IMG/VR virus record: IMGVR_UViG_3300023109_000011
Location: 1 to 64,000 of that record
Direction: 5' to 3' (one strand)
From: a virus
Length of the DNA: 64,000 nucleotides
Shown: piece by piece, positions 1-64,000 of the stretch
Position numbering within the stretch: the stretch's first letter is position 1
Layout of the letters: the number at the start of each line of letters is the position of its first letter
Notes under the pieces: model-generated
The model's database searches: none
The model's input: the letters and a program-made list of their open reading frames with translations, nothing else
What the model was told of the DNA's origin: nothing
Made by a program: the position numbers and the translations under genes

Positions 1-96
1 GTTGGTATTGACGAAGAGGAACGCGAAATATGGCATCCTACTAAAGAAATATACGATGGGATGAAGGAGATGTTTGTCTTCGCTCGAGCTGCATAA
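1..96 (+). CDS. 3' end of an unidentified rightward gene
   Basis: An open frame enters from the left edge and stops with TAA at 94-96, giving the last 31 residues of a protein. The fragment is acidic and ends FVFARAA. No function can be assigned from so short a piece. It runs in the same direction as the small genes that follow, but a 116-base gap with its own promoter separates it from them. Reading it as a real gene rests on the open frame and on a spacing that fits the next transcription unit. Confidence 0.5.
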   Translation, partial: VGIDEEEREIWHPTKEIYDGMKEMFVFARAA

Positions 97-153
97 TATA
101 TCAAAAAGTTATATGGATATAACAAAATGTTCTATCCAGACTGAAAAAAAAGG

Positions 154-182
154 TGTACAACTACGCTTTCATTTGGTATAAT
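154..182 (+). promoter_or_regulatory. sigma70-type promoter of the rightward small-gene operon
   Basis: A perfect -10 box TATAAT (177-182) is preceded by TG at 174-175, making it an extended -10. Exactly 17 bases upstream is TGTACA (154-159), which matches 4 of 6 positions of the -35 consensus. The first gene starts at 213, with an AAGGA ribosome site at 200-204. This looks like an early promoter read by unmodified host RNA polymerase. Confidence 0.75.
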
Positions 183-212
183 AGTACCATCAAATCAACA
201 AGGATATAAATT

Positions 213-536
213 ATGGAAAACACTTACTGGAACAGCAAAGGTACTCATCAAGCTCTGGCAGACAAGCTACACGCGTTTATCCCAGTTGAGGGTTCTTGCG
301 AAAACAGAAAAGTGGAGCGATTCCGTAAAGCGGCAAACAACTACTACGACATTTTCAACAACGGTGGTTGTAACCGTGGTCGAGCAATCGGCCAAATGTT
401 CCCAGGCGTTATGGCTCACATCAGCGAGCGACATCGCTACCGTGGTCGCCCAGACTGGGAAATGATTCATCGGATGGTAGAACCTAAGATGAACGAAATT
501 ATTCTTGAAACTGCAAAAAAGGTAGGTTTAGTATGA
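213..536 (+). CDS. small phage protein of unknown function
   Basis: A 107-residue basic, hydrophilic protein with no signal peptide or membrane segment. The start at 213 has an AAGGA ribosome site 8 bases upstream and is the first gene after the promoter at 154-182. The middle contains the run NNGGCNRGRAIGQMF, and the end is helical and charged. I have the impression of similar proteins in marine T4-like phages but cannot name a family. Its last four bases overlap the next start (ATGA), so the two genes are probably translationally coupled. The position suggests an early accessory role. Confidence 0.8.
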   Translation: MENTYWNSKGTHQALADKLHAFIPVEGSCENRKVERFRKAANNYYDIFNNGGCNRGRAIGQMFPGVMAHISERHRYRGRPDWEMIHRMVEPKMNEIILETAKKVGLV

Positions 537-946
537 AGGCTGTAATTCAAACGCAAACACTCGAAAACTACGCTTGGCTGGAAGACGGTACCTTGGGTAC
601 TGGCGCCAATGCCTATTGGAAGGCCAAGGGTGGCGATACGTACGTCGTCGAGATGACGATCGAGCAAAGCATGGACGCTGGTTTCTGGGACTCTATAGTT
701 GAGTGCATCGAGGAAAACTCCGACATGTATCAGGACTACGTCCTATGCTCGAGTCTTGTAGACGAGATCGACTTCAAAGAGTCTGATCACGTTGAGCATT
801 GGGAAGCTCCCATCTATGCTACGTTTGATGGTGCGGTTTTGCATTGCACCAAAGCTAATCGGAACTTCATGACCGACGAGTTCGAGGGATATCGAACTTG
901 GGAGCGTGACAGCAACGGATTCATTGAAGTAACGGAGGCAGCGTAA
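533..946 (+). CDS. acidic small phage protein of unknown function
   Basis: A 137-residue acidic protein whose start ATG overlaps the previous stop in an ATGA junction. It is rich in Trp, Glu and Asp, for example MKAVIQTQTLENYAWLEDG at the start. No membrane segment, nucleotide-binding loop or metal motif is visible. The next gene begins at its stop codon (TAATG). The junctions show that it is translated as part of the early operon. I do not recognise the fold or a function. Confidence 0.8.
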   Translation: MKAVIQTQTLENYAWLEDGTLGTGANAYWKAKGGDTYVVEMTIEQSMDAGFWDSIVECIEENSDMYQDYVLCSSLVDEIDFKESDHVEHWEAPIYATFDGAVLHCTKANRNFMTDEFEGYRTWERDSNGFIEVTEAA

Positions 947-1143
947 TGGGTACACTTACTATTCACAACATTGATGCTAAATGGCGAGCATTGCAGGCTG
1001 CTGAGTCTTGCATGATGACCATTAAATCAATGAAAGAGGATGCTCTAGATCCTTCTCTATTCGCTTTAATTAGCGATATTAAGATGGACTACCTTGACAT
1101 TAAAGAAGCTCAGGAGGGTTTTGATGAAATCTCGAATCTATGA
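946..1143 (+). CDS. short helical protein of unknown function
   Basis: A 65-residue protein starting in a TAATG junction with the upstream gene. It is predicted mostly helical, with no cysteine pair or transmembrane stretch. The ribosome site of the next gene (AGGAGG, 1112-1117) lies inside its 3' end. The tight packing supports it as a real gene, but nothing in the sequence reveals its function. Confidence 0.65.
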   Translation: MGTLTIHNIDAKWRALQAAESCMMTIKSMKEDALDPSLFALISDIKMDYLDIKEAQEGFDEISNL

Positions 1144-1336
1144 CTTTCTTACGTATACTATCATCAGCTGCATAGTTGTTCTTATGGTGTATGCTTTGAC
1201 CTCTTTACCTGACTTACCTCAAGCACGCTTTAGCCATTCAACAGGCGAGTGTGTAGAAGTTATCAACTACGACAAGCGTTTCAATTATACATGCGAAACG
1301 TTACCAAGTCGTTATGAACACGTGTGGGTGCAGTAA
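1124..1336 (+). CDS. small single-pass membrane protein of unknown function
   Basis: I place the start at 1124 rather than at the upstream in-frame codon 1094, because AGGAGG at 1112-1117 sits six bases before ATG 1124. The 70-residue product has one hydrophobic segment at about residues 8-30, followed by a polar tail with two cysteines (FSHSTGECVEV and YTCETL). These could form a disulfide if the tail is periplasmic. It overlaps the previous gene by 20 bases and joins the next gene at TAATG. I recall the C-terminal pattern GECVEVINYD from small phage proteins but know of no function. Confidence 0.75.
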   Translation: MKSRIYDFLTYTIISCIVVLMVYALTSLPDLPQARFSHSTGECVEVINYDKRFNYTCETLPSRYEHVWVQ

Positions 1337-1941
1337 TGAATATCTTCGTCACTGACCTATGCCCTAAAAAATCTGCATTGAACCTGTGCGACAAACATAT
1401 ACCTAAAATGATTGTCGAGTCTGCTCAAATGCTTTCAACTGTTCATCGCATGCTCGATGGCGTTCCAGAAAAGCGACGTAGCAAGTCAGGTAAAACTATG
1501 CAAACTTATTATGCTTTCGGGGATGATCGCGACGAAATGTACTATCTTGCGGTACATAAGTTTCATCCCTGTACAACATGGACAAAAGAAAGCAAAGCAA
1601 ACTACGAATGGCACTACGAACATTTCGTCGCAATGGCGGAAGAGTACGAGTATCGTCGTGATAAAAAACATGCGACATTTCAAAAGCTTGGCAAACTACT
1701 AGCCAAGGCTCCAAAAAATATACCGGACATTAGACTCACTGAGTTTGCTCAGGCTATGAGTCATTATCCGGACTGTAAAGTTCCCGGTGATGCTGTAACG
1801 GCTTACCGTAAATACTACCATGCGGCAAAGCCATTTGCTAAGTGGGAGTGGAAACGATCTGCGCCAGATTGGTGGCGTGGATTTCAAGGTTACGAAGGGG
1901 ATCATCCTGATTGGTTCCAACAGAAATCTTTAATTTTATAA
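1336..1941 (+). CDS. conserved phage protein of unknown function (CDKH family)
   Basis: The start is placed at ATG 1336, which overlaps the upstream stop (TAATG), rather than the GTG at 1324. The product is 201 residues. The N-terminus NIFVTDLCPKKSALNLCDKH, followed by KMIVESAQMLSTVHR, then HPCTTWTKES, YRKYY and a Trp-rich end, matches a family I recall as widespread in phages and of unassigned activity. The conserved His, Cys and Asp residues suggest a metal-binding or catalytic role, but this is inference. No signal peptide or membrane segment is visible. Confidence 0.8.
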   Translation: MNIFVTDLCPKKSALNLCDKHIPKMIVESAQMLSTVHRMLDGVPEKRRSKSGKTMQTYYAFGDDRDEMYYLAVHKFHPCTTWTKESKANYEWHYEHFVAMAEEYEYRRDKKHATFQKLGKLLAKAPKNIPDIRLTEFAQAMSHYPDCKVPGDAVTAYRKYYHAAKPFAKWEWKRSAPDWWRGFQGYEGDHPDWFQQKSLIL

Positions 1942-1969
1942 TTACTATTACAGCAAATAGGAGACTGTT

Positions 1970-2227
1970 ATGTCCAATATCGCTAACCAACTTTATGTTG
2001 ATGCTACAACTGGTGTCATTGATAAAGATGATCTATTAAAGGTCTGCTTGACGAAGCTTCAAGAGCTATCTTCTGACGATCTTTATGAGATGGCGTTAGA
2101 TGAAGGTTTTATTGTTACTAACTACAACGGTTCTACGGAAGAGCGCGTGTATGAGCAAGAAGTCTATAAACACCTAGACGCTACTCAACGCATTATTGAA
2201 AAAATCCTAAACCGCCACGGAGAGTAA
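1970..2227 (+). CDS. small acidic protein of unknown function
   Basis: An 85-residue acidic, helical protein. Its ATG is preceded by TAGGAGACTGTT, an AGGAG ribosome site seven bases upstream. A 28-base gap separates it from the previous gene, and two bases separate it from the next. No motif is recognised. The good ribosome site and the packing support it as a real gene. Confidence 0.7.
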   Translation: MSNIANQLYVDATTGVIDKDDLLKVCLTKLQELSSDDLYEMALDEGFIVTNYNGSTEERVYEQEVYKHLDATQRIIEKILNRHGE

Positions 2228-2228
2228 T

Positions 2229-2423
2229 ATGGAAACTTGGATGTTTTTTATCACCGCTATAGTTTTCACTGGACTGGGTTGGTTCTGGGGTATACTATAC
2301 ACCAAAGAGTCAATTGTCACTATCACTATAGAATCATTAATTACACAAGGCTATCTCAAGCAGATAGGTGAAGAGATGGTAAAGTGGGACGACCCACGAG
2401 TGAAGTGGTCTGATGATTTCTGA
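2229..2423 (+). CDS. small membrane-anchored protein of unknown function
   Basis: A 64-residue protein with one strongly hydrophobic segment at about residues 4-24 (MFFITAIVFTGLGWFWGIL), then a polar tail. The topology is probably N-out with a cytoplasmic tail, but charge alone does not decide it. A GGAGAG ribosome site lies in the end of the previous gene. It overlaps the next gene by 11 bases. Small membrane proteins in phage early regions often interfere with host functions. Nothing specific supports that here. Confidence 0.65.
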   Translation: METWMFFITAIVFTGLGWFWGILYTKESIVTITIESLITQGYLKQIGEEMVKWDDPRVKWSDDF

Positions 2424-2619
2424 CTTTACGCTGTTTAACGTTTCAATCATAAATCCTGTTACGTTCGAGACGATCGATCAAGGACAGATGCGTGCTTATC
2501 ATGCGCGTGAATTTATATTCGAGATGGAACAAAAACAAATCCCCACTTTGGTAGAATCCGCAGTGGGGAATGATGATCACGATCTTTCGTTCTTTATGGA
2601 ATATCTTTGCCCGGATTAA
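2413..2619 (+). CDS. small protein of unknown function, last rightward gene
   Basis: A 68-residue acidic protein that overlaps the previous gene by 11 bases. It ends at 2619 and meets the leftward transporter gene tail to tail with a 4-base overlap. Bases 2540-2569 within it form a hairpin that reads as an intrinsic terminator on the opposite strand. The internal phrase FETIDQGQMRAYHAREF has no family I can name. Confidence 0.6.
   Translation: MISDFTLFNVSIINPVTFETIDQGQMRAYHAREFIFEMEQKQIPTLVESAVGNDDHDLSFFMEYLCPD
2529..2569 (-). terminator. intrinsic terminator inside the convergent gene
   Basis: On the minus strand, TCCCCACT pairs with AGTGGGGA (8 bp, 2569-2562 with 2547-2540) around a 14-base loop. 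A T-rich tract, TTTGTTTTTG, follows immediately (2539-2530). It lies about 50 bases past the stop of the transporter gene and inside the reading frame of the opposite-strand gene, so it would end leftward late transcription. On the plus strand no U-tract follows, so it should act in one direction. Confidence 0.6.
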
Positions 2620-3581
2620 ACGGGATTGATCACATAATGTATTAGCAATACTAACGCAACAGATGCGCCAAGCCCAACCATCATCTTACCAAAGTCTTTG
2701 GCAACTAATGGGAATACAGACTTAGACTTCTTCTTGCCAAAATACGTAGCCATTGCAAGCTCACGCCCTGCTAACAAACCAACAAATACCCAAGTAGTAC
2801 TCATAGGAATATCATTTACTTCCTTGAATACAAATAAGCATAACCAATAAAATAGATCGATCAGTGTTGCGCTTCGTACATAACGAGTGTTGTGCTTTTC
2901 GAGTACGATCTGTTGAATCTTACCACCACGCTCTCTGAACATGAAGAACATGCCTGATACGAATACGGCAGAGATCATGATCATCAAATCTACAGGAACT
3001 ATGCGTGGTAAAAATACCGCAATATTTGCCATATCGTGTGACAACCAAGTCCACCAGAGGCCACCTGTCGCAAACCATTGAGCTATACGCCAATACTTCT
3101 TATTGTCCTCAGAAACAGGCTGCGTTTCATCGAACCAATGGCCTGCGTACTTTGTGATAGTAAACCATATAGCATAAGCAAATGCAGCTGCTACACCGTA
3201 GCCCATGATTGATTTCATTAGCATTTTTTCTAATACAAAGGTTGAAGCAAATACAGATAAGACCAAGAATGAAGTTGATACAGGTACACCAACTCGAGTT
3301 AAGAATACAAGGATTGCAGGAGCTGCTGCATGATACCATTGTACTTCTTGCCATGGAATTTTATTCAATCTTCCATAACTAATATCACCACCATTTACTG
3401 ACCAACCATACCATAATGTTACAAGTAGAACAGCACTTGCTGCTGCCCATAATGTTTTGTAGTTAAATCTCTCGTTGTTAGATGCCATCCATGTGCCGAG
3501 AGTTTGTACTGAATCATTTGCGATTACAGCGTATGCTGCAAATAGGAACCCAAGTGTGCTCCATAGTGTTAACATTTCCAT
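2616..3581 (-). CDS. PiT-like inorganic phosphate transporter
   Basis: A 321-residue polytopic membrane protein with about eight hydrophobic segments. Two inverted-repeat signature regions resemble the PiT (PHO4) family: IANDSVQTLGT at residues 20-30 with GVPVSTS at 98-104, and IPMSTTWVFVGLLAG near 258-272. PiT proteins carry the related patterns GANDVANxxGT and G-x-PVSTTH and couple phosphate to an ion gradient. It is shorter than typical bacterial PiT, which is about 400-500 residues. Its AAGGAG ribosome site overlaps the stop of the upstream porin-like gene, so the two form a coupled pair. Phosphate is inferred, and another anion such as sulfate is possible. Confidence 0.65.
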   Translation of the reverse strand: MEMLTLWSTLGFLFAAYAVIANDSVQTLGTWMASNNERFNYKTLWAAASAVLLVTLWYGWSVNGGDISYGRLNKIPWQEVQWYHAAAPAILVFLTRVGVPVSTSFLVLSVFASTFVLEKMLMKSIMGYGVAAAFAYAIWFTITKYAGHWFDETQPVSEDNKKYWRIAQWFATGGLWWTWLSHDMANIAVFLPRIVPVDLMIMISAVFVSGMFFMFRERGGKIQQIVLEKHNTRYVRSATLIDLFYWLCLFVFKEVNDIPMSTTWVFVGLLAGRELAMATYFGKKKSKSVFPLVAKDFGKMMVGLGASVALVLLIHYVINPV

Positions 3582-3593
3582 GTAACTATCTCC

Positions 3594-4142
3594 TTATATC
3601 TTATACTTTAAATGTGTACCAATAACGGTTTGCTTATAACGATAATCTTCAGTACCACCTCTTTCTACAAAAGGTGAAACACTGAGTTTACCATACTTAA
3701 ACTTGAAACCAAATTGGTCCCTCGAATCAAATTGTGTTTCGTTTTTAAAACTAACACGTGGTTGGATCTTCACCCATAGAGATACGCTATCAGAGATCTT
3801 ACGTTCTGCTGATAGGATAAACCGATAACGCCAATGGGATTCTTTATTGTCGAAGTGACGATACTCGATACGATGGTCGAGCTTGAGGAATTTTGCTTTA
3901 TAGATGTTGTGTGTGAATTTAATGCGATTTTCTATTGTACCATTTAGTTCTGCGAACCGATACATGACATCAATATCTTTAACTTTCTTTCCAAGTTCGG
4001 TATGCCATGTACCTTCTCTATGTCGATACGTGTATGTCCAATCGCCGTTTTGTGCTTTATAGTTATGTTCTGAAATATCTGCTTGGGATACACCTGACCA
4101 CAACAAAACACTTGCCATAAGAGCAAGTAAAACTGTTTTCAT
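3594..4142 (-). CDS. small outer-membrane beta-barrel protein (KdgM-like porin candidate)
   Basis: A 182-residue protein with a clear signal peptide, cleaved after SQA at residue 21. The rest consists of alternating polar and aromatic strands with many Tyr, Arg and His, such as WTYTYRHREG, IEYRHFD and WRYRFIL. About 10-12 amphipathic strands can be counted by eye, ending in LKYKI. The pattern resembles the small monomeric KdgM-type porins. The ribosome site AAGGAG lies 8 bases before the start. The gene is followed directly by a PiT-like transporter, which suggests joint passage of a nutrient through outer and inner membranes. The terminator behind the capsid gene separates it from the head operon, so it may have its own promoter. 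The porin subtype is uncertain. Confidence 0.65.
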   Translation of the reverse strand: MKTVLLALMASVLLWSGVSQADISEHNYKAQNGDWTYTYRHREGTWHTELGKKVKDIDVMYRFAELNGTIENRIKFTHNIYKAKFLKLDHRIEYRHFDNKESHWRYRFILSAERKISDSVSLWVKIQPRVSFKNETQFDSRDQFGFKFKYGKLSVSPFVERGGTEDYRYKQTVIGTHLKYKI

Positions 4143-4288
4143 TTATTATTCTCCTTTGCTTGATGGCTCTACACCATCGCTCACAAGTACGCAAACGATA
4201 TTGTTTACGCTGGTCTATGTATTACTAAAGGAGTGATTTTTGTGTTAAGGTTTGAATAAATTTTTATTAAGGTTTAGTGACAGTATGA

Positions 4289-4334
4289 CACTTTTATGTA
4301 CCAATATGTGTCGACAGAATGCACTTTTATGTAC
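4289..4334. repeat. 13-base direct repeat upstream of the porin gene
   Basis: CACTTTTATGTAC occurs at 4289-4301 and again at 4322-4334, a 33-base period or about three DNA turns. Each copy is near an ACAGAAT motif (4314-4320 and 4355-4361). A regulator-binding site is possible but unproven. Confidence 0.45.
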
Positions 4335-4367
4335 ATATAAATGTAACATGTACACAGAATACACACA

Positions 4368-4396
4368 TAAAAAAAGGGAGCCCCGAAAGACTCCCT
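4368..4396 (-). terminator. intrinsic terminator after the capsid gene
   Basis: On the minus strand, AGGGAGTC pairs with GGCTCCCT around a short loop (4396-4375), followed by seven T (4375-4369). It lies about 45 bases beyond the stop of gene 23 and closes the head operon. Confidence 0.85.
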
Positions 4397-4439
4397 CAAA
4401 ACGTTGGTGGCTAAACCGCCACTCTTATTTTTATTTGGC

Positions 4440-5759
4440 TTAGAACAAGTTAGATACGATAACCTTGCGGTAGTACTTGTTAACACCAGCGTCAAGCCGA
4501 CCGAGTGCTGCTGAGTTACCAGAAGCAACGTGACCTTCAGCGAATGGGTTAGCAACCATGCCGTAACGAGTCTTGAACCCGATTTTTGGCTGGAAGCTGT
4601 TCTCGCCAACTGCACGAACCATTTGGAGCGGTACGTATGGGCAGTAGAAGAGACCTGCGTCGAATGCAGAAGAACCCTTGTATCCAACAACTAAGTAGTT
4701 AGAACCGGCGAATGGATCAACGTAAACGCGGAAGCGACCGTTGAGTACACCAGCGAAGGTGTTACCAGTATCATCAACATCCAAAGTGTTAGAGTTGAGA
4801 GCAGGAGCGTAGTCAAGAACACCAGCCATTTGCAATGCAGAAGCTACGTCTGAAGAACAAATAACGATGTTACCTTTACCACGACGAGTTCCCTTTGCAA
4901 TTGCGTTAGCTTCTTGCTCGATTTGGAACATCAAACCCTTGAACTTCTCTACTGACCAACGGCCGTTAGCATCAACGTCGAGGTCAAAAGTTCCTGGAGT
5001 AGCTGCACTAGCTGCACCAGCTTCAGCAGTCAAGTAGATAGTACGAACTACTTCACGGTTGATTTCAGTCAGGATCTCAGACTGAAGGATGTTAGCCAAC
5101 TCTGACTCAGCGTCAAGGCCGTGAACTGCACGGAGGTCTTGAGCCAATTCAGTAGTGTACTCAGCCTTCAGAGCGCGTGTCTTAGCTGAAACAGTTACTT
5201 TCTCGATAGAGAAGGCCATTTCTGCGTATCCAGCGCCAACACCATCACCAAGAGCTTCAGCAGCTCCGGTATCCAGACCAGTACCTGTAGTAGGTGACGC
5301 GTGTGGAAGTGTTTGAGCGTGAGTGCCTGTACCAGCGTGGCCAGTATCAGCTTCGTTGTAGAATGCTTCTGCACCAGCTTGGCTGTCATATCGAGCGCGC
5401 ATTGCGAAGATAAGGCCAGTTGGTCCAGTCATTGGCTGAACACCACAGATGTCATAAGCAATCATGTTTGGAACTGCACGACGTACCAATGAAATCAGTA
5501 CAGGATCGTAACCAGCAGTTGGACCAGCAGCAGTAGCTAGACCAGAGAAGCCGTCAGCGCCAGCAGCGTTAGTTGGTGATGCTTCTGAAAGAAGGCTTGT
5601 CATGTTAGCTGACAAGTCACCTTCCTGTTGAAGTGCTTTTTCTGTGTTCTCAAGAATAGTAGCAGTTACTGCTCTCTTATGCTTGTCTGTAATTGGTGAA
5701 AAAGAATCGTGACCTAAAATTGGCTCCCACTTTTCCACTAGTCTTTGATAGTTATCCAT
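4440..5759 (-). CDS. 23: major capsid protein gp23
   Basis: This 439-residue protein is the T4-type major head protein, which forms the hexamers of the icosahedral shell. The N-terminal prohead peptide ends with SLLSE (residues 55-59) before ASPTNAAG, matching the LxE-A cleavage site of the prohead protease. Cleavage after Glu59 would leave a 380-residue mature subunit. The conserved stretches MIAYDICGVQPMTGPTGLIF and MRARYDSQAG are typical of gp23. T4 gp23 is longer (521 residues), while marine relatives are commonly shorter. It is the last gene of the head operon, has an AAGGAG ribosome site and is followed by a strong terminator. A separate vertex protein (gp24) is not seen in the window. 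Confidence 0.97.
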   Translation of the reverse strand: MDNYQRLVEKWEPILGHDSFSPITDKHKRAVTATILENTEKALQQEGDLSANMTSLLSEASPTNAAGADGFSGLATAAGPTAGYDPVLISLVRRAVPNMIAYDICGVQPMTGPTGLIFAMRARYDSQAGAEAFYNEADTGHAGTGTHAQTLPHASPTTGTGLDTGAAEALGDGVGAGYAEMAFSIEKVTVSAKTRALKAEYTTELAQDLRAVHGLDAESELANILQSEILTEINREVVRTIYLTAEAGAASAATPGTFDLDVDANGRWSVEKFKGLMFQIEQEANAIAKGTRRGKGNIVICSSDVASALQMAGVLDYAPALNSNTLDVDDTGNTFAGVLNGRFRVYVDPFAGSNYLVVGYKGSSAFDAGLFYCPYVPLQMVRAVGENSFQPKIGFKTRYGMVANPFAEGHVASGNSAALGRLDAGVNKYYRKVIVSNLF

Positions 5760-5814
5760 TTTTGGATCTCCTTATTAGATTAACGTGTTGAGTTATTAAT
5801 ACAAACCAATTTTA

Positions 5815-6792
5815 TTAATTATTCTTTTTCGTGTTGAAAGCTTCAACCAGAGCATTAATAGAAGAGTAATCAGAAGCTGGTTTATTTACTTCCTGTTCTT
5901 CTAGAATAATTTCTTCTTCTTCGATTGCGTCTGCCTTAGGAGCAGTTGGAATACCTTCACCGAAGAATGATTCTTTGATAACCCGTAGGTTATTCGAGTA
6001 ATCTTCTAGATCTTGAACGTCAAGCTTTTCAGAAAGGACCTTAAAACGCTCTTTCTGATTTTCAGAAAGACCTTCAGTCATTCCTTCAAAAACTGATGCA
6101 GCGTTCATAGCTGAAATCTGTCGTTGAAGCTCAATGTTCTCATTTACAAGACTGTTACCTTGTTCTTCTAGATCAGAAACCTGTGCTTCGAGGCTTGATA
6201 CTGCATCGAAAGATTCCTCATCGATTTGGACGTTGTGCTCGCTGAATAGATCCTTAAGACCTGACATCAGAGACTCAGCCATTTCAACCTTGATACCGGC
6301 TTCAATAGCAATTGAATTCTCTTCCATCCACTCACCTACAACGTAGTCCAAGTACTTGTCGACATTCTCAACAACTTCACCCATACGAGTTTCAACAGAC
6401 TCTGCGAGCTGTGAATCAAGTTGAGATTGAAGTTCTTCGCTGAGAGATGCTGTTTTCTTAGCAACTTCTTCGTTAACTGCTGCTTCGAATACGAGAGTCA
6501 TTTTGTCTTTAAAGTCTTCAGAAAGATCCATACCTTCAAAGATGTCAGAGATAGAAGATTCAACTTCTACAACTTCTTCTACCATTTCTGCTTCTGAATC
6601 TACTTCCGCATCTTCAGCTGTAGGAACTCGCTTAGGGTTAGCGTCTTGGCCTGGAGTCTTTACAGAATCTCCTGCGCCTTTGCTATCTTCTTTCTTCTTC
6701 TTTTCGTGACTCTTGTCCTCGCCACCTTCCGGTGTTACAGGCTGAGGTACTTCTGAAATACCATCATCAGCTTTAAATTTGCCGTCTGCCAT
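5815..6792 (-). CDS. 22: prohead core scaffolding protein gp22
   Basis: A 325-residue, very acidic, largely coiled-coil protein in the position of T4 gene 22, between the protease and capsid genes. T4 gp22 is the main core scaffold around which gp23 assembles, and it is digested to peptides by gp21. The N-terminal 80 residues are low-complexity and charged, the middle is heptad-rich, and the C-terminus ends INALVEAFNTKKNN. LVE-A at residues 315-318 matches the protease site. A late promoter box (6845-6852) lies 53 bases upstream. Sequence conservation is weak, as is usual for scaffolds, so the call leans on position and composition. Confidence 0.88.
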   Translation of the reverse strand: MADGKFKADDGISEVPQPVTPEGGEDKSHEKKKKEDSKGAGDSVKTPGQDANPKRVPTAEDAEVDSEAEMVEEVVEVESSISDIFEGMDLSEDFKDKMTLVFEAAVNEEVAKKTASLSEELQSQLDSQLAESVETRMGEVVENVDKYLDYVVGEWMEENSIAIEAGIKVEMAESLMSGLKDLFSEHNVQIDEESFDAVSSLEAQVSDLEEQGNSLVNENIELQRQISAMNAASVFEGMTEGLSENQKERFKVLSEKLDVQDLEDYSNNLRVIKESFFGEGIPTAPKADAIEEEEIILEEQEVNKPASDYSSINALVEAFNTKKNN

Positions 6793-6844
6793 AATTATTC
6801 TCCTTTGAATGTATTTTAATACAAAATCTATTTAGACTGTAAAC

Positions 6845-6852
6845 TATTTATA
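6845..6852 (-). promoter_or_regulatory. T4-like late promoter box before gene 22
   Basis: An exact TATAAATA on the minus strand, 53 bases upstream of the gene 22 start, in the gap after gene 21. T4 late promoters consist of this -10 element, recognised by the phage sigma gp55 with no -35 box. Confidence 0.75.
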
Positions 6853-6857
6853 AAAAG

Positions 6858-7541
6858 TTAACTTCTTAAAGAACGAACGAATGCTTGGAACATTCTTCCT
6901 GCCGTTTCTTCATCAATTGTTCGCACTACACGAGTGATTTTCTTTTCGACTTCTTCTACAATTTCTTCAATAACCTGTGCAACTTCAGCAGGTCTCCAAG
7001 ATGCAGATGCGATATCGTAGTAATACTCTCTGTTTTCCATTATTCCGTTAACGAAAGCATTGGGAGCGGATGGATCGGTTACGATATCGACTGTTGCCAA
7101 ATGGAAATCCTTTTGAACTTCCATAACACCATTCTTCTCTTTAACTGATCCTAGACCTCTAGTTGAAACACCAATTTTGACTCCTTCATCAAGCAAACAC
7201 TTGACGATTTCACCCATTGGAGTACTTAAGATTTTGGCCTTCCCATAAAAGTCACTGCCTTCACGCCTCATGCCAGTAATCAAGTGAGATACTCGATCTC
7301 CGTTAATAGCCGGACCATCAGGATGGCCAAGCTCACCTAATGCTCGCTTAGGGTCAATGAATTCTTTTTGATACCGAGCCATCTCTTTATCGAGTGTTTC
7401 GGCGGGGTAAATACGTCCATTGCGATTCTTAACATCTCCTTGCATAAAGATGCCTTCGATAAAGTAGCTCTTCTTACCAGACTCTTCGTTGGCTTCTGTG
7501 ATTACTTCGCAACTTTCGTTAATTTCAGTAATTAGTTTCAT
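6858..7541 (-). CDS. 21: prohead core protease gp21
   Basis: A 227-residue serine protease of the herpesvirus-assemblin-like clan that cuts scaffold and capsid proteins during head maturation. The catalytic pair is visible: His73 in LGELGHPDG and Ser126 in VKIGVSTRGLG, in the order and context of T4 gp21 His85/Ser140. IVTDPSAPNAFV is also a conserved phrase. An ITE-A site at residues 14-17 fits autoprocessing at the N-terminus. It lies between the 504-residue head protein and gp22, as expected. A 7-of-8 late box lies 26 bases upstream. T4 gp21 is of similar size (212 residues). Confidence 0.96.
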   Translation of the reverse strand: MKLITEINESCEVITEANEESGKKSYFIEGIFMQGDVKNRNGRIYPAETLDKEMARYQKEFIDPKRALGELGHPDGPAINGDRVSHLITGMRREGSDFYGKAKILSTPMGEIVKCLLDEGVKIGVSTRGLGSVKEKNGVMEVQKDFHLATVDIVTDPSAPNAFVNGIMENREYYYDIASASWRPAEVAQVIEEIVEEVEKKITRVVRTIDEETAGRMFQAFVRSLRS

Positions 7542-7566
7542 TGTTATACCTTTAGCAATTTGAAAT

Positions 7567-7574
7567 TATTTATT
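7567..7574 (-). promoter_or_regulatory. possible late promoter box before gene 21
   Basis: The minus strand reads AATAAATA, 7 of 8 matches to the late consensus, 26 bases upstream of the gene 21 start. It is a weaker candidate than the exact boxes. Confidence 0.35.
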
Positions 7575-7577
7575 AAA

Positions 7578-9092
7578 TTATATCGCTTCTTTGGCGAAGT
7601 CAAGAATCTCTTGAAAACCCTTCTTATCTTTCATAAGAGTGGCTTCCATCTCTTTACGATTTTTAGGATTTAATCCTTTCATAAGAGCATTGATTACTTT
7701 AATATCTGCCATTTGGATTTTAACACTGTCACCATTCTTAAGCTTAAGATTACCAGGCTTAAAGGTAGCTTCTTCTAAGCTTTCTTTTACTTGGTAACCA
7801 GCTGATTTAGCTAAACCAGGGTGAACGTCTGCAGCGTCTTCTTGATCTCCATAATGATCTACCGCAAATTTCCAAACATCTCTTGGTTCACCACTCACGT
7901 ATGCTTGACCATCACCGTGTATTGAGATTTTAACTTTGAATCTTTTTTCGTGTGATGCTTTTTGACTGTCGTTACCGATATAATCTACATCGATTTTTGC
8001 TTCGTTCAAGTCAAATTCTACCGACTCTTTCTTGTCACGAGGATCGGGAGTCTGATCTTGATATTTCAAAGTTGAACGACGCTTTACATCTTTGTAATCG
8101 GCATCTTTACCTTGTGCTTTTAGCTGGTCTCTTTTCTTCTTTGCTTCATCACTGGTTGGGTACTTAGCAACAGGATTCTTAGTATCACCATCGACATATA
8201 CGATGTAATCTCTTTCCATACTACCTGCACCTGACATGGCGCTAAAAGACTTACCTACTCGACCAGCCCTCGCTTCTTTTACTTCAGTTTCTTCGTAAAC
8301 ACCAGCAGCAAGATCATCTTCATCCTTATCAGCTGCATACTTACCAGCTGAATAAGCATATAGACTCTTCATCATAGAAAAAGTATTAGCTAATTTGTTT
8401 TGATACCACTCTTCAGGATCATCACCATCAGCAAGATCTTCCATAATCTCATCTGCAGCATAAGCAATGAAGTGGAGTTGACGCATCATCATTGGAATTT
8501 CTTGTTGAGGATCTTCAGAAACGTATTCAGGAGATTCGCTGATGGGATCTTCATCGAAATCTTCTTCTACATATTCGCCAGTAACAACTACCTTTTCAAT
8601 TAAACCTTTAAACGTGAGCTTAGACTTAGGCGCAGTAGATTCTTTAGCAAACGTAGGATCTATTTTATAACCGTCTTTTTGCAGTTGTGCAATTTTCTTT
8701 TTATCTGTCTTAGGTACTGTCGCACTTTGAAACCCACCCTTAGTTCTTGTCAATTTGACATGGGTCTTTGGGCCAGTAAGATCTTTAGACTTGTCAGCCA
8801 TCTTATCCTGTCCCCAGAATTGTCCTTCTTCAACTTCTTCAACTTCTTCGTCAATGTCACGAGGCATTTTGAAAGGAGCGTCTTTAACAGCATACTGAGG
8901 ATCATAAGTAGCGTCACCCTCTTGATCTGGAGCTCGTTTCTGTTTTGTAACGCCTTCAATCTCTCCCGTAAACTGAGAATCGAGAGCGACCGGGTGCTTA
9001 ATAAGCTCGACCTTATGTAAATCTTTAAAGCGCTGTTCTTCACCTGATTTAGGCTGCGCTACTTCGGAAAGAAGGTCCTTAAACTGTTTCAT
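7578..9092 (-). CDS. probable prohead core / internal head protein
   Basis: A 504-residue, highly charged protein between portal gene 20 and protease gene 21, where T4 has the small core genes 67 and 68. It begins MKQFKDLLSE; LLSE is the same tetrapeptide as the gp23 cleavage site. Two further LxE-A sites occur at LNE-A (362-365) and LEE-A (439-442), so it looks like a substrate of gp21. A helical region at about 196-252 (MMMRQLHFIAYAADEIMEDL) appears well ordered and is of a type I associate with marine T4-like head proteins. The rest is low-complexity and acidic or lysine-rich. An exact late box lies 38 bases upstream. The head role is inferred from position and cleavage sites. Confidence 0.7.
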   Translation of the reverse strand: MKQFKDLLSEVAQPKSGEEQRFKDLHKVELIKHPVALDSQFTGEIEGVTKQKRAPDQEGDATYDPQYAVKDAPFKMPRDIDEEVEEVEEGQFWGQDKMADKSKDLTGPKTHVKLTRTKGGFQSATVPKTDKKKIAQLQKDGYKIDPTFAKESTAPKSKLTFKGLIEKVVVTGEYVEEDFDEDPISESPEYVSEDPQQEIPMMMRQLHFIAYAADEIMEDLADGDDPEEWYQNKLANTFSMMKSLYAYSAGKYAADKDEDDLAAGVYEETEVKEARAGRVGKSFSAMSGAGSMERDYIVYVDGDTKNPVAKYPTSDEAKKKRDQLKAQGKDADYKDVKRRSTLKYQDQTPDPRDKKESVEFDLNEAKIDVDYIGNDSQKASHEKRFKVKISIHGDGQAYVSGEPRDVWKFAVDHYGDQEDAADVHPGLAKSAGYQVKESLEEATFKPGNLKLKNGDSVKIQMADIKVINALMKGLNPKNRKEMEATLMKDKKGFQEILDFAKEAI

Positions 9093-9129
9093 TATTAGAT
9101 CCCTGTTTTATTTAAAGTGTTATACCCAA

Positions 9130-9137
9130 TATTTATA
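9130..9137 (-). promoter_or_regulatory. T4-like late promoter box before the 504-residue head protein gene
   Basis: An exact TATAAATA on the minus strand, 38 bases upstream of the start at 9092 and just past the gene 20 stop. Confidence 0.75.
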
Positions 9138-9150
9138 TTCTAGTGGTTTG

Positions 9151-10698
9151 CTATTCTTCAACATCATCTTCTGGCGGTTCAGCATCAACGTCATCAACTG
9201 GTTCTTCTTCTTCTTTTTCCGCTTCAATCTGATCTTGCATTTCTTTGTAATTTTCTTCTGACATTTGAAGAACATTACGGACAACCCACTCTTTAGAATA
9301 ATACTTACCAATTTGTTCTTCAATATCCCTAAGGGTGTTTAATCTTTCTCGAAGAATTTCAGCTTCTTTCAATTCAGTAAAATAGTTGTCTTGAATAAAG
9401 TCATATCGAATATCATTTCGAATGTTTTCAAATTCTTCAGGAGTAAGAATACCCTTCAAAATAAGTTGCTTTTCTAAAACAATATTAAATAACCAACCAA
9501 ACCTAGCTCTTATTCTACGAATGAATTTACCAAACTTTAATTCATCTCGAGTAATTTCACTTGATCTACCGAATGATGCCATTGTTTCAGGCTCTAAACG
9601 GCTTAATGGTACCTTCAACGCCTTATATAGTTTACGTTGAAAGTACAGCATATTTTCGTCTGTGCTCAAGCCCTGTGCATTACCACCGGCAAGAGTATCA
9701 ACCTCTGTGGATCGCTCACCACCTCGGCGAGGGAACCAAAAATCTTCAGTCATTGTCATCATCTTACGAGAATCGCTAATCTCACCAGTTGATGCATTGT
9801 ACTGTAACTTATTCTTATGGCGAGTCATCATATCACGTAGATATTGCTCTGCCTTATTCTTTGGCAAGTTACCAACATCGATATAGAATATTCGACGCTC
9901 TGGAGCCCTTGTCAAAGTGTAGATAACCGTAGCATCTTCCAACATACGCAGTTGGTTAAGAGGCTTAATCGAAGGATGCAAATGAGATAATACTAAACTA
10001 TTATTCTCATTCATCAACCCCGATGTTACCCTAGCAACTGAATCCTTAGCAATACGGATTCCGTTTACTGCTCCGGTAGTACCTCCGCCACTCTTACTTC
10101 CTGCGAAACCGGCATCCGAGTACATATAGTACTCGTTTTTAATCTTCTTTGTGTTAATACCTGAGTGCGGATCTTTATTCTTCTTGTCCATTTCTCGAAT
10201 AAGCTTAAGCTTTCGAGCATCGACATATCTTAACTCACGTATTCCCTTCTTTAATTGATCTGGATCAATAATGATATGATAGTTAATTCGACCGTCTACA
10301 TAAAACTTGTAGAACATATCATATCCGTTATTGGCCATATCAAATAGAGCTAAAACATTATTGAATTCTTCAGTAATCTTTTCTTTAACTCTATCAGGTA
10401 GATCTGCTTCATCTAAGATAATATCAACTACCTGATCATTAGTATCAACACTAATAGCTTCGTTTACAATATCATCAATAGCTTGAGCTATCTCTGGTTG
10501 CATTGCCATTCCACGATATTTTGTGATAAGTTCCGATTCTGACTTTGCAGAACCTTCCATATCAAGTATCGTACTGTAAAACCCACCCAGCGAATTACCA
10601 TCAACGGTAATTGCCCCATCGTCATTATGAGGCTCGGCAAACGAGACTGGTGTGTCGTCGTCTTCCGGCCTCTTGATTTCAAAACCAAAGAGCTTCAT
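9151..10698 (-). CDS. 20: portal vertex protein gp20
   Basis: A 515-residue portal protein, close to the length of T4 gp20 (524). It forms the dodecameric ring at one head vertex through which gp17 pumps DNA and to which the neck attaches. Recognisable phrases include ITKYRGMAMQPEIAQAIDDI near residue 58, PERRIFYIDVGNLPKNKAEQ, FWFPRRGGERSTEVDTLAGG and PLSRLEPETMASFGRSSEIT, all conserved in T4-type portals. The C-terminal 40 residues are acidic and low-complexity. It follows tube gene 19 with a short gap and precedes the head protein gene. Confidence 0.97.
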   Translation of the reverse strand: MKLFGFEIKRPEDDDTPVSFAEPHNDDGAITVDGNSLGGFYSTILDMEGSAKSESELITKYRGMAMQPEIAQAIDDIVNEAISVDTNDQVVDIILDEADLPDRVKEKITEEFNNVLALFDMANNGYDMFYKFYVDGRINYHIIIDPDQLKKGIRELRYVDARKLKLIREMDKKNKDPHSGINTKKIKNEYYMYSDAGFAGSKSGGGTTGAVNGIRIAKDSVARVTSGLMNENNSLVLSHLHPSIKPLNQLRMLEDATVIYTLTRAPERRIFYIDVGNLPKNKAEQYLRDMMTRHKNKLQYNASTGEISDSRKMMTMTEDFWFPRRGGERSTEVDTLAGGNAQGLSTDENMLYFQRKLYKALKVPLSRLEPETMASFGRSSEITRDELKFGKFIRRIRARFGWLFNIVLEKQLILKGILTPEEFENIRNDIRYDFIQDNYFTELKEAEILRERLNTLRDIEEQIGKYYSKEWVVRNVLQMSEENYKEMQDQIEAEKEEEEPVDDVDAEPPEDDVEE

Positions 10699-10719
10699 TC
10701 TATATTCCTATATCAATAA

Positions 10720-11253
10720 TTATGTAGTTGAAATTCCAGTTGTTCCCTCGACTCTCCAGAAGTCGTATTGGAACGTAACTGTAAATTCTTCAATGGTATC
10801 TGTGGTGCTCCAATCCATAGCGATATCGCTAATGTTAATTGGGTGCAAACCTTCAAATACATAGGTACGTATTGCATCTCCGTCTTTACTATATTGTGTA
10901 ATGATTCCGTTTGATTTGTAATCCTGTGGAAGTCCTCTCAAGTTACCATCGTGTGTATTGATGGAATTTGACCATGCTTCCATAGCGTTACGTACTAAGA
11001 AATCTTCGTCGTTAATTACTGTAACGGTCCAATCTTCAAATGTTCTATCACCTGCATACTTAACTTGCCGACCAAAGTATGGTGCTTGAAAAGTTCCAAG
11101 GTTCGAGGCAGGAATACCTGCTGCTCGAACCATGAATGGGACTTTAATGTCGGCCGCTGGATCAACAGGGTTTAGGATTTGAACTTGGAACAATGTTGGA
11201 CGAGCGCCCCCACCTACTAGCTGGGACTTAAACTCGTTAATGTTAAATGCCAT
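10720..11253 (-). CDS. 19: tail tube protein gp19
   Basis: A 177-residue protein of the T4 gp19 family (T4: 163 residues), which stacks as hexameric rings to form the inner tail tube. It begins MAFNINEFKSQLVGGGARP, a typical start of marine gp19 proteins. It also has PFMVRAAGIPASNLG and the beta-rich C-terminal phrase FTVTFQYDFWRVE. It lies directly after the sheath gene, as in T4. An imperfect late box overlaps the end of gene 18, 28 bases upstream. Confidence 0.95.
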   Translation of the reverse strand: MAFNINEFKSQLVGGGARPTLFQVQILNPVDPAADIKVPFMVRAAGIPASNLGTFQAPYFGRQVKYAGDRTFEDWTVTVINDEDFLVRNAMEAWSNSINTHDGNLRGLPQDYKSNGIITQYSKDGDAIRTYVFEGLHPINISDIAMDWSTTDTIEEFTVTFQYDFWRVEGTTGISTT

Positions 11254-11280
11254 GTTCGCGTTCTCCTTTAAACTAATTAG

Positions 11281-11288
11281 TATTTATT
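11281..11288 (-). promoter_or_regulatory. possible late promoter box before gene 19
   Basis: The minus strand reads AATAAATA (7 of 8 to consensus), overlapping the stop codon of gene 18 and 28 bases upstream of the gene 19 start. Confidence 0.35.
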
Positions 11289-13365
11289 ATGAAATTGAGC
11301 CAACAATTTCGTCGAACTCAACCCCAGTTCGTGTTGCCACGAACGTAAGTTCAATCACGTTAATAGATCGTGCAGGCTTAATAAAGATATTCGCTCTAAA
11401 TTTACCTTGATCAATAACGACAGGAGTATTAACCGTTGAATCAGAAATTACTCGGAAGTCAATGATACCGCGACGACCTTGTATATCTCTCAAGAAAGGC
11501 TCGACAATATTCTTAAACTGAGTCTGAGTAAATTCATCATTCAATTCAAACAAAAACCCTTGTGCTGCATTAGCAATTGCTTTTTCAACCGCAATAAACA
11601 ATCTACGAACATTGAGTCGATCAAATGCACTCTGCGTTCCCAAACCGGTCTTGTCACCAAATAGAACGATACCTTGTCCTACTTGACTCATTACTGGGTT
11701 AATGTCGCTGCTGTAGAGCTGATCACGTTGTGCTTTATTAGGATTGAACGCAAGTTTAACAACATTCTTAATAACACCTTTACGGAAACCTGCTGGTGAC
11801 TCGAAAGGCTCAACTCGAGAAGCTAGACCTGCCATATCGCCATTCAGAGGTACAAAGCGATAAACGTCATTGTACTTATCATAACGATACTTATAACCTG
11901 AATCCATGAACCAGTAAGAACTATTCTGAAGTCGATTACGGTAAGAAATTACGTTTGAAAGCATTGCGTTAGACTTAGATTCATCTACTACATCTTCTTT
12001 AGAAGGTGATAAGAATGCAATTGCATCTTTACGACTATCAACAACATTACTGATAATGTAGTTTGCTCGTGTAGCTAATCGATCGCCCTTACCTTGTAGA
12101 ACAAAGGAAACGTCGATTTCATTTGGATTAGCGTAGTAATCGTAACCTTCGGCTAATGCTTGGAGAGATACGGTAGATTCAGTTGAACCATCTGCACCAA
12201 ACATTAGTACTTCTGTTTGAGAAGTTGCAGCTTCAAAGTGTGCAGTGTTTGCAACCTTAACCCAAGCTGAATTTTGAGCAATAGCATCTTTGTAGTAGTT
12301 AGTGCGACCATCAGGAAGCTTAGCGGCTGTATTAGTTGAAACGTTGATATAAGTTTCGATGAATTCGCCTGGTGCACCTGTAATTTCACCGTTGCGATCA
12401 ATGACCGCGATGTGGTAGTTACCGGTTGATGGTGCTTTACCGAATACACCAGCTAAACTTGAACGCTTTTCAAATGATAGCTTACTAATTGCTGATTCGA
12501 AAAGAGCGTAGTTTTCAACAAATTTGACAGTATATTGATAGTAAGATATTGTATCGCGAACGGTAGCATTATTAGCTGGGTCAGAAGGAGCTTCAACTTC
12601 TAAACCGTATTGGTCTAGTGCCATTTCACTCCAAGACTGAATTTGCATGTCTTGATAGCCGACTGAATCGTTACCGACACGTATTGTGTCACCAGCCACA
12701 ATCGAAAAACCACCTTCAGGCCAGATTGCGTAATCACCACCAATTCGCTCAACATTGGTCATTAGCAGAGTTACGTCGTCATCACCGTATGCCATAGAAT
12801 CTGAGAAAGTTCCTGCGGGAATGTTATTCGCTACAGCGACATATGTTTGACCATCTTTAGCTTGGCCGACTGAGACTACGTCTGTAATAAACGATTCTGA
12901 ATTAACATATACAACATCAATTTCGTTTCCTAATGAGCCTGCATATAATCCTTCGAAAGCACCGATTTCTGTATTCGCTCGGTCAATGGTACCTGTCGTT
13001 CCTGGAGTTTCGCCAGCGACGAAACCATTTGTTGAATTTGCTGTAACGGTTTCAGTATTCGCATCAAAATAGATGAGATCGGTCACACCCTCAGCAGCTA
13101 CCGAGCCATCATCGACACGAGTAACCCAAAGAGCGGACGAGTATGAGAGGTAATCTGCTGCAGTGAAAAATGTTTCGTAGTTATCGTCGTCTGGAGTACC
13201 GAAACGATCTACTAATTCATTTTCCGAAGAAACAAGAACAGTCTCATTTACCGGACCCCATCTAAAAACACCCGCTATTGCTGCAGGTGGCGTTGCGATG
13301 GCTGGTACCGCTGCTGACGCGTCCACTTCACGAACGATTACAGAGGGACTTACGGAAAAAGCCAT
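11287..13365 (-). CDS. 18: contractile tail sheath protein gp18
   Basis: A 692-residue sheath subunit (T4 gp18: 659). The N-terminus MAFSVSPSVIVREVDASAAV, followed by AAIAGVFRWGPVNETVLVSS, is characteristic of phage sheath proteins. The C-terminal conserved domain includes SAFDRLNVRRLFIAVEKAIA and ends with FVATRTGVEFDEIVG. The central region (about residues 110-330) is the variable surface-exposed part of the family. Sheath subunits polymerise around gp19 and contract to drive the tube through the envelope. An exact late box lies 65 bases upstream. Confidence 0.97.
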   Translation of the reverse strand: MAFSVSPSVIVREVDASAAVPAIATPPAAIAGVFRWGPVNETVLVSSENELVDRFGTPDDDNYETFFTAADYLSYSSALWVTRVDDGSVAAEGVTDLIYFDANTETVTANSTNGFVAGETPGTTGTIDRANTEIGAFEGLYAGSLGNEIDVVYVNSESFITDVVSVGQAKDGQTYVAVANNIPAGTFSDSMAYGDDDVTLLMTNVERIGGDYAIWPEGGFSIVAGDTIRVGNDSVGYQDMQIQSWSEMALDQYGLEVEAPSDPANNATVRDTISYYQYTVKFVENYALFESAISKLSFEKRSSLAGVFGKAPSTGNYHIAVIDRNGEITGAPGEFIETYINVSTNTAAKLPDGRTNYYKDAIAQNSAWVKVANTAHFEAATSQTEVLMFGADGSTESTVSLQALAEGYDYYANPNEIDVSFVLQGKGDRLATRANYIISNVVDSRKDAIAFLSPSKEDVVDESKSNAMLSNVISYRNRLQNSSYWFMDSGYKYRYDKYNDVYRFVPLNGDMAGLASRVEPFESPAGFRKGVIKNVVKLAFNPNKAQRDQLYSSDINPVMSQVGQGIVLFGDKTGLGTQSAFDRLNVRRLFIAVEKAIANAAQGFLFELNDEFTQTQFKNIVEPFLRDIQGRRGIIDFRVISDSTVNTPVVIDQGKFRANIFIKPARSINVIELTFVATRTGVEFDEIVGSIS

Positions 13366-13429
13366 ATTATTCTCCTTTAATTATTATCTATTAAACCTAG
13401 TAGTTTTTTTAATTAGTTATCACTAATTC

Positions 13430-13437
13430 TATTTATA
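13430..13437 (-). promoter_or_regulatory. T4-like late promoter box before gene 18
   Basis: An exact TATAAATA on the minus strand, 65 bases upstream of the sheath start and just past the gene 17 stop. A palindrome AATTAG/CTAATT (13411-13428) lies immediately downstream, across the expected transcription start. Confidence 0.75.
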
Positions 13438-13449
13438 AAATCCAAGGGT

Positions 13450-15057
13450 TTATAATTCCCATGCGTTCCGAGCATCTTGAAGTCCGTCGTCGTAGACGTC
13501 ATCATCACCAACATCAATAAAACCAAATGGAAGTAAATCTTGATCAATTTCTTCTTCGGTTTTCTGTCTTAACTTCATCATCGTGTGTATGTCAGTCATA
13601 TCTTTGAAGTACATTTGGTCAGTTAGCCAAGCAAATATTACTAAGTTCATTACTAAATCATCATGAGAACCAGATTCCGCTTCGTATGAGGATCCTCTTT
13701 TCGAAAAACGTGATAACTCTTGTATTGTGTTATAGTCTTGTACTATCAGCTGATTTTGTTCAATCAGCATTTTTAAAATAGAACAACCAACAGACTTAAC
13801 AGATTTGGTTGTTCGAATTCCATTATCTACTTTTTTTCCAAAGCCGCTTGAAATGCGTTTACCATTTCGACCTGCGCTCTCAGTGTAAAGAAGATTCTCA
13901 TAACCATAGTCCATTAAGAGTACGTCTGATACCTGTTCACCGATATCATTAATTTCGATTAAAACCGCACCCTCATTGTACATTAGTCCTACTCTATATA
14001 TAACAGAAGCAAAATCGACCGGACCAACGAAGTTATCTCGAAAGACACATACTTGCTTGTATGGCATCTCAGTAATGTCGATCACATTAAATGTTGAATA
14101 GTCGAGACCTTTACCTCTCGATACGTCAACTGTTATTGCATATGTGCGACCTTCAATTGCCGCTTCATATTGTGTTAGCCCTTCTCGATCTTCGATAGGG
14201 CGAGAATAAGCAAGCTCTTTAAGTTTACTACCATCTATTAATGTGCCAGAACTACCTAAGAATTCTCCACAGTATTCTTGTTTAAACTTTTGCTCATCGA
14301 AGTCAAGAGCTTCTAATGTTTCCTGTCTCCACTTTTCATCACGACCAGGCACATCGGTCCAAGTTACCTTAACAAACTCGTAACCATTTGTTCCTTCTTC
14401 AGCGCCTTTACATGTTTTCCAAAAATGATTCAATCCGTTTGGTGTGGAAGTCATTAATAGTTTTGTACTCTCACCAGAAGAGATTGTAGGATATACTGAA
14501 GCGAAAAACTCATCGTATCCCTCAATAAACGCAACCTCATCAAGATACAAGAATGATATTGACTTACCTCGAATGGCTGATGAAGAAGTAGTACCTGCAT
14601 AAATCTTGCAACCATTCTCAAGTACAATATTAAATTTGTTCCATTCTTCTACGCCCTGTTGCATCCACTTAGGTAATGCTTCATATGCAATCTTAACTCG
14701 ATCAAGTACTTCTTTTGCAGCATCTCCTTTGTTAGCGAGAATAGCAACTGTTTTGTACTCATTGAATAAGATATAATGTAGAATCACAGCAACAGCTGTA
14801 GTCGTTTTACCAGCCTGTCGAGCTGTTAATACTGCTACTCGACGATTGTTTGTAATCTTTTCTGTAATTTCTTTTTGATAATCATACATATCAAGAGGAA
14901 CAAATCCTCTATCAACATGTACAATTTTAATATAACTCTCAGCAAAGTAGATTGGGTCTTTTAAGCATTTCATATACTCCTTTAAATTGTCTGGAGTAAA
15001 TTCAATCTGTTCACCAATTCGCTTTAGATTGTTATTACCAAGATAGCCACTACTCAT
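13450..15057 (-). CDS. 17: terminase large subunit gp17
   Basis: The DNA-packaging motor and nuclease, 535 residues from ATG 15057. I prefer this to the GTG two codons earlier because of AAAGGG upstream. The ATPase domain has Walker A ARQAGKTT (about residues 79-86, cf. T4 SRQLGKTT) and Walker B FLYLDE (169-174, Asp173/Glu174). The RNase H-like nuclease domain has TVDVSRGKGLDYS with Asp311, a second acidic site in LIEINDIGEQ, and SGSHDDLVM near the end. All the catalytic residues expected of T4 gp17 appear present, though T4 gp17 is longer (610). It overlaps gene 16 by 8 bases, indicating coupled synthesis of the two subunits. Confidence 0.97.
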   Translation of the reverse strand: MSSGYLGNNNLKRIGEQIEFTPDNLKEYMKCLKDPIYFAESYIKIVHVDRGFVPLDMYDYQKEITEKITNNRRVAVLTARQAGKTTTAVAVILHYILFNEYKTVAILANKGDAAKEVLDRVKIAYEALPKWMQQGVEEWNKFNIVLENGCKIYAGTTSSSAIRGKSISFLYLDEVAFIEGYDEFFASVYPTISSGESTKLLMTSTPNGLNHFWKTCKGAEEGTNGYEFVKVTWTDVPGRDEKWRQETLEALDFDEQKFKQEYCGEFLGSSGTLIDGSKLKELAYSRPIEDREGLTQYEAAIEGRTYAITVDVSRGKGLDYSTFNVIDITEMPYKQVCVFRDNFVGPVDFASVIYRVGLMYNEGAVLIEINDIGEQVSDVLLMDYGYENLLYTESAGRNGKRISSGFGKKVDNGIRTTKSVKSVGCSILKMLIEQNQLIVQDYNTIQELSRFSKRGSSYEAESGSHDDLVMNLVIFAWLTDQMYFKDMTDIHTMMKLRQKTEEEIDQDLLPFGFIDVGDDDVYDDGLQDARNAWEL

Positions 15058-15559
15058 CTTCACCCTTTATCATTTTAAGTAAGTCGGCAGTTGATACAAT
15101 TAGATTATTATTCGTAACCTGAGTTTCTGCTTGCTTTTCTTCTTTAGCATATCTTTTCTTTGTTGACATTTCAACATAATCTTTGTTAGCGTCAAGTAGT
15201 GTTTTCATTAAAGTGGATACAACTTCAAAGGCTCGAGGTGATTCTGACTGCTTTGCAATTTCCACCATTTCTTTAACCGAGTCATCTCCAAGTTGAATAA
15301 TATTCTCAATGTTTTTCTTAGCTAATTCGATATCCTTAAGGTTCTCATCAGCATTCTTTTCTGCTACGGTTGGGAGTTGAGGCTCAGCCACTTCAGCTGG
15401 AACCGGCAGGTTTTCAGCTGCAGCTGGAACCGGCAGGTTTTCAGCAGGTTTTATTTCTTCTTGATTAAAAGAATTGGCAGGAAGGGAAATCTTCATATCT
15501 TCTCTCGCATCTTCCAAGGGTCTCATACTTAATAACTCTGCTATTTTATCATCACTCAT
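15050..15559 (-). CDS. 16: terminase small subunit gp16
   Basis: A 169-residue protein placed directly before gp17, as in T4 (gp16: 164 residues). The start is set at ATG 15559, with AGGAG eight bases upstream, rather than the GTG at 15568. The last 85 residues are predicted helical and contain IELAKKNIENIIQLGDDSV and STKKRYAKEEKQ, resembling the oligomerising helices of small terminases. A Pro-rich linker at about residues 40-60 carries a nine-residue tandem repeat, ENLPVPAAA and ENLPVPAEV. Its start overlaps the upstream cytidylyltransferase stop in an ATGA junction. Confidence 0.85.
   Translation of the reverse strand: MSDDKIAELLSMRPLEDAREDMKISLPANSFNQEEIKPAENLPVPAAAENLPVPAEVAEPQLPTVAEKNADENLKDIELAKKNIENIIQLGDDSVKEMVEIAKQSESPRAFEVVSTLMKTLLDANKDYVEMSTKKRYAKEEKQAETQVTNNNLIVSTADLLKMIKGEDE
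15394..15445 (-). repeat. 27-base tandem duplication inside gene 16
   Basis: A 25-base match, beginning CAGCTGGAACCGGCAGG, occurs at 15394-15418 and at 15421-15445. The 27-base period encodes two copies of a nine-residue Pro-rich unit in the small terminase linker. Confidence 0.85.
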
Positions 15560-15969
15560 TTCAAGCACTCCTGTACACGCTTTCTCAAATCACTACTGCT
15601 AAAACGATGACCTCTTTGATTAAAGTATAGATCAATGTCTCTCATACGACAAATATCTTTCCCAGTAAAATCTTTATCGCGATACTCTTCGCCTAATATT
15701 CTTACATGAATTGTATATAATTCAAGTATGTCTTCTAAATCTTTTTCAGTTGAGTATGGAATGATCTCATCTACATAACTCACTGCTTTTAGTTGTGTAT
15801 ATCTTTCTACTATTGTTTGAGCAGGAGAGTTTTTGTTACTCCTATCAAGACCAGGATCCATTTGCAATCCTACCATCAAATAATCACATTGAGCTTTTGC
15901 ATCTCTTAACATTTGTACATGGCCTGCATGCAGCAAATCAAATGCGCTACAGGTAAATCCAACCTTCAT
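15556..15969 (-). CDS. glycerol-3-phosphate cytidylyltransferase-like nucleotidyltransferase
   Basis: A 137-residue protein of the HxGH nucleotidyltransferase superfamily. HAGH at residues 15-18 is the CTP-binding signature, and RFSSSDLRKRV near the C-terminus matches the second signature (RxxSTS-type) of TagD-like enzymes. Its length is that of a stand-alone cytidylyltransferase, which activates glycerol-3-phosphate or a related phosphate with CTP. It sits between genes 15 and 16, where T4 carries gene 3. Substrates cannot be inferred. It could supply activated head groups for surface glycans or act with the sugar-related genes at 28-31 kb. ATGA coupling to gene 16 puts it in the late operon. 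Confidence 0.85.
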   Translation of the reverse strand: MKVGFTCSAFDLLHAGHVQMLRDAKAQCDYLMVGLQMDPGLDRSNKNSPAQTIVERYTQLKAVSYVDEIIPYSTEKDLEDILELYTIHVRILGEEYRDKDFTGKDICRMRDIDLYFNQRGHRFSSSDLRKRVQECLK

Positions 15970-15981
15970 AATACATCCTTG

Positions 15982-16797
15982 TTAGGATGGCGGGGTATCC
16001 GATATCTGTTCGGCATAATCCCAGTCATCATCAAATTCAATTAAACTATAATCTACACTAAGTTCTTGTTTTGTCGTTGGTGTATTGTTAGCAGTCATCC
16101 CTGGCTGTAGAGTATAGAACTCCTCAAAGTCTGAGTTAACATCAGTGTCAGTTGCATAACGAACATCAACAAACTTAATAATACCTTTTTGCTTTTCTGG
16201 ACCAAAGAACCAAGCCTTCATTGTAAAGTTTAAAGTATATAATATGCTTTGCCTTTCTTCAAATCCACCTTCATATAGATCTTCCATGCTAACACCATTT
16301 AGTATTAGTGGTATATCTATAGGTTCAAGACCATCGATCAATCGAACAGTTTGAGTAAAATCTGGTTGAAAGAATGGAATGATTTGCTCAAGAATTTTAG
16401 TAGCATCTTCTTGGTACTTAGTCATAATAAACAATTGGAAATCTAAATTGTATGGTGCACCAGCATATACAAACTTACGACCACCAACAGCATCATCAGT
16501 AACTGTTTTACGAATCTTAGTAATAGGTGAAATTTTACGTTCACCGTCGTAAGACATGCCGGTCATTTCAAACGACATACGAGGTAAAGTAATTGCAGCC
16601 TTTGCGCTGTAATCCGGATTCTGATCTAAGCGAGCTAGTATTTTTTGGAATGGTGCATAAGAAATTGGAACAATCATTCTTTTAGTAGTTGTTTGATTGT
16701 TGTCAATACGCTCTACAGTCAACTGATTAAAGTACGTGCCAAATAAAGCTACGTACTTTCGAGTTGTCGCATTATAGAAATAATTTGCAATCGCCAT
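15982..16797 (-). CDS. 15: tail sheath terminator gp15
   Basis: A 271-residue protein matching T4 gp15 in position and size (272). Gp15 forms a hexamer capping the top of the tail and binds the last sheath and tube rings for joining to the neck. The N-terminus MAIANYFYNATTRKYVALFG is typical, as are ISPITKIRKTVTDDAVGGRK and YILNFTMKAWFFGP-type phrases (here YTLNFTMKAWFFGP). Its start overlaps the stop of gene 14 by one base (TAATG), giving coupled translation. Confidence 0.93.
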   Translation of the reverse strand: MAIANYFYNATTRKYVALFGTYFNQLTVERIDNNQTTTKRMIVPISYAPFQKILARLDQNPDYSAKAAITLPRMSFEMTGMSYDGERKISPITKIRKTVTDDAVGGRKFVYAGAPYNLDFQLFIMTKYQEDATKILEQIIPFFQPDFTQTVRLIDGLEPIDIPLILNGVSMEDLYEGGFEERQSILYTLNFTMKAWFFGPEKQKGIIKFVDVRYATDTDVNSDFEEFYTLQPGMTANNTPTTKQELSVDYSLIEFDDDWDYAEQISDTPPS

Positions 16798-17504
16798 TAT
16801 GAATCCTGAATAGTAATATTTTCGCTAAATGGATCTGACTCTGAGAAGTCGACTATGTTATCACCTTCAGTTTCAAATACGTAGTTACGTGCTAATGTGT
16901 CAGCACCATCTGTAACACCGAACTGATCGCCGGTTGTATTTGCAAGAGCTTGTAGAGTATCGGTTTGAGTTGTATCGATTTCATCAAAGTAATTATCAAT
17001 AGCTTCGCGACCTGTTTCAAATCTTTGACCGCTGAATTCAATAAGTTCAGCCTTCATGTCAGATACTTGTAAAGCACCACTCTGGTAGAATACACTCTCG
17101 TGTTCTACGAACTTGATTTCAAACATTTTTTCGTTGAGTGGGAAGTAGATGAGATCGCCCTCGCGTGGACGTACCATTTCTGGTAGTTCGCGAGTAACAA
17201 ACCTTTCGAATGTGCGATTCGCTACAGAGAACGTAACGGAGTCTCGTATTTGTAAACCAAACTTAGATAGGAAGTCACCTTCACCTTCAAACCCATCGAC
17301 ATTCTTAACATAGCATTCAAAGTGGAAGGTTTCGTCATATAGCGGCATGTCGTCTTCATTAAAAATATCATCACGGCCTGTTATAGAACGCTTAATGTAA
17401 ATTATATCGACACCATACATACGAATGCTTTCGATAACTAAGTCATCGATAAGCTGTTGCTCATTAAAGTTATCGTAGTTTCGAAAGAATACATTAGTTG
17501 CCAT
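16797..17504 (-). CDS. 14: neck protein gp14
   Basis: A 235-residue protein in the gene 14 position (T4: 256). With gp13 it forms the neck collar that seals the filled head and docks the tail. The N-terminus MATNVFFRNYDNFNEQQLID, then ESIRMYGVDIIYIKR, matches T4-type gp14. FPLNEKMFEIKFVEHESVFY is another conserved region. The C-terminal 50 residues are variable and acidic. It lies between genes 13 and 15, with a 9-base gap and a 1-base overlap. Confidence 0.93.
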   Translation of the reverse strand: MATNVFFRNYDNFNEQQLIDDLVIESIRMYGVDIIYIKRSITGRDDIFNEDDMPLYDETFHFECYVKNVDGFEGEGDFLSKFGLQIRDSVTFSVANRTFERFVTRELPEMVRPREGDLIYFPLNEKMFEIKFVEHESVFYQSGALQVSDMKAELIEFSGQRFETGREAIDNYFDEIDTTQTDTLQALANTTGDQFGVTDGADTLARNYVFETEGDNIVDFSESDPFSENITIQDS

Positions 17505-17513
17505 GATTCAAAA

Positions 17514-18257
17514 TCATCCAATGAAGTTATAGGTTAGAGGCTGGTAAGATCGAATTGCTTCTTCTTCCATTTTCTCGCGCTCAGCTTTTGCCTCTGATAA
17601 TATTTGCTCTCCGTTAAATGATACACCGCCAACTAACTGCATACCACTAAATTTAGTAAGATTTGAACCCCAGTTTTCTTTGATTAGAATAGTGGAATAA
17701 TTTTGCAACCAACGATCACCCCATACATCTGTGTATGTGTCGGCGTCAATAACATCATAAGCTTCAACAATAATGTATTCACCTACGGTAAGAAAGTTTT
17801 TGTCAACGTCAATAAACAGTTTATTAACATGCTTATTGTAACGAATCATTGGCTTACCTACTAGAATCTCTTGAAGAAATTGTAGGTGGCTCATTGCCAT
17901 ATAGTAGTTCTGTACATTGTAGCCAGTAATATCTTCAATGTTATTAAGTACAAATTGGTATTGTACATTAAACATACCAGAACCTGTTGAAAGGTTTGTA
18001 CTAAGAGGAAAGATTCCTGAAATACCAAGGAGTGTTGGTGGCAAATCAATATAACCATTGGCAGCATCAGCTTCTGTGATTTGGTGCTTAAGGTATATTT
18101 GCTGGCTACCGTTGTAGTGGTAATCTCTCCAAAAAGATACAGCTTCTTCTACCCTGTCTTCAACCTGCTCATCAGCTACATTTATCTCAATTACAGGCGC
18201 GCCGAGTTTGCGTAAGCAATAGTCTTTAAACTCTTCTCTTGTCTGTGGTTGCGCCAT
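17514..18257 (-). CDS. 13: neck protein gp13
   Basis: A 247-residue protein (T4 gp13: 309) that completes the head after packaging, together with gp14. Conserved phrases are FKDYCLRKLGAPVIEINVAD at the N-terminus, EEAVSFWRDYHYNGSQQIYL, and LYDVWGDRWLQ-like text (here TDVWGDRWLQNYSTILIKEN). It is the first gene of the head-neck-tail series in transcription order and has an exact late box 28 bases upstream. Confidence 0.93.
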   Translation of the reverse strand: MAQPQTREEFKDYCLRKLGAPVIEINVADEQVEDRVEEAVSFWRDYHYNGSQQIYLKHQITEADAANGYIDLPPTLLGISGIFPLSTNLSTGSGMFNVQYQFVLNNIEDITGYNVQNYYMAMSHLQFLQEILVGKPMIRYNKHVNKLFIDVDKNFLTVGEYIIVEAYDVIDADTYTDVWGDRWLQNYSTILIKENWGSNLTKFSGMQLVGGVSFNGEQILSEAKAEREKMEEEAIRSYQPLTYNFIG

Positions 18258-18284
18258 GATTTATTCTCGTTGGTTTATATGATC

Positions 18285-18292
18285 TATTTATA
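18285..18292 (-). promoter_or_regulatory. T4-like late promoter box before gene 13
   Basis: An exact TATAAATA on the minus strand, 28 bases upstream of the gene 13 start. It overlaps the stop codon of the 58-residue gene at 18288-18464. Confidence 0.75.
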
Positions 18293-18464
18293 AAGTGATC
18301 GGTTCACACTCAATTTGAATGACTTGATTCGGATAGTCAACTCTAAAAGCTTTAGCTAATTTAGTAAGTGTCCACTTATCTTCTTCATCAATTAAACAAA
18401 GAACTTTAGGGTTTTGATCTTCAGTCCCTTCCATAATACTAATTGTAAAATGATTTGATGCCAT
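18288..18464 (-). CDS. 58-residue protein of unknown function
   Basis: A complete frame from ATG 18464 to TAA at 18290-18288 fills the gap between gene 13 and the 182-residue protein gene. It begins MASNHFTISIMEGTEDQNPK and ends ECEPITL. The product is acidic, with one predicted helix (WTLTKLAKAFRV), which could be a small DNA- or protein-binding unit. The start is 13 bases past the upstream stop. No function is recognised. The fit between neighbours and the lack of other content in the gap support it. Confidence 0.6.
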   Translation of the reverse strand: MASNHFTISIMEGTEDQNPKVLCLIDEEDKWTLTKLAKAFRVDYPNQVIQIECEPITL

Positions 18465-18476
18465 TGTTTTATTCCA

Positions 18477-19025
18477 TTACTTGTATGTGAATTGCATTGT
18501 AGCAAGAGTGACGCCGTTGTCAGTAGTATATGGATCTTCTGTAATTACATCGTAAAATCGCGCAGCCCAGGGCTTATTTGAATGATAATTCATAAGCGAA
18601 CCATTATGTACAAAATTAACTCGATATCCTACTACGCTCCATTGCGTAAAACAATCTTTACATGCTTGAATGTAATCCTCATCGAATAGCCAAGCTTTTG
18701 ATCCGTCAGCATCTTCGCCATAGGTTGCATATATCCACGATACATAATCTGAAGTGTTAGTGTTAATTGCACCTACAGTAATATGAATAGGATGACCGTC
18801 TTTACGACCAATAGTACACTTGGAATTTACATTAGTTTGTTCAACTAAATTTTTACACATGGTGCGTAATGCTTCTCTTTTTTCTTCAGGTGTTTCAGGA
18901 GAGCCAGCCATCACCCAGTCAAAAGTACCTCCATCTAAGTAAGGTAAGCTTGAAGAAAATAGAGTATCAAATTCTTCACCATCTAAAATACTTACGTCTG
19001 TAAATTCAGTAACTGTAAAAGCCAT
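18477..19025 (-). CDS. protein of unknown function in the late region
   Basis: A 182-residue soluble protein between the Calx-beta repeat gene and the neck genes. The N-terminal half is acidic and helical (ETPEEKREALRTMCKNLVEQ). The C-terminal half has alternating hydrophobic strands and the phrases VVGYRVNFVHNGS and GVTLATMQFTYK. It has three cysteines and no CxxC pair. A small-molecule transferase fold is conceivable, but no catalytic signature is clear. The short gap to the upstream gene indicates co-transcription in the late operon. Confidence 0.75.
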   Translation of the reverse strand: MAFTVTEFTDVSILDGEEFDTLFSSSLPYLDGGTFDWVMAGSPETPEEKREALRTMCKNLVEQTNVNSKCTIGRKDGHPIHITVGAINTNTSDYVSWIYATYGEDADGSKAWLFDEDYIQACKDCFTQWSVVGYRVNFVHNGSLMNYHSNKPWAARFYDVITEDPYTTDNGVTLATMQFTYK

Positions 19026-19040
19026 TATTTAATTCCTCAC

Positions 19041-22000
19041 CTATGATCTCTTGATTTCGTAGTAAACTGTACTACCATTCTTATCTGTTATACTATCCAT
19101 TGCCTGCTCTGGAGTATATGTGTAGCCGCCTGTTGTATAGCTAGTGCTGTTGCCCATGGTTGTTAAAGTTACGCCGTCCCAAACATACGAGAAACCGCCG
19201 CCCGATGGAGCGACACAATAGAAGTTAGGCTGAATCACCCAGTTGTACATGGTGTCTTTTGCAGTATCTGCAATGGTGCCAGAGTTAGTAGCAACAATTG
19301 TACCGCTCGTGCTTCCTGTTCGTACATTAATAGTATAAGAATCTGTACCTTCAGTGATGAAGTCTCGAGTTGCTCTTACACTAATTATTCCTACGTTACT
19401 ATTGACAGTAAAGCTACCGGATGTAGTATCAAACTCTGCTGTAGGTGTAATGTTCCAGTACAGCGTTGTTCCATTAGGCACGTTCGTAGTTGATACTGTG
19501 ATGTCTTCATCCTGAGCCGTGCCACCTGAACCTTGCTCGTCTAATGCGGGACCTGCTACGGAGTAAGTCGCAGCAGGTGTAGTAGATGTATCATTAATTG
19601 TAAATGTATCAGTAGCAACAATTGAACCAGCTTGGCTGCCTGTTCTTAAATTTACAGTAGCTGTTTCAGATCCTTCGGTCGTAGTGTCAGCGGTAGGCGT
19701 TGCTGTAAAACTTGCTACTCCTTCTCCACTATTTGCATCGATTGAAATAGTAACACTGCCGGTACCAGTAGCAAAATCTGCTGGTGTGTCACCAGTACTA
19801 ACTGACCAATATAATGTCGTTCCACCGGCAACCCCGGCAGTTGTGATGTTAAACGTACCAGCTGAACCTTCGTTAATAGAAGTTGGAGCAGCTATAATGT
19901 AAACCGCAGGAGGTGTAGTAGATGTATCATTAACATTAAATGTATCAGTAGCAACAATTGTACCGCTCGTGCTTCCTGTTCTTATTTCGACTTGTGCGGT
20001 TTCAGTTCCCTCAGTTGTAAGGTCAGCGGTAGGCGTTGCTGTAAACGAACCTGCATTTGAGTTAACAGTAAACGAGCCTGATGGATAAGTGCCACCGAAG
20101 TCAGCCGCTTGTGTTGTTCCGCCTGAAGGTACTCCGTTAAGCGTGTAGTATAGAGTTGTGCCGTTCGAAACATTTTGAGTTGTGACGTTAAACGTACCAG
20201 CTGAGCCTTCGTTAATAGAAGTCGGAGCAGCAACTGTGTATGTTGGTGAAGCTGTTTGCGAAGTATCATTAATTGTAACAGATGCAGAAGTTGCATTCTC
20301 GCCGGCGCCACCCTGTGGAACAGTCCATGTTACTGTTACAGTAAATGTCTCAGCACCTTCGGTTGTGGCATCTGCAACAGGTGTAACAGTAAATGTTCCT
20401 GCATTAGATGATGTATCGAATGCACCGGTTGTCGCGGCGAAATCTGCATTAGATGATGTAACATTATTAATCGTCCATGTTAACGTCTGACCATCAGGTA
20501 TACCTGTTGTTGCTACGGTAAATGTAAGAGCACTTCCTTCATTAATGTTATTAGCAGCAGGTGTTACACTATCAATCGACGCAGTAAGTGATGTATCGAG
20601 AATGTCGAATGTGTCGGTAGCAACAACAGGTCCGCTAGTACTTCCTGTTCGAATAGAAATAGTACCGCCTTCAGTTCCCTCTGTCGTAGCATCTGCGTCA
20701 GCGGTTAGAGTAAATGTTCCTGCGTTTGCACTAATAGTAAATGAACCAGTCTCGTTGGTAAAGTCAGAAGTAGGTGTAGCTGACCAATATAAAGTCGTAC
20801 CATTTGCTACGTTAGTTGTAGTAACATTAAACGCTGCAGATTGGGTTCCTTCACTAATGTTAGCCGGTGCGACAACTGCATAAGACGGTCCAGGTGTTTG
20901 CGAAGTATCTTTAACAACAAACGTATCAGTTGCTACAGTTGTACCTGATGTACTTGTTATTTTAATATTGATTGTAGAAGTCTCGTCACCTTCCGTGGTT
21001 TGATCAGCGTTTGGTGTTACAGTAAACGTTGCAGAGTTCGAGTTAACTGTAAAGTTACCAGAGCTCGCTGCAAAGTCGGACGCATTTGGTGTGATCGTCC
21101 AGTAAAGTGTCGTTCCATTAGCAAGGTTAGTTGTAGTTACAGTCATAGTGCCAGCGGAACCTTCATTAATTTCCGTAGGTGCAACAACCGTATAAGTCGG
21201 TGCAACTGACGTGTCATTAATATCGAATGTGTCAGTAGCAACAACTGTACCTGCTGTACTTCCAGTTCTTAGTGATATCGTTCCTGTTTCGGTTCCCTCT
21301 GTCGTATTATCAGCAGTCGGTGTTGCTGTAAACGAACCTGCATTTGAGTTAACAGTAACACTGCCGGATGCTGTTGCAAAATCAGCGGATGGCTCTATTG
21401 TCCAATATAATGTCGTTCCATTGGCAACCCCGCCAGTTGTGATGTTAAACGTACCAGCTGAACCTTCGTCAATATCATTAGGAGCAGTTATAGCGTAAGA
21501 CGCGCCAATAGAGACGTCTCCAATAACAAAGGTATCATTTGCAACCTCAGTACCTACAACCGATCCAGTTCGTATCGAAACAGTTGCAGTTTCAGACCCT
21601 TCCGTAGTTGCGTCGGCGGTTGGTGTAAGAGTAAATGAGCCCGCATTGCTATTGATTGTAAAGCTGCCAGAAGATGAATTAAAGTCACCAGCTGGAATAA
21701 CACTATAATACAAAGTCGTTCCATTAGCAACGTTGGTTGTGGTTACTGTCATAGTACCAGCCGAGCCTTCGTTCACAGTCGTTGGAGCTACAACGCTGTA
21801 AGTGGCAACCGGTGTAGTAGAAGTATCTTTAATTGTAAATGTTGTAGTATCAACAATTGTACCAGCTTGGCTACCAGTTCTTAAAGTTATGGTAGCAGTC
21901 TCATCACCTTCGGTTGTAGCATCTGCCGTGGGTAATACGGAGAATGATCCTGCATTACTGTTAATAGTAATGGTTCCGGAACTAGTAGCAAAATCTGCTG

Positions 22001-23471
22001 GTGTGTCACCAGTACTAACTTGCCAATATAAAGTTGTACCGTTAGCGACATTAGTAGTTGCTACGTTAACTGTGCCGGATGAACCTTCATTAATTTGTGA
22101 TGGAGCAGAAAGAGTATAAGTTGGAGATGTCGAAGTATCATTAATGATAAATGTATCAGTCGCAACAACTGTACCACCGACACTACCAGTCCGTATTTTA
22201 ATCGTTCCAGTTTCTTGACCTTCTGTTAAAGTGTCTGCAGTAGGTGTTACTGTAAATGATGCAGAGTTACTGTTGATTGTAAAGCTACCAGAGCTTGTTG
22301 CGAAGTCATTTGAATCTGATAAAGTATAATAAAGCGTAGTGCTATTAGCAACATTAGTAGTTGTTACCTGCATGGTTCCAGCAGAACCTTCGTCAATATC
22401 AGTAGGTGCGACAACTGCATAAGTAGGTGATGCTGGATCTACAACTTCTAATTGAGCAGAAGTCCTAGTTACGGCGGTACCACTTACTGTACCAGATACC
22501 GTGATCGCGAAAAATTCTGATCCTTCAACAACACCGTCTGAAGTAGGATCAACAATAAATGTTCCTGCATTACTGTTAATAGTAACTGTTCCAGTGGTAT
22601 TATTAAAGTCAGCAGCGGAGGTTGTATTATCAACAATTGCCCAGTTCAATACAGTACCATTAGGAATATTTGATGTTGATACATTAATTGTTCGCGATGC
22701 ACCTTCTACGAGTTGAGCAGGTGTCCCACTTAAAGAAACAGCATCAACAGTCGGTATAACATTCGAAGTATCATTAATTCTTACATACCCAGAGGTAGCA
22801 CTGCTACTGTTTGGAGCATAATTGGCTAAAGCTCTAAAATCTTCAGGTCCTTCAGTTGCACTATCGGCTAAAACTGGAACAGAAAAAGTTCCTGCATTAT
22901 TATTAATTGTAAACACGCCAGAAGTACTAGTAAAGTCAGCAGCGGCAGCAGCCGGATTTGCATTCCCTCCAATCACCACAGCCCACCCTAATGAAGTACC
23001 ATTAGGTATGTTAGTAGTTGCAACAGTAAAAGTAGCAGAATTGCCTTCATCCACATCAGTAGGACCGGTGACACTATCAACGGTCCCAGTTATTAAATCT
23101 TGGAAAGTAACTGTTGAAGAAGTCTTTGATATGAAAACTGAGTTAACGACTCCTGATACTGTTACTTGCTTAGTTTCATCTCCTTCAACAACACCGTCTG
23201 CAACTGCAGTATATGTAAATGTTCCTGTGTTACTGTTAATAGTAACTGTTCCAGAATCAGGGGTAGTATCAGGATCATTTGAAACGGTGGTTGACCAATT
23301 TAAAGATGTACCATTAGGAATGTTTGTAGTAGATACAGTCCAAGTAATTACATTTCCTTCTTGAACAGGATTAGGACTGGCCGTAACCGTGTTTATCGAC
23401 GCAGCCGGAATCGTCCCAATTGAATGAGAACCATTGAAACCTAAAAGTGATTTTAACGAAGGAGTCGCCAT
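19041..23471 (-). CDS. large Calx-beta-like repeat protein, probable virion adhesin
   Basis: A 1476-residue protein built from about 13 tandem repeats of roughly 100 residues, counted by eye. Each has a core such as INEGSAGTMTVTTTN, then NGTTLYW, FTINSNAGSFT, TTEGXE and VATDTFXINDTS (X varies). The acidic DEGS and TEG positions resemble Calx-beta domains, which bind calcium and often occur in surface adhesins. The N-terminus lacks a signal peptide, consistent with a virion protein rather than a secreted host protein. The last 65 residues, from about TMYNWVIQPNFYC, form a distinct tip. Long exact DNA matches between repeats indicate recent recombination. It is likely part of a tail fibre or head decoration. 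Confidence 0.8.
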   Translation of the reverse strand: MATPSLKSLLGFNGSHSIGTIPAASINTVTASPNPVQEGNVITWTVSTTNIPNGTSLNWSTTVSNDPDTTPDSGTVTINSNTGTFTYTAVADGVVEGDETKQVTVSGVVNSVFISKTSSTVTFQDLITGTVDSVTGPTDVDEGNSATFTVATTNIPNGTSLGWAVVIGGNANPAAAAADFTSTSGVFTINNNAGTFSVPVLADSATEGPEDFRALANYAPNSSSATSGYVRINDTSNVIPTVDAVSLSGTPAQLVEGASRTINVSTSNIPNGTVLNWAIVDNTTSAADFNNTTGTVTINSNAGTFIVDPTSDGVVEGSEFFAITVSGTVSGTAVTRTSAQLEVVDPASPTYAVVAPTDIDEGSAGTMQVTTTNVANSTTLYYTLSDSNDFATSSGSFTINSNSASFTVTPTADTLTEGQETGTIKIRTGSVGGTVVATDTFIINDTSTSPTYTLSAPSQINEGSSGTVNVATTNVANGTTLYWQVSTGDTPADFATSSGTITINSNAGSFSVLPTADATTEGDETATITLRTGSQAGTIVDTTTFTIKDTSTTPVATYSVVAPTTVNEGSAGTMTVTTTNVANGTTLYYSVIPAGDFNSSSGSFTINSNAGSFTLTPTADATTEGSETATVSIRTGSVVGTEVANDTFVIGDVSIGASYAITAPNDIDEGSAGTFNITTGGVANGTTLYWTIEPSADFATASGSVTVNSNAGSFTATPTADNTTEGTETGTISLRTGSTAGTVVATDTFDINDTSVAPTYTVVAPTEINEGSAGTMTVTTTNLANGTTLYWTITPNASDFAASSGNFTVNSNSATFTVTPNADQTTEGDETSTINIKITSTSGTTVATDTFVVKDTSQTPGPSYAVVAPANISEGTQSAAFNVTTTNVANGTTLYWSATPTSDFTNETGSFTISANAGTFTLTADADATTEGTEGGTISIRTGSTSGPVVATDTFDILDTSLTASIDSVTPAANNINEGSALTFTVATTGIPDGQTLTWTINNVTSSNADFAATTGAFDTSSNAGTFTVTPVADATTEGAETFTVTVTWTVPQGGAGENATSASVTINDTSQTASPTYTVAAPTSINEGSAGTFNVTTQNVSNGTTLYYTLNGVPSGGTTQAADFGGTYPSGSFTVNSNAGSFTATPTADLTTEGTETAQVEIRTGSTSGTIVATDTFNVNDTSTTPPAVYIIAAPTSINEGSAGTFNITTAGVAGGTTLYWSVSTGDTPADFATGTGSVTISIDANSGEGVASFTATPTADTTTEGSETATVNLRTGSQAGSIVATDTFTINDTSTTPAATYSVAGPALDEQGSGGTAQDEDITVSTTNVPNGTTLYWNITPTAEFDTTSGSFTVNSNVGIISVRATRDFITEGTDSYTINVRTGSTSGTIVATNSGTIADTAKDTMYNWVIQPNFYCVAPSGGGFSYVWDGVTLTTMGNSTSYTTGGYTYTPEQAMDSITDKNGSTVYYEIKRS

Positions 23472-23482
23472 TTATTATCTCT

Positions 23483-24958
23483 TTACTTGTTGTGTACTAC
23501 ATAACCATTTACTATATATGTATCGTTCCCTTGATCACTTTCAGAATCAGGGCCTTCAACGTCTACAGAGTAAATGTTACATTGGCTATACGTTTCATTT
23601 ATCGAAGTTATTGCTTCTTCGTAATAAGAATTCGTAATGAAATTATATTTGATTAGTCTATCGCCTATTTCAATTTTTGTTATATTTAACTCGGGCTGTT
23701 GACCTTGACCTGCTTCAGCATTAATACATTTCCATCCGTCGGTTGTTAAGAAAGGATGCGAGTCAGTAACAAAAGGTGTTTCAGCGTTAAAACCGTAGAG
23801 ATTATATCTACCTGTGCGCCTTCTAAAATCTAAAATCTTATTTTCTACATCATCATTTCCAATTGCTATTTCATCGGATTGAACATCAGATATTTCGTTA
23901 GTGATTTGCTGTGCTTTCCATCCGTGATAAGCTTCTTCCATAGCTACTAACTTAACATTATCTCCGTTTTTAAGAGCAATTTTAGACTCACCAGTAAAAC
24001 ACGACCCAGTTGATGTAGCAGTGGCCTGAGCCGTTATTCTAAACGTAGCTAGTGCTGTGTCGTCATATCCAGTAGCACGACCCCAAAGCGTAAACGAGTG
24101 ACCAACATTTGTCGTGGATTGATTACCACCACCGCCGGTAGCGGTAGCGATTCCACTACTTCCATAAACTGTCCAGCCAGTATGAGCGTTGCTTCCAGTT
24201 TTCCAGCCTGTGTCATTTAATGTAGGATTAGAAAGTGGACCATAAACAATCCTAACACCGGTTAGTGCTCCTGCGCTTACGAAACCTGCATAATCACCAG
24301 TAAATGCAATATAGGTGCCGCTACTAAGATAGTGAGTCGTATCACCGGTACCGCCGTAAAAATCGCCAGTGCCTATATCGGTGAGAGCGTCCGTATCCCA
24401 GCGAAGATATATTCTAGCTTCAGAGTTTGCTGCGCCGAAAGCGTCAAAGTTAACGGAGTCACTGTCTACCGCGACAAAGCCAATGGCAGGAGTATCATCC
24501 GCATTAAATGTTCCTGCAGGTATAGGGTTACCTGATGCTACAGGATCATCATATCCGAAATAAGAAGCTCGCAAATCAACACCTGACGTAGGAACACGAG
24601 CAGTACCTACTACCGTGATAAGCCAATATCTATGACTATTCCAAGTTGGCTCACCTGCAATAGGCCAGTATAAAGGACCTGTTTCCCTTTCATCAAATGC
24701 AGGATCATAAGCGTTCGAAGTTGTATCAAGTATGATATTAGTAATAGTACCGACACCATAGTTTGTAAACGTGTATGGATAGTTATTAGAACCCATAGTA
24801 ATTTTAACGAAAGAATGATCACAGTCAATACTGCCTTGGCCTGCACCTAGAGTTTGAATGTTAGCTTCGAGATCGAAGTGACGACCTTCCATATCGGCGA
24901 AGTTGATCAGATCACCGTTGTTTGCTATTAACTCTTGACCACCTACTTTAATTGCCAT
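23483..24958 (-). CDS. virion-type protein with C-terminal Hint (hedgehog/intein) domain
   Basis: A 491-residue protein in three parts. Residues 1-135 belong to a module shared with four neighbouring genes (GEPTWNSHRYWLITV). Residues 136-318 are beta-rich and Gly-rich, with a domain shared with the gene at 25828 (YGPLSNPTLNDTGWK). Residues 319-491 look like a Hint domain: Cys320 in GSCFTGESKIAL, a block-B-like TDSH at 398-401, and a C-terminal VVHNK with His489-Asn490. Hint domains rearrange the peptide bond before the first Cys, causing cleavage or ligation. No C-extein follows, so intein splicing is unlikely. Self-cleavage or covalent attachment is the more plausible outcome. Neither activity can be shown from sequence. 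Confidence 0.75.
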   Translation of the reverse strand: MAIKVGGQELIANNGDLINFADMEGRHFDLEANIQTLGAGQGSIDCDHSFVKITMGSNNYPYTFTNYGVGTITNIILDTTSNAYDPAFDERETGPLYWPIAGEPTWNSHRYWLITVVGTARVPTSGVDLRASYFGYDDPVASGNPIPAGTFNADDTPAIGFVAVDSDSVNFDAFGAANSEARIYLRWDTDALTDIGTGDFYGGTGDTTHYLSSGTYIAFTGDYAGFVSAGALTGVRIVYGPLSNPTLNDTGWKTGSNAHTGWTVYGSSGIATATGGGGNQSTTNVGHSFTLWGRATGYDDTALATFRITAQATATSTGSCFTGESKIALKNGDNVKLVAMEEAYHGWKAQQITNEISDVQSDEIAIGNDDVENKILDFRRRTGRYNLYGFNAETPFVTDSHPFLTTDGWKCINAEAGQGQQPELNITKIEIGDRLIKYNFITNSYYEEAITSINETYSQCNIYSVDVEGPDSESDQGNDTYIVNGYVVHNK

Positions 24959-24969
24959 TAGTTTACCCT

Positions 24970-25377
24970 TTAATCTTGATCATCATAAGGAACAGCAGTT
25001 CCTCGTACTACAACTGGAGTTGTTTTATCTGTGTTGTTGAAACAAAGCAACCATATTTTATGGCTTCCCCAATATGGCTCATTAGAATCAGGCCATTGAA
25101 CATTACTAAACGACGGAGTAAATGCACTAGTGTTAGTATAGATCATTACATGAATTACTGCACCTTTAGTACTACTTAAATTTCCAAAACTAAAAGCGGT
25201 ATTACCAGTTAAAGTATACATGTGCATTGGAGTTGTGCAATCAATCGTTTTAGTTCCAGTGACTGCGGTGTCAGTACTATAATTAGCTCGTAACTTTGTA
25301 TACGTACCAGCGACGTAATCTACATCGATATCTCGAGTATCGCTTACTACTTCAGTTCCATTTATACTCAAAGCCAT
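24970..25377 (-). CDS. small virion-type protein, paralogue in the adhesin cassette
   Basis: A 135-residue protein equivalent to the N-terminal module of the Hint protein gene next to it. The shared pattern is an N-terminal hydrophobic turn, a central Thr/Ala-rich beta region, FTPSFSNVQWPD, then EPYWGSHKIWLL and a final GTAVPYDD. It has no signal peptide. The four relatives lie at 23483, 25383, 27126 and 28029. The size and beta-rich composition suggest a structural fibre or tip protein. The precise role is unknown. Confidence 0.7.
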   Translation of the reverse strand: MALSINGTEVVSDTRDIDVDYVAGTYTKLRANYSTDTAVTGTKTIDCTTPMHMYTLTGNTAFSFGNLSSTKGAVIHVMIYTNTSAFTPSFSNVQWPDSNEPYWGSHKIWLLCFNNTDKTTPVVVRGTAVPYDDQD

Positions 25378-25382
25378 TTTGT

Positions 25383-25787
25383 TTATCCTGTCGTAGTAGG
25401 TTGAGCAGATGCTATTACTAAAGCACCATCAATACACTGCATACCAATTTCCCAAAAACTTGAGCTGCTCCAATTTGGCTCAGAACCATTTGCCCATAAA
25501 ATGTTACTTGAGAATGTCGGTGTATACGTGTTTGTTCGTAGTCCAAATATTGTAGCCCGACCTGCATTTTTATTACTTTCGTTAAACGTTAAATTTTGCG
25601 ACATTGAAATACTTTGCCAAGGATTGTAAAAATTAAGAGTAGCGGTCGCTCCACTTAAAGACATTGTGGAAACGTCGTTTGGACACAAATCACTATAGTT
25701 TCCAAAGCCATCGGTCATATTTACAAGTGAACCGTTCGGCGAAGAACTATCGTATATTTTAGATACTCCTGCTTGTTTGTATGCCAT
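25383..25787 (-). CDS. small virion-type protein, paralogue in the adhesin cassette
   Basis: A 134-residue member of the same five-gene family. It has the NGSLVNMTDGFGNYSDLCPN start region, the central YTPTFSSNILWANGSEPNWS and the Trp in SFWEIGMQC. It differs from its neighbours in lacking the final GYD motif and in having two cysteines. The gap to the upstream gene is 40 bases and includes an imperfect late box (AATAAATA, 25806-25813), which may lie too close to the start to be used. Its function is unknown beyond a likely structural role. Confidence 0.7.
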   Translation of the reverse strand: MAYKQAGVSKIYDSSSPNGSLVNMTDGFGNYSDLCPNDVSTMSLSGATATLNFYNPWQSISMSQNLTFNESNKNAGRATIFGLRTNTYTPTFSSNILWANGSEPNWSSSSFWEIGMQCIDGALVIASAQPTTTG

Positions 25788-25827
25788 TTAATCTAATCCT
25801 CTTAGTATTTATTATAGCAGCTTATCT

Positions 25828-27126
25828 TCACAAAACGCTTCTCTGACCAGCAGCATAAGCTTCACATGTTATAATAAATGTCACTACTCTTGTTGGCGCA
25901 TATAAGCCTTCTTCTTTCGCCCAACATTCTACTACATATTTACCACTATCAAATTCATCTGCCGCAACATCTGCTTCTGCTTGTCCAACTAATGTCACTT
26001 GAATGCCATCTTCAGCGTTTGGTGTTGCAACCCATCCGGTATCAGTCCTGGCTGTGTTACCATACCTTCCGTATATTAGTTTGACGTGAGATGGTTCAGA
26101 AGAACTAATGTTACCGTATAATACTTGATCCCCGCTATCACCTGCGGATACTGATAAAGGTTGTGGAATGTTTTGTGAATTATTATACCAAAATGCTGTT
26201 GTGTCTGCTCGAACCGCGTTACCAAAAACCTGCAATTGTTTTCTAGCTTCGCCTCCCTCGCCTGGCGCAGGATTGTAAAATACAGCTTTAATTTTTATTC
26301 TACACTCTGCTCGAGCTATAACAGTTTCGCCTGCTGTAGATTCAGCATCGCTTCGAAGCTTTATCGCGATGTCGGAAGCAGTACGATCGGTCTGGCCTGG
26401 AAATTGAAACCACCTAGCAATTGCAATTCCATTACGAAAATCTTGTAATCCTGAAGGATCACTGACTGTAATAGGTGAGCTTGACTGTGTTACACTTGTG
26501 CTGTCTACTGTTGCAGAACAACGTATTGTAAATTCCTCATCCCCTTCTGTAACTGAGTCATTATTTGATTGAATAATAAATGATGCTGTGCCATTACCAC
26601 CTGCTTGTACGAATTCTCTAACAGTGTACAAATCGTTTCCGTCAGAATCGGTAGAGCCGGTAGCGGTCCCTAAATAATAGTTAGTTAGTCCTAGTTTATA
26701 GTTTGTTATCGGTGGATAATTTGGTGAATAACCTAGTCCTTCTGTGCCCTCGGCACCGGCTAAAGTTCCAAAGAATTGAAATGTATAAAGATTGTATATT
26801 GGATCGCTCTCAAAAATAGATACTGTTGCCCCATCAATGTCTTGATAACTTGATGAAATTGCACCTGCATTAATATCAACAGTACCTGAAGCTACTGACC
26901 AATCAGCAGAAGCAACTTGATTTGAAGAATTTCTTACTTCCCAACTAAGCTCAGTAGTGCCGTCTGGAAAGCCTGAAGTGGTAACACTAACTACCGTTTG
27001 ATTACCTTCTGTTAATGTAAAGTCATCAGGAACAACGGACACGATTTGAGCACCGCCACCGCCGCCACCGCCACCCATAGAATTCATTATGGCGCCAATT
27101 GCTGAGTATGTATGTGGAACACTCAT
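25828..27126 (-). CDS. virion-type protein with poly-Gly linker and an interrupted Calx-beta-like repeat
   Basis: Start chosen at ATG 27126, in a TAATG junction with the upstream stop and ten bases after GGGAGG. An ATG three codons earlier touches the ribosome site. The product is 432 residues. A run of eight Gly near residue 20 follows a short N-terminal piece. Residues about 30-230 form one Calx-beta-like unit (LTEGNQTVVSVTTSGFPDGT, then SVTEGDEEFTIRC), split by an insertion of about 80 residues. The C-terminal part contains VKLIYGRYGNTARTDTGW, a domain shared with the Hint protein. Parts from different neighbours are thus combined in one chain. A surface adhesin or fibre tip is likely. Confidence 0.7.
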   Translation of the reverse strand: MSVPHTYSAIGAIMNSMGGGGGGGGAQIVSVVPDDFTLTEGNQTVVSVTTSGFPDGTTELSWEVRNSSNQVASADWSVASGTVDINAGAISSSYQDIDGATVSIFESDPIYNLYTFQFFGTLAGAEGTEGLGYSPNYPPITNYKLGLTNYYLGTATGSTDSDGNDLYTVREFVQAGGNGTASFIIQSNNDSVTEGDEEFTIRCSATVDSTSVTQSSSPITVSDPSGLQDFRNGIAIARWFQFPGQTDRTASDIAIKLRSDAESTAGETVIARAECRIKIKAVFYNPAPGEGGEARKQLQVFGNAVRADTTAFWYNNSQNIPQPLSVSAGDSGDQVLYGNISSSEPSHVKLIYGRYGNTARTDTGWVATPNAEDGIQVTLVGQAEADVAADEFDSGKYVVECWAKEEGLYAPTRVVTFIITCEAYAAGQRSVL

Positions 27127-28016
27127 TAGGTCCATCCCTCCCAAGATATTACATAATATCCTGTTTCAATAATATTAGTACCATTAGCATCAGTAGCAAT
27201 ATCAAACTTCATTTTCATATTTCGAAAACCGTATGCTGGGGCACCTTGCCCGCCCATAGGGCCGACATACCTTTCGTATCTTCCAAAATCTCGGTTGGTT
27301 GTTAAAGGCCACCAAGATCCTAATGCCGGTCCACCACCTGTGTTTACAGTTCCATAGTTTACGTTTACTTCATATTGGTTGCCAGTAGTATGTTGAGTGG
27401 CGCGTATGTAATATGTTTGACTAGGTGTAATATTACACCACTCAGCAAAAGGTTCAGGACTTGAACCTGTGGGTGGTCCTATGAAATATATTCGTTGAAT
27501 TTTTCCTTGAGGAGTAAACCTAAGCCTATGAGTACAGTACCATGCATCTCCACCCCATTGTGGCATCGGCCATAAACTGTTAGTGTCTTGTGGTACTGAT
27601 GCTGTACCTGCTAAAGAAACAACCTCAGTAGGAGCAACATATGTTGAAGTATATCCTAAAGCGCTCGCTCTTACTTCGCTATTATTTACAGCCTGCATAG
27701 TAATTTGCCAATGTCTGTAATCTCCCCAAGAAGGTGTACCTCCGGTGAATGTAACTACATTTGGAAAATTAGGCGTGTGAGTGTCGGATGAAGTGTCTAA
27801 CAGAAAAAGAGCGCATTTGCCGGTTGCTAAATTAGCTGGAGTAAAAGTTCGATCTTGCGTCATATTATGATACATGCAAGGCTTTTCAAAATCCATTATA
27901 CCTGTAATTTCTTCAGGCTTTGGCTGAAAATTATCGTACTGCCCATAACCACCCGTAACGTTAATTAAAGATGATGAATCGTTAATGACTGGATTCGAGC
28001 CTACATCTACTGACAT
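27126..28016 (-). CDS. virion-type protein, paralogue with an extra C-terminal domain
   Basis: A 296-residue protein. Residues 1-125 are the shared cassette module (SSLINVTGGYGQYDNFQPKP, LLDTSSDTHTPNFPNVVTF, SWGDYRHWQITM, RASALGYTS). Residues 126-296 are a unique beta-rich domain with Trp and Gly and end in YYVISWEGWT. It closely follows the paralogue at 28029 and overlaps the next start by one base. The extra domain may be a receptor- or ligand-binding tip, which is inference from the modular pattern. Confidence 0.7.
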   Translation of the reverse strand: MSVDVGSNPVINDSSSLINVTGGYGQYDNFQPKPEEITGIMDFEKPCMYHNMTQDRTFTPANLATGKCALFLLDTSSDTHTPNFPNVVTFTGGTPSWGDYRHWQITMQAVNNSEVRASALGYTSTYVAPTEVVSLAGTASVPQDTNSLWPMPQWGGDAWYCTHRLRFTPQGKIQRIYFIGPPTGSSPEPFAEWCNITPSQTYYIRATQHTTGNQYEVNVNYGTVNTGGGPALGSWWPLTTNRDFGRYERYVGPMGGQGAPAYGFRNMKMKFDIATDANGTNIIETGYYVISWEGWT

Positions 28017-28028
28017 TTTGTAAGCTCC

Positions 28029-28418
28029 TTAAGCGTCGTAACCTGTGGCAGCAGCTCTTATGGTTGATGCATCCCAAGCAACCAAGGCAACATTCCAATA
28101 CCTATGATCACCCCATACTGGCTGAGAATCGTCTGGCCATTTTACATTTGAAGAAAAAACTGGAGTGTGGCTTGAAGCTGAAGTGTCGAGAGCTACTATA
28201 GTAGTGTGTCCACCAACAAGATCGGTAGCATTAAATGTAGCTCCTGCCGTAAGTGTAACATTATATAAAGCTTTGTTCATGCTAATAGTGGTAGCACCAC
28301 TTGCATTTAAAGCAGTAGCATTTGGATGAAAGCCGTCGTAGTTACCAGAAGCACCTGTTATATTAGAGAGCTCTCGATCATTAGTAATGACTTCATTACT
28401 TCCGACATAAATTCCCAT
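28029..28418 (-). CDS. small virion-type protein, first paralogue of the adhesin cassette
   Basis: A 129-residue protein that looks like the minimal form of the family: GSNEVITNDRELSNITGASG, NYDGFHPN, a central beta region, ALDTSASSHTPVFSSNVKWP, PVWGDHRYWNVAL and a final IRAAATGYDA. It is closest to the N-terminal part of the neighbouring 296-residue protein, which fits a tandem duplication. An exact late promoter box 38 bases upstream suggests the whole cassette (28418 to 19041) is expressed as a late unit. Confidence 0.72.
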   Translation of the reverse strand: MGIYVGSNEVITNDRELSNITGASGNYDGFHPNATALNASGATTISMNKALYNVTLTAGATFNATDLVGGHTTIVALDTSASSHTPVFSSNVKWPDDSQPVWGDHRYWNVALVAWDASTIRAAATGYDA

Positions 28419-28455
28419 TAAAAACTCCGAATGTTAGTTTTGTTATTCTTACCTG

Positions 28456-28463
28456 TATTTATA
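28456..28463 (-). promoter_or_regulatory. T4-like late promoter box before the adhesin cassette
   Basis: An exact TATAAATA on the minus strand, 38 bases upstream of the 28029-28418 gene and directly after the stop of the nucleotidyltransferase-cupin gene. Confidence 0.72.
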
Positions 28464-29225
28464 CTAATCCCGTCGTTCGATGTCTTCTTCTGATAACTCG
28501 TCGCCTAGCCATACTTCAATAACTTTGGCAGGTTCTTCGCCTACATTGGTTGCTTTATGCCAAACACCAATTGGAATATCAATGCTTTGGCCTGCCCAAT
28601 AAATGCGAGACTCTTTTCGTTTGGTGGTTTCACCATAGTCGAGCTCCATTAAAATAGCACCTGATACTACATGCCAGTGCTCAGACCTTTTAAAATGTCG
28701 TTGATCGCTAAGTGATCTACCAACATCAAAGCTTAATTCTTTAACAGCCCATGTACAATTTGAATCAAGTACTTTATATGTACCCCATTTGCGTTGAGTC
28801 GTAGGTTGAGCCCATTCTTTTAATATCCAACTACTTGAATTCTTTTTATCTTCACCACCTACTCCGAATGCAAATTCAACATCTTCGAATATCATTTCTG
28901 GAATGTTTTCTTTAGTCCTATCACCACCATTAGCAAATACAATTACTTCGTTTTGATACTTTTCTTTTACTTGACGAATAGCATCAATAGCTGAGTCATC
29001 TGAATCATCAAACGCTATTACCTCATCTACACATGTCATTGCACTTAATATTGCAGCTCTTTCTGACCAAGGCATAAACTCTCTACCCTTTTTACGTCTA
29101 AGCCATTCGTCTGAGTTTACACCGACAACTAAACGAGTACCTTCCAGAGAAGCGTTTTGCAAGTAGGCAATATGTCCACTGTGTATTGGATCAAAGCCTC
29201 CTGTTACAATTACGGTTATCATCAT
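28464..29225 (-). CDS. bifunctional nucleotidyltransferase-cupin protein
   Basis: A 253-residue fusion. Residues 1-130 are an HxGH nucleotidyltransferase (GGFDPIHSGHIAYLQ, HSGH at 15-18; VVGVNSDEW) like those that activate sugar phosphates or polyol phosphates. Residues about 135-250 form a cupin resembling the phosphomannose isomerase type II or GDP-mannose enzyme C-terminal domain (SEHWHVVSGAILMEL, PIGVWHKATNVG). The metal-binding His residues expected in a cupin are present. The start overlaps the preceding gene in an ATGATG junction. The substrate is unknown. It probably makes or edits an activated sugar, together with the neighbouring methyltransferase and glycosidase-like genes. Confidence 0.8.
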   Translation of the reverse strand: MMITVIVTGGFDPIHSGHIAYLQNASLEGTRLVVGVNSDEWLRRKKGREFMPWSERAAILSAMTCVDEVIAFDDSDDSAIDAIRQVKEKYQNEVIVFANGGDRTKENIPEMIFEDVEFAFGVGGEDKKNSSSWILKEWAQPTTQRKWGTYKVLDSNCTWAVKELSFDVGRSLSDQRHFKRSEHWHVVSGAILMELDYGETTKRKESRIYWAGQSIDIPIGVWHKATNVGEEPAKVIEVWLGDELSEEDIERRD

Positions 29226-30457
29226 AATACCCTCTCATTTTCTTCTGTTAATTCTTCCATAAAGTAGTCCCACACAAAGTTTACATCACCACCTTTCGTT
29301 CTCATTAGTGGATCGATGTCTACAATATCAGGATGCACAAACCAATCTTCATATGAGTACAACTCATTCATAGCTAAATCATTTACCATTAAGATGTAGC
29401 CATGCTCTTTCAAGATGCTTCTAGCCTCATCTCGTCTTTCAGGTCCAGATCTATATGCATCATGTTCAAAGGTGATTACGCCAAACTTGTGGGTCTCCAG
29501 CGGTAGTCTTTTAAGAGTATCTAAAGAAGCGTCGTCACAATCAATTTGCAGATAGTCGGTATGATGATTAACGCAATGCTTATCGAATAAGTCTGAGTAT
29601 CCTATCTGACGAGCATCAGCATTAATGATTGTATTAAGACGTTCTTCTCTAAACTTATAACATAGTGCTGGCTTCATATCGATACTAATTCCTTTCCAGC
29701 CAAAGTCTTTCTCTAACAATGCTGTATTACTATGTATGATCGGATCACCGGAACCAATTTCAAGATATGTGCCATTGCGCTTACCATTGAGACAAGCTAA
29801 TACAAACATGTCTTGCATATGCTTAGAATAGTTTCTATCAATTGTTTCATAGCCTGGGAAAGGATATTTGAAACGATGCTTATCTTCATGTTGAAATTGA
29901 AGAACATCAGGAAAACCTACTTGTGTCATAAGCTTATGGACTTTCCATTTAAAATCTGGATCATCTTCAATATAAGTTTTACCGTAAAAGTCAAACATTT
30001 CTCTACGGCCTTGCTGAGTTCCAGTAATATACCACTTTGCCATAGCCTTTTGAAATGCCATGTGCTTGATGCCAGGATATTCTACACCAATATCATCGAA
30101 ATAATGGGCTTTCATACCAACGGTGGCAAAATAGTAAGATTGCTTCCATGCTTGACGATCTTCATAAAAACGAGAAAGGTAATAGAGAGCTTCAGGTCTT
30201 TCTGGAAATATAGCTGCCGCATCCATATAAGCACCTTCGACAGTATAACCTCTATTTCCTTGTCGATTATAACAACGACCAATTTGGATCATGGCTTTAT
30301 ATTGAAGAAGTCTATCTTGAGTAAGATCGGCTGCTTTTAAATAAAGAGAGATTGCCATTGCACCGTTTTTAATTCGATCATATTCTTCAGCAAGGTCATA
30401 TACCTTTTGCGGATTTTTAGGATCAAGGCAATGTTTGTTTAATAATTCTTGTAACAT
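29222..30457 (-). CDS. TPR-FkbM-like methyltransferase
   Basis: A 411-residue protein. Residues 1-130 form helical hairpins of TPR type (AISLYLKAADLTQD, YKAMIQIGRCYNRQGN, LYYLSRFYEDRQAWKQSYYF). From about residue 215 there is a SAM-dependent methyltransferase domain with motif I YLEIGSGD (231-238), followed by GWKGISIDMKPALC and LQIDCDDASLDTLKRL, in the style of the FkbM family. FkbM-type enzymes methylate sugar hydroxyls in antibiotics and glycans. Fusion of TPR repeats with such an enzyme suggests a protein- or glycan-bound target. It is translationally coupled to the gene downstream and sits three bases after the glycosidase-like gene. Confidence 0.75.
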   Translation of the reverse strand: MLQELLNKHCLDPKNPQKVYDLAEEYDRIKNGAMAISLYLKAADLTQDRLLQYKAMIQIGRCYNRQGNRGYTVEGAYMDAAAIFPERPEALYYLSRFYEDRQAWKQSYYFATVGMKAHYFDDIGVEYPGIKHMAFQKAMAKWYITGTQQGRREMFDFYGKTYIEDDPDFKWKVHKLMTQVGFPDVLQFQHEDKHRFKYPFPGYETIDRNYSKHMQDMFVLACLNGKRNGTYLEIGSGDPIIHSNTALLEKDFGWKGISIDMKPALCYKFREERLNTIINADARQIGYSDLFDKHCVNHHTDYLQIDCDDASLDTLKRLPLETHKFGVITFEHDAYRSGPERRDEARSILKEHGYILMVNDLAMNELYSYEDWFVHPDIVDIDPLMRTKGGDVNFVWDYFMEELTEENERVL

Positions 30458-30460
30458 AAT

Positions 30461-31495
30461 TTAGCCCCTCGCCACAAAGTCAAAGAAAACGTCTTCAGGC
30501 ATTTTCAGTATATAAGTTCCGTTGTCTTGATAGCCGTAAGCAATCAATACATTACCATCAATAAACGTTATTCCCGTTGCAAACTCGATGTTATATTCAT
30601 AGCCACTAGAGTAATCAATTTGAGTACCCATGAAGTGGAAGTCTTCAGTGTTATGAATAATATTCCAATCCTCATCCCATACAATTACTCGATGATTGTA
30701 GTGACCATCCTTTCGATAAAATACGTCTTTAAGCAAGTCAACTTCGTGAGTAAGACACATGCGTCTACCATCACCAATTGGAAAAACCTGTGTACCACCA
30801 CGTAGATCTCGACCAAATTGTGTGTAGAACTTATCATGCTCGCAATGAACTGTTTCAGTAGTGCGTTCTTCAATGTTGTACTTTATAACTTCGGTTGGAT
30901 TACACCACTTGACAAAATGGAATGGCATGTCAATAACAGGCATCCAATTCTTTTCGCAATAAGTATCATCTTCGCCTGGAGCAGGAATAGGATTACGAGA
31001 TACTTCTTGCCACTCGTTATCAATCCATTCAATCTCACACATTTCCATACGACCTTTGCCTTTGTCATCATAGCAATCACGCCGAACACCACAAAGATAT
31101 AGACGTCCTTCCCATGCAAACAGACGACCATCTTCAAGACCAATAAAGTTCCATGTAGGATCAGTATCAAGATTCATTTTAATGCGGCTGGCTTTTATCA
31201 CATTCATATTACCATCGAGCTCACACATAATATTGTGAGTCCTTAAAGTAACATCGTTTTCAGGATGAATGTATTGCAGTGGTCCCCAAGTATGTGGGAA
31301 CTGCTTACCTTCTGAGTGGTAGAGAGTATAATTAACGTGGCGAACGTTCATAAGAATCCGACCTTCATGTACGAAGATCGAAGGATTCATTATGCCGGTT
31401 TCATTCGTTAACTCGTGGGGTAGCGTGATTGGATGTATACTACCGCCTCTTTGCAGAGCGTAGTACACAAGGCCGTGATGGCGCAGATCATGCAT
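30461..31495 (-). CDS. GH130-like five-bladed beta-propeller protein
   Basis: Start at ATG 31495, with GGAGG five bases upstream, rather than ATG 31507, giving 344 residues. The repeated blade pattern and phrases such as MNPSIFVHEGRILMNVRHVN, FIGLEDGRLFAWEGRLYLCG and WMPVIDMPFHFVKWCNPTEV resemble the GH130 family (mannoside phosphorylases) and related GH43/32 propellers. The acidic LEDGR segment matches the conserved E-D-x-R region. It could cleave or phosphorolyse a mannoside, or act as a sugar-binding propeller. A perfect sigma70 promoter lies just upstream, which is unusual inside a late region. It is followed by the methyltransferase and nucleotidyltransferase-cupin genes with almost no gaps. 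Confidence 0.7.
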   Translation of the reverse strand: MHDLRHHGLVYYALQRGGSIHPITLPHELTNETGIMNPSIFVHEGRILMNVRHVNYTLYHSEGKQFPHTWGPLQYIHPENDVTLRTHNIMCELDGNMNVIKASRIKMNLDTDPTWNFIGLEDGRLFAWEGRLYLCGVRRDCYDDKGKGRMEMCEIEWIDNEWQEVSRNPIPAPGEDDTYCEKNWMPVIDMPFHFVKWCNPTEVIKYNIEERTTETVHCEHDKFYTQFGRDLRGGTQVFPIGDGRRMCLTHEVDLLKDVFYRKDGHYNHRVIVWDEDWNIIHNTEDFHFMGTQIDYSSGYEYNIEFATGITFIDGNVLIAYGYQDNGTYILKMPEDVFFDFVARG

Positions 31496-31542
31496 ATATG
31501 CCTCCATAATAAAAATGCAAATACGTTATAATTTAATGAACT

Positions 31543-31571
31543 ATTATAACATTATTTATGTCAACTGTCAA
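31543..31571 (-). promoter_or_regulatory. consensus sigma70 promoter of the glycan gene cluster
   Basis: On the minus strand TTGACA (31571-31566) is followed after exactly 17 bases by TATAAT (31548-31543), both perfect consensus hexamers. A second TTGACA begins 7 bases further downstream (31564-31559). The ATG chosen at 31495 lies about 40 bases beyond the predicted start. This would be read by host RNA polymerase without phage sigma and would drive the genes from 31495 to 28464 early. Confidence 0.8.
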
Positions 31572-31579
31572 CTGTTTTT

Positions 31580-31912
31580 TTAAGACCAAGGAACCGCGCG
31601 TTGAGTCGTAAATGCCTTGTTGATTTTCTCCATGATCTTGGCATCATATCGAGCCATTTGATCTGAAGTAATAGTAGATTCGAGCCAGCCGATAACCGCT
31701 TCTTCAGTGAGAGCATCAAAGTCTACAAAGTCTCCGCTAGAAACAGCTTCTGCTGACATGATGGTGTACCCAAGGATAGTGGAACTATTATCGAATCCAT
31801 CTATCCCGGTACGTCTCCACCTAATCTTAACAACGGCATTTGAAAGGAGATCCCCATCACCATTAGTCTGGTCTCGGGTACTCATTTTAGTTATTTGCCA
31901 ACTGTATCTCAT
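31580..31912 (-). CDS. small phage protein, paralogue of the next upstream gene
   Basis: A 110-residue protein that shares a clear pattern with the 136-residue protein at 31951: YSWQITKMSTRDQTNGDGD versus YTWSVTGLKKRDQVNADGD, then the A-V-V/Q-x-x-W strand and TEEAVIGWLESTI versus QEEDVLGWIQNVV. A beta-rich front with a C-terminal helix fits a small structural or fibre-associated protein. I recall similar short proteins in marine T4-like phages with no known function. Confidence 0.65.
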   Translation of the reverse strand: MRYSWQITKMSTRDQTNGDGDLLSNAVVKIRWRRTGIDGFDNSSTILGYTIMSAEAVSSGDFVDFDALTEEAVIGWLESTITSDQMARYDAKIMEKINKAFTTQRAVPWS

Positions 31913-31950
31913 ATCAATTCCTATTTAGTTGATATATTGAGTTGGGAGAA

Positions 31951-32361
31951 TTACTCTCCATCATCCGTTGGAGCAGGCTCAAGAGGTGCTGGTGGAACAG
32001 GTGTTACTGGCTCACCGCCCCAAGGCATTTCATGAACTTCTTCTTCTTGCTCTATATCGATTTGATTCATGATACGCTCATCGATGTGCTCTTTGTAAGG
32101 AGGATCGTTATTCACGACATTCTGAATCCAACCTAGAACATCTTCTTCTTGAAGAGATTCAAATGAAGTAAATTCACCAGCTGGAACTGCTGCTGCAGTG
32201 AAAGGAGTTGCACCAGCAAACTCACCTTGCTTTCCGTCGCTGTCTGTTCCAACTACTTTCCAATATGTTTGTACGACTGCTCCTTGGAGCGTGTCACCGT
32301 CTGCGTTAACTTGATCTCGCTTTTTGAGACCAGTAACTGACCATGTATACGTTAATGCCAT
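31951..32361 (-). CDS. small phage protein with Pro-rich tail, paralogue of its neighbour
   Basis: A 136-residue paralogue of the 110-residue protein downstream. Residues 1-105 align along the whole length, and the last 25 residues are an acidic, Pro-rich tail (PVTPVPPAPLEPAPTDDGE) absent from the neighbour. It has an exact late promoter box 41 bases upstream. The pair may form a homo- or hetero-oligomer. Its place between the fibre genes and the enzyme island gives no firm role. Confidence 0.65.
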   Translation of the reverse strand: MALTYTWSVTGLKKRDQVNADGDTLQGAVVQTYWKVVGTDSDGKQGEFAGATPFTAAAVPAGEFTSFESLQEEDVLGWIQNVVNNDPPYKEHIDERIMNQIDIEQEEEVHEMPWGGEPVTPVPPAPLEPAPTDDGE

Positions 32362-32401
32362 AATTTTTCTCCGTTAATTTAAGAGGAATGGGTAAAAAGT
32401 T

Positions 32402-32409
32402 TATTTATA
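32402..32409 (-). promoter_or_regulatory. T4-like late promoter box before the small paralogue pair
   Basis: An exact TATAAATA on the minus strand, 41 bases upstream of the 31951-32361 gene and just beyond the zinc-ribbon gene. Confidence 0.7.
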
Positions 32410-32418
32410 CTAACCTTT

Positions 32419-32604
32419 CTATTTATTAAAAAAAGACTGTTCATCTACATCATGCTTACCAATTGGGCATGTGTTTCCTTTTAGTCTCGCTTTGAGAGTC
32501 ATAATACATTTGCAGACATTGCATTGCCTAAGCTTTGCATTGTACTTTTCACAACTCTCGCATATCTCGATTTTGCGCTGGTATGTTTTTCTATCGACTA
32601 ACAT
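32419..32604 (-). CDS. small zinc-ribbon protein
   Basis: A 61-residue protein with a four-plus-one Cys pattern, CESCEKYNAKLRQCNVCKCI, and a final TCPIGKH. This is the pattern of a small zinc-ribbon family I recall from many phages, in which the segment ends CPIGKW. The start is set at ATG 32604, matching the usual family beginning before a Tyr/Arg-rich helix, although no strong ribosome site is visible. Longer in-frame starts exist at 32619 and 32673. It overlaps the end of the halogenase gene by 14 bases, so translation is probably coupled. Its role is unknown. Confidence 0.7.
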   Translation of the reverse strand: MLVDRKTYQRKIEICESCEKYNAKLRQCNVCKCIMTLKARLKGNTCPIGKHDVDEQSFFNK

Positions 32605-34078
32605 TGGCGCTATAATCATTTTCAAGCAATGCTTGTTGAACAAAGATATGCTTATTTTCTTTGTCGGTATCAAACTGCTTAGCGCAGTGTTCTTTGTTGA
32701 ATGTCATACTATCATACACATCTTTATATATGTCAGATGGTAGCATTCGTATTCCTTGCATCACCTGATACCAAGATGAAGCATTGAAAAAGCGATCAAT
32801 AATGTCAGCAGCACCTAGAGGATACTTAGACCATTTTGCTAAATCTTTTTGTAAACCAGGAGGTGCTTTTTCTACTGAGAATTTATTCCAAAACTCAGTG
32901 TCATTGCGTTCCGTTATATAGTGCAAGTAAACAAAATTATGAATCTCTTTTGAAATATCATTCCACTTTTCGTTAAACTGATCTCGATAAGTATCGTCTA
33001 AGTCAAGTAATAGATTAGGCATAATGATCGACTCAACAATTGACATTGAAGTTGAGAATATCGATGTAGCTTCAAGTGGTTCAATAAATCCAGCAGAAAG
33101 TCCTAATGCAATACAGTTACCTATCCAAGCTTTTTCGTAATAGCCTGATTCAAATTTAAAAACAGTGTCTGGTATTTTAGCGTTAGGAAATTTTTCAAGT
33201 ATTTCCTTTCGAACTTCTTCATCAGAAATAAAGCTGCTATCAAAAGTATATCCACACCCATAACGTTCTTGAGTAGGAATAACCCAGCACCATCCATATT
33301 TCATTGCTATTGATTCTGTATAAGGAGGTAATACATCTTCTTCATGTGGTATAATAAATGGTATTGCACGATCTACGGTTTTATAATCGTTAAAGTCAAT
33401 CCACTTGGGATTCAATTTAGAGATAATAGTTTTTCGAAATCCTGTACAATCATATACTATATCACATTCGTACTCATGATTTTTAGATAATAACTTTTGT
33501 ACTATATCACCATCGAGTACTACATCTTCAATAATATCATCAACTATTTTAATACCACGAGCACCACCTTGTTCTCTTAGAAAGGATGCTAGCATTTTAG
33601 CGTCAAAATGTAATGCAAAAGGTTCGACAATTTCTAAAGCATCATTCTGCATCATAAAAGGATTCTTACGATCTTTACACATCATATACTGTAATGTTGA
33701 TTCAGCAATATGCTCGTCTCGTTTGATTGATTCAAGTATTCGAATAGGAACATAGCTTTGTCTTATATTCGAAGGATGATCATGTAAGTCAGCATTGGAA
33801 TGAAAGATGTGATAATAATCTTCGCCATCACCGTTCCAGTTATCAAAACGAATCGCATGTTTTGTAGTAGCACTACAGAATCTTACTAGAGCCATATAAT
33901 CGATTTGAATCATATCTAATATATCGAGAATGTTAGGTACTGTTCCTTCACCTGCTCCTAACACACCTATTGCTGAGCTTTCAATTACTGTAACTTGACA
34001 ATCAGGTATATATCTTTCAGCAAAGAGTGCTGCAAGCCAACCGGCTGTGCCACCACCCACAATCACAACATTTTTCAT
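32591..34078 (-). CDS. flavin-dependent tryptophan-halogenase-family enzyme
   Basis: A 495-residue protein with the features of the PrnA/RebH family. These are the FAD-binding motif GGGTAGW (8-14), the WxWxIP motif WCWVIP (263-268), the Lys73 equivalent of the catalytic Lys79 of PrnA in TTKHAIRF, and a PLEATS segment with Glu336 at the place of PrnA Glu346. These enzymes use FADH2, oxygen and halide to make hypohalous acid, held near Lys, which halogenates an aromatic ring. A related cyanophage enzyme (VirX1) has been described as a viral halogenase with iodide preference. It overlaps the upstream gene in an ATGA junction. The substrate is unknown: free Trp, a small molecule or a protein residue. 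Confidence 0.9.
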   Translation of the reverse strand: MKNVVIVGGGTAGWLAALFAERYIPDCQVTVIESSAIGVLGAGEGTVPNILDILDMIQIDYMALVRFCSATTKHAIRFDNWNGDGEDYYHIFHSNADLHDHPSNIRQSYVPIRILESIKRDEHIAESTLQYMMCKDRKNPFMMQNDALEIVEPFALHFDAKMLASFLREQGGARGIKIVDDIIEDVVLDGDIVQKLLSKNHEYECDIVYDCTGFRKTIISKLNPKWIDFNDYKTVDRAIPFIIPHEEDVLPPYTESIAMKYGWCWVIPTQERYGCGYTFDSSFISDEEVRKEILEKFPNAKIPDTVFKFESGYYEKAWIGNCIALGLSAGFIEPLEATSIFSTSMSIVESIIMPNLLLDLDDTYRDQFNEKWNDISKEIHNFVYLHYITERNDTEFWNKFSVEKAPPGLQKDLAKWSKYPLGAADIIDRFFNASSWYQVMQGIRMLPSDIYKDVYDSMTFNKEHCAKQFDTDKENKHIFVQQALLENDYSANVSR

Positions 34079-34872
34079 TTATATTCTTTCCTATGCCAAA
34101 ACCAAGTCTTATATCTATTACGGCTTAATGTACCTTCGATCAGTTTGTCTGATTTTGTGAATTCAATGTTTTGTTCTGGTGTCATTATATGCTGGACTTC
34201 ATGCGTCCACTTTTCTCGTTTGAAAGGTATAATTTGAACCATAGGACTGCCACCTTTAATAATGAACTCGTCGCCAGGTTTACATTTCAACATAGCTGGA
34301 AATAAGATATTCGTCTGATAAACGTCAGTGTCAACTACACCAGATTGTACTTCCCACTTATCAATCCCTTGGTGTTGAGGATGTAAGAACATGCAAGAAA
34401 TACCGGGAGGTGTTTTCATAACCCAAGGATTAATAAACTTATAAACCTTATCTGCGCTATAACCTTGTTTCCAATAGGGATGCTCAGACGTTTGTGATCG
34501 AGCATGAAATCCAATTGGTTCATGACCATCTAATTCTTTTACACCGGTATGTATGCCTATAACTTCTTCACCAGAATCTGGATCTATTATACATTTAACT
34601 GCAATATCATAGGGGAAAGGAATGATATATCCACTCGTCATCATTTCACGAAATGGAATGCATCTTTTAACTGTAGGAGTATAAGCAGGCCGGATACTAT
34701 CTTCGACGAAGACGTGAGTTTTGGATTCTCTACCCGAGTAAGGTTTTTGATTCTTAAACCATTCAGGTATAAATTTCATCGCAGGCGCTGGCTCGTGAGC
34801 CATAGGTCCTAGATTTGAAGTGAAGGTCACTTCGTTTTTTCTTGTTAGCCAAGATTTCAAAAGACTAAACAT
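34075..34872 (-). CDS. unknown protein coupled to the halogenase gene
   Basis: Start at ATG 34872 with GGAG six bases upstream, rather than the earlier ATG 34884, giving 265 residues. The protein is soluble, with many aromatic and Pro residues. Phrases include NLGPMAHEPAPAMKFIPEWF, TPPGISCMFLHPQHQGID and SGVVDTDVYQTNILFPAML. I have the impression of a family that occurs in phages and bacteria, but it has no known activity. The HPQHQG and VDTD patterns could be a metal or 2-oxoglutarate-type site, which is speculative. Translational coupling with the halogenase suggests that the two work on the same substrate. Confidence 0.7.
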   Translation of the reverse strand: MFSLLKSWLTRKNEVTFTSNLGPMAHEPAPAMKFIPEWFKNQKPYSGRESKTHVFVEDSIRPAYTPTVKRCIPFREMMTSGYIIPFPYDIAVKCIIDPDSGEEVIGIHTGVKELDGHEPIGFHARSQTSEHPYWKQGYSADKVYKFINPWVMKTPPGISCMFLHPQHQGIDKWEVQSGVVDTDVYQTNILFPAMLKCKPGDEFIIKGGSPMVQIIPFKREKWTHEVQHIMTPEQNIEFTKSDKLIEGTLSRNRYKTWFWHRKEYK

Positions 34873-34888
34873 AATATACTCCAAAAAA

Positions 34889-35269
34889 TTAGGTTGGTAC
34901 TATAGATTCCCCGCCTGATACGGTATTAATATCTATATTACCATTCAACCAATTATCTAGCATGACTTCAAGAGGTCCGGTCGTTTCATGAGCACCAAGT
35001 GCTTCCCACATTCTATAACCGTTTTCAAAATTTAATATTGAAGGAACAACAGGAGGCGCACATAAAGGAAGGGTAAGATCATCTGCTTCGAGCTTACAAA
35101 AATTAATGCCTGGATAATCGGCTACTATATTTTCAATTGCTTCTTCCCATGCAGCACAACCAGCACAGCCGGGATTAACCAGCATGACCGAATCTAATAT
35201 AAGAGTAGAACGATCTTCAGGGCCTCGTTTAGCCAGCAATTCTTCTGCAGTAACATAGGGTAAAGCCAT
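34889..35269 (-). CDS. thioredoxin-like protein with CAGC motif
   Basis: A 126-residue protein with a thioredoxin-like pattern: beta strand LILDSVMLV, active-site-like Cys35-Ala-Gly-Cys38 after NPG, helix AAWEEAIENIVADYPGINFC, and cis-Pro-like VVPSIL (Pro76). The motif CAGC differs from the usual CGPC. A C-terminal helix carries LEVMLDNWL. It may be a redox partner or disulfide reductase for nearby enzymes, or a structural copy. It lies between the Cys-rich protein and the halogenase partner gene, with gaps of about 12 and 16 bases. Confidence 0.7.
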   Translation of the reverse strand: MALPYVTAEELLAKRGPEDRSTLILDSVMLVNPGCAGCAAWEEAIENIVADYPGINFCKLEADDLTLPLCAPPVVPSILNFENGYRMWEALGAHETTGPLEVMLDNWLNGNIDINTVSGGESIVPT

Positions 35270-35281
35270 AATATTTCCTTT

Positions 35282-35833
35282 TTATGTATAACCATTAGAG
35301 GTTGCTGTTACGCCATTATAATAGCATCTATTCACTGATACTTTCATATACGCATTACCACCACAACCATAATCTTTTTCCATGAAAAACATCCAAGCGC
35401 CATCGTAGTGAAAGACACCGACTCTACCGTTTTGGTTATTAGGATTCACGTTATTATTGTTTGTGCGACCTTCATAACTAAAACCACCCGGGCAATTAGC
35501 TGGAGTTCTGTAATTTGCGCTATTCGAGTTCCAATTCCAACACGGCCCATTTCCAATTTGAGCGGTGTTATTATAGAGTCTCCGAGTTGACGTATAACCG
35601 TACGTGCTAGTCCCTAAGTTGTATTGTCTGCCATCACCATATACCCGTCCACCTGAATCTTGAAATTCGTTCCATATTGAATATCTTTCGGCGGCAGTTT
35701 GTTCACCTAAAAACATATTGCTACTGTCTGTATTATAAACAATACACCAGCGATAACGCTCAGGTCTGTTGCCATCATTGCCTGGCCCGTATCGACTAAG
35801 ATAACGTTGACCTGATGGTAATACTCTGCTCAT
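35282..35833 (-). CDS. Cys/Trp/Asn-rich protein of unknown function
   Basis: A 183-residue protein with no signal peptide, very rich in Asn, Gly, Tyr, Trp and Cys. Examples are YRWCIVYNTDSSNMF, GPCWNWNSNSANYR, ANCPGGFSYEG and HYDGAWMFFMEKDYGCGG. The five cysteines and repeated aromatic-glycine patterns suggest a compact, disulfide-stabilised beta fold such as a lectin- or adhesin-like tip. It lies between the sulfotransferase and the thioredoxin-like gene. It could be a virion tip protein or even the substrate of the nearby halogenase or sulfotransferase. Both ideas are inference. I recognise no family. Confidence 0.65.
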   Translation of the reverse strand: MSRVLPSGQRYLSRYGPGNDGNRPERYRWCIVYNTDSSNMFLGEQTAAERYSIWNEFQDSGGRVYGDGRQYNLGTSTYGYTSTRRLYNNTAQIGNGPCWNWNSNSANYRTPANCPGGFSYEGRTNNNNVNPNNQNGRVGVFHYDGAWMFFMEKDYGCGGNAYMKVSVNRCYYNGVTATSNGYT

Positions 35834-35842
35834 TTTATTCCT

Positions 35843-36628
35843 CTACAATATGTTAAACTGAGAATATTTTGTAAACAAATCGTCGCCTAATACTTTTCTT
35901 GGATCTTGAGATATTTTCTCAATTTTAGGACGAACAACGTGAAGATCTTTTATTCCCCAGTTTTCATCCGGCTCCTCGAGGTATGTTTGTACATTTTCAA
36001 AATCATGTTTTGGAGGATCAAGTTCAAGATACTCCCATATATCGTTCATAGTTTGTTCTGTATTATTTATAAGATCATCGTAATTTACAATATGAACTAA
36101 ATGCGGAAACCTATCAATTGCGCCTTTACAACTTTCATAGCCATAGTCTTTAAAATTATTCCATATTTGCTCAGTGCGATTCTCAGTATTAATTTTTATG
36201 TTTTCTTTAAAAAGCTGAACGTCAACGTGGTTCTTAGGATCTTTATCCATTAAGGTAATAAACGACGTTAAAATGTCAGGAATAGGTCTATAGGTAACTA
36301 TTACTTTTGGTGTTGGGTTAATAAATGCTTCTATAGCTTGTATATTATAACCCCATCCTCGGCTTTTGTCAACTATATACTTCTTTTTTACCGGTGAGTA
36401 CCAACCTTCAAACATATACTTAAATATGCGCTGATTCATTTCATCCATGTCCCAGTCACCGCGATATCCATTTTCTTGCAACACACCATATAGATCATGC
36501 ATAACACGGTTCAACGGACTGGTCGCAGAGACATAAAATTCTGGATGCTGGGAAAGCAAGGAACCGAGTAAAGTAGATCCGGTCCTTGGCATTCCCGTAA
36601 GATAAAAATACCGACTCATATCAAACAT
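35843..36628 (-). CDS. PAPS-dependent sulfotransferase
   Basis: A 261-residue protein of the sulfotransferase superfamily. The 5'-phosphosulfate-binding loop is TGMPRTGST (11-19). KVIVTYRPIPDILTSF matches the second conserved region, which contacts the 3'-phosphate. The helix-strand order fits the family. Such enzymes move sulfate from PAPS to hydroxyls or amines of sugars, lipids or tyrosines. The start at 36628 has GAAGGG seven bases upstream. It follows the giant fibre gene by three bases, so it is in the same operon. Possible targets are fibre tyrosines, a surface glycan or a host metabolite. Confidence 0.85.
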   Translation of the reverse strand: MFDMSRYFYLTGMPRTGSTLLGSLLSQHPEFYVSATSPLNRVMHDLYGVLQENGYRGDWDMDEMNQRIFKYMFEGWYSPVKKKYIVDKSRGWGYNIQAIEAFINPTPKVIVTYRPIPDILTSFITLMDKDPKNHVDVQLFKENIKINTENRTEQIWNNFKDYGYESCKGAIDRFPHLVHIVNYDDLINNTEQTMNDIWEYLELDPPKHDFENVQTYLEEPDENWGIKDLHVVRPKIEKISQDPRKVLGDDLFTKYSQFNIL

Positions 36629-36631
36629 AAT

Positions 36632-39600
36632 TTAACCCTTCAATAGTTGTTGTACCATTCCTTTCAATTCTTCAATTTGGTTGGCTTGACTATCGATTTG
36701 CTCTTGTTGTTCTTTAACTGCTTCAACTAAGAGACCAACCAGGTGTCCGTATTCAATAGAAAGAACATCTTCAATACCATCGTTATGAGCTGGTTTAGAT
36801 GCCGGTGCATTTGGATCATCACTTGTATTATCAGACGTGTCTTGTACAACAACAACTTCTGGAATAACTTCTTGAACTTCCTGAGCAATAAGACCAATAT
36901 CCTTATCACCCGAGTCTTTCCAGTTATATTCAACACCGCGAAGTTTCTTAACTTTATCTACAGCGTTTTCAATAGTAACAATATTCTCTTTTAGCCTTTC
37001 ATCAGAAGAGTAGAAGAAGCCTTGAGCCTGAATACCATTTGTACGAGTACGAAGTTTTTCAGAACCGTCGTGGTAAAGAATACAGTAAGAGTTGAGATCG
37101 AATCTCATCATCCATTCGTTATTAACGTCGTTGTACATACCAGCAACGCCGCCATTGTTGTGCATCATTACAACACGATCACCAATCGAGAATCCTTCGT
37201 ATCCGCCGCGTGACGCGCCATCAACACAGAATGAACCATAGTTACCATCAGGTGATCTTAATACAACACCATCATTCAGAGTAATACGACCCATTCGAGA
37301 AGTATTCTCTGTTCCTCGAATGTCAATTAACATGGCGGTGTTACTTCTGTAATATCGAAGACCGTTATCCTGAACAGTAGCATTGACATACATTGTTCCA
37401 CCTACATACCAGTTAATATATGTAGAATATCCAGACCTTGAATCTAAATGTAAGTTACCATTAGTTGTTGCAACAGAAGCATAAGAACCAGTCCAATGTC
37501 CGTTACCACCAACATACAGATATTGTCCCCAAGATGGGTTAGGTCCATGTAATGTACCACCTCGAATACGAAGGGCAGAGTTACTTGTTGAGTTAGGATC
37601 TAAGTAGTAGCCAGTATCGTTCCAATCATAATAAATTGGAGTACGAACATCAGAACTGAATACCGCTCTACTTGATATAGCAGCTCTAAATGAACCATTG
37701 TTAATAATCAACATACCATGGTCATTCAGTTGATTCGCACCACCTAGTCCACCAGCATTTGGATGTGACCAACCAATACCGTACATATTTGCAGCAGAGG
37801 TACCAGCAGAGTTCGGTCTATAAGAGGAACCCATTGCGAATACTAATTGTAATCTTGTAGAAGTATATGTTCCGGTTACACCTAATCCATAATTGTTAAA
37901 TGTGTGATAACCGTTTTGATTAGTGGTATTGATTATAGAAGTACTCGCCGGATCGATATAATAACCAGTATTATTAGTATCGTAATACCGGCCTGCATAC
38001 ATTGAACCACCGTTACCATTGTTTTCATCAAGTACCGGAATTGTTCTCCAAGTTCTCCAACCACCCCATGCACTTCTGAATCGTAAGTTGGTAATTGGTC
38101 CACCAACCATCTGCCAGCCATAACCACTTGTGTTAGAACTACGATAGTGATATGATTGAATGCCAACCCAGTGAGAAGTACCTGAAGGCTGGTTGCCTGG
38201 ATTAGACCAAGAATCAATAAAGCCTGAACCCCAAGTACTAACAACGTTCATGTCCTGGGTTCCCCAACCCATTGCACCAGTCCAATAGTTGGTATCTGAT
38301 GTTATTCGAGGACGTGCTCTATAGTACTCACCACTATTACGCGTATGGCCAGGCTGATTGATCCAAGCCATCGTACGGTTGTTAACACCTTCAAATCTTG
38401 TGCTGTGACCAGATGCTGGATCAATGTAGTAACCACTATTGTTTGAATCGTAGAAGATAGTACCGTAAATAGCACCATCACTACCAAAGTACTTGCTACC
38501 GTTCCAGTAGTTTTCTTTCAGAATGGCTCGGCCATTCATGTACATTTCATTTACGTTAAAGTAGAAGTTACTACGATCGGTGTAAATGTGTGCGTGAGAA
38601 CCGTTAGCCGGACCAAACTCGATGTATCCATAAGGAGTCTGGTGTCTCCATCCCCAAGAACCGCCATGTAAGTAGTATCCACTGTTTCCGTAATCAATAC
38701 TTGACAGTCGACTTCTTCCTGCTGGATCACAGAAGTAGTTCGAGTTATTTGAATCATAGAAGATATCAGCGTAAAGACCACCGGTGTTATTGCTGTTTTC
38801 TCCCATTACTGGAATTGTACGCCAAGTTCTAAATGATGACCAAGTACTACGGAATCTTAAGTTAGTAACTGGTCCACCAACCATCTGCCAACCATATCGA
38901 GCTGAACCATTAGTATAGTGGTATGCCTGCATTCCAACCCAGTGAGATGTACCTGAAGGCTGGTTGCCTGGATTACTCCAAGAATCAATAAAGCCTGAAC
39001 CCCAGTCGGCAACCGTGTTCATGTCAACACGGCTCCAACCCATTGCGCCGGTCCAGTAGTTCGTGTCACCTGTAATACGAGGACGTGCTTTGTAGTATTC
39101 AGCACTTGATCTTGTTTGACCAGATAGTGCCTGGAATGCCATTGTTAAGTTATCTACACCACGGAATCTTGAACTATTATCTGAAGCACCATTCCAACGA
39201 TAACCAGTATCATCTAAATCATAGAAGAGTGGAGCACGAGCAGAACCACGCATGACTGTATAGCCATAAGTAAATTCATTATAACTTCCATTCCAATAGT
39301 ATATCCAACCACGACTATTGTCGTGTATACCTACGTTATCGCCGCCAGTTGACATGAACACGTGGCGAGAACCGATACCCCAACCTGACCAGCCGTTTCG
39401 ACCAGTATTATATGTAGTTACGTTACCGTAAGAGTTACCACCTGCTTCTGGAGCCCACATTCCCTTTCCATAATCTTGGAAGTAGAATCCAGTACTGCCT
39501 TGAGCACGGAACCAGTTATTAGCGAGAACGTAGTGGAACTGAGACGTTGAATTAAAGTTTCCGTAATATCCAGTGTTGTCACGATCATAGAAAATCGGAG

Positions 39601-42600
39601 CTCGAATATCTGAGATGTGATCTAAGTAGTCAGTATTAATTCTGCTGTATGTCGTGTTTTGATAACGAACATCGAGCATTGTAGTGTTGTCAGAACTAAT
39701 TGAGTCACTATCAATAACAGTTCTTGCTTGCAATCTAATGTAGTCTGAAGAACCTAGACCATCGTTTTCAGAACCAATAACCATGGCTCCATTTTCACCA
39801 GTGTTATCATAGTCTGGATCATATGTAATGTAACCAAAGTCAGAAGGTGCATTAACACCTGAACGGAAGTAGAGTGATACCGGTTGATCGTTACCTGAGT
39901 GGAATTCAGCAGCAACATTACCCATGTACTCGGCAAGTCGCCCGCCGGCGTAAGCGGCTGATCCACCTGAATCACCTTCTCGACCTATGAACTGAGTACG
40001 ACCATAGAACTCAACTCGCTGTAATCTGGATGTACCATTAGGATCGAGATAACGACCTGTGTTATTAGTATCATAGAAGATTGGAGCACGGAATGATCCA
40101 AACGTACTAACATAACCAAGAGAGTTATTAATGTAGCCGTCGTATGCTAAGTACCATGCTTGTGTTGGGTAACTATCATTACCACCGATTGCTGCATACC
40201 AGCTTGATCTTCCACCGCCCCATCCACTTGCATACTTATAAAGTCCAGTGTTAACATGAGTGCGATAACCAGAACTATAAAGAGCAGTCTGGTGAGTAAG
40301 TGGTAAGTAACGACTTGTTCCACCGACATTGTAATCTCTATTACGAGTAGAAATTGGAGCGTTAGTCAATCCACTGATTGATGTTGACCAGTAATCTGTC
40401 GGATCATTAGCGTAGAATTGACCATTAGATGTTAATGTACTAACAACTTCTAATGTATTAAGTCTTGTATTTGAACGAGGATCAGTGTAGTAAGCACTAT
40501 CATTATAGTCATACATGATTGGAACATCAAGACGACCACTTATTAAGACCTGACCGTTACCACGAATAATTTGGTTCCAAGATCCACCGAATCCACCATC
40601 ACGGAAGATAATGTCTTCGTTACCTGACGTTGCAAATTCGAAGTGAGAATCATCAGACTCAGTTGCACGAATATATCCACGTAAGTTACCTGAACTTGTA
40701 TAGAAGTAAGCAGGTGCACCACCAAGATAGTTAATTCGATCTACACTCAGTGTATTCATTCTCGATGTTGAGTTAGGATCTGCGTAGTAGTTCGTGTTAT
40801 CACTATCATAGTAACGTTTTGCGTACATATCCCCAGTGTTAATATTCTGGTTGTATGTTGCAGTTACCTTCATCACTATCGTACGTTCTTTAGTACGACC
40901 TCCAGGCAGGCTAGAGTTTGTAATGTTAGTTACAAGGTTACGATCATCACCACCTGCGTCTCGTACGTGCACCGAGAAAGAGTTCCAGTAAGAAACACGT
41001 GGCCACCAGAAATGTAGTGTTCCGTTATATTGGAACACTTGCATGTCAGCAAAGCCAGGCTTACCAAAGTGCTGTCCAGAATAGTTGATAATAGTATCGT
41101 AGTACAAGTAACCCTGAGCAGTAAAGCTAAATGGTGGATCACCCGAGTAAGACTTACCTGTTGCTTCAAGTACGAACGAAGCACCGCTAGTTGCCGTCGC
41201 AGGAATACTTGTTGATACTAACGTACCTAATGTAAAGTCAGAACCTGAATGTCTATAAGTTCTTACATAATTTCCGCGGAGACGCAGATCATACAACTCA
41301 GATGTATTATCACCATGTATGTAGTAGTTTGTATTATTTCGATCATAGAAAATTGGAGCTCTAAACGAGTTTTCAGTATACACCTGTCGGTCATTTTGGA
41401 TCCACATAATGGAAACGTTATTACCGCTACTCCAACCACGACCAATACCATAGTGTGGGTTTGTTTGGTTAGGTGAATAACCGAAGTGTAATGATGTTGC
41501 ATTAGTACCAGCAATACCAATTACCCAATGCTTAAAGTTACCTGAAGAAGCATTTGCACTATCGTAAGCAGCAAATCTTAATGTTGGACCGTGAGTACCA
41601 TTACTAATCTGAGTCGACATAAGATTCAACTGAGGATACTGGCCTTTAATAACCAGATCCGGCCTGTTGAGCGCTGAGCCTTCCAAGATTCCGTTATATA
41701 AATTAGTTTCGTCACCAATATGTAATCTATGAACTATACGCTGTTGTAAGAATCTTGAAGTAGCATTTGGATTAGCATAGTAAGCAGTATCTTGGATGTC
41801 ATAGAATATCTGAGCTCTTGCGTCTCCAGCCATAACATATAAGTTACTACTTTCAACACGAGTGTGTGTATCACCTCGACCGACAGAGAATAGCAGAGAA
41901 CTTAAATCTTCGTTGTTGTAGAAACGAGTACCACCGTAGACTGCCTGAGCACCCATACGAATACCTGTATGCCACCTTAGATCAAGCTTGGTGTAGTTGC
42001 CACCGTAGTTTTCCATGTTGGTGCCGATGAAATAATTGCCTGCAGCATTACTATCACCACCACCAAACATTAACCTTGCACCAGTGGTGCTACTGTATGG
42101 GTTGTTTTGGAATGTACCACCAATTACAACTTGACCAGCAGTTCGCATACTATTAATTCGCGATTCTGCGTGAGGATTCGTGTAGTAAGCAGTGTCATCA
42201 GTATCGTAGAAAATTGGAGCTCTTACACTTGCAGCCGATTCAATAATACCTTGAGCATCAATACGATCGAGTGCGCGGATATCATCTGCTAACAAATTAG
42301 ATTCAGCATTACGTCGCTTAAGCATAATACCACCGTATTGGCGAAGAGCGCCACCGGCATTATAGTTCATTAAGATACGAATTCTTACATAGTAACAACC
42401 ACCGCCGTCTGAACCATTATAAGGTGTATGTGATGATGGTATTGTTGTATGACCACGTTGTGTCTGCCAACTAGTGTTCGTAAAATTGCTACCGCCAGAT
42501 ACGAAGTATGTTGTACCTGTGTTACCAGCAATAGCTCTCTTCTGACTATCAAATCTTTCAATACCGTAGTATAATAAACCACCTGAGCCTGAAATTAGTT

Positions 42601-45600
42601 TATGGGAAATCTCACCATAAATCTCTTCACCTGGGGCAACAGGAATATAATCAGAGTAGAATGTTCTATAAGCGGCCGATTGAAGAACATATGATCCAGC
42701 AAATGGACCGTCTGTTGTTCTTACAAATTCTGATGTCGTACCTGTAAGAGCGCTTTCGTTATCTGCCATTGGCTTAATAACACGCTTGTCAAAGTATTCT
42801 GTAGCATCAAATAGTACTAAGTCTGCTCCACCTGAACCGTATGACTTAATAAGACCAATGTTTTCGTTTCCACCATTTAGTAAGAAGTTACCAGCAGAAA
42901 CATTACCGATGAAGTGTGCATTACCGTTATCAAGGTCAATACTTGCTCTTAATTGACCTGAACCTACAAATACAATCTCATTTGGATTAGAAGTACTAAA
43001 GTGTGAATAAGCAGGATTATCATTACCAGCCCAGAAGATACCCCAGTTGCTAGCTGTTTGCCAGATCCAGTGAGTATAATCTTGAGCTCTTAATAGAACA
43101 TTATTACTGCCATTGCCCGAAGTTTGGAATCCTAATCTATCGTAAATGCCATTGACGCGAACGGCCGTGCTTGTGTTTCCACTTGCAAAGTTTCCATAAT
43201 AGTTCGTGTCATTTGAATCATAATAGATTGGTGCTCGCATTTGGTTATTAGCGAGGAAATAACCATTTTCTGTTTCAGCCTGTTTTGTGCCATTAAAGTG
43301 AAGCTCAGTAGATCCACCACGACGCCAGATTGTCATCCATTCATTGTCGATGTCATTGTAGATGCCGGCCTCATCAGCACTGCTTGACATGAATACAAAT
43401 CTGTCAGCAATAGAATAACCTTGCCATCCACCTTTACCACTACCATGAACAGACATTGAACCGTAATTACCGCCCGGCCAATCCATGTAAGTATCAGTAC
43501 TATTATCGTATGCAAAATAAATTCGGTTTGTTCTCAGCGTAGCAAGACGAGAAGTACTGTTTGGATCCACAAAATAGTTAGTGTCATTTCGATCATAGAA
43601 GAGCGGTGCTCGCATATCGCCAGTAACCTGAAGGATACCTGACGCTGCAGTAAAGAACATTCGAGCGGCACCAGAGCCGTAACCAACGTTACCCCATTCA
43701 AATTCTTGTGCATCAGATGCTAGTGTGCCTGATGTTCTATTGTATAAACGAGACTGCCAAGAACCATAATTTGTAGTACTTACACCGAAGTAAATATTGG
43801 TAGCGCCGCGTACTGCAACAGGGCCAGCAATATCTAAAGTAGCATTAGTTACAATACTCGATGTCGAGCCTACCGTTAGTTGATTAAGTACTGAACGGCT
43901 AGCGAAGTCACCATAGTATGCAGTGTTATTGCTGTCATAGAATATTGGTGCTCTAACGTCGCTATAATGACTCAAGTAATCAGTATTGATTATTGCAAGC
44001 TCAGTCAGTGCTGATCCATTCTTACGATAGAATCTAAAGTCACCACCATATTCCATAAATGAAATTCTATCAAGCAGAGCATATCCGGTTGTAGCATTAG
44101 TTGGATAACCTCTAAAGATGATACCGTGGTATTCATCATTGTGACCGTTTAATAAGCCATAAGATCCATTTGAAATAGTAAGTCTGTTAAGTCTATTATC
44201 AGCAAGTCCACTTCCATTAGGATTTAAACGATATGTGGTATCGTCCATATCGTAGAAGACTTGAGTCGTTATTTGTGATGACTTAAATTTCTCGTAACCA
44301 GTTCCTGGGTTATTTCTTATTGCGATCGTACCATCTGATTCAATAGCAATGTTCGATGCTACAACACCACCCCAATGGAATCCAAGATAAGGAGGAGTTG
44401 CTGCTCCTGTTGCTGTGTAATTACTTTCTCTTAATTCGATTGAAGCAGTAGAATAACCTGTGCCTGTTGAAGATGAAGCAAACTCAAAGTTGCCGAGTAG
44501 TTTAGCACCGTCGCCAGGTTCAATGTAATATGCTGTAGAATTAGAATCATAGTAACGAGGTGCATAAACATTGACTGCAAAGTCTGCAGAATTATTATCG
44601 ATGTTGAAGCGCTGGGTGCCGTTTGTCCAAATTCTAAATGTATCGTTTGCTTCAAAACCAAAGAATGTATTTGTATCACCACGATGACGAATGTAGTCGT
44701 CGATGTCGATACGATTCATCTGAGATGTGCCAGCAAAGTCACCATAATAGTTTACATCATCTGAATCATAAACTATACTAAAGTATGCAGAGCCGGTCGA
44801 GTATAATGCTTTGTTATTTCGTACGCGGAGGTACGTGGCATCGGTCATATACCAACCGCCGCCCCATCCGAATCCTAATTCTTCGTCTTTCAGGAATGAA
44901 GATGTACCACGTCCAAATACAATAGCATCATCATTACCATTAAGTTGAATACCACCATTGACATGTAGTTTGCTATTTGTTATACTACCAACTAATGGAG
45001 TATTATCCATTGAGGTGTATGTTACAGAAGAACCGCCAACTATGACGTTATTATTAGTTTCCTCAGCAACAAGAATTTCACCACCACCGGTATCCCAGAA
45101 TCCTGCGGTTGTACCTGCTGGTGGAACAATGTAGAAGTTTCCGCTTGAGTCACCTCTAAACTGAGTTCCGTTAGCACCATCATGGTAGAAATTAATGTAT
45201 CGATTACCGTTAGCATAAGGATTGGCGCTAGCATCGATAATGTTCATGTACATCAATGCGTATCCACCGGCCGAGTTACCACTAATTCCTACCGTGGTAT
45301 TTTGACCAGAAGCATATGAACCGTGGTTCATTAACGAGATGCCACCGTTGCCTGTGCTATCATCCCATCTTGCAGCATCGGAGACATTACCGATTAACAC
45401 CTTACCATTCAATGTGGCAGCGGTGTCTGTAGAAGCAGGATCTACAAAGTAAGCGCCATCGCTTCGATCGACAAATCTATTTGCAAGTAAGTCGCTAAAG
45501 ACTGTTGTATTTGTGTTGGTAATGTTTACACGTTCGACATTATCAGTAACAAAAGTAATACTATCATCGGCATCAAAACCTAGATAAGTAGTCGTGTCAC

Positions 45601-48586
45601 CGCGGTGTCGCATGTAAGTATCAATAGCAAGAGCTGACAATTGTGATGTGCCAGCAAAGTCACCATAATAAAGAGTATCGTTTTGATCGTAGAAAGCAGG
45701 TGAACGCATTTGGTTATTTGCTAAGACATAACCATTTTGAACTCTTAATCTTTCTGCACCACCTGTAACAACTGCAAATTGGTCAGCTGCTGGGAAATGA
45801 ATGTAAGTATTAGTATCTCCATCGTGAATAATCTCACCAACTAAACTAATATCATTTACACGAGATGTACTCGCTGGATCCATGTAGTAAGTAGCATTGC
45901 TACTATCGTAATATCTTCCAGCATATAGATTTGGGAAAATACCATCAAGACTTGAAGTGACGTAAGTCGTATCAATTAAAAGTCTTTCAGTACCATCAGT
46001 TGCAAATCGTATATTATTATTCGATGGGAATCCGAGATAGGTAGTTGTATTACCACGATGTCTTACATAATCATCAATGTCTACAGTATTTAATTGTGAG
46101 TCACCAGCAGGGTCTGCAAAATAATTAGTATCATCAGCATCAACAAATCTCGCTGCAGTAACATCGCCTGTAAATGTACCACTACCACCTGAAACGTCTC
46201 CACCAAAGTCACCATCACCAGTAACATCAAGGTCACCGGTAATATCTACACCAGCATCATTAACTTCTAATCTTTGAGCACCACCGGTTTGAACTTCCCA
46301 ACGATTTGCGCCTGGGAAATTAAGGAACGTGTCGGTATCACCATCGTGAACAACGGTTCCTGTCATTGTAATTGTATTTACGCGAGAGCCAGAAGCTGGA
46401 TCTAAATAGAAGGTAGCATCGTTGCCATCGTAGAAAATAGGTGCTGTAACACTTACCGTTGAATCAAATGCTACTTTAGCTGATATGCTTGCGTTACTAA
46501 TATACAAACGCTCAGCACCACCAGTGGCTAATCGTATTTGATCAGCACCAACAAACCCGAAGTAAGTATCCGTATCGCCATTGTGACGAATATAAGAATC
46601 AAGGTCAATTTGACTCATTACGGAGGTACCATGGAAGTCTCCGTAATAGTTGTTATCGTTTGAATCGTAGAAGACTGGTGCATAAACATTTACAGTAAAG
46701 TCTGCACTATTATTATCTACACTGTATCGAAGAGTACCGCCGGTGTATACTCCGAAAGTATCAGCAGATGGGAATGTAATATAAGTGTCTGCATCACCGT
46801 TGTGACTAATAGAACCTTCCAATGCGATTCCATTAATTACAGATGTACCAGCAAAATCTCCATAGAAGCTACGATTATCTGAATCATAGTAAACAGGTGC
46901 TTGTACTTCTGTAAGTGCAGTGATGTAATCACCGGTGATACTATTTGAAGCACTCAGATTCGTTACAAATATTCCACTGGTGTTTGCAGTTAATTGAGTA
47001 GAGCCACCAGCATCTACACCAATAGAGTCAGCACCAAATGTGACCTTTGTATCGACATCATTGTTATGAATGATAGCATCGTTAACAACGAGATTAGGAA
47101 CATACGTATCAAGGTTAGCTAAGACTCTTGTGTTGTTAATATCTAACTGTGTATTTCCACCAGTCTGTAAAAGAATATTGTCTGTTTCAAAACTTAATCT
47201 TGTATCTGTATCGCCGTTATGGAAAAGATTATCATCAATTCCAATAGCGTGCATTGTTGAATCTGCATTTGGATTTACCACATAACTATTATTGTCTGCA
47301 TCTATAAATCGTTGACCAATAACATCTGTTCCAGCCGATACAGTAGTACCAGCCGATACAGTAGTACCAGCTGTTACTGAACCGAGTGTTGCTTCAATAT
47401 TACCGGCCGAAGCTGTAATGTTACCCGCGGTTGCGGTTATGTCTACACCTGCAGTTACATCAGTCGTAGCAATTACGTCCCGACCTGCGCTTACGTCTCG
47501 CCCTACAACCCAGTCATCATCACTGGTCGATCGAGCTGCATAGTTAAACGATGCATTTAAGAAACCAATAGTACCAGTTGTTGAGTATATTGCTCGATCT
47601 TGTCCAGATCCATTAAATACGATCTGCGCAGGACCACCATCATCCCCGATAGTAAGGTCGCCTTCAATGGTTATATTACCTGTGGCTGTATCATCTGCGT
47701 CACTACGAAGGAACTGAGAGGCTTCTAAGCCATCGACAGTGTCTGCATCAAAGCCATTTCCTGAGCCTTCATCAGCAGTCGTAATGATTCGACCTAAGTC
47801 TAGAAGCGAGCCGTTTCCTGCAAGCGAAATAAGTTTCCAGTAATCTGTACTCTCGTCCCATAGAATTTTTGGATTGTTTAAAGTACCACGCTCAATTTCA
47901 ATACCACTATTTTCTGATGGGCTTGAACCTGTGTAATTACTATTAAGAGTAATAATATTATCAGCAAGTAAAATTTCTTCTGTATTAACAGTAGTTGTTG
48001 TACCTGAAACAGTAAGGTTACCGCTGACCGTAAGACTCTGTTGAATGGTATAGTTACCAGCCATGATGTCATCGACATCAGAACGAACGAGTTGAATTCC
48101 TTCAAGACCATCAACAGTATCTGCATCAAACCCATTTCCTGAGCCTTCATCAGCAGTTGTAATAATACGATTGTTATCAATGGTGGTGGTTGCTAATCCG
48201 TAGAATCGGTTACCCGAAGAACTGATTGCAAGCCGAGGAGAGTTGTTATAGAGTATACGAACACCAGGTGTGGAGTCGTAGAATATGATTCCGTTGTTTT
48301 GCTGAGAGTTGACAAGTTTATAGTCGCCTGTACCCGAGTTGAGAATCTGGAGTGAATCAGAGTCTCCTACAAATTCTGCGATAGGTGGGGAAAACAAACT
48401 GCCGGCACTATTAGTAACTTTTAATGATGGAGTGCTAAAATCGTTTTGATCGATTACCACTTCACCCGAGAACTTAGATTCTCCAGTTACCTGTAGTTTT
48501 TGCCCGTTGTCGGTGGTTGTTCCAATGACAACGTTTTGCGACGTTTGTAGTCCATTTTTGACTATAAACTTTTTATCATTTGCCAT
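36632..48586 (-). CDS. giant tail fibre protein with S74 C-terminal chaperone
   Basis: A 3984-residue protein. The start is ATG 48586 with GGGGAGAG eight bases upstream, not the GTG at 48595. About 26 copies of a motif like IFYDSNNTAYYGDF or RYYDPNSTSRLN-type repeats run along it, with inserted domains in between. The N-terminal region has LQVTG and TVSGNLTVSG modules shared with the next fibre gene. The last 125 residues resemble a peptidase S74 domain (SSDERLKENIVTIENAVDKV, with candidate catalytic Ser3861) followed by a coiled coil. Such domains fold fibre trimers and then cut themselves off. It is probably a long receptor-binding fibre. An unbroken frame of nearly 12 kb argues for active selection. 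Confidence 0.93.
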   Translation of the reverse strand: MANDKKFIVKNGLQTSQNVVIGTTTDNGQKLQVTGESKFSGEVVIDQNDFSTPSLKVTNSAGSLFSPPIAEFVGDSDSLQILNSGTGDYKLVNSQQNNGIIFYDSTPGVRILYNNSPRLAISSSGNRFYGLATTTIDNNRIITTADEGSGNGFDADTVDGLEGIQLVRSDVDDIMAGNYTIQQSLTVSGNLTVSGTTTTVNTEEILLADNIITLNSNYTGSSPSENSGIEIERGTLNNPKILWDESTDYWKLISLAGNGSLLDLGRIITTADEGSGNGFDADTVDGLEASQFLRSDADDTATGNITIEGDLTIGDDGGPAQIVFNGSGQDRAIYSTTGTIGFLNASFNYAARSTSDDDWVVGRDVSAGRDVIATTDVTAGVDITATAGNITASAGNIEATLGSVTAGTTVSAGTTVSAGTDVIGQRFIDADNNSYVVNPNADSTMHAIGIDDNLFHNGDTDTRLSFETDNILLQTGGNTQLDINNTRVLANLDTYVPNLVVNDAIIHNNDVDTKVTFGADSIGVDAGGSTQLTANTSGIFVTNLSASNSITGDYITALTEVQAPVYYDSDNRSFYGDFAGTSVINGIALEGSISHNGDADTYITFPSADTFGVYTGGTLRYSVDNNSADFTVNVYAPVFYDSNDNNYYGDFHGTSVMSQIDLDSYIRHNGDTDTYFGFVGADQIRLATGGAERLYISNASISAKVAFDSTVSVTAPIFYDGNDATFYLDPASGSRVNTITMTGTVVHDGDTDTFLNFPGANRWEVQTGGAQRLEVNDAGVDITGDLDVTGDGDFGGDVSGGSGTFTGDVTAARFVDADDTNYFADPAGDSQLNTVDIDDYVRHRGNTTTYLGFPSNNNIRFATDGTERLLIDTTYVTSSLDGIFPNLYAGRYYDSSNATYYMDPASTSRVNDISLVGEIIHDGDTNTYIHFPAADQFAVVTGGAERLRVQNGYVLANNQMRSPAFYDQNDTLYYGDFAGTSQLSALAIDTYMRHRGDTTTYLGFDADDSITFVTDNVERVNITNTNTTVFSDLLANRFVDRSDGAYFVDPASTDTAATLNGKVLIGNVSDAARWDDSTGNGGISLMNHGSYASGQNTTVGISGNSAGGYALMYMNIIDASANPYANGNRYINFYHDGANGTQFRGDSSGNFYIVPPAGTTAGFWDTGGGEILVAEETNNNVIVGGSSVTYTSMDNTPLVGSITNSKLHVNGGIQLNGNDDAIVFGRGTSSFLKDEELGFGWGGGWYMTDATYLRVRNNKALYSTGSAYFSIVYDSDDVNYYGDFAGTSQMNRIDIDDYIRHRGDTNTFFGFEANDTFRIWTNGTQRFNIDNNSADFAVNVYAPRYYDSNSTAYYIEPGDGAKLLGNFEFASSSTGTGYSTASIELRESNYTATGAATPPYLGFHWGGVVASNIAIESDGTIAIRNNPGTGYEKFKSSQITTQVFYDMDDTTYRLNPNGSGLADNRLNRLTISNGSYGLLNGHNDEYHGIIFRGYPTNATTGYALLDRISFMEYGGDFRFYRKNGSALTELAIINTDYLSHYSDVRAPIFYDSNNTAYYGDFASRSVLNQLTVGSTSSIVTNATLDIAGPVAVRGATNIYFGVSTTNYGSWQSRLYNRTSGTLASDAQEFEWGNVGYGSGAARMFFTAASGILQVTGDMRAPLFYDRNDTNYFVDPNSTSRLATLRTNRIYFAYDNSTDTYMDWPGGNYGSMSVHGSGKGGWQGYSIADRFVFMSSSADEAGIYNDIDNEWMTIWRRGGSTELHFNGTKQAETENGYFLANNQMRAPIYYDSNDTNYYGNFASGNTSTAVRVNGIYDRLGFQTSGNGSNNVLLRAQDYTHWIWQTASNWGIFWAGNDNPAYSHFSTSNPNEIVFVGSGQLRASIDLDNGNAHFIGNVSAGNFLLNGGNENIGLIKSYGSGGADLVLFDATEYFDKRVIKPMADNESALTGTTSEFVRTTDGPFAGSYVLQSAAYRTFYSDYIPVAPGEEIYGEISHKLISGSGGLLYYGIERFDSQKRAIAGNTGTTYFVSGGSNFTNTSWQTQRGHTTIPSSHTPYNGSDGGGCYYVRIRILMNYNAGGALRQYGGIMLKRRNAESNLLADDIRALDRIDAQGIIESAASVRAPIFYDTDDTAYYTNPHAESRINSMRTAGQVVIGGTFQNNPYSSTTGARLMFGGGDSNAAGNYFIGTNMENYGGNYTKLDLRWHTGIRMGAQAVYGGTRFYNNEDLSSLLFSVGRGDTHTRVESSNLYVMAGDARAQIFYDIQDTAYYANPNATSRFLQQRIVHRLHIGDETNLYNGILEGSALNRPDLVIKGQYPQLNLMSTQISNGTHGPTLRFAAYDSANASSGNFKHWVIGIAGTNATSLHFGYSPNQTNPHYGIGRGWSSGNNVSIMWIQNDRQVYTENSFRAPIFYDRNNTNYYIHGDNTSELYDLRLRGNYVRTYRHSGSDFTLGTLVSTSIPATATSGASFVLEATGKSYSGDPPFSFTAQGYLYYDTIINYSGQHFGKPGFADMQVFQYNGTLHFWWPRVSYWNSFSVHVRDAGGDDRNLVTNITNSSLPGGRTKERTIVMKVTATYNQNINTGDMYAKRYYDSDNTNYYADPNSTSRMNTLSVDRINYLGGAPAYFYTSSGNLRGYIRATESDDSHFEFATSGNEDIIFRDGGFGGSWNQIIRGNGQVLISGRLDVPIMYDYNDSAYYTDPRSNTRLNTLEVVSTLTSNGQFYANDPTDYWSTSISGLTNAPISTRNRDYNVGGTSRYLPLTHQTALYSSGYRTHVNTGLYKYASGWGGGRSSWYAAIGGNDSYPTQAWYLAYDGYINNSLGYVSTFGSFRAPIFYDTNNTGRYLDPNGTSRLQRVEFYGRTQFIGREGDSGGSAAYAGGRLAEYMGNVAAEFHSGNDQPVSLYFRSGVNAPSDFGYITYDPDYDNTGENGAMVIGSENDGLGSSDYIRLQARTVIDSDSISSDNTTMLDVRYQNTTYSRINTDYLDHISDIRAPIFYDRDNTGYYGNFNSTSQFHYVLANNWFRAQGSTGFYFQDYGKGMWAPEAGGNSYGNVTTYNTGRNGWSGWGIGSRHVFMSTGGDNVGIHDNSRGWIYYWNGSYNEFTYGYTVMRGSARAPLFYDLDDTGYRWNGASDNSSRFRGVDNLTMAFQALSGQTRSSAEYYKARPRITGDTNYWTGAMGWSRVDMNTVADWGSGFIDSWSNPGNQPSGTSHWVGMQAYHYTNGSARYGWQMVGGPVTNLRFRSTWSSFRTWRTIPVMGENSNNTGGLYADIFYDSNNSNYFCDPAGRSRLSSIDYGNSGYYLHGGSWGWRHQTPYGYIEFGPANGSHAHIYTDRSNFYFNVNEMYMNGRAILKENYWNGSKYFGSDGAIYGTIFYDSNNSGYYIDPASGHSTRFEGVNNRTMAWINQPGHTRNSGEYYRARPRITSDTNYWTGAMGWGTQDMNVVSTWGSGFIDSWSNPGNQPSGTSHWVGIQSYHYRSSNTSGYGWQMVGGPITNLRFRSAWGGWRTWRTIPVLDENNGNGGSMYAGRYYDTNNTGYYIDPASTSIINTTNQNGYHTFNNYGLGVTGTYTSTRLQLVFAMGSSYRPNSAGTSAANMYGIGWSHPNAGGLGGANQLNDHGMLIINNGSFRAAISSRAVFSSDVRTPIYYDWNDTGYYLDPNSTSNSALRIRGGTLHGPNPSWGQYLYVGGNGHWTGSYASVATTNGNLHLDSRSGYSTYINWYVGGTMYVNATVQDNGLRYYRSNTAMLIDIRGTENTSRMGRITLNDGVVLRSPDGNYGSFCVDGASRGGYEGFSIGDRVVMMHNNGGVAGMYNDVNNEWMMRFDLNSYCILYHDGSEKLRTRTNGIQAQGFFYSSDERLKENIVTIENAVDKVKKLRGVEYNWKDSGDKDIGLIAQEVQEVIPEVVVVQDTSDNTSDDPNAPASKPAHNDGIEDVLSIEYGHLVGLLVEAVKEQQEQIDSQANQIEELKGMVQQLLKG
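38036..38405 (-). repeat. duplicated knob-like domain, copy 1, in the giant fibre
   Basis: Encodes a segment with ARPRITSDTNYWTGAMGW, SGFIDSWSNPGNQPSGTSHW and RFRSAWGGWRTWRTIPV. It is nearly identical in DNA and protein to the segment at 38813-39175, about 780 bases away. The WRTWRTI ending resembles knob domains of phage fibres. Confidence 0.8.
38813..39175 (-). repeat. duplicated knob-like domain, copy 2, in the giant fibre
   Basis: The second copy, with ARPRITGDTNYWTGAMGW and RFRSTWSSFRTWRTIPV. Long runs of identical bases with copy 1 show a recent tandem duplication or gene conversion. Confidence 0.8.
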
Positions 48587-48626
48587 ACGGTTCACTCTCC
48601 CCAGATTGGCGGTTTAAATTATTCAA

Positions 48627-51600
48627 TTAATCTTTAATAAGCGTTGCGGCTATTTTGTAATCCGTTGCAGTTGTTGATGTCGCTGATACTGACAGTTCTA
48701 CATTTCCTCCTGCTATTCCAACATCATAATTTGCTAAAGAGTTGTTAGTATATATTGTAGCAAACTCAGTAGCAGATGCGGTTGTATCATTATGCACCAC
48801 TAACAACTTGGTGACATGTCTATTTATCCCTTGAGTAGCTGTGATCACGAGCTCAGCTGAATTATAAGTTGCGTAATCAAAATCAAATATAACAGTGCTA
48901 CTTGTTGATGAAGTACTACCTGATCCTGAAGTATGAGTTACATGATCAGTTACAACGTTGTTTGCTATGAGATCTGGAACCGTAAGGTTACCAGTCATAG
49001 TGTCACCGACAAGGTTTACATATCTCGCATCAGCAATTGCGATCGTAATTACAGAAAGATTACCTTTCGTGTATCCTTGTACGTGACCAAACTTATCGAA
49101 AGTAAAGCTTGAAATTACCTCAGCCTGACCAAGATCAAGTAAGCCGGTATTTGCAGCACCGGCTGATGTGGCGTGACTAATAGTAACGTTAGAGGTAAGT
49201 TGACCTCCTCCTACTAATCCCTCACCAGCAATTACATGTACATCACTACCTACAGTGTTATTTAAGAAACCATCAATTTCAGTTTCTGTATAGTATCTAT
49301 TATCGAGCTGGCCAGCATCTAATTCTGTTTCAGTATAATAAAGATCATTTAATTGACCGGCGTCTAATTCAGTTTCAGTATAATATCTTAAGTCTAAATC
49401 TGTAGATGCAACCGTTTGAACATGACCAAATGTATCGAATGTGATATCTTGTAGTACATTACCATCAGCGTTATCTACATCAGAAACTGAAGATGTATCA
49501 TCGTGGTCAATTGTAATTGATCCATTAGCAGATTGGTTTAGATTAAACGATCCTCCACCCGCAATAGCATTTCCAGCAGTAATTGTTACTGTTGCATTAC
49601 TTACATTATTTGCTGCTTGGGCCGATGCTGCATTAATAATGTCGAGAGCATGTTGACCATCAAGTAAATCAGCATCTAAAGTTGAGCCGACACCGTCTGC
49701 ATCTAAAATAACTTGGAATATTTCTGTATTCGATAAGCTGACATCAGCACCAACCTCGATACCGTCGAGTTTAGTACCATCAACCGAAACATCGCGACCA
49801 TCAACAGTTCCAGTAATTGTAATATTACCAGTAACTCCGATGTTACCTGTTGAAATACCATCATTGAATACAGAAATATTTGTATCAAACTGTGTACCGT
49901 CACCAGTAATAATTTGATATGTATTGTTAGCATTATACCAAGCGGTTGAGTCGATACCAGCAACGGCTGCTGTATTTGCTACTGTAATACGACCATCATC
50001 ATCGATGGTAACAATAGGAATCGATGTTGCACTACCATAAGTGCCTGCCACAACTCCTGTGTCTTCGAGCTCAGTGGCAATACTAATTGATCCATTAGCA
50101 AGATCAGTAAGTGTAGTTGTACCAGTACCTGTAACTTTACCAGTAAGTGCTAGGTCAATTGTTGGATCGGGCAGATTTGTAAAGTTAGGAAAGTCAAGAT
50201 AGAATGTACCTTCTTGACCATCAAGTAAATCAGCGTCTAAACCTGAGCCAGCACCATCAACGTCTTTAACAGCTTCAAGTATATCTGTATTCGATCGATC
50301 AGGTGGAATGTTTGTAAAGTTATTATAGTCGAGATAGTATGTACCTTCTTGACCATCGAGTAAATCAGCATCAAGTAATGTACCTGTGCCATCAACAGTA
50401 AGAAGAGCTGAAAGTATTTCAGCCGGAGTTTGGTCTGCGGTTGCTCCTGGCTCGATACCATCAAGTTTTGTACCATCAGCTCCAACGTCGCGACCATCAA
50501 CAGTTCCTGTGACTGTAATATCACCAGTAACATCGACACCTGCACCAAAGTTGACATTTAAATCAAAGTCTGATATAATAGTATCAAACTGAGATCCGTC
50601 ACCTGTATTGATTTGGAATGTATTATTTGCAGAATACCAATCAGTTGAATCTACACCTTTTACAGCACCAGTGCCAACATTAGTTAATCGACCATCTTCA
50701 TCAACCGTTATAATTGGTATAGCAGAAGCTGAACCATATTGACCTGCTGTAACTGCAGTGTTTGCAAGCTCTGTTGTAATGCTAATCGATCCATTACCAA
50801 GATCTGTAAGAGTAGCACTACCTGTACCAGTAACTTTACCTGATAAAGTAACATCAACTACAGGATCAGGCAAATTCGTAAAGTTAGGGAAGTCAAGATA
50901 GTGAGTGCTGTCTTGTCCATCAAGTAGGTCGGCATCGAGTCCAGAGCCTGAACCATCAACAGCTTTAACAGCTTCGAGGATTTCAGTATTCGACATGTCG
51001 GCTGTTGCGCCGGATTCAATAGCATCAAGCTTTTGACCATCTGCTAATATGTCACGACCATCAACAGTACCAGTAACCGTAACATTGCCTGTTACATCAA
51101 TGCCTGCACCGAAGTCTACGTTTAAATCGAATTGAGATATTTGCTCATCAAAGGAAGAGCCATCAACTGTGTTAATTTGGAAAGTATTATTTGCGGTGTA
51201 CCATGCTGTATCAGACACACCTGCTACATCTACATCTGCTGCTGCAGTTAATCGACCGTCTTCATCGACAGTAAATGTTGGAATCTGAGAAGCTGAACCG
51301 TAAGAGCCTGCGGTAACTGTAGTATTTGCTAGTTCAGCAGCAATGTTAATTGTGCCATCAGCAAGGTCGGTTAAAGTGGTCGTCCCTGAACCAGTTACTT
51401 TCCCCGTAATATTAACATCAATTGTTGGATCAGGTTTGTTTGTAAAATTAGGAAAATCTAAATAATGCGAACCTTCCTGTCCGTCCAACAGATCAGCGTC
51501 AAAGCCATTCCCAGCACCAGCATCGCTTGTAGTAATGATCCGCCCTGTTGTTCCACCCGAAGCAATTTCCCAATAACCATTTGCTTCATTCCATTGTAGA

Positions 51601-52055
51601 ACAACATTTGATTCTGTACCACGCTCAACTTCGAGACCAGCATCTTGACTAGGAGTGCCGGTTTCATTTGAGTTAAGAGTTATCTTATTGTCAGCAAGTA
51701 GAATCTCTTCTGTGCTAACGGTGGTGGTATTACCAGTAACTGTAAGATCGCCCGTAATCGTAAGACTACCATCGAAGATATCATCTTCATCCGAGCGTAA
51801 GAATTGTAAGGAGTCAAGTCCATCAAAGAGATCGGCATCTAAACCTGAGTTTGCCCCGTCAACGGTTTTAATTAAATCAAGAAGATCTTGAGGGTCAGCA
51901 CTAAACTCGACAATGGATTGAATTCCACCGACGTCCTGTTTAATGAAGATTTTGCCATCGACCGTGTTGATAGCAAGTTCGCCTAACTCCAGCTGGGCTG
52001 TCGTCGGAATGCGACCTGCAACGGCGCTTCTTCTAAGCTTAATTAACGTTGACAT
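48627..52055 (-). CDS. repeat tail fibre protein
   Basis: A 1142-residue fibre. The N-terminus MSTLIKLRRSAVAGRIPTTA followed by LELGELAINTVDGKIFIKQD is a common start of phage fibre proteins. Three large repeats of about 180-230 residues follow. They carry ADLLDGQDSTHYLDFPNFTN, GKVTGTGSATLTDLG, ITVDEDGRLT, NNTFQINTGDGSQFD and GTVDGRDVGADGTKLDGIEP. One further copy of the ADLLDG unit is inserted. The C-terminal 110 residues are a separate beta domain without an S74 chaperone. Its module GDLTVTGNTTTVSTEEILLA is shared with the giant fibre. It is probably a tail fibre shaft. Confidence 0.88.
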   Translation of the reverse strand: MSTLIKLRRSAVAGRIPTTAQLELGELAINTVDGKIFIKQDVGGIQSIVEFSADPQDLLDLIKTVDGANSGLDADLFDGLDSLQFLRSDEDDIFDGSLTITGDLTVTGNTTTVSTEEILLADNKITLNSNETGTPSQDAGLEVERGTESNVVLQWNEANGYWEIASGGTTGRIITTSDAGAGNGFDADLLDGQEGSHYLDFPNFTNKPDPTIDVNITGKVTGSGTTTLTDLADGTINIAAELANTTVTAGSYGSASQIPTFTVDEDGRLTAAADVDVAGVSDTAWYTANNTFQINTVDGSSFDEQISQFDLNVDFGAGIDVTGNVTVTGTVDGRDILADGQKLDAIESGATADMSNTEILEAVKAVDGSGSGLDADLLDGQDSTHYLDFPNFTNLPDPVVDVTLSGKVTGTGSATLTDLGNGSISITTELANTAVTAGQYGSASAIPIITVDEDGRLTNVGTGAVKGVDSTDWYSANNTFQINTGDGSQFDTIISDFDLNVNFGAGVDVTGDITVTGTVDGRDVGADGTKLDGIEPGATADQTPAEILSALLTVDGTGTLLDADLLDGQEGTYYLDYNNFTNIPPDRSNTDILEAVKDVDGAGSGLDADLLDGQEGTFYLDFPNFTNLPDPTIDLALTGKVTGTGTTTLTDLANGSISIATELEDTGVVAGTYGSATSIPIVTIDDDGRITVANTAAVAGIDSTAWYNANNTYQIITGDGTQFDTNISVFNDGISTGNIGVTGNITITGTVDGRDVSVDGTKLDGIEVGADVSLSNTEIFQVILDADGVGSTLDADLLDGQHALDIINAASAQAANNVSNATVTITAGNAIAGGGSFNLNQSANGSITIDHDDTSSVSDVDNADGNVLQDITFDTFGHVQTVASTDLDLRYYTETELDAGQLNDLYYTETELDAGQLDNRYYTETEIDGFLNNTVGSDVHVIAGEGLVGGGQLTSNVTISHATSAGAANTGLLDLGQAEVISSFTFDKFGHVQGYTKGNLSVITIAIADARYVNLVGDTMTGNLTVPDLIANNVVTDHVTHTSGSGSTSSTSSTVIFDFDYATYNSAELVITATQGINRHVTKLLVVHNDTTASATEFATIYTNNSLANYDVGIAGGNVELSVSATSTTATDYKIAATLIKD

Positions 52056-52089
52056 ATATATGTCCCTTTGTCACACCTATAAAGGCGAG

Positions 52090-55000
52090 TTAAAAAGTTC
52101 CTCCGTCTAGTGTTGTAACCGTAACATCACCACTAGAGACTGTAAAATTATTTATGTTAAATGAAGCAACACCAATATTGGTATCCGTTGCTAATTCACC
52201 AGCAATCAATATTTGATTATTGCTGACTGTTGTGTTGATCCCTTCACCTGCGGCAAACGAGATCCCTTCACCTAGCGCTACCACATCTGTAGTACCACTC
52301 TCAGCTGATATAGAGATACCTGCTGCTGATATTGAATCTAATTCTGTTTGTAAATATTGTAGGTTTACTGCATCTAAACTGTTGACAGGATCATTCAAAC
52401 CTGTTATAATACTATTATCCACTCCAATAATACTAGTGGCTGGGGATATTGTAAAGTCACCAGCTGTCGTAGATAATTGGTTGTTGGCTAATTCTAAATT
52501 CCCACCTATCGTAACTTCTTCGTCGAGATTCAACGCAAGCATTCGAGAGGTTCTTTGATTCATATCAAGATAGTAAGCCTGATCATTTGAATCATAGAAT
52601 CTTTGAGAATAGATGTATCCGTCTAGTACCTTCCAACTGTTGTTAATAGTATCAAAGTAAGTACCAAAGTTAAACGAACTACTTAAGTAACCAATTCGTG
52701 TTGATGTAGCATATATGTACTGAGCACTGAATGGACCAGTAGACATTTCAATCTGTGACTGAGATAACTGGTGACCAACGATCAGGTTCTTAATTTTAGA
52801 AGTTGATGATGGCTGTACAAAATAATCAGTATCATCTGAATCGATAAACTTAGGTGCTTGAAGGTCACCGGTCATTGTATCACCGGTTACGTTAATGTAC
52901 CTTGCATCAGCACCTGAAGCGTTAAAATCTAAAGTTGTTTCAATATGTACGTTTGAGTTGTTAACAACAGTATTCGATCCAACGACTGCACCATCTAAGA
53001 ATATGTCAAAGCTGTTGGTAGCAAAATCGAGTTTAAGACTTGCTGTATTAGCAGATACTCGAATACCACGCTCATCATTACCATTACGAACAGAGTTATC
53101 AATTACATCAAAGATCGATCCGGCAAAGTCAACAACCGCGTTAGATGATACAGATAGAGGAACGTTAATTAATGAACGAACACGACCATAGACGTCAAAC
53201 TCAAAGTTTGGAACTGTTCCTTCAACACCAGCTTCTCTTAAACCTACAAACGATTGCCAAACTGGATCTAATCCAATCTGCAATGTATTGTCTGCACTAC
53301 TATATGATTCGATTGTAAGAGCGGTACCAATTTCGATAGCACCGGGGTCAGAAGAATCTAATAGATCAAGAGGGTAAGTATTTGCACCTTTTGTTACATT
53401 AAAGGTACGAGCGTAGGTGTTTTCTAAATAATCTTTATTTACTGCATCAAAACTGTTGACAGGAGCATTCAAACCTGTTATAATACTGTTACCAACATTA
53501 AAGTTACCATCAAGGTTCAGGACTAGGTCAGCGTTGCTAGTTTGGATCTCTCCGTTAGCATTGACCTTAAAGTGTTCTACCCCAGCGGTAAAGAAACGAA
53601 GTTCGTCATTATCCGCACCTGGTGTGCTTTCAGCATCAATAAATGTATCTTGGTCAACGTCTTTAACGCCACCTAAAGAAGCCCAGGCCGTTCCACTATA
53701 TCCTTCGAATACTCCATCAGTAGAGTTGAAACGAACCATACCAGAAGCAAGACTAGCAGGACGGTCTGATGTTGTACCAACCGGAACAGTAAATGCACCA
53801 GTAGTATTAACACCGATAACGCCAGTATCCGATTCCAGTACTCTTATATATAGCGTGTCCCAGTTACTTCCAGTAGCACCTAAGTCGTATGTCGCGTCAT
53901 CCTTTGGAACTAAACTACTAGTAAAGTCTGCAACAACATTAATCGTATCTACGACATTGTCACCGAGCTGTAAGTTACCAGCAATCGTTACATCACCTGT
54001 AAATTCTCCATCGCCATCAACATAGAATTTAGAACCATCCCATGCTAACCCTGCAGAATCTTCAAGCTCACCATTTGTTCCAGTAAATACGACTCGTTGA
54101 GGAGTAAGATCTAAAACATTAACACTTGGTACAGTTACTTGATCACCGCCGAAGACACCACCGTCTCCAATAGTAAGTGATCCACTGATATCGACACTAC
54201 CTACAATATCAAGATTAGCACCATCATAAGTAAATCCAGAACTACCTTGTAATGCTCCATTGGCTCCAGCTACAAAGACTTGATTTTGTGTAACTGTTTC
54301 AATTGTAGGTGCAACTAAGAATGCAGAAGTCGCATTCACATTCATATGCGAACCATCGAACTGAATATTGTTATTCGATGATAATGCGCCGGTATCCGAT
54401 ACGAACATCATTGTGTTCGCTTGCAAGTTACCTACTGATAAGCTATCGCCTGATAAACCACCTGATGTACTAAAGTCACCATCAACCGTAATACCACCAA
54501 GGATTGTTAAATTGGTTCCATCCCATGCAAGGTTAGCTTCCCCGCGTAGGTCTCCGCCTGGGCCCGCGTAGACGATCCCACTGACAGGAATATCTGGAAC
54601 TTTAACACCTTCAAAGGTAGCATCACGAGTGCTGTAATCAAATATTACTGCGCCGTTAGCGTAATTAAATTCACCGTCTTGATTAATCTGTAATCTTTGT
54701 ACACCGGCAGTAAAGAAGTCGAGATCATCGCCATCATCGCCTGGTCCGGTTTCAGCCCGTATAAACGTATCTTTATCAACGTCTTTTACACTACCTGCCA
54801 ACTCAGCCCATGAATTACCGTCGTAACCTTCGAATCTCTCATCCGTAAGGTTATAACGAATCATTCCATAAGCGCTATTAGCTGGACGTTCAGCAGTTGA
54901 ACCAGCTGGTAAAGTTAAAGCACCGGATGTGTCGATAGTAATAACTTCACTATCGCTCTTAAGATTTTCTGTATAAACTCGATACCAGTTCTTACCTATC

Positions 55001-56220
55001 GTACCAAGACTGTATAGGCCTGAAGCATCAGGTATAATATCTGAAGTAAAGTCTGCAACGACATTGATTGTATCAATGGGAGCGTCACCAAGAATAATAT
55101 TACCACCAATCGTAATATTACCGGTAATGTCTGCATCACCATCAACTACAAATGTTGACCCGTCAAATGTAAGTCCACTACTATCAACTAACTCGCCTTG
55201 AGGACCAGTAAACACGACTCGTTGAGGTGTAAGATCTGTTACGTTAACTGAGCCTAGTGTTGTCTGGCCAGGAACAGAAAGTATGTCGAGGAACACACCA
55301 CCAGTTGCTGTAATCGAAACACCATCAAAGCTTAGGTTAGCAGAATCAATAAGCTCGCCGTTTGCACCGGCATACATAATTCGACCTTCGTTAAGGTCTT
55401 CAATGTTTACACTACCGAATGTTGCTTGGCCCGGAACAGATAAGTTGTCTAAGAAGACACCACCTGTTGCAATAATACTTGTATCGTTGAATGTTAGATT
55501 TGAAGAATCAATAAGCTCGCCATTAGCTCCAACGTATACTATGCGACCTTGCGTTAAGTCTGTAACATTAACACTTCCCAATCCAGACTGGCCGGGAACT
55601 TGTAATCCATCGAGGAATACACCACCATCTGCAATTAATGATGTACCATCGTATCGTAACCCATCCGTATCGATGATAGCACCATTAGCGCCAGCATATA
55701 GAATACGACCTTCTGTCTTATCTCTTATTGTAAGACTGTCAGCTGATACCGGACCACCGATGTCGAGAGATGATAAACCGACAAGTGTATCAACGGTTTC
55801 ACCGAGAGTTAGAGAGGTATTACCAATCGTGATATCATTTGAAATAATAACAGTCGAGTTGGCTGAGAAATTGAGTGGGTTAAGACTTGTATTTTCGAAT
55901 TGAGTAATATGACCAAACTGATCAATATTAATATTTTTTGGAAACTGAAGATTTCCGTTTACCGTGCTAACTTCAGAAGAAGTATTTGCGTGACCGATAA
56001 CAACGTTTGCGGCCTGATCATTAACTGTTTGAGTAACAATGATACCATTGGCACTTTCAATTTGCTGAACGTAATTACCAATTGTATCAATGCCAAGGAC
56101 GACAGAATCTGGAACGATCTGTGGCTTTCGTTCTGCTGGAGCGACTATGCTAGTTTTAGAACCTTCCTTGGGTATGGCCTTAATACTTCGGCCACCACCA
56201 ATCTTGACCTTTATGCTCAC
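52090..56220 (-). CDS. repeat tail fibre protein
   Basis: A 1376-residue fibre that starts in an ATGA junction with the previous gene. Residues 1-170 differ from the rest. The remainder consists of repeats containing SVNVTDLTPQRVVFTG, ANGELIDSSNLTFD, GGVFLDNLSVPGQ and ITIGGNIILGDAPIDTINVV, with two long arms ending in DVDKDTFIRAETGPGDDGDD. Near the C-terminus are the YYxD-type motifs also found in the giant fibre (KFIDSDDTDYFVQPSSTSKI). It ends with a short tip, VSSGDVTVTTLDGGTF. No S74 domain is present. It is probably a fibre shaft that interacts with its neighbours. Confidence 0.87.
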   Translation of the reverse strand: MSIKVKIGGGRSIKAIPKEGSKTSIVAPAERKPQIVPDSVVLGIDTIGNYVQQIESANGIIVTQTVNDQAANVVIGHANTSSEVSTVNGNLQFPKNINIDQFGHITQFENTSLNPLNFSANSTVIISNDITIGNTSLTLGETVDTLVGLSSLDIGGPVSADSLTIRDKTEGRILYAGANGAIIDTDGLRYDGTSLIADGGVFLDGLQVPGQSGLGSVNVTDLTQGRIVYVGANGELIDSSNLTFNDTSIIATGGVFLDNLSVPGQATFGSVNIEDLNEGRIMYAGANGELIDSANLSFDGVSITATGGVFLDILSVPGQTTLGSVNVTDLTPQRVVFTGPQGELVDSSGLTFDGSTFVVDGDADITGNITIGGNIILGDAPIDTINVVADFTSDIIPDASGLYSLGTIGKNWYRVYTENLKSDSEVITIDTSGALTLPAGSTAERPANSAYGMIRYNLTDERFEGYDGNSWAELAGSVKDVDKDTFIRAETGPGDDGDDLDFFTAGVQRLQINQDGEFNYANGAVIFDYSTRDATFEGVKVPDIPVSGIVYAGPGGDLRGEANLAWDGTNLTILGGITVDGDFSTSGGLSGDSLSVGNLQANTMMFVSDTGALSSNNNIQFDGSHMNVNATSAFLVAPTIETVTQNQVFVAGANGALQGSSGFTYDGANLDIVGSVDISGSLTIGDGGVFGGDQVTVPSVNVLDLTPQRVVFTGTNGELEDSAGLAWDGSKFYVDGDGEFTGDVTIAGNLQLGDNVVDTINVVADFTSSLVPKDDATYDLGATGSNWDTLYIRVLESDTGVIGVNTTGAFTVPVGTTSDRPASLASGMVRFNSTDGVFEGYSGTAWASLGGVKDVDQDTFIDAESTPGADNDELRFFTAGVEHFKVNANGEIQTSNADLVLNLDGNFNVGNSIITGLNAPVNSFDAVNKDYLENTYARTFNVTKGANTYPLDLLDSSDPGAIEIGTALTIESYSSADNTLQIGLDPVWQSFVGLREAGVEGTVPNFEFDVYGRVRSLINVPLSVSSNAVVDFAGSIFDVIDNSVRNGNDERGIRVSANTASLKLDFATNSFDIFLDGAVVGSNTVVNNSNVHIETTLDFNASGADARYINVTGDTMTGDLQAPKFIDSDDTDYFVQPSSTSKIKNLIVGHQLSQSQIEMSTGPFSAQYIYATSTRIGYLSSSFNFGTYFDTINNSWKVLDGYIYSQRFYDSNDQAYYLDMNQRTSRMLALNLDEEVTIGGNLELANNQLSTTAGDFTISPATSIIGVDNSIITGLNDPVNSLDAVNLQYLQTELDSISAAGISISAESGTTDVVALGEGISFAAGEGINTTVSNNQILIAGELATDTNIGVASFNINNFTVSSGDVTVTTLDGGTF

Positions 56221-56555
56221 GAAACCTCCGTGATAGTATCGACTACGATTGCTAAGCCTTCAACTATTTTTGACAATTCTCCTGTTTGTTTTTGCATTAT
56301 TACGTCGTATTGATACTTTCCAGGTTTGAGAGCATCGGTTTGTTGATCAGTTAGAACGAGAGTGATGTCATTATTGGATTTTTCTATCGTGAAGTCTGCT
56401 AAACTCGTGCCTGAATATACTTTTCGTAGACTGCTATAGAAGCTATAAACGCTCATTGTTACGTCAGAATATTCTTGCCCTTCGTCGTTAAAAAGCTCGA
56501 TAGCGGTTCTAAAGTCAGTTCCTTTGTCAATGTATATGTTAGCTCTGGATGCCAT
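56217..56555 (-). CDS. small structural protein coupled to a fibre gene
   Basis: A 112-residue protein that begins MASRANIYIDKGTDFRTAIE and contains SFYSSLRKVYSGTSLADFTI. It is a beta-rich single domain whose N-terminal pattern (an IDKGTDF stretch leading into an FND loop) I associate with small fibre- or baseplate-associated proteins in marine T4-like phages. Its stop overlaps the fibre start at 56220 (ATGA). An imperfect late box lies 35 bases upstream. It may attach the fibre to the baseplate. This is position-based inference. Confidence 0.7.
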   Translation of the reverse strand: MASRANIYIDKGTDFRTAIELFNDEGQEYSDVTMSVYSFYSSLRKVYSGTSLADFTIEKSNNDITLVLTDQQTDALKPGKYQYDVIMQKQTGELSKIVEGLAIVVDTITEVS

Positions 56556-56589
56556 TGTGATGAACCTTCTTAGTTGATCCTGTTTCTTA

Positions 56590-56597
56590 TATTTATT
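56590..56597 (-). promoter_or_regulatory. possible late promoter box before the small structural gene
   Basis: The minus strand reads AATAAATA (7 of 8 to consensus), 35 bases upstream of the 56217-56555 start and overlapping the previous stop. Confidence 0.35.
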
Positions 56598-57531
56598 AAA
56601 CTACTAATACGTTTCTATTTATTCGAGTAGACTGCACAGCCAGAACCCGTAAACCAGGACGTATCTTCGATCCTCTTCGAGAGGAGTCATTACGAATCAA
56701 AAAGAATATTTCATATTTACCGGTCAAATCAGTTATTGAATCGATAACTTTAGTGCCAGTAATTACTAGTTCATCACCTACAATATTAAAATCTCTCTGA
56801 TTAAATGTTTTAACTAATACGCAGCCCTTTCTTTGAAGTATATCGCTCCCAAACACCACATCGGTTTTTTCTTGAGCTGTGGCTGCTTTTGCAACACTTG
56901 GTTTTATCTTAAAGACAGAACCGGTTTGTGCTACATCAATTTTATTTTGTTGTTCTAGACTATCTATAATATCTTTAGCTTTTGAAGACCAATAGCTGTC
57001 CGCAGACTCCCACGTCTCAGCATTGTCTTTTTTAATCGATATTGGTATTTTTTGATTTGAAGTAGTAACAAGATTAATGTCAGCCTTTTTGCGACCAACA
57101 GTATCTCGTCCCATCTCTTCGATGCCGGCTATATTTTTATAGAGTTTATTCTTAACACCGTCTGTGATTCGAATATTGATAGGACCGCCTGCCGTGTATT
57201 GTTTCACAAGCTTTATCATTAAAAGCTCGTTTTGAATACCGGCAGAAAAGTTCCCTTGCTTGGATGCGGGTCTTGCTTTAATTGTGAATTGACCTACGGT
57301 AACCGCTCCTAAAGATGATGATCCTTTGTTGGGATCATATACAGCTTGAATATCTCGAAGTCCCTCTTCTACTAGCTGAAGAACTTCGAGACGATTACCG
57401 TCGGTTAAGATCGATATCGTTCTACCAGAATCTCTTTTGAGATTAGTGTAATCTAATAGCTTAAGGCGATTTTCAAGGTCAGCGAGCGAGAAGTCAGCAT
57501 TGCTGAGGGCATCAGCTGTAAGTCTCGCCAT
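56596..57531 (-). CDS. protein with possible PD-(D/E)XK-like nuclease fold
   Basis: A 311-residue protein between two fibre genes. The middle resembles a restriction-endonuclease-like core: Glu102 in QNELLMIKL, Asp151 in GRKKADINLV, and Lys167/168 in PISIKKD, with strand spacing typical of that fold. The usual E-x-K is S-x-K here, so it may be an inactive copy or a variant. The C-terminal 100 residues are beta-rich with RRGSKIRPGLRVLAV. A structural protein with a nuclease-like fold would be an alternative reading. The location in a fibre operon would be unusual for a nuclease. The fold call is tentative. Confidence 0.5.
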   Translation of the reverse strand: MARLTADALSNADFSLADLENRLKLLDYTNLKRDSGRTISILTDGNRLEVLQLVEEGLRDIQAVYDPNKGSSSLGAVTVGQFTIKARPASKQGNFSAGIQNELLMIKLVKQYTAGGPINIRITDGVKNKLYKNIAGIEEMGRDTVGRKKADINLVTTSNQKIPISIKKDNAETWESADSYWSSKAKDIIDSLEQQNKIDVAQTGSVFKIKPSVAKAATAQEKTDVVFGSDILQRKGCVLVKTFNQRDFNIVGDELVITGTKVIDSITDLTGKYEIFFLIRNDSSRRGSKIRPGLRVLAVQSTRINRNVLVV

Positions 57532-57545
57532 GGTGATCCCCCACC

Positions 57546-60500
57546 TTACTTATTAGACTTTAATTCATCGATCTGTTTTTGTTGTTCCTTAACGGCTTCG
57601 ATTAATAATGCGACCAAGTTAGAGTAAGAAACATTCTTAATCTTATCTTCTGAATCGTCTTCACCAACAACCTGTGGAACAATCTCTTCAACTTCTTGAG
57701 CGATAAGACCAATCTTCTTACCAGTCATTTCTTTAAAGTTGAATTCAACACCTCTTAAGGAAAGTACCTTATCAAGAGCGTTCTCGATCGTTTCTACGTT
57801 TTCTTTAACTCGAGCATCAGAAGTTGAGTTAAAGTCTGCAGCGGTTAATTCACCGGTTCCTGTATCGAACTTGAACCTTTGAGTTGTTCCTTCGCGAATA
57901 AAGATGTCGTAGCTAGCGTCAGCATCGATGTACATTGCTGTGCCGTTGTTATAGAATTCAATATCCTTACCAGTACCGAAGTTAAGCTTAATGTTATCGT
58001 TAAACGTTAAGTCACCACCAGCTTGAACATTGTTTCCGCCACCATCATATCCAGCAGGCCATGCAGTTTCAGTAACACCACCTAGTGTAATACCACCTTC
58101 GACTGTTACGTTTTCAACAGATAATTCGTCATCGATGCCGGTATAGAATAGGTTAGAGTTTCCGCCTCCTGGCAGTGGTCGTGGGTTAGGACCAGTTGTA
58201 CCATAAATTGGTCTACCACCTGAGCCACCTTGGACCAAGTTGACAAACATTGCAGTACCCTGAAGAGCACTAGTATAAAGGTTTTGTACGTCAACCGAAC
58301 CAGTCGTACCAGTTAAACCTTGAATACCTTGCGGTCCAGTTGCACCTGCAAAGCCTTGTGGTCCTTCTGGTCCTGGTATGCCATCGCCGCCTGCTCCACC
58401 TTGAATACCTTGCGGTCCAATACCAAATGGTCCTTGGAAACCTTGAACTCCGCGATATCCTTGGGCGCCACCGCCACCACTAGGACCGGAACCACCTTGT
58501 GCTCCTATGAATCCTTGGAATCCTTGCTCACCCTGAAGACCCTGTTCAGATCCACCGATTGGTCCTTGGAATCCTTGCTCACCTTGAACACCCTGTGCAC
58601 CAATAGCACCTTGTAAACCAAATCCTGAAGGACCTTGTCCACCATCAGCACCTTGGAATCCACGATAACCCTGTACACCAACTCCACCAGTTCCGCCAGC
58701 CTCACCTTGTGGTCCTTGGAATCCGCGTTCACCTTGAACACCCTGAATACCTTGAGGTCCACCGTTCTCAGCGCCTTGAACACCTTGGAAACCTTGAATA
58801 CCACGAGGACCTTGAGCACCTTCGACTCCATTACCGATTGCGCCCTGAATACCTATTTCACCCTGAACACCTTGAGTACCCTGTGGGCCTGGGTCACCAG
58901 CACCTCTTGTTCCTTGAGTTCCTTGGAATCCACGATATCCCTGAATACCCGTAGATGCATCACCCTGTTCGCCCTGAGGACCTTGAACACCTTGAGTACC
59001 GCTTGCACCCTGAGGACCTTCTTGACCTTGTCCAAATGCACCTTGAATACCTTGTACACCTTGAGTACCCTGTAGTCCCTGTACACCGTTACCGGTTAAA
59101 CCAGAAATACCTTGCGGCCCTTGTATACCTTGAGCACCTTCATCACCAGCAGGACCCTGCGTACCAATTGCACTCGGTCCTTGAGCACCCTGTGGTCCTT
59201 GAATACCTTGAGCACCATCTGTTCCTGGGCCGCCCGGCTGACCTTCATCACCAGCAGGACCTTGAATACCGTCTTCACCAGTTGTACCTTGTGGTCCTTG
59301 AGGACCAGCTGGACCCTGTGCACCTATACCGCCAGATCCATTAAATCCTTGGAATCCACGATAACCCTGTATCCCTAATGGACCTTGAGCACCGATACCA
59401 CCAGTACCACCTTGAATACCATCAGTACCTTGTGGACCCTGAGGACCTTGAACACCTTGAGCGCCAGCACCTTCAGGACCATCACCACCTTGAACACCTT
59501 GAGTACCTTGAACACCTTGAATACCCTGTGAGCCGATTCCTCCGCCGGCACCCTGTAAACCTTGAGCACCTTGGATACCAGTACCACCAGTAGCACCCTG
59601 AGGACCTGCTGAACCAGTGGCACCAATGTCACCAGTTCGAGCAAATGTAATTGTAACATCTTCACCATTTGCGAACGATCCGTTTCCACTCACAAAGTCA
59701 CAGTTGACAATGAAGTATCCACCTTGGTTAACCGTTCCGCTAATAGTAAAGATCTTGAAGTCTTGTGGTGCAGACTTCTTAGTAATCTTAAAGTGACCTT
59801 TAACAGGGCTTGTACTATCATCAATAGTAAGTAAGAAAGGCTCAATGTTAACGAAGTTATCGTCACGATCATCAATGAACATTGCTGTAATGTCAGCATC
59901 AGTTGTATCATTGACCTTTAACTTACCGAAGCCCGGATCAGCATTGTTTGTTGTATTGTCGAATGTGTAGTCGAATGTTACACCACCAAACGAACCATCG
60001 GCACCCTGAATACCTAAGTCACCTTGTACACCCTGTACACCCTGTACACCAGCACCGGTAAATCCTTGTATACCTTGAGCACCCTGAGGTCCTTGAGCAC
60101 CCTGCACACCAGCAGGTCCGCGTGGGATAAATGAGATTAGTGTTTCTGCTGAGTGAGATGCAGCAACCGCGGTCCAAGATGTCGCATTACCATCAACGTA
60201 ATTAACGTCAAAGTAACCGTAATTCTTAGAACCTGAATCCCAAGACCAGTTTGTAACTTCGTATACGAGCCAATGGTGTCCGCCAGGTCCTGTTCCGCCG
60301 GGGCCTGCACCTGCCTGAATTTTTAAATAACCTTTTACGGTACCAGGTTGATTATCAATGAAGTCTAAGAAGTCATCAATTTCTGTATCGTATTGGTCGA
60401 AAGGAACATCGTCAAGTGTTAATAGGTCAGCCAGAGTTGTGTTTGCATTATTCAGTTTCCAGTTGTTGGTGCCTGGGTCTGTTCCACCCAGTGTGTTAGA

Positions 60501-63035
60501 ACTCCAATTCCACTTGAAGGTCATTCCACCATATTCACCTTGGTCGCCCTGGAAGCCGCGCCAACCCTGTAATCCTTGAGCACCTTGGGTACCTTGCGGT
60601 CCTTGCATACCTTGGATTGCTTCACCTTGTACGCCTTGGATACCTTGTGTACCCTGCATACCCTGAACACCTTGTGGTCCTTGCATGCCCTGGATTGCTT
60701 CACCCTGAACACCTTGGAGACCTTGCATTCCCTGAGGACCCTGTGGTCCTTGCATACCTTGAATAGCTTCGCCTTGAACACCCTGTAAGCCTTGGAGACC
60801 TTGAGTACCCTGCGGTCCTTGAGGTCCTTGGATACCTTGGATTGCTTCACCTTGTACACCCTGAAGGCCCTGTAAGCCTTGGAGACCTTGCAATCCTTGA
60901 GTACCCTGCGTTCCTTGAACACCTTGAGCACCTTGTAAACCTTGGAGACCTTGCATTCCCTGAATACCTTGATCACCAGTTCTGACAAACGAGATTCGGA
61001 AATCAGTACCATTAGGATAGGTTTGAGCAGCTGACATTGTATCAACGTCAATGAGATACCAACCTGAACCAGCGTTACCATTCAGAGCGCCACCAGTAAC
61101 TTCGAACAGGGCATAATTGTAAACGTTTGAAGCGTCTGCTAACTTTAAGTAACCCTTATTGCCTGGGTTAGTTGATGCAAAGAAGTCTGCAAGCATTGCA
61201 GCAATTTGTACACTATCAGCATCTTCAACATCAAAGTAAAGTTGAGTAGAGTTACCGAAGACAGAATTGTTACCTTTTACAAAACCAATGCCGGGATCTG
61301 ATGCTGTCGTGTCGGTAGCGTCATATGTAAATCTAAATGTAACTCCACCGTAAGCACCGGTAAAGCCTTGGGTACCTTGAGCACCCTGTAATCCTTGTGT
61401 TCCCTGAGTACCTTGAGAACCAGTTACACCTTGAGGTCCTTGTACACCCTGTAATCCTTGAACACCTTGTAGTCCCTGTGGACCTTGTACACCTTGAACG
61501 CCTTGAGGACCAAGATCACCTTGTAAACCCTGAACACCTTGTGGTCCACGGAAACCTTGGATACCTTGGTCACCTGCAATACTAAATGCAACAACCAAAG
61601 GTTGAGAAATAAACGTGCCTGAACCAGGAGAAGATTCTGCAACAAAATGTTCTTTAGCAGCAGAACCAGAAACGTATGTGACATCGAGTTCCCAATATGA
61701 TCCATCATCAACCATTGTTTGAACGGTAAAGATAACGTATCTTGAAGGTTCATCGCGTCTTGTAATTTTTACGAATGCTTTATTTGCGGATGTAGACTGA
61801 GATACAGCAGTGAGCAAAGGCTCAATGTCATTGTTATAGGTATCATTTTCGCTGATATAAAGTTTAGTTACAGCACTAAAGTCGTCAGTTGGATTTGATT
61901 GACCGTTAACTTGGAAGAATCCGCCGGGAGGAGCAGGAAACTCTCCACTCGTGTTCATCATTCCAAAGTCTATAACACCACCTGAGTCTGTACCGTTATA
62001 TCCTTGTAAACCTAACTTACCTTGGATACCGGTGAAACCTTGCGTACCTTGAACACCTTGTGTTCCCTGAGTACCTTGAATACCCAAGTCACCTTGAATA
62101 CCTTGTGTACCCTGAACACCTTGCGGTCCACGTCTACCTTGAACACCCTGTGTTCCTTGGAAGCCACGGAAACCTTGAAGACCTTGAGTACCCTGTGCGC
62201 CTTGGAAACCACGAACACCACGATAACCCTGAACACCAGTATTACCGGTTGGTCCTTGAGTACCTTGTGGTCCTAGATCGCCTTGTAAACCTTGAATCCC
62301 TCTGAATGAACCAATGTTTATCCAAGCGGCTCCGTCATAAATCCAGAGCTCATCATCGGCTTCATCAATAACACCGTCACCGGTATTGGGAGTTGCAAAT
62401 GCTGCGTTTAATGTTGCTTGAGGATCACCGCCTGAGTCAACATCTGGTACTGATCCGACAATAGTAAAGCCAGGACCATACTCACCTTGAGTACCTTGAA
62501 CACCTTGTATGCCCGGTATACCTTGACCAACCGAAACAACTGGATCTGATCCAAATACCATGATACTAAATGCACTTGCACCAGATGGAGCGGTTGCAGC
62601 ACCATTGTCATCATAGAACGAAGCTTCAAATCCGTTGACTGTTTTACTTTGAATCGAAACTAACCGGCTATCGTCATTCAATTCACCGTCAGTAATAACA
62701 GTATAATCTGTGTCAGGCTGAGCGGTATCGAAGGTAAAGTCTGCGGTCCCAGCAGCTCCATCCCAGTTGGACATTGAGATTCCAGTACCTGAGATATCTG
62801 CTGTTTGGCCTACTCGAATAAATGCGAATGGAAGGATAGCATTAACTGCTCCTCCTGTCCCTGCGCCTGCTAGTTCTACCCAAGCAGTTCCATCGGAAAA
62901 ATATACCTTATCGTTATCGGCATAAACGAGAGCGCCCTCGTGGACGACAGGATCTAATGTAATCGGAAACGCTTGCGGCGTTCCGAAGCCTATTAGCTTA
63001 CTTCTTCCTGTTAGTGTGCCGAATCTATTGGCCAT
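57546..63035 (-). CDS. collagen-like tail fibre with S74 C-terminal chaperone
   Basis: A 1829-residue fibre. The N-terminal 190 residues form a structured domain. Then come long collagen-like Gly-X-Y tracts rich in GVQGXQG and GLQGLQG units, interrupted by four related globular domains of about 120 residues (such as GGVTFRFTYDATDTTASDPG) and a shorter one. A trimeric triple helix is expected, as in other phage collagen-like fibres. The last 93 residues are an S74-type chaperone (STSDARVKENVETIENALDK, candidate catalytic Ser1739) with a C-terminal coiled coil. It is probably a long flexible fibre or neck whisker. Confidence 0.9.
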   Translation of the reverse strand: MANRFGTLTGRSKLIGFGTPQAFPITLDPVVHEGALVYADNDKVYFSDGTAWVELAGAGTGGAVNAILPFAFIRVGQTADISGTGISMSNWDGAAGTADFTFDTAQPDTDYTVITDGELNDDSRLVSIQSKTVNGFEASFYDDNGAATAPSGASAFSIMVFGSDPVVSVGQGIPGIQGVQGTQGEYGPGFTIVGSVPDVDSGGDPQATLNAAFATPNTGDGVIDEADDELWIYDGAAWINIGSFRGIQGLQGDLGPQGTQGPTGNTGVQGYRGVRGFQGAQGTQGLQGFRGFQGTQGVQGRRGPQGVQGTQGIQGDLGIQGTQGTQGVQGTQGFTGIQGKLGLQGYNGTDSGGVIDFGMMNTSGEFPAPPGGFFQVNGQSNPTDDFSAVTKLYISENDTYNNDIEPLLTAVSQSTSANKAFVKITRRDEPSRYVIFTVQTMVDDGSYWELDVTYVSGSAAKEHFVAESSPGSGTFISQPLVVAFSIAGDQGIQGFRGPQGVQGLQGDLGPQGVQGVQGPQGLQGVQGLQGVQGPQGVTGSQGTQGTQGLQGAQGTQGFTGAYGGVTFRFTYDATDTTASDPGIGFVKGNNSVFGNSTQLYFDVEDADSVQIAAMLADFFASTNPGNKGYLKLADASNVYNYALFEVTGGALNGNAGSGWYLIDVDTMSAAQTYPNGTDFRISFVRTGDQGIQGMQGLQGLQGAQGVQGTQGTQGLQGLQGLQGLQGVQGEAIQGIQGPQGPQGTQGLQGLQGVQGEAIQGMQGPQGPQGMQGLQGVQGEAIQGMQGPQGVQGMQGTQGIQGVQGEAIQGMQGPQGTQGAQGLQGWRGFQGDQGEYGGMTFKWNWSSNTLGGTDPGTNNWKLNNANTTLADLLTLDDVPFDQYDTEIDDFLDFIDNQPGTVKGYLKIQAGAGPGGTGPGGHHWLVYEVTNWSWDSGSKNYGYFDVNYVDGNATSWTAVAASHSAETLISFIPRGPAGVQGAQGPQGAQGIQGFTGAGVQGVQGVQGDLGIQGADGSFGGVTFDYTFDNTTNNADPGFGKLKVNDTTDADITAMFIDDRDDNFVNIEPFLLTIDDSTSPVKGHFKITKKSAPQDFKIFTISGTVNQGGYFIVNCDFVSGNGSFANGEDVTITFARTGDIGATGSAGPQGATGGTGIQGAQGLQGAGGGIGSQGIQGVQGTQGVQGGDGPEGAGAQGVQGPQGPQGTDGIQGGTGGIGAQGPLGIQGYRGFQGFNGSGGIGAQGPAGPQGPQGTTGEDGIQGPAGDEGQPGGPGTDGAQGIQGPQGAQGPSAIGTQGPAGDEGAQGIQGPQGISGLTGNGVQGLQGTQGVQGIQGAFGQGQEGPQGASGTQGVQGPQGEQGDASTGIQGYRGFQGTQGTRGAGDPGPQGTQGVQGEIGIQGAIGNGVEGAQGPRGIQGFQGVQGAENGGPQGIQGVQGERGFQGPQGEAGGTGGVGVQGYRGFQGADGGQGPSGFGLQGAIGAQGVQGEQGFQGPIGGSEQGLQGEQGFQGFIGAQGGSGPSGGGGAQGYRGVQGFQGPFGIGPQGIQGGAGGDGIPGPEGPQGFAGATGPQGIQGLTGTTGSVDVQNLYTSALQGTAMFVNLVQGGSGGRPIYGTTGPNPRPLPGGGNSNLFYTGIDDELSVENVTVEGGITLGGVTETAWPAGYDGGGNNVQAGGDLTFNDNIKLNFGTGKDIEFYNNGTAMYIDADASYDIFIREGTTQRFKFDTGTGELTAADFNSTSDARVKENVETIENALDKVLSLRGVEFNFKEMTGKKIGLIAQEVEEIVPQVVGEDDSEDKIKNVSYSNLVALLIEAVKEQQKQIDELKSNK
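58313..62300 (-). repeat. collagen-like Gly-X-Y coding repeats
   Basis: Several tracts of Gly-Xaa-Gln/Pro triplets, most often QG-containing, encoded by degenerate repeats of GGxxxxCAA type. They are separated by four globular domains at about 59635-59995, 60120-60540, 60975-61360 and 61575-61985. Confidence 0.9.
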
Positions 63036-63078
63036 TTAGTATTTCTCCGTGATCCTTTATTATACTATATATGTTGTT

Positions 63079-63498
63079 TTAAACAACGTCATCTTCTTCT
63101 GATTGTCCAAGTGTGAACGATAGGGTACTGTGAATCGCAAAGCTTACGGAAGCTGATGCTTGTAGTATGTCTCCAGTTTTTAGAAATTGACCGTTCAATG
63201 GCAAAGGAACTGTGTCATAAGCCGGAACAGGTAAATTTTTAACAATGTGGAAAAACTGGTTTTCTACGTTTCTATATATTTCAACATCAACAGTAACCGT
63301 GTTTGCAGTTGTGTTACACAGGAGCAATGGAGAAATAACTTCGCCAACACCCGGCTCAACAGTAGTACTACCACCAAAGACTAATTCAGGTACCTCATAG
63401 TTAGGTACATTCATTAATTCCTTCGCTGTAGTTTCAAGTATTAAACTACTGTATACCGGTTTCGCGTCTGGCGCCTGACTGGTAGTAATTGTTGCCAT
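63079..63498 (-). CDS. small virion structural protein
   Basis: A 139-residue, beta-rich protein that starts MATITTSQAPDAKPVYSSLI, a Thr/Ala/Pro-rich entry, followed by alternating strands such as NTVTVDVEIYRNVENQFFHI and ALHSTLSF-like text (here FAIHSTLSFTLG). It ends in an acidic tail, EEDDVV. I associate small proteins of this type with fibre or baseplate loci of marine T4-like phages. It lies between the collagen-like fibre and the partial gene at the right edge, in the same direction with short gaps. Confidence 0.7.
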   Translation of the reverse strand: MATITTSQAPDAKPVYSSLILETTAKELMNVPNYEVPELVFGGSTTVEPGVGEVISPLLLCNTTANTVTVDVEIYRNVENQFFHIVKNLPVPAYDTVPLPLNGQFLKTGDILQASASVSFAIHSTLSFTLGQSEEDDVV

Positions 63499-63513
63499 TT
63501 TTTTCTATCCTAT

Positions 63514-64000
63514 TTAAAGTGACGCTCTACTATTAGAAGCTCTTCTTGCAAGTTTTCTTACAGATGATGTAAATGGTCGTCCTTCAATTCGTCCTGTTCG
63601 ACCATTAATACGTAATCCTCTTGCGAAGTACTGGTTGTTCAATTCATCCGCACCTGACCATCTGATACGTCCACCATCTTCATTCAATACCGAAGCGATA
63701 GCAGAGATTGGCTGACCTAAGTTTCTAAAGTTCAGTGGCAATGCGTTTCTGTTAACACCTGCCGATGCACCGTTGAACTGGTGAGCAATGGATTCAACCA
63801 ACGATCCGAAGATCAATGTTTCTGGTCTTACCACGTTATCAATCAAACAATCATTAAACAATCCGGCAATCATTGCTGAGTGAGCCGCGTCAGGTGAAAG
63901 GTTACTAATCATGTAATCTCTCATTCGTTCCCATGCACCTACGAAGGAATCTAGAAGTTCAGTGTTATTAGGACCATCGTATCTCCAATCGTTGATTGTA
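63514..64000 (-). CDS. virion-type protein, 5' end outside the window
   Basis: The frame continues to the right edge without a start that must be used, so the gene is longer than the 161 residues seen. Upstream of the internal Met at 63924 it reads DWRYDGPNNTELLDSFVGAW, which is protein-like. The C-terminal part has SNLSPDAAHSAMIAGLFNDC, FRNLGQPISAIASVLNEDGG and RINGRTGRIEGRPFTSSVRK. No family is recognised with certainty. The position beside fibre and structural genes suggests a baseplate or fibre component. The C-terminal Arg-rich tail may bind DNA or a partner. Confidence 0.6.
   Translation of the reverse strand, partial: TINDWRYDGPNNTELLDSFVGAWERMRDYMISNLSPDAAHSAMIAGLFNDCLIDNVVRPETLIFGSLVESIAHQFNGASAGVNRNALPLNFRNLGQPISAIASVLNEDGGRIRWSGADELNNQYFARGLRINGRTGRIEGRPFTSSVRKLARRASNSRASL

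Follow-up and report, generated by a model that had tools for sequence, protein, structure and literature searches.

A tail-type protein of a marine T4-like phage ends in what, judged by sequence and structural model, is a real Hint domain with all of its catalytic residues intact. The domain comprises the 172 C-terminal residues (320-491) of a 491-aa open reading frame (ORF) in the window, the 64-kb stretch of DNA analysed here, which belongs to a 98-kb virus record. It is most like an A-type bacterial intein-like (BIL) domain, rather than a Hog domain or an intein, and we predict, with moderate confidence, that it is an active domain of this kind that removes itself from an otherwise complete protein. 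The gene and its parts are located as follows.

23483..24958, minus strand: ORF of 491 aa, consisting of module A, module B and the Hint domain
24539..24958, minus strand: module A, residues 1-140, common to neighbouring genes (blastp E 1e-14 to 2e-8)
24002..24526, minus strand: Ig-like beta module B, residues 145-319 (HMM); Hint-less paralogs stop at its end
23483..24001, minus strand: Hint domain, Cys320-Lys491 plus stop codon
23999..24001, minus strand: Cys320, block A nucleophile, invariant in alignment A4; N-terminal cleavage is predicted before it (Ser319/Cys320)
23756..23767, minus strand: block B, T398-D-S-H401 (TxxH), with His invariant and Thr/Ser conserved
23486..23494, minus strand: block G His489-Asn490 and +1 Lys491, then stop; found in 27/27 distinct homologs

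The first-pass annotation of this DNA had placed a Hint domain at the end of a virion-type protein and had proposed profile searches and structure prediction as checks; both support that assignment. As a single sequence, the 491-aa protein gave no Hint match above threshold in Pfam or PHROGs, a PDB search with it returned chance matches only, and NCBIfam intein_Nterm aligned over its full length from Cys320, yet fell below its own cutoff (E 0.0056). Taken alone, the Pfam and PHROGs blanks would have resembled a refutation of Hint identity. Profiles built from relatives were positive. Family alignments (A3 and A4) were seeded from a homolog at locus L002 (71% identical) together with a block-G-end pattern. 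Homologs with the same ending match Intein_splicing (8.2e-7), Vint (2.3e-7), Hom_end_hint (1.2e-12) and PT-HINT (1.4e-7) in Pfam, members of the family also match Pfam Hint, and the family profile retrieves the Ssp DnaB intein (2.1e-7, the best PDB sequence-profile match) and the C. thermocellum BIL (5.5e-4) from the PDB. Another profile, made from 56 sequences of other lineages (gpI, DUF4815 arrays, bacterial and other Hints) with the protein's own lineage excluded, finds the ORF at E 3.5e-28 in a six-frame search of the window. That search revealed no second Hint in the 64 kb, and no close copy was found in the remainder of the 98-kb record.

The Hint was modelled with AlphaFold2 on A4 at a pLDDT of 91.5. 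Compared with solved structures, this model gave VIA Z scores of 16.9 for the T. thermophila BIL2 (6y75), 16.8 for the M. tuberculosis RecA intein, 15.7 for the Ssp DnaB intein, 15.3 for the Hog domain 1at0 and 13.9 for the C. thermocellum BIL (2lwy), with many inteins scoring about 12-17. The full-length model was of low confidence (pLDDT 68.4), and the folds of modules A and B are not nameable from it. With its Hint fold, Cys at position 1 and block B TxxH, the domain carries the features of the HINT superfamily. The motifs lie where the first-pass annotation had read them: Cys320 is preceded by Gly318-Ser319, the block-B His of TDSH (398-401) is 81 residues beyond Cys320, and 23483-24001 runs exactly from Cys320 to the stop. 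The ORF ends V-V-H489-N490-K491-stop, so that the claim that no extein follows the Asn was nearly right; one residue, Lys491, does follow. Canonical splicing is indeed unlikely, as no Cys, Ser or Thr stands at +1.

By sequence comparison, conservation within the protein is highest in the Hint. Against the L016 homolog, from the same contig as L002, residues 1-144 are 55% identical, residues 145-319 43% and residues 320-491 71%. An alignment of 23 sequences, with identities reaching down to about 30%, shows no change at Cys1, the block-B His, a Gly-Asp pair, His-Asn or the +1 Lys, and all 27 complete distinct relatives collected with a search bait that lacked the C-terminus retain Cys1, the block-B His, His-Asn and Lys. 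Among 26 distinct ends, the codons vary synonymously (CAT/CAC, AAT/AAC, AAG/AAA and the stops TAA/TAG/TGA), which indicates that the constraint acts on the protein; by this sequence measure, the Hint is under purifying selection. Class 1 inteins carry Asp at block F position 4. In the family alignment and the PDB profile matches this position is not Asp, and cleavage efficiency may therefore be low.

The gene lies among structural genes. The large terminase of the phage shares 59% identity with its counterpart in Sinorhizobium phages phiN3/phiM12, and genes for a head-tail adaptor, head closure, tail sheath stabiliser, terminase and tail sheath lie downstream of the Hint gene on the same strand. 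Its immediate neighbours are listed below.

19041..23471, minus strand: large fibre-type repeat protein of 1476 aa, separated from the Hint gene by 11 nt
24970..25377, minus strand: module A paralog without Hint, 135 aa (blastp)
25383..25787, minus strand: module A paralog without Hint, 134 aa (blastp)
25828..27144, minus strand: Hint-less module B paralog, 438 aa (module-B HMM E 2.3e-15, matched to profile position 173/175 near the protein end)
27126..28016, minus strand: module A paralog without Hint, 296 aa (blastp)
28029..28418, minus strand: module A paralog without Hint, 129 aa (blastp)

Module A of the Hint protein thus recurs in four small upstream genes (blastp E 1e-14 to 2e-8). The C-terminus of the 438-aa paralog falls within a few residues of the Hint junction, as do the C-termini of Hint-less paralogs in L002 and L020. 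We conclude that the Hint has been appended to a protein complete in itself, and that a cut at Cys320 would leave a natural end. On the basis of synteny, paralogy and fold matches, the 491-aa protein is tail-type, in agreement with the virion-type role first ascribed to it. A tblastn search of 50,697 phage records with the Hint, the full protein and one module A paralog (129 aa) gave no match. We also considered read-through of the stop codon into the next gene and rejected it, since the intergenic gap (11 nt here, 5-24 nt in other loci) keeps no constant reading frame.

Several other features of this region were recorded. The 1476-aa protein (19041-23471) is built from numerous degenerate repeats, each about 100 aa long (xxAPTxVNEGSAGT...), and its length varies between relatives. 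The same phage encodes, at 57546-63035, an 1829-aa collagen-repeat fibre that terminates in a Peptidase_S74 chaperone, a C-terminal domain known to cleave itself. Two nucleotidyltransferase-type genes and a tryptophan halogenase lie in the structural region (15556-15969, 28464-29225 and 32591-34078); one of the former corresponds to a heptose adenylyltransferase PHROG, and the second also matches a cysteine dioxygenase PHROG through an additional domain.

To place the domain among known classes, we compared it with each in turn. A-type BILs carry out Cys1 thioester formation and cleavage at Asn, with cuts at both ends; they can also join their flanks without a +1 nucleophile, the freed amine attacking the thioester, although cleavage dominates (Amitai 2003, Dassa 2004 and Aranko 2013, as summarised in PMC4031507). 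With the A-type BIL of C. thermocellum (2lwy) the phage domain shares the Hint fold, Cys1, TxxH and C-terminal His-Asn (here His489-Asn490), the absence of a Cys, Ser or Thr at +1 (here Lys491), and placement in variable, non-conserved proteins. It differs in that the phage Hints sit on tail or virion proteins, nearly always have Lys at +1 and have relatives in direct tandem arrays; in the 491-aa ORF, moreover, only one residue lies beyond the Asn. B-type BILs lack an intein-like block G, whereas His-Asn is present and invariant here, and PT-HINT proteins have a toxin domain after the Hint, whereas this protein has nothing past it. The closest solved fold is that of the T. thermophila BIL2 from the BUBL1 polyubiquitin-like locus (6y75, 6tmm), with an rmsd of 2.0 over 133 residues. 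That domain is eukaryotic, lies between ubiquitin-like domains and has about 20% identity to the phage Hint. The closest predicted viral structures are BFVD A0A6J5KSY2 and A0A6J5M6E1 (E 7.9e-10 and 7.2e-8), both from uncultured Caudovirales and known only by the annotation 'Hint domain containing protein'.

The first-pass annotation had suggested a hedgehog-like transfer of the protein C-terminus to a sugar or lipid. The Hog domain does have in common with the phage domain its fold, its C-terminal position and the expected N-terminal thioester chemistry, and heptose adenylyltransferase-like and tryptophan halogenase-like genes are nearby. However, the protein ends one residue past the Hint and has no sterol- or adduct-recognition region, and its His-Asn, invariant here but dispensable in Hog and B-type BIL domains, speaks for A-type BIL chemistry instead; we regard such a transfer as very improbable. 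The domain could also be the decaying remnant of an ordinary intein, since inteins are common in phage genes and are among the profile matches; blocks A, B, F and G are shared with class 1 inteins of the Ssp DnaB type. Unlike these, the Hint lacks an endonuclease, a C-extein gene half with Cys, Ser or Thr at +1 (Lys491 is followed by the stop) and a conserved enzyme insertion site, being appended after a complete module. Strong conservation, the same ending in many lineages and fusion to complete proteins likewise speak against decay, which we consider scarcely credible.

Viral relatives were collected with search A3, which used block B and block F patterns only and returned 43 loci, the weakest last few of which are other Hints or inteins. 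All complete family members found in this way end in HNK-stop except L051, in which HNK-GGGG runs on into lambda gpJ. The Hint resides on module A/B proteins of T4-like phages (L016-L036), on a large protein beside tail-sheath genes (L037), with Calx-like repeats beside terminase (L039), and at the C-terminus of lambda gpI-type tail assembly proteins (PHROG 32, E 6e-39) that end in HNK-stop with gpJ directly next (L040-L049). One cassette (L024) holds two separate HNK-stop Hint proteins (4317-5408 and 5824-7221). An HNK-GGG search yielded 53 contigs, every one with Hint ORFs and many gpJ-like; in gpJ-like proteins (L051, L097, L101, L103-L105, L109, L111, L113, L122, L124, L126, L127, L129, L133, L138, L142 and L145) the Hint occupies the extreme N-terminus, in many cases after Met-Cys only, and is followed by HN-KGGGG and then gpJ. 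Judged by these sequences, the Hint module is widespread in uncultivated phages, and its host proteins are tail-type and of many unrelated families. Family-Hint matches in terminase, helicase and tape-measure genes were set aside as true inteins, having Cys, Ser or Thr at +1 and a matching C-extein.

A search for VHNK-CF junctions uncovered direct tandem arrays in which two Hints are separated by Lys alone. On phage tail or virion proteins, arrays of 2 to 6 full Hints, mostly joined as ...VHN-K-CF..., were seen in L088, L070, L081, L083, L092, L091/L053, L080, L087 and L071; L088 (7328-12841, minus strand) has up to six full units and one partial, and L070, L081 and L092 have four each. In L070, L076, L080, L083, L087, L092 and L134, Hint arrays directly precede the (D)PLAQTF motif of DUF4815-type virion proteins (Pfam DUF4815 in L087, E 4e-59); L081 also has a DPIAQTF sequence without a preceding Hint. 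In some arrays the last unit is degenerate and has lost His-Asn. In the isolated podophage Providencia phage PSTNGR1, a short tail-type protein (L059, 3563-4516) bears a C-terminal Hint whose block G has degenerated to LVSS, so that a silent Hint could be studied there in culture. These losses suggest that some phage Hints may be structural only, and incomplete Hints persist on fibres. It is nevertheless improbable, in our judgement, that the present Hint remains on the virion without cutting and has a purely structural or binding function, for which four distinct catalytic positions would not be expected to stay invariant among divergent relatives.

Counts of the +1 residue from HNK-stop-, VHNK-CF- and HNK-GGG-type patterns are biased by the Lys in the bait; A3 and a search with block A only are free of this bias. 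The latter gave 67 distinct phage units with His-Asn, in which the +1 residue is Lys in 47, Arg in 9, Cys in 2 and another in 9. Lys or Arg thus occupies +1 in 56 of the 67, compared with a K+R background of 7% in the proteins of the family, a contrast that is not a simple probability because the units are related. At the level of sequence, phage Hints of the Cys...His-Asn-Lys kind clearly have, as a rule, a basic residue at +1, where inteins have Cys, Ser or Thr.

This preference bears on the main rival to self-removal, in which the Cys320 thioester would be passed to an amine of a neighbouring fibre subunit, or to Lys491 of another copy, to form an isopeptide cross-link in the tail. BIL2, the best structural match, is reported to form a lysine isopeptide bond, its N-terminal ubiquitin-like domain being conjugated to other proteins without ATP (PMC8616854); by analogy, lysine conjugation is a candidate activity of the phage Hint. 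The excess of Lys and Arg at +1 would fit this, as would the fibre- or tail-type gene found immediately downstream of the HNK-stop gene in most related loci. The same gene order would be just as likely in any tail operon, however, and the Lys between two Hints of an array can act in cis only. We hold such conjugation to be possible, though rather unlikely.

Self-removal is favoured by the invariant catalytic residues, the position of the Hint as the most conserved part of the protein, the synonymous codon variation, the fold matches to BILs and the paralogs that end at the junction. With the fold, the position and the invariant residues observed, we infer the following steps, their order and the fate of the Hint. 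The Hint would fold inside the infected cell, and Cys320, helped by Thr398 and His401, would attack the Ser319-Cys320 bond in an N-S acyl shift, leaving residues 1-319 held as a thioester. Asn490 would then cyclise with the assistance of His489, freeing Lys491, and attack on the thioester by water or by the Lys491 amine would give a protein ending in Ser319 or Ser319-Lys and a discarded Hint. The benefit would perhaps lie in the timing of assembly, or in a fold-assisting tail that is later removed.

Simple N-terminal cleavage does not explain why His-Asn is kept with one residue beyond it. The invariance of His-Asn-Lys at such an end, together with the retention of Cys1 after Met-Cys only in gpJ-like proteins, favours more than simple cleavage, and a complete cycle (splicing between very short flanks, or transfer onto an amine) would make sense of both puzzles. 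In the gpJ-like proteins, Asn cyclisation would expose a Lys-Gly-rich N-terminus. More speculatively, and with considerable doubt, tailed phages might use a dedicated Cys...His-Asn-Lys Hint as a general post-translational tool for tails, in which the +1 Lys would be the acceptor of the Cys1 thioester and lysine-ended or isopeptide-linked tail parts would result; with tandem arrays, a single chain could then be cut or joined several times over.

The Hint fold, its chemistry and phage 'Hint domain containing protein' database entries were already known, and to that extent the domain is not undescribed, as had been suggested; what appears to be new is the Cys...His-Asn-Lys class on virion-type proteins. 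In the open-access literature we found no description of Hint modules on virion proteins, of the +1 lysine, of the invariant C-terminal form or of the tandem arrays. Phage proteins bearing such Hints may be misannotated as inteins or toxins. If the domain is active, many uncultivated phages would cut or join tail parts by intein-like chemistry, a form of virion maturation for which we found no description, and this would explain mismatches between gene lengths and mature tail proteins. Such activity would also provide new natural cleavage and ligation tools with a +1 Lys, and would make the long-standing question of BIL function directly testable on the virion.

Follow-up and report, generated by a model that had tools for sequence, protein, structure and literature searches.

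Flavin-dependent halogenases use reduced flavin, O2 and a halide to produce hypohalous acid, which is delivered via a lysine residue. Halogenases of phages are already published, and so is a cyanophage cluster in which a halogenase is combined with dioxygenases. Halogenases are reported for 20 of 153 cyanophages (PMC10452541), and two other studies also list them (PMC3037559, PMC2984593). VirX1 (PDB 6qgm), encoded by CPUG_00131 of cyanophage Syn10, has been described as the first viral halogenase to be characterised, and as a trimer with a large open active site that prefers iodide and accepts many small aromatics in vitro (PMC8407142); no other characterised viral halogenase was found in the literature. 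In cyanophage S-SSM6a, secondary-metabolite or capsule tailoring has been proposed for a cluster that encodes a halogenase together with 2OG oxygenases and carbamoyltransferases (PMC7824862). Here we describe, in a T4-like aquatic phage, a halogenase from a mostly viral branch of the family, the predicted fold of its partner protein and the linkage of this partner to halogenases, and the empty site of the corresponding cassette in related phages, all three of which are new.

The window analysed here is a stretch of 64,000 nucleotides, corresponding to positions 1 to 64,000 of the 98,112-base virus record IMGVR_UViG_3300023109_000011. The contig is a phage, because T4-like terminase, portal, sheath and capsid genes are present on its minus strand, and the halogenase is therefore phage-encoded, as the original prediction had stated. 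The closest isolate relative of the terminase is found in Sinorhizobium phage phiM12 (59%), and so the phage is not simply a cyanophage. The capsid genes are accompanied by a gene for a multi-pass membrane protein (2616-3581), which looks faintly phosphate-permease-like by eye and has no Pfam, PHROG or NCBIfam match.

The halogenase gene (32591-34078, minus strand) has an ATG start and encodes a 495 amino acid long protein, which was assigned by Pfam, PHROG, motif alignment and an AF2 model. Pfam PF04820 (Trp_halogenase) matches residues 3-450 over profile positions 1-449 of 458 (E=3.2e-101, 339.9 bits, cut-off 21), and PHROG 2928 (phrog_2928, 'tryptophan halogenase') matches at 2.8e-97. In the alignment, the FAD motif GxGxxG is represented by GGGTAGW at residues 8-14, with Gly8, Gly10 and Gly13 invariant; Lys73 aligns with Lys75 of PyrH and is invariant in 28 viral sequences; and HxF is found at residues 90-92, within YYHIF (88-92). 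The WxWxIP motif reads WCWVIP (263-268), and the catalytic glutamate is Glu336 in PLEATS (334-339), at the PLES/PLEA position. The earlier reading as a flavin-dependent halogenase with its catalytic residues at the family positions is thus borne out. The AF2 model has a mean pLDDT of 91.5 with one disordered loop (95-107), and its best 50 PDB matches are all tryptophan-halogenase-family structures, with a TM score of 0.89 to PyrH and of about 0.86-0.90 across PyrH, PrnA, Thal and RebH. Like these enzymes, the modelled protein has the lysine, the glutamate, WxWxIP and HxF, whereas it is only about 27% identical to them and is encoded in a phage rather than in a natural-product context. The match of the predicted structure and of the family profile is far beyond chance. 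A near-identical contig (L002) differs from the window only by N and is therefore uninformative on selection.

QhpG acts on a protein tryptophan, and both the LodB and the QhpG models of NCBIfam match the N terminus of the window enzyme, as could be expected if the enzyme were a non-halogenating flavin monooxygenase of this type, oxidising a protein side chain. However, these matches are confined to about residues 3-65 and reach 27.2 bits for LodB against a cut-off of 400, and 19.6 bits for QhpG against a cut-off of 240. As the catalytic lysine, the glutamate and WxWxIP are all retained, and the nearest solved structures are halogenases, such an activity is very improbable. Concerning the acceptor, the region aligned to PyrH YPYYHGFETYSW, the place of a YYxxFE segment that relates to the amino-acid part of tryptophan, is not conserved in the window enzyme, while HxF is retained. 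This region aligns poorly and differs in bacterial members as well, including the solved bacterial structure 9luq, and its loss is therefore weak evidence, hinting only weakly that the acceptor may be something other than free tryptophan.

The original prediction had proposed a phylogeny with VirX1 and bacterial halogenases, and this analysis places the window enzyme in a mostly viral branch apart from both. The tree contained 75 rows, with the 80 loci nearest to the window enzyme as the bacterial sample and five solved structures added; no LodB/QhpG-type sequence was among the rows. A grouping with non-halogenating monooxygenases, which the original prediction had named as a refuting outcome, was not observed with these rows. 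The window enzyme pairs with the halogenase of locus L015 (support 95/82), and both lie inside a 19-row branch together with the halogenase of Pelagibacter phage HTVC008M (support 100/98). On one side of a split with 100/100 support there is a mostly viral group of 39 rows, and on the other are the bacterial enzymes, RebH, PyrH and the VirX1 clade. A single clade comprising all phage halogenases was rejected (p-AU 8e-23); together with the split, this speaks against a close kinship with VirX1, which shares the motifs of a viral flavin-dependent halogenase with the window enzyme but is only 26% identical and belongs to a different clade. The HTVC008M enzyme is the best GenBank phage match to the window enzyme (36%); its gene adjoins the large terminase gene and follows a dioxygenase gene, and the phrog_7084 partner discussed below is absent from that record.

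No characterised enzyme is present in the branch of the window enzyme among the 75 rows, a statement that is valid for this sample because the bacteria are represented by the 80 nearest loci and the solved structures by five. A virus-only branch was considered and rejected, since two bacterial contigs fall inside it (L095 1958-3460 and L096 4433-6013), which is why we call it mostly viral. Both are genuine, ordinary-looking MAG contigs (Burkholderiaceae and Rhodobacter), and their halogenases are located near transporter genes. A profile-guided scan of IMG/VR identified at least 592 halogenase-encoding stretches. Several phages encode an array of three or four halogenases that belong to different clades (L003 9998-14475, L077 and L089), with 2OG oxygenases, partner homologues and DUF6171-like zinc ribbons in between.

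Comparison with related contigs delimits a discrete cargo cassette of six genes at 32419-36628, all on the minus strand. It is considered discrete because, in 17 related contigs (G023 and L261-L276), the same site is empty or occupied by one small gene, so that the tail-fibre gene is followed by the DUF7936 gene directly or after that gene. In the window, the upstream border is formed by a 3987-aa tail-fibre protein (36632-48595, minus strand), which is Tyr-rich, with repeats of the FYDxNDTxYYxDPxSTS type and an intramolecular-chaperone-like C terminus. The downstream border is the DUF7936 gene (31951-32361, minus strand), which is kept in relatives without the cassette. The first cassette gene encodes a sulfotransferase-family protein (35843-36628; PF13469 at 2.7e-17) and is followed by the gene for a Tyr/Asn/Gly-rich protein of 183 amino acids with 9.8% Tyr, possibly a fibre tip or adhesin (35282-35833), and by that for a thioredoxin-like protein with a CAGC motif (34889-35269), which is 34% identical to the annotated thioredoxin of Vibrio phage Va2 in a stretch of 68 aa. 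The partner and halogenase genes come next, and the last gene encodes a zinc-ribbon protein (32419-32673; phrog_13558, weak DUF6171) whose start overlaps the halogenase end; homologues of it are found near halogenases at the loci L003, L049/L050 and L055. Neither a scaffold-building enzyme nor a 2OG oxygenase was recognised in the cassette, and the window record as a whole has no match to two 2OG profiles. Among 40 records with related terminases, the only one with a halogenase is the same near-identical phage.

The expected gene setting, with tail fibres upstream and sugar-type genes downstream, was found. The latter, however, are not part of the halogenase unit: the module at 28464-31507 (minus strand) encodes proteins of 348 aa (no Pfam or PHROG family), 411 aa (weak PHROG match) and 253 aa (nucleotidyltransferase-cupin), is located outside the cassette and, being conserved in halogenase-free relatives as well, belongs to the lineage core. 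The cassette itself may be composite, because in Vibrio phage Va2 (L277 5959-6843) a fibre-like protein is immediately followed by a homologue of the 183-aa protein and then by a thioredoxin, without a halogenase, which suggests a fibre tip-thioredoxin mini-module that is independent of halogenases. Inside the sulfotransferase gene, a perfect sigma-70-like promoter (36372-36344, minus strand; TTGACA, 17 nt, TATAAT; 12/12) is directed towards the genes for the 183-aa protein, the thioredoxin, the partner and the halogenase. Elsewhere in the window, a protein encoded downstream of fibre-like genes (23483-24958) has a C-terminal part that by eye resembles a self-processing Hint (hedgehog/intein) domain, with a VVHNK-type end, and no PHROG or NCBIfam match, and a collagen-like tail fibre of 1829 aa (57546-63035) has a chaperone-like C terminus in addition to long GxQG repeats.

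The partner gene (34075-34884, minus strand; likely ATG start at 34872) is coupled to the halogenase gene as predicted: its last codon overlaps the halogenase start via ATGA, with AGGAAAG upstream. The product matches phrog_7084 at 2.6e-47 (profile positions 7-239 of 240), its relatives give weak matches to Pfam DUF6065, and a profile of the viral partners finds alphaproteobacterial DUF6065 members at 1e-12 to 1e-18. No paper on DUF6065 was found, and the open-access literature, in which most subscription journals are not included, yielded no description of the partner, of its fold or of its connection to VirX1.

Because the partner has no meaningful sequence match in PDB, structure prediction was needed; the segments GVVDTDVY and GGSPMVQIIPF raised the suspicion of a dUTPase-like fold. 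In an AF2 model built from a 22-sequence alignment (pLDDT 76, pTM 0.74), the best 50 PDB matches all belong to the dUTPase/dCTP-deaminase superfamily, most with a probability of 0.95-1.00, although, with a best E of 1.4e-3 and a TM to target of at most 0.69, the matches are modest. Against BFVD, the own family comes first and named dUTPases then predominate. Profile comparison with four phage dUTPase-family proteins (hhalign) yields E values of about 1e-3 at a probability of about 20%, but places dUTPase motifs 3 and 4 in register with the partner segments, so that an Asp of the partner aligns with the motif-3 Asp and a G-x-P-x-x-Q segment with motif 4. A dUTPase-like fold is thus moderately supported. 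The partner is probably not a working dUTPase, because the motif-2 PRSS (serine/arginine) block is missing and true dUTPases coexist with it in relatives; moreover, Pfam dUTPase (PF00692) matches neither the partner nor any other protein of the 98-kb record.

The original prediction had also set the locus apart from that of VirX1, which holds in part. At both loci, the halogenase gene is downstream of fibre-region genes and overlaps a gene for a phrog_7084 protein; in Syn10, CPUG_00131 also follows another halogenase gene, and CPUG_00130, which overlaps it by 17 nt, matches phrog_7084 at 1.8e-71. The difference lies in the 2OG-oxygenase-type genes that run on after the VirX1 locus only, and in the order of the pair, as the partner gene is downstream of the halogenase gene in Syn10 and upstream of it in the window. 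The S-SSM6a cluster resembles the window cassette as a phage-borne set of tailoring enzymes that includes a halogenase, but the window cassette lacks its 2OG oxygenases and carbamoyltransferases, and the available text on that cluster does not mention a dUTPase-fold partner (PMC7824862).

For the partner, scanning IMG/VR with a single protein gave no match, and a pattern scan was precluded by the divergence of its alignment; partner loci were therefore drawn from halogenase neighbourhoods. Within 5 kb of the halogenase, a partner homologue was present at 22 of 88 viral loci and a 2OG oxygenase at 45 of 88, in comparison to none and three, respectively, of the 66 bacterial loci in which the ORF caller recovered the halogenase (of 80 GC-rich loci). 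Terminase-lineage controls had neither (0/80 for each), and the Fisher p values of 2e-6 for the partner and 6e-11 for the 2OG oxygenases overstate the association because the loci are related. The ORFs of partner and halogenase overlap in nine viral loci, that of VirX1 among them, and the halogenases to which the partner is linked come from several clades; some viral halogenase loci also carry sulfotransferases or carbamoyltransferases. Thus, the partner is a recurrent halogenase companion. It is not an obligatory one, as phrog_7084 is absent from five of the six GenBank halogenase phages whose complete records were examined, and its homologues also occur without a nearby halogenase, both in alphaproteobacteria (0 of 14 inspected DUF6065 loci) and in haloarchaeal viruses.

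These results can be combined with the chemistry of the family into a proposed mechanism. FADH2 supplied by the host would react with O2 to a flavin hydroperoxide, which would oxidise the halide to hypohalous acid; this would pass to Lys73, which together with Glu336 would deliver the halogen to an electron-rich ring. A PF01613 flavin reductase was detected neither in the 98-kb record nor in seven other halogenase-phage records, and the reductant therefore comes from another source, presumably the host. Rather than free tryptophan, the acceptor may be an indole or phenol that is larger or is held in another way, the partner may bind either the halogenase or its acceptor, or else a nucleotide-linked carrier, and the halogenase and the other cassette enzymes would tailor a molecule that is made during infection. 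We consider this overall account of a genuine cargo halogenase of a T4-like phage that uses host FADH2 likely, and are less sure of its parts on the acceptor and on the binding partner.

As for the target of halogenation, we rank the tailoring of a small molecule first, a virion protein second and a nucleotide third. The cassette might make or alter a halogenated metabolite, such as a signal, a toxin or an inhibitor of competitors, in the infected cell. The frequent 2OG oxygenases and the occasional sulfotransferases or carbamoyltransferases at viral halogenase loci fit this role, as do the tailoring function proposed for the S-SSM6a cluster (PMC7824862) and the small aromatics reported as in vitro substrates of VirX1 (PMC8407142). 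Because the cassette itself contains neither a recognised scaffold-building enzyme nor a 2OG oxygenase, we regard a small-molecule target as a reasonable candidate that falls somewhat short of an even chance.

The halogenase could instead act on a virion protein, at tryptophan or tyrosine residues in the tail fibre or in the 183-aa protein, and thereby alter adhesion or stability. Peptide-tryptophan halogenases such as MibH exist, the cassette directly follows the Tyr-rich fibre gene and encodes a second Tyr-rich protein, and the halogenase genes of VirX1 and of phage DSL-LC01 are also located after fibre or collagen-like genes. The large open active site described for VirX1 would likewise be compatible with a protein acceptor (PMC8407142). 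However, Va2 carries the 183-aa/thioredoxin pair without a halogenase, the halogenases of HTVC008M and P-SSM2 are encoded beside the terminase or among non-fibre genes, and of 89 halogenase loci only a few have large or fibre-like genes nearby, so that modification of a virion protein is possible but rather unlikely. A general co-location of halogenase and fibre genes was rejected by simple motif and size scans of the same 89 loci. A nucleotide or nucleic acid that is bound or hydrolysed by the partner would suit its predicted dUTPase-like fold, the Asp at the motif-3 position and the G-x-P-x-x-Q segment at motif 4, and some partner genes are found near ribonucleotide reductase genes. Yet the absence of the serine/arginine block of motif 2 and of a Pfam dUTPase match, the true dUTPases in relatives and the lack of any recognised nucleobase-modification gene in the cassette make such an acceptor improbable.

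For the biology of the family, the mostly viral branch, to which at least 590 stretches in one viral collection are related, represents a pool of uncharacterised halogenases, and the comparison with the empty site makes the cassette a clean and testable genetic unit. For VirX1, the homologous overlapping partner, which also accompanies halogenases of other clades, provides a testable reason why assays of the lone enzyme may have missed the native substrate. It is conceivable, though doubtful at present, that phage halogenases of several separate clades, including VirX1, act as two-component systems together with a dUTPase-fold protein that forms trimers and presents the true acceptor. If so, the natural substrate of viral halogenases would be unlike any tested, and would be a protein or a nucleotide-linked molecule.

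Follow-up and report, generated by a model that had tools for sequence, protein, structure and literature searches.

A phage halogenase and its recurrent partner P7084 in a composite gene island behind a giant fibre gene

The window, by which we mean the whole 64,000-nucleotide stretch of DNA analysed here, belongs to a record of 98,112 bases from a myovirus, with major head, portal, tail sheath and terminase genes present. Six genes, running from position 36628 to position 32419, form an island on the minus strand, and the ORF listing places them with gaps of 4 to 12 bases or with overlaps. In order of transcription, the giant fibre gene and the six island genes are:

36632 to 48595, minus strand: giant fibre (ORF), 3-base gap to the sulfotransferase gene
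35843 to 36628, minus strand: putative sulfotransferase, 261 aa (Sulfotransfer_3, PF13469, E 2.7e-17), then a 9-base gap
35282 to 35833, minus strand: 183-aa Cys/Trp/Tyr/Asn-rich protein with a homologue in Vibrio phage Va2, then a 12-base gap
34889 to 35269, minus strand: thioredoxin-like protein (CAGC) with a Va2 homologue and weak thioredoxin/phosducin matches, then a 4-base gap
34075 to 34884, minus strand: P7084, 269 aa (phrog_7084, E 2.6e-47), 4-base overlap with the halogenase gene
32591 to 34078, minus strand: predicted flavin-dependent halogenase, 495 aa (PF04820, E 3.2e-101)
32419 to 32673, minus strand: small zinc-ribbon-like Cys protein (phrog_13558, E 1e-12)

The original prediction had described these six genes as tightly packed on one strand, and this is confirmed by the ORF coordinates together with the family matches or homologues. 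For the sulfotransferase, P7084, halogenase and zinc-ribbon ORFs, the family E-values exclude a chance origin, and the 183-aa and thioredoxin-like ORFs are taken as real because of their homologues in Va2. With the listed TTG start, the zinc-ribbon ORF overlaps the halogenase gene by 83 bases, which later in-frame Met codons would reduce to about 14 to 29. The halogenase/zinc-ribbon end of the island is also present on a second, nearly identical contig (L010). Downstream of the island are a nucleotidyltransferase/mannose-6-phosphate isomerase-like protein and a weak glycosyltransferase match. A 2OG-oxygenase of the phrog_81 family was not found in the source contig, which is incomplete.

The giant fibre is 3,987 aa long, contains 6.6% Tyr and 1.7% Trp, and carries a C-terminal S74 self-cleaving chaperone domain (36851 to 37006; PF13884, E 4e-21). 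Its C-terminus is homologous to the distal fibre of cyanophage S-SRM01 and to a fibre of Va2. The island genes are presumably co-transcribed, and the giant fibre gene is a candidate both for the head of the transcript and, through its product, for the target of modification.

The halogenase scores 340 bits against PF04820, for which the curated cut-off is 21, and in the alignment its motifs are intact (GGGTAGW, the invariant K73, WCWVIP, EPLE and E333/E336). The roles of the GxGxxG, catalytic Lys, WxWxIP and EPLE residues are known from PrnA, RebH and VirX1. It matches the VirX1 structure 6qgm with an E-value of 8e-41, and we predict that it is a flavin-dependent halogenase of the Trp type. 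VirX1 and other cyanophage tryptophan halogenases (PrnA, T4-GC 212) belong to the same enzyme family, although on the halogenase tree the window enzyme and the VirX1-type enzymes fall in different clades.

The 269-aa protein formerly listed as unknown is a member of phrog_7084 and is referred to here as P7084. An alignment of 24 members, 23 of them from viral contigs, served as the input for an AF2 model (pLDDT 77). When this model was searched with Foldseek, the best 50 PDB matches were dUTPases and one dCTP deaminase (top E 3.4e-3, probability about 1); VIA-align 2 gave a Z of 8.7 and an rmsd of 3.0 over 115 residues, and every one of the matches listed was a dUTPase. The modelled fold of P7084 is thus dUTPase-like (beta-clip). 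A motif-III-like stretch, GVVDTD in the window protein and of the GIVDPRY type in relatives, contains the nearly invariant D185, as judged by sequence alignment without residue-level superposition. P7084 resembles the dUTPase superfamily in its modelled fold and, tentatively, in a motif-III-like Asp, whereas members of that superfamily are about 120 to 160 aa long and carry the RSS motif (motif II), which is absent from the window P7084 and from nearly all other members of its family. Because this motif is missing, we do not call P7084 a dUTPase. The window protein had no match over the cut-off to DUF6065 (PF19541), which was matched weakly by two of its 24 relatives (best E 0.005), and by sequence P7084 would be at most a distant relative of that family. 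In the alphaproteobacterial order to which Caulobacter belongs, DUF6065 occurs in 108 of 150 genomes, and at the one locus examined the gene stands without a halogenase beside it.

P7084 is a genuine, recurrent partner of phage halogenases. With the syn9 homologue as query, this type of P7084 was found in 15 phage records, 14 of which also have a halogenase, including that of Syn10, the source of VirX1; the Syn10 and syn9 halogenases adjoin the same P7084 family as that of the window. The two genes are adjacent in all six genomes examined in detail (syn9, S-RIM44, P-TIM40, S-CREM1, Sf-FP1 and Sf-FR1). Among environmental viral halogenase loci, P7084 lies within the fetched flanks of 23 of 81, directly adjacent in seven, compared to none of 80 bacterial halogenase loci (Fisher p 4e-8, a value overstated by the relatedness of the genomes). 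On the halogenase tree the pairing occurs in three separate clades (syn9/S-RIM44/P-TIM40; L081/L082/L093; the window/L053/L055). Two divergent P7084 copies may share one cassette, as in L053, L082 and L093, and in HF2 and S-RIM4 relatives of P7084 are located close to RNR genes. Owing to its diversity, the P7084 alignment (A2) was not usable as a scan query, and a genome scan with the single protein gave no matches.

The zinc-ribbon gene is likewise a genuine repeat companion of the halogenase-P7084 core in several viruses. It adjoins P7084 in L011, L081, L082 and L093, stands beside a 2OG-oxygenase gene in P-RSM1, and in S-SRM01 follows the adhesin tip gene behind the halogenase. The sulfotransferase joins a halogenase only occasionally, at three loci (the window, L052 and L072). 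At L072, a Gly-rich adhesin-like ORF is followed by two sulfotransferases and several 2OG-oxygenase-like ORFs and then by the halogenase, which the last sulfotransferase overlaps. Relatives of the window sulfotransferase occur in cyanophages S-SRM01 and S-SKS1. Its P-loop-like PRTGSTLLGSLLSQHP stretch aligns with the tyrosylprotein sulfotransferase TPST1 with an E-value of 0.6 at best, and, unlike for that enzyme, a phage relative (that of S-SRM01) is located among sugar genes.

The 183-aa protein (Y 9.8%, N 14.2%, W 2.7%, C 2.7%) matched no Pfam or PHROGs family, and its single homologue, in Vibrio phage Va2, is 29% identical and shares four Cys (C98, C114, C157 and C170). The thioredoxin-like protein has CAGC at residues 35 to 38 and VPS, with the cis-Pro, at 75 to 77, aligned to CQSC and IPS of a Va2 protein annotated as thioredoxin; phmmer matched it to phosducin (E 4e-4) and thioredoxin (E 5e-3), and its Pfam match is below the cut-off. 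In 50,697 phage records the relatives of these two proteins occur as a pair once, in Va2, where the genes are adjacent and lie directly behind a fibre whose S74-type end is homologous to that of the window fibre; in the window, one sulfotransferase gene intervenes between the fibre and the 183-aa gene. The conserved Cys of the 183-aa protein and the CxxC and cis-Pro of its partner suggest a disulfide-bonded tip protein with a dedicated helper. The 183-aa protein is probably a fibre-tip or adhesin protein in which disulfides would form, and the thioredoxin-like protein is probably its folding helper; this appears more likely than the 183-aa protein being a substrate of the halogenase. Its small gene, tip-like and located shortly after that of a large distal fibre, recalls the adhesin tip genes of the T4 gp38 type, but the protein has no match among known tip families and is accompanied, as in Va2, by a thioredoxin-like gene of its own. 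An AF2 model from the single sequence was unusable (pLDDT 30), and pattern scans of viral contigs for further relatives of either protein gave nothing usable. One match, on L009, covered 34 residues of an unrelated tail-region contig and was set aside as probably due to chance.

In several cyanophages the recurrent multi-gene cassette that includes the halogenase lies directly behind giant fibre and adhesin genes, in agreement with the setting originally proposed. In syn9, S-RIM44, P-TIM40, S-CREM1, Sf-FP1 and Sf-FR1, a tail fibre gene or large structural gene comes first, then genes for Gly-rich adhesins or fibre assembly, next a conserved small gene, and after it the halogenase(s), P7084 and 2OG-oxygenases. 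The large gene ahead of the cassette spans about 10 to 12 kb in S-RIM44, Sf-FP1 and Sf-FR1 and is annotated as a lyase in S-CREM1; in P-TIM40, only fibre-assembly genes precede the halogenase within the stretch examined. DUF7936 genes of the window were considered as homologues of the small gene and rejected, there being no Pfam match and the alignments looking dissimilar. S-WAM1 and P-RSM6 have the halogenase in the same place behind the fibre without P7084, S-SRM01 has it between the fibre and a Cys/Trp-rich protein annotated as adhesin tip, and in actinophage DSL-LC01 it follows a giant gene and collagen-like genes. Cys/Trp-rich surface proteins of mutually unrelated sequence stand beside the cassette in S-SRM01 and L053. 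The fibre-linked label requires at least four changes on the halogenase tree, and the fibre-linked enzymes are spread over several clades. Fibre linkage was found in 7/7 genomes with both halogenase and P7084 and in 4/13 without P7084, where labels were assigned by hand, the genomes are related and not independent, and absence of P7084 was scored over whole records or only over the examined stretches. As a general trait of phage halogenases, fibre linkage is rejected, since a large or collagen-like ORF lies within 10 kb at only about 13 of 82 loci. Halogenases of other phage isolates are in RNR, psbA, DNA-repair or sugar regions; that of AG-345-O18 overlaps the end of nrdB, and that of S-SSM7 is inside a carbamoyltransferase/sugar cluster.

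The original prediction further held that the six genes act together. This stands in part, as halogenase, P7084 and zinc-ribbon genes recur as a cassette, while the 183-aa/thioredoxin pair and the sulfotransferase are distributed separately. The Cys/Trp-rich 183-aa gene and the halogenase do not travel together: the gene was not found at any of the 81 viral halogenase loci, and in Va2 the 24 kb examined held the pair but no halogenase. These results and the rarity of the sulfotransferase rule out the island as one inherited unit; its genes are scattered in relatives, so that the strong form of the proposal fails and a smaller core survives. The island is a composite of this core, the zinc-ribbon gene, the 183-aa/thioredoxin pair and the sulfotransferase, and the best-supported unit is halogenase plus P7084 (with the zinc-ribbon gene, and with 2OG-oxygenases elsewhere), often behind fibres. 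The analysis itself shows the gene content, the packing, the modelled fold of P7084 and the recurrence of halogenase with P7084, as well as the repeated placement after fibre genes in one lineage of cyanophages and in a few others.

The best single reading of the locus, to which we give somewhat less than an even chance, is that of a virion-modification cassette acting on fibre or adhesin proteins. It draws on the intact halogenase motifs, the recurrent pairing with P7084, the conserved order behind fibres, the repeated changes of the fibre label on the tree and the Cys/Trp-rich surface proteins beside the cassette. As to the protein substrate, the chemistry and the role of P7084, we infer the following. 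Lying among the late, structural genes, the cassette would be expressed along with those for the fibre. With reduced flavin from the host and a halide, its halogenase would halogenate Trp or Tyr side chains, presumably exposed aromatics of fibre, adhesin or tip proteins. P7084 may be a substrate-presenting or accessory partner, not a dUTPase, and the zinc-ribbon protein a small accessory. The 2OG-Fe oxygenases in the same cyanophage slot could hydroxylate the same targets, and the sulfotransferase would have joined the cassette in the window phage. The 183-aa tip-like protein and the thioredoxin would form a separate pair between fibre and halogenase, the thioredoxin aiding disulfides. The more specific proposal, in which a fibre-linked halogenase with a dUTPase-fold partner halogenates aromatic residues of the phage's own fibre and adhesin proteins during assembly, with hydroxylation or sulfation in addition, is tentative and rather unlikely as it stands.

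Several observations count against virion modification: few halogenase loci have a large or collagen-like ORF nearby, halogenases of other phages stand in RNR, psbA, DNA-repair or sugar regions, and known wild-type halogenases of the PF04820 family mostly use free Trp or small aromatics. Bacterial relatives of the halogenase are metabolic enzymes. VirX1 of Syn10, an enzyme with an open active site and a preference for iodide, takes many small aromatics in vitro (PMC8407142), and for the S-SSM6a cluster Iyer et al. (2021) predicted decoration of the capsule or a halogenated secondary metabolite (PMC7824862). The cassette might make or tailor a small molecule during infection, such as a halogenated amino acid or peptide serving as antibiotic, toxin or signal, with the fibre neighbourhood being incidental. 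We regard this as improbable; no peptide synthetase, carrier or exporter is among the cassette genes of the window, syn9, S-RIM44, P-TIM40 or S-CREM1, and the repeated placement behind fibres would be left unexplained. Improbable as well is a role in glycan decoration, in which the cassette and the downstream sugar genes would add sulfate and other groups to a glycan of the virion or to a polysaccharide of the host surface. Such a role would fit the sugar-related genes downstream of the island, the S-SRM01 sulfotransferase and the S-SSM7 halogenase, but a glycan lacks the electron-rich aromatics that PF04820-family halogenases require, and P7084 and the zinc-ribbon gene accompany halogenases also where no sugar genes are seen.

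The modelled dUTPase fold of P7084 hints at nucleotides rather than proteins, and P7084 could be a nucleotide enzyme, with the halogenase and 2OG oxygenases acting on nucleotides or nucleic-acid bases. The motif-III-like Asp, the P7084 relatives near RNR genes and the nrdB overlap in AG-345-O18 favour this, yet we consider it very unlikely given the missing RSS motif, the two divergent P7084 copies that a cassette may hold, which would be odd for a housekeeping hydrolase, and the location of most cassettes in structural regions. Late regions of T4-like phages accumulate accessory genes, and such a hotspot may have gathered unrelated genes with no joint function, consistent with the separate distributions of the sulfotransferase, the 183-aa/thioredoxin pair and the halogenase core and with most environmental halogenases having no fibre neighbour. 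This, too, has little probability, as it leaves unexplained both the halogenase-P7084 pairing across clades and the gene order that six cyanophages have in common.

Cyanophage halogenases have been described as auxiliary metabolic genes, with a role in antibiotic protection offered as speculation (PMC2984593, PMC9964418, PMC10452541). The S-SSM6a/S-SSM7 cluster resembles the cyanophage cassettes in combining a halogenase and 2OG oxygenases in a T4-like cyanophage; unlike the window, it has carbamoyltransferases and sugar genes, and the S-SSM7 stretch examined contains neither P7084 nor an adjacent fibre. The VirX1-type enzymes are treated in the literature examined without a P7084 partner or fibre context. 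No description of the halogenase-P7084 pairing or of a fibre substrate was found in the freely accessible literature on phage halogenases.

Phage halogenases have so far been treated as stray metabolic genes, and for VirX1, valued as a biocatalyst, the review literature examined names no natural substrate. The conserved partner gene and the repeated place behind the fibre make fibre and adhesin proteins testable candidates for the substrate. If this reading is true, the halogenation of virion proteins would represent a new type of protein modification and introduce a new factor into host recognition, and some of the phage halogenases currently classed as metabolic would be enzymes of virion maturation.

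Immediately downstream of the island, the window carries two DUF7936 proteins in tandem (31580-32361), which share 35% identity with each other. The stretch after the island also encodes, between positions 28464 and 31507, a nucleotidyltransferase/cupin fusion, whose cupin part is mannose-6-phosphate-isomerase-like, a protein with a weak glycosyltransferase match, and a 348-aa orphan.

In eight cyanophages, the gene immediately before the halogenase belongs to a conserved family of small genes whose products are 135-221 aa long (for example, L015 5484-5978), and this family had no match in Pfam. In the environmental viral locus L053, a Cys/Tyr/Trp-rich protein of 303 aa (4859-5770), containing two CPSGG..SG..C repeats, is encoded beside a cassette in the order Zn-ribbon, 2OG-Fe oxygenase, two copies of P7084 (the dUTPase-fold partner of phage halogenases), halogenase and 2OG-Fe oxygenase; only 6 bases separate its gene from the Zn-ribbon gene that follows.

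In the marine virus AG-345-O18 (L018 4838-7422), the halogenase gene shares 4 bases with the end of the gene for the small subunit of ribonucleotide reductase. Relatives of P7084 occur widely among haloarchaeal tailed viruses of the HF2 group, and in the example at L006 5860-6744, a ribonucleotide reductase gene lies near the relative and no halogenase was found in the stretch read around it. In bacteria, DUF6065, the distant relative of P7084 (for example, L206 8161-8907), is present in 108 of 150 genomes of Caulobacter's order.

In a second environmental viral locus (L072 2755-11407), one run comprises a Gly-rich adhesin-like ORF and a carbamoyltransferase-like ORF, together with several ORFs resembling 2OG-oxygenase genes, two sulfotransferase genes and a halogenase gene. 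This run is an independent case of a cassette combining sulfotransferase and halogenase.
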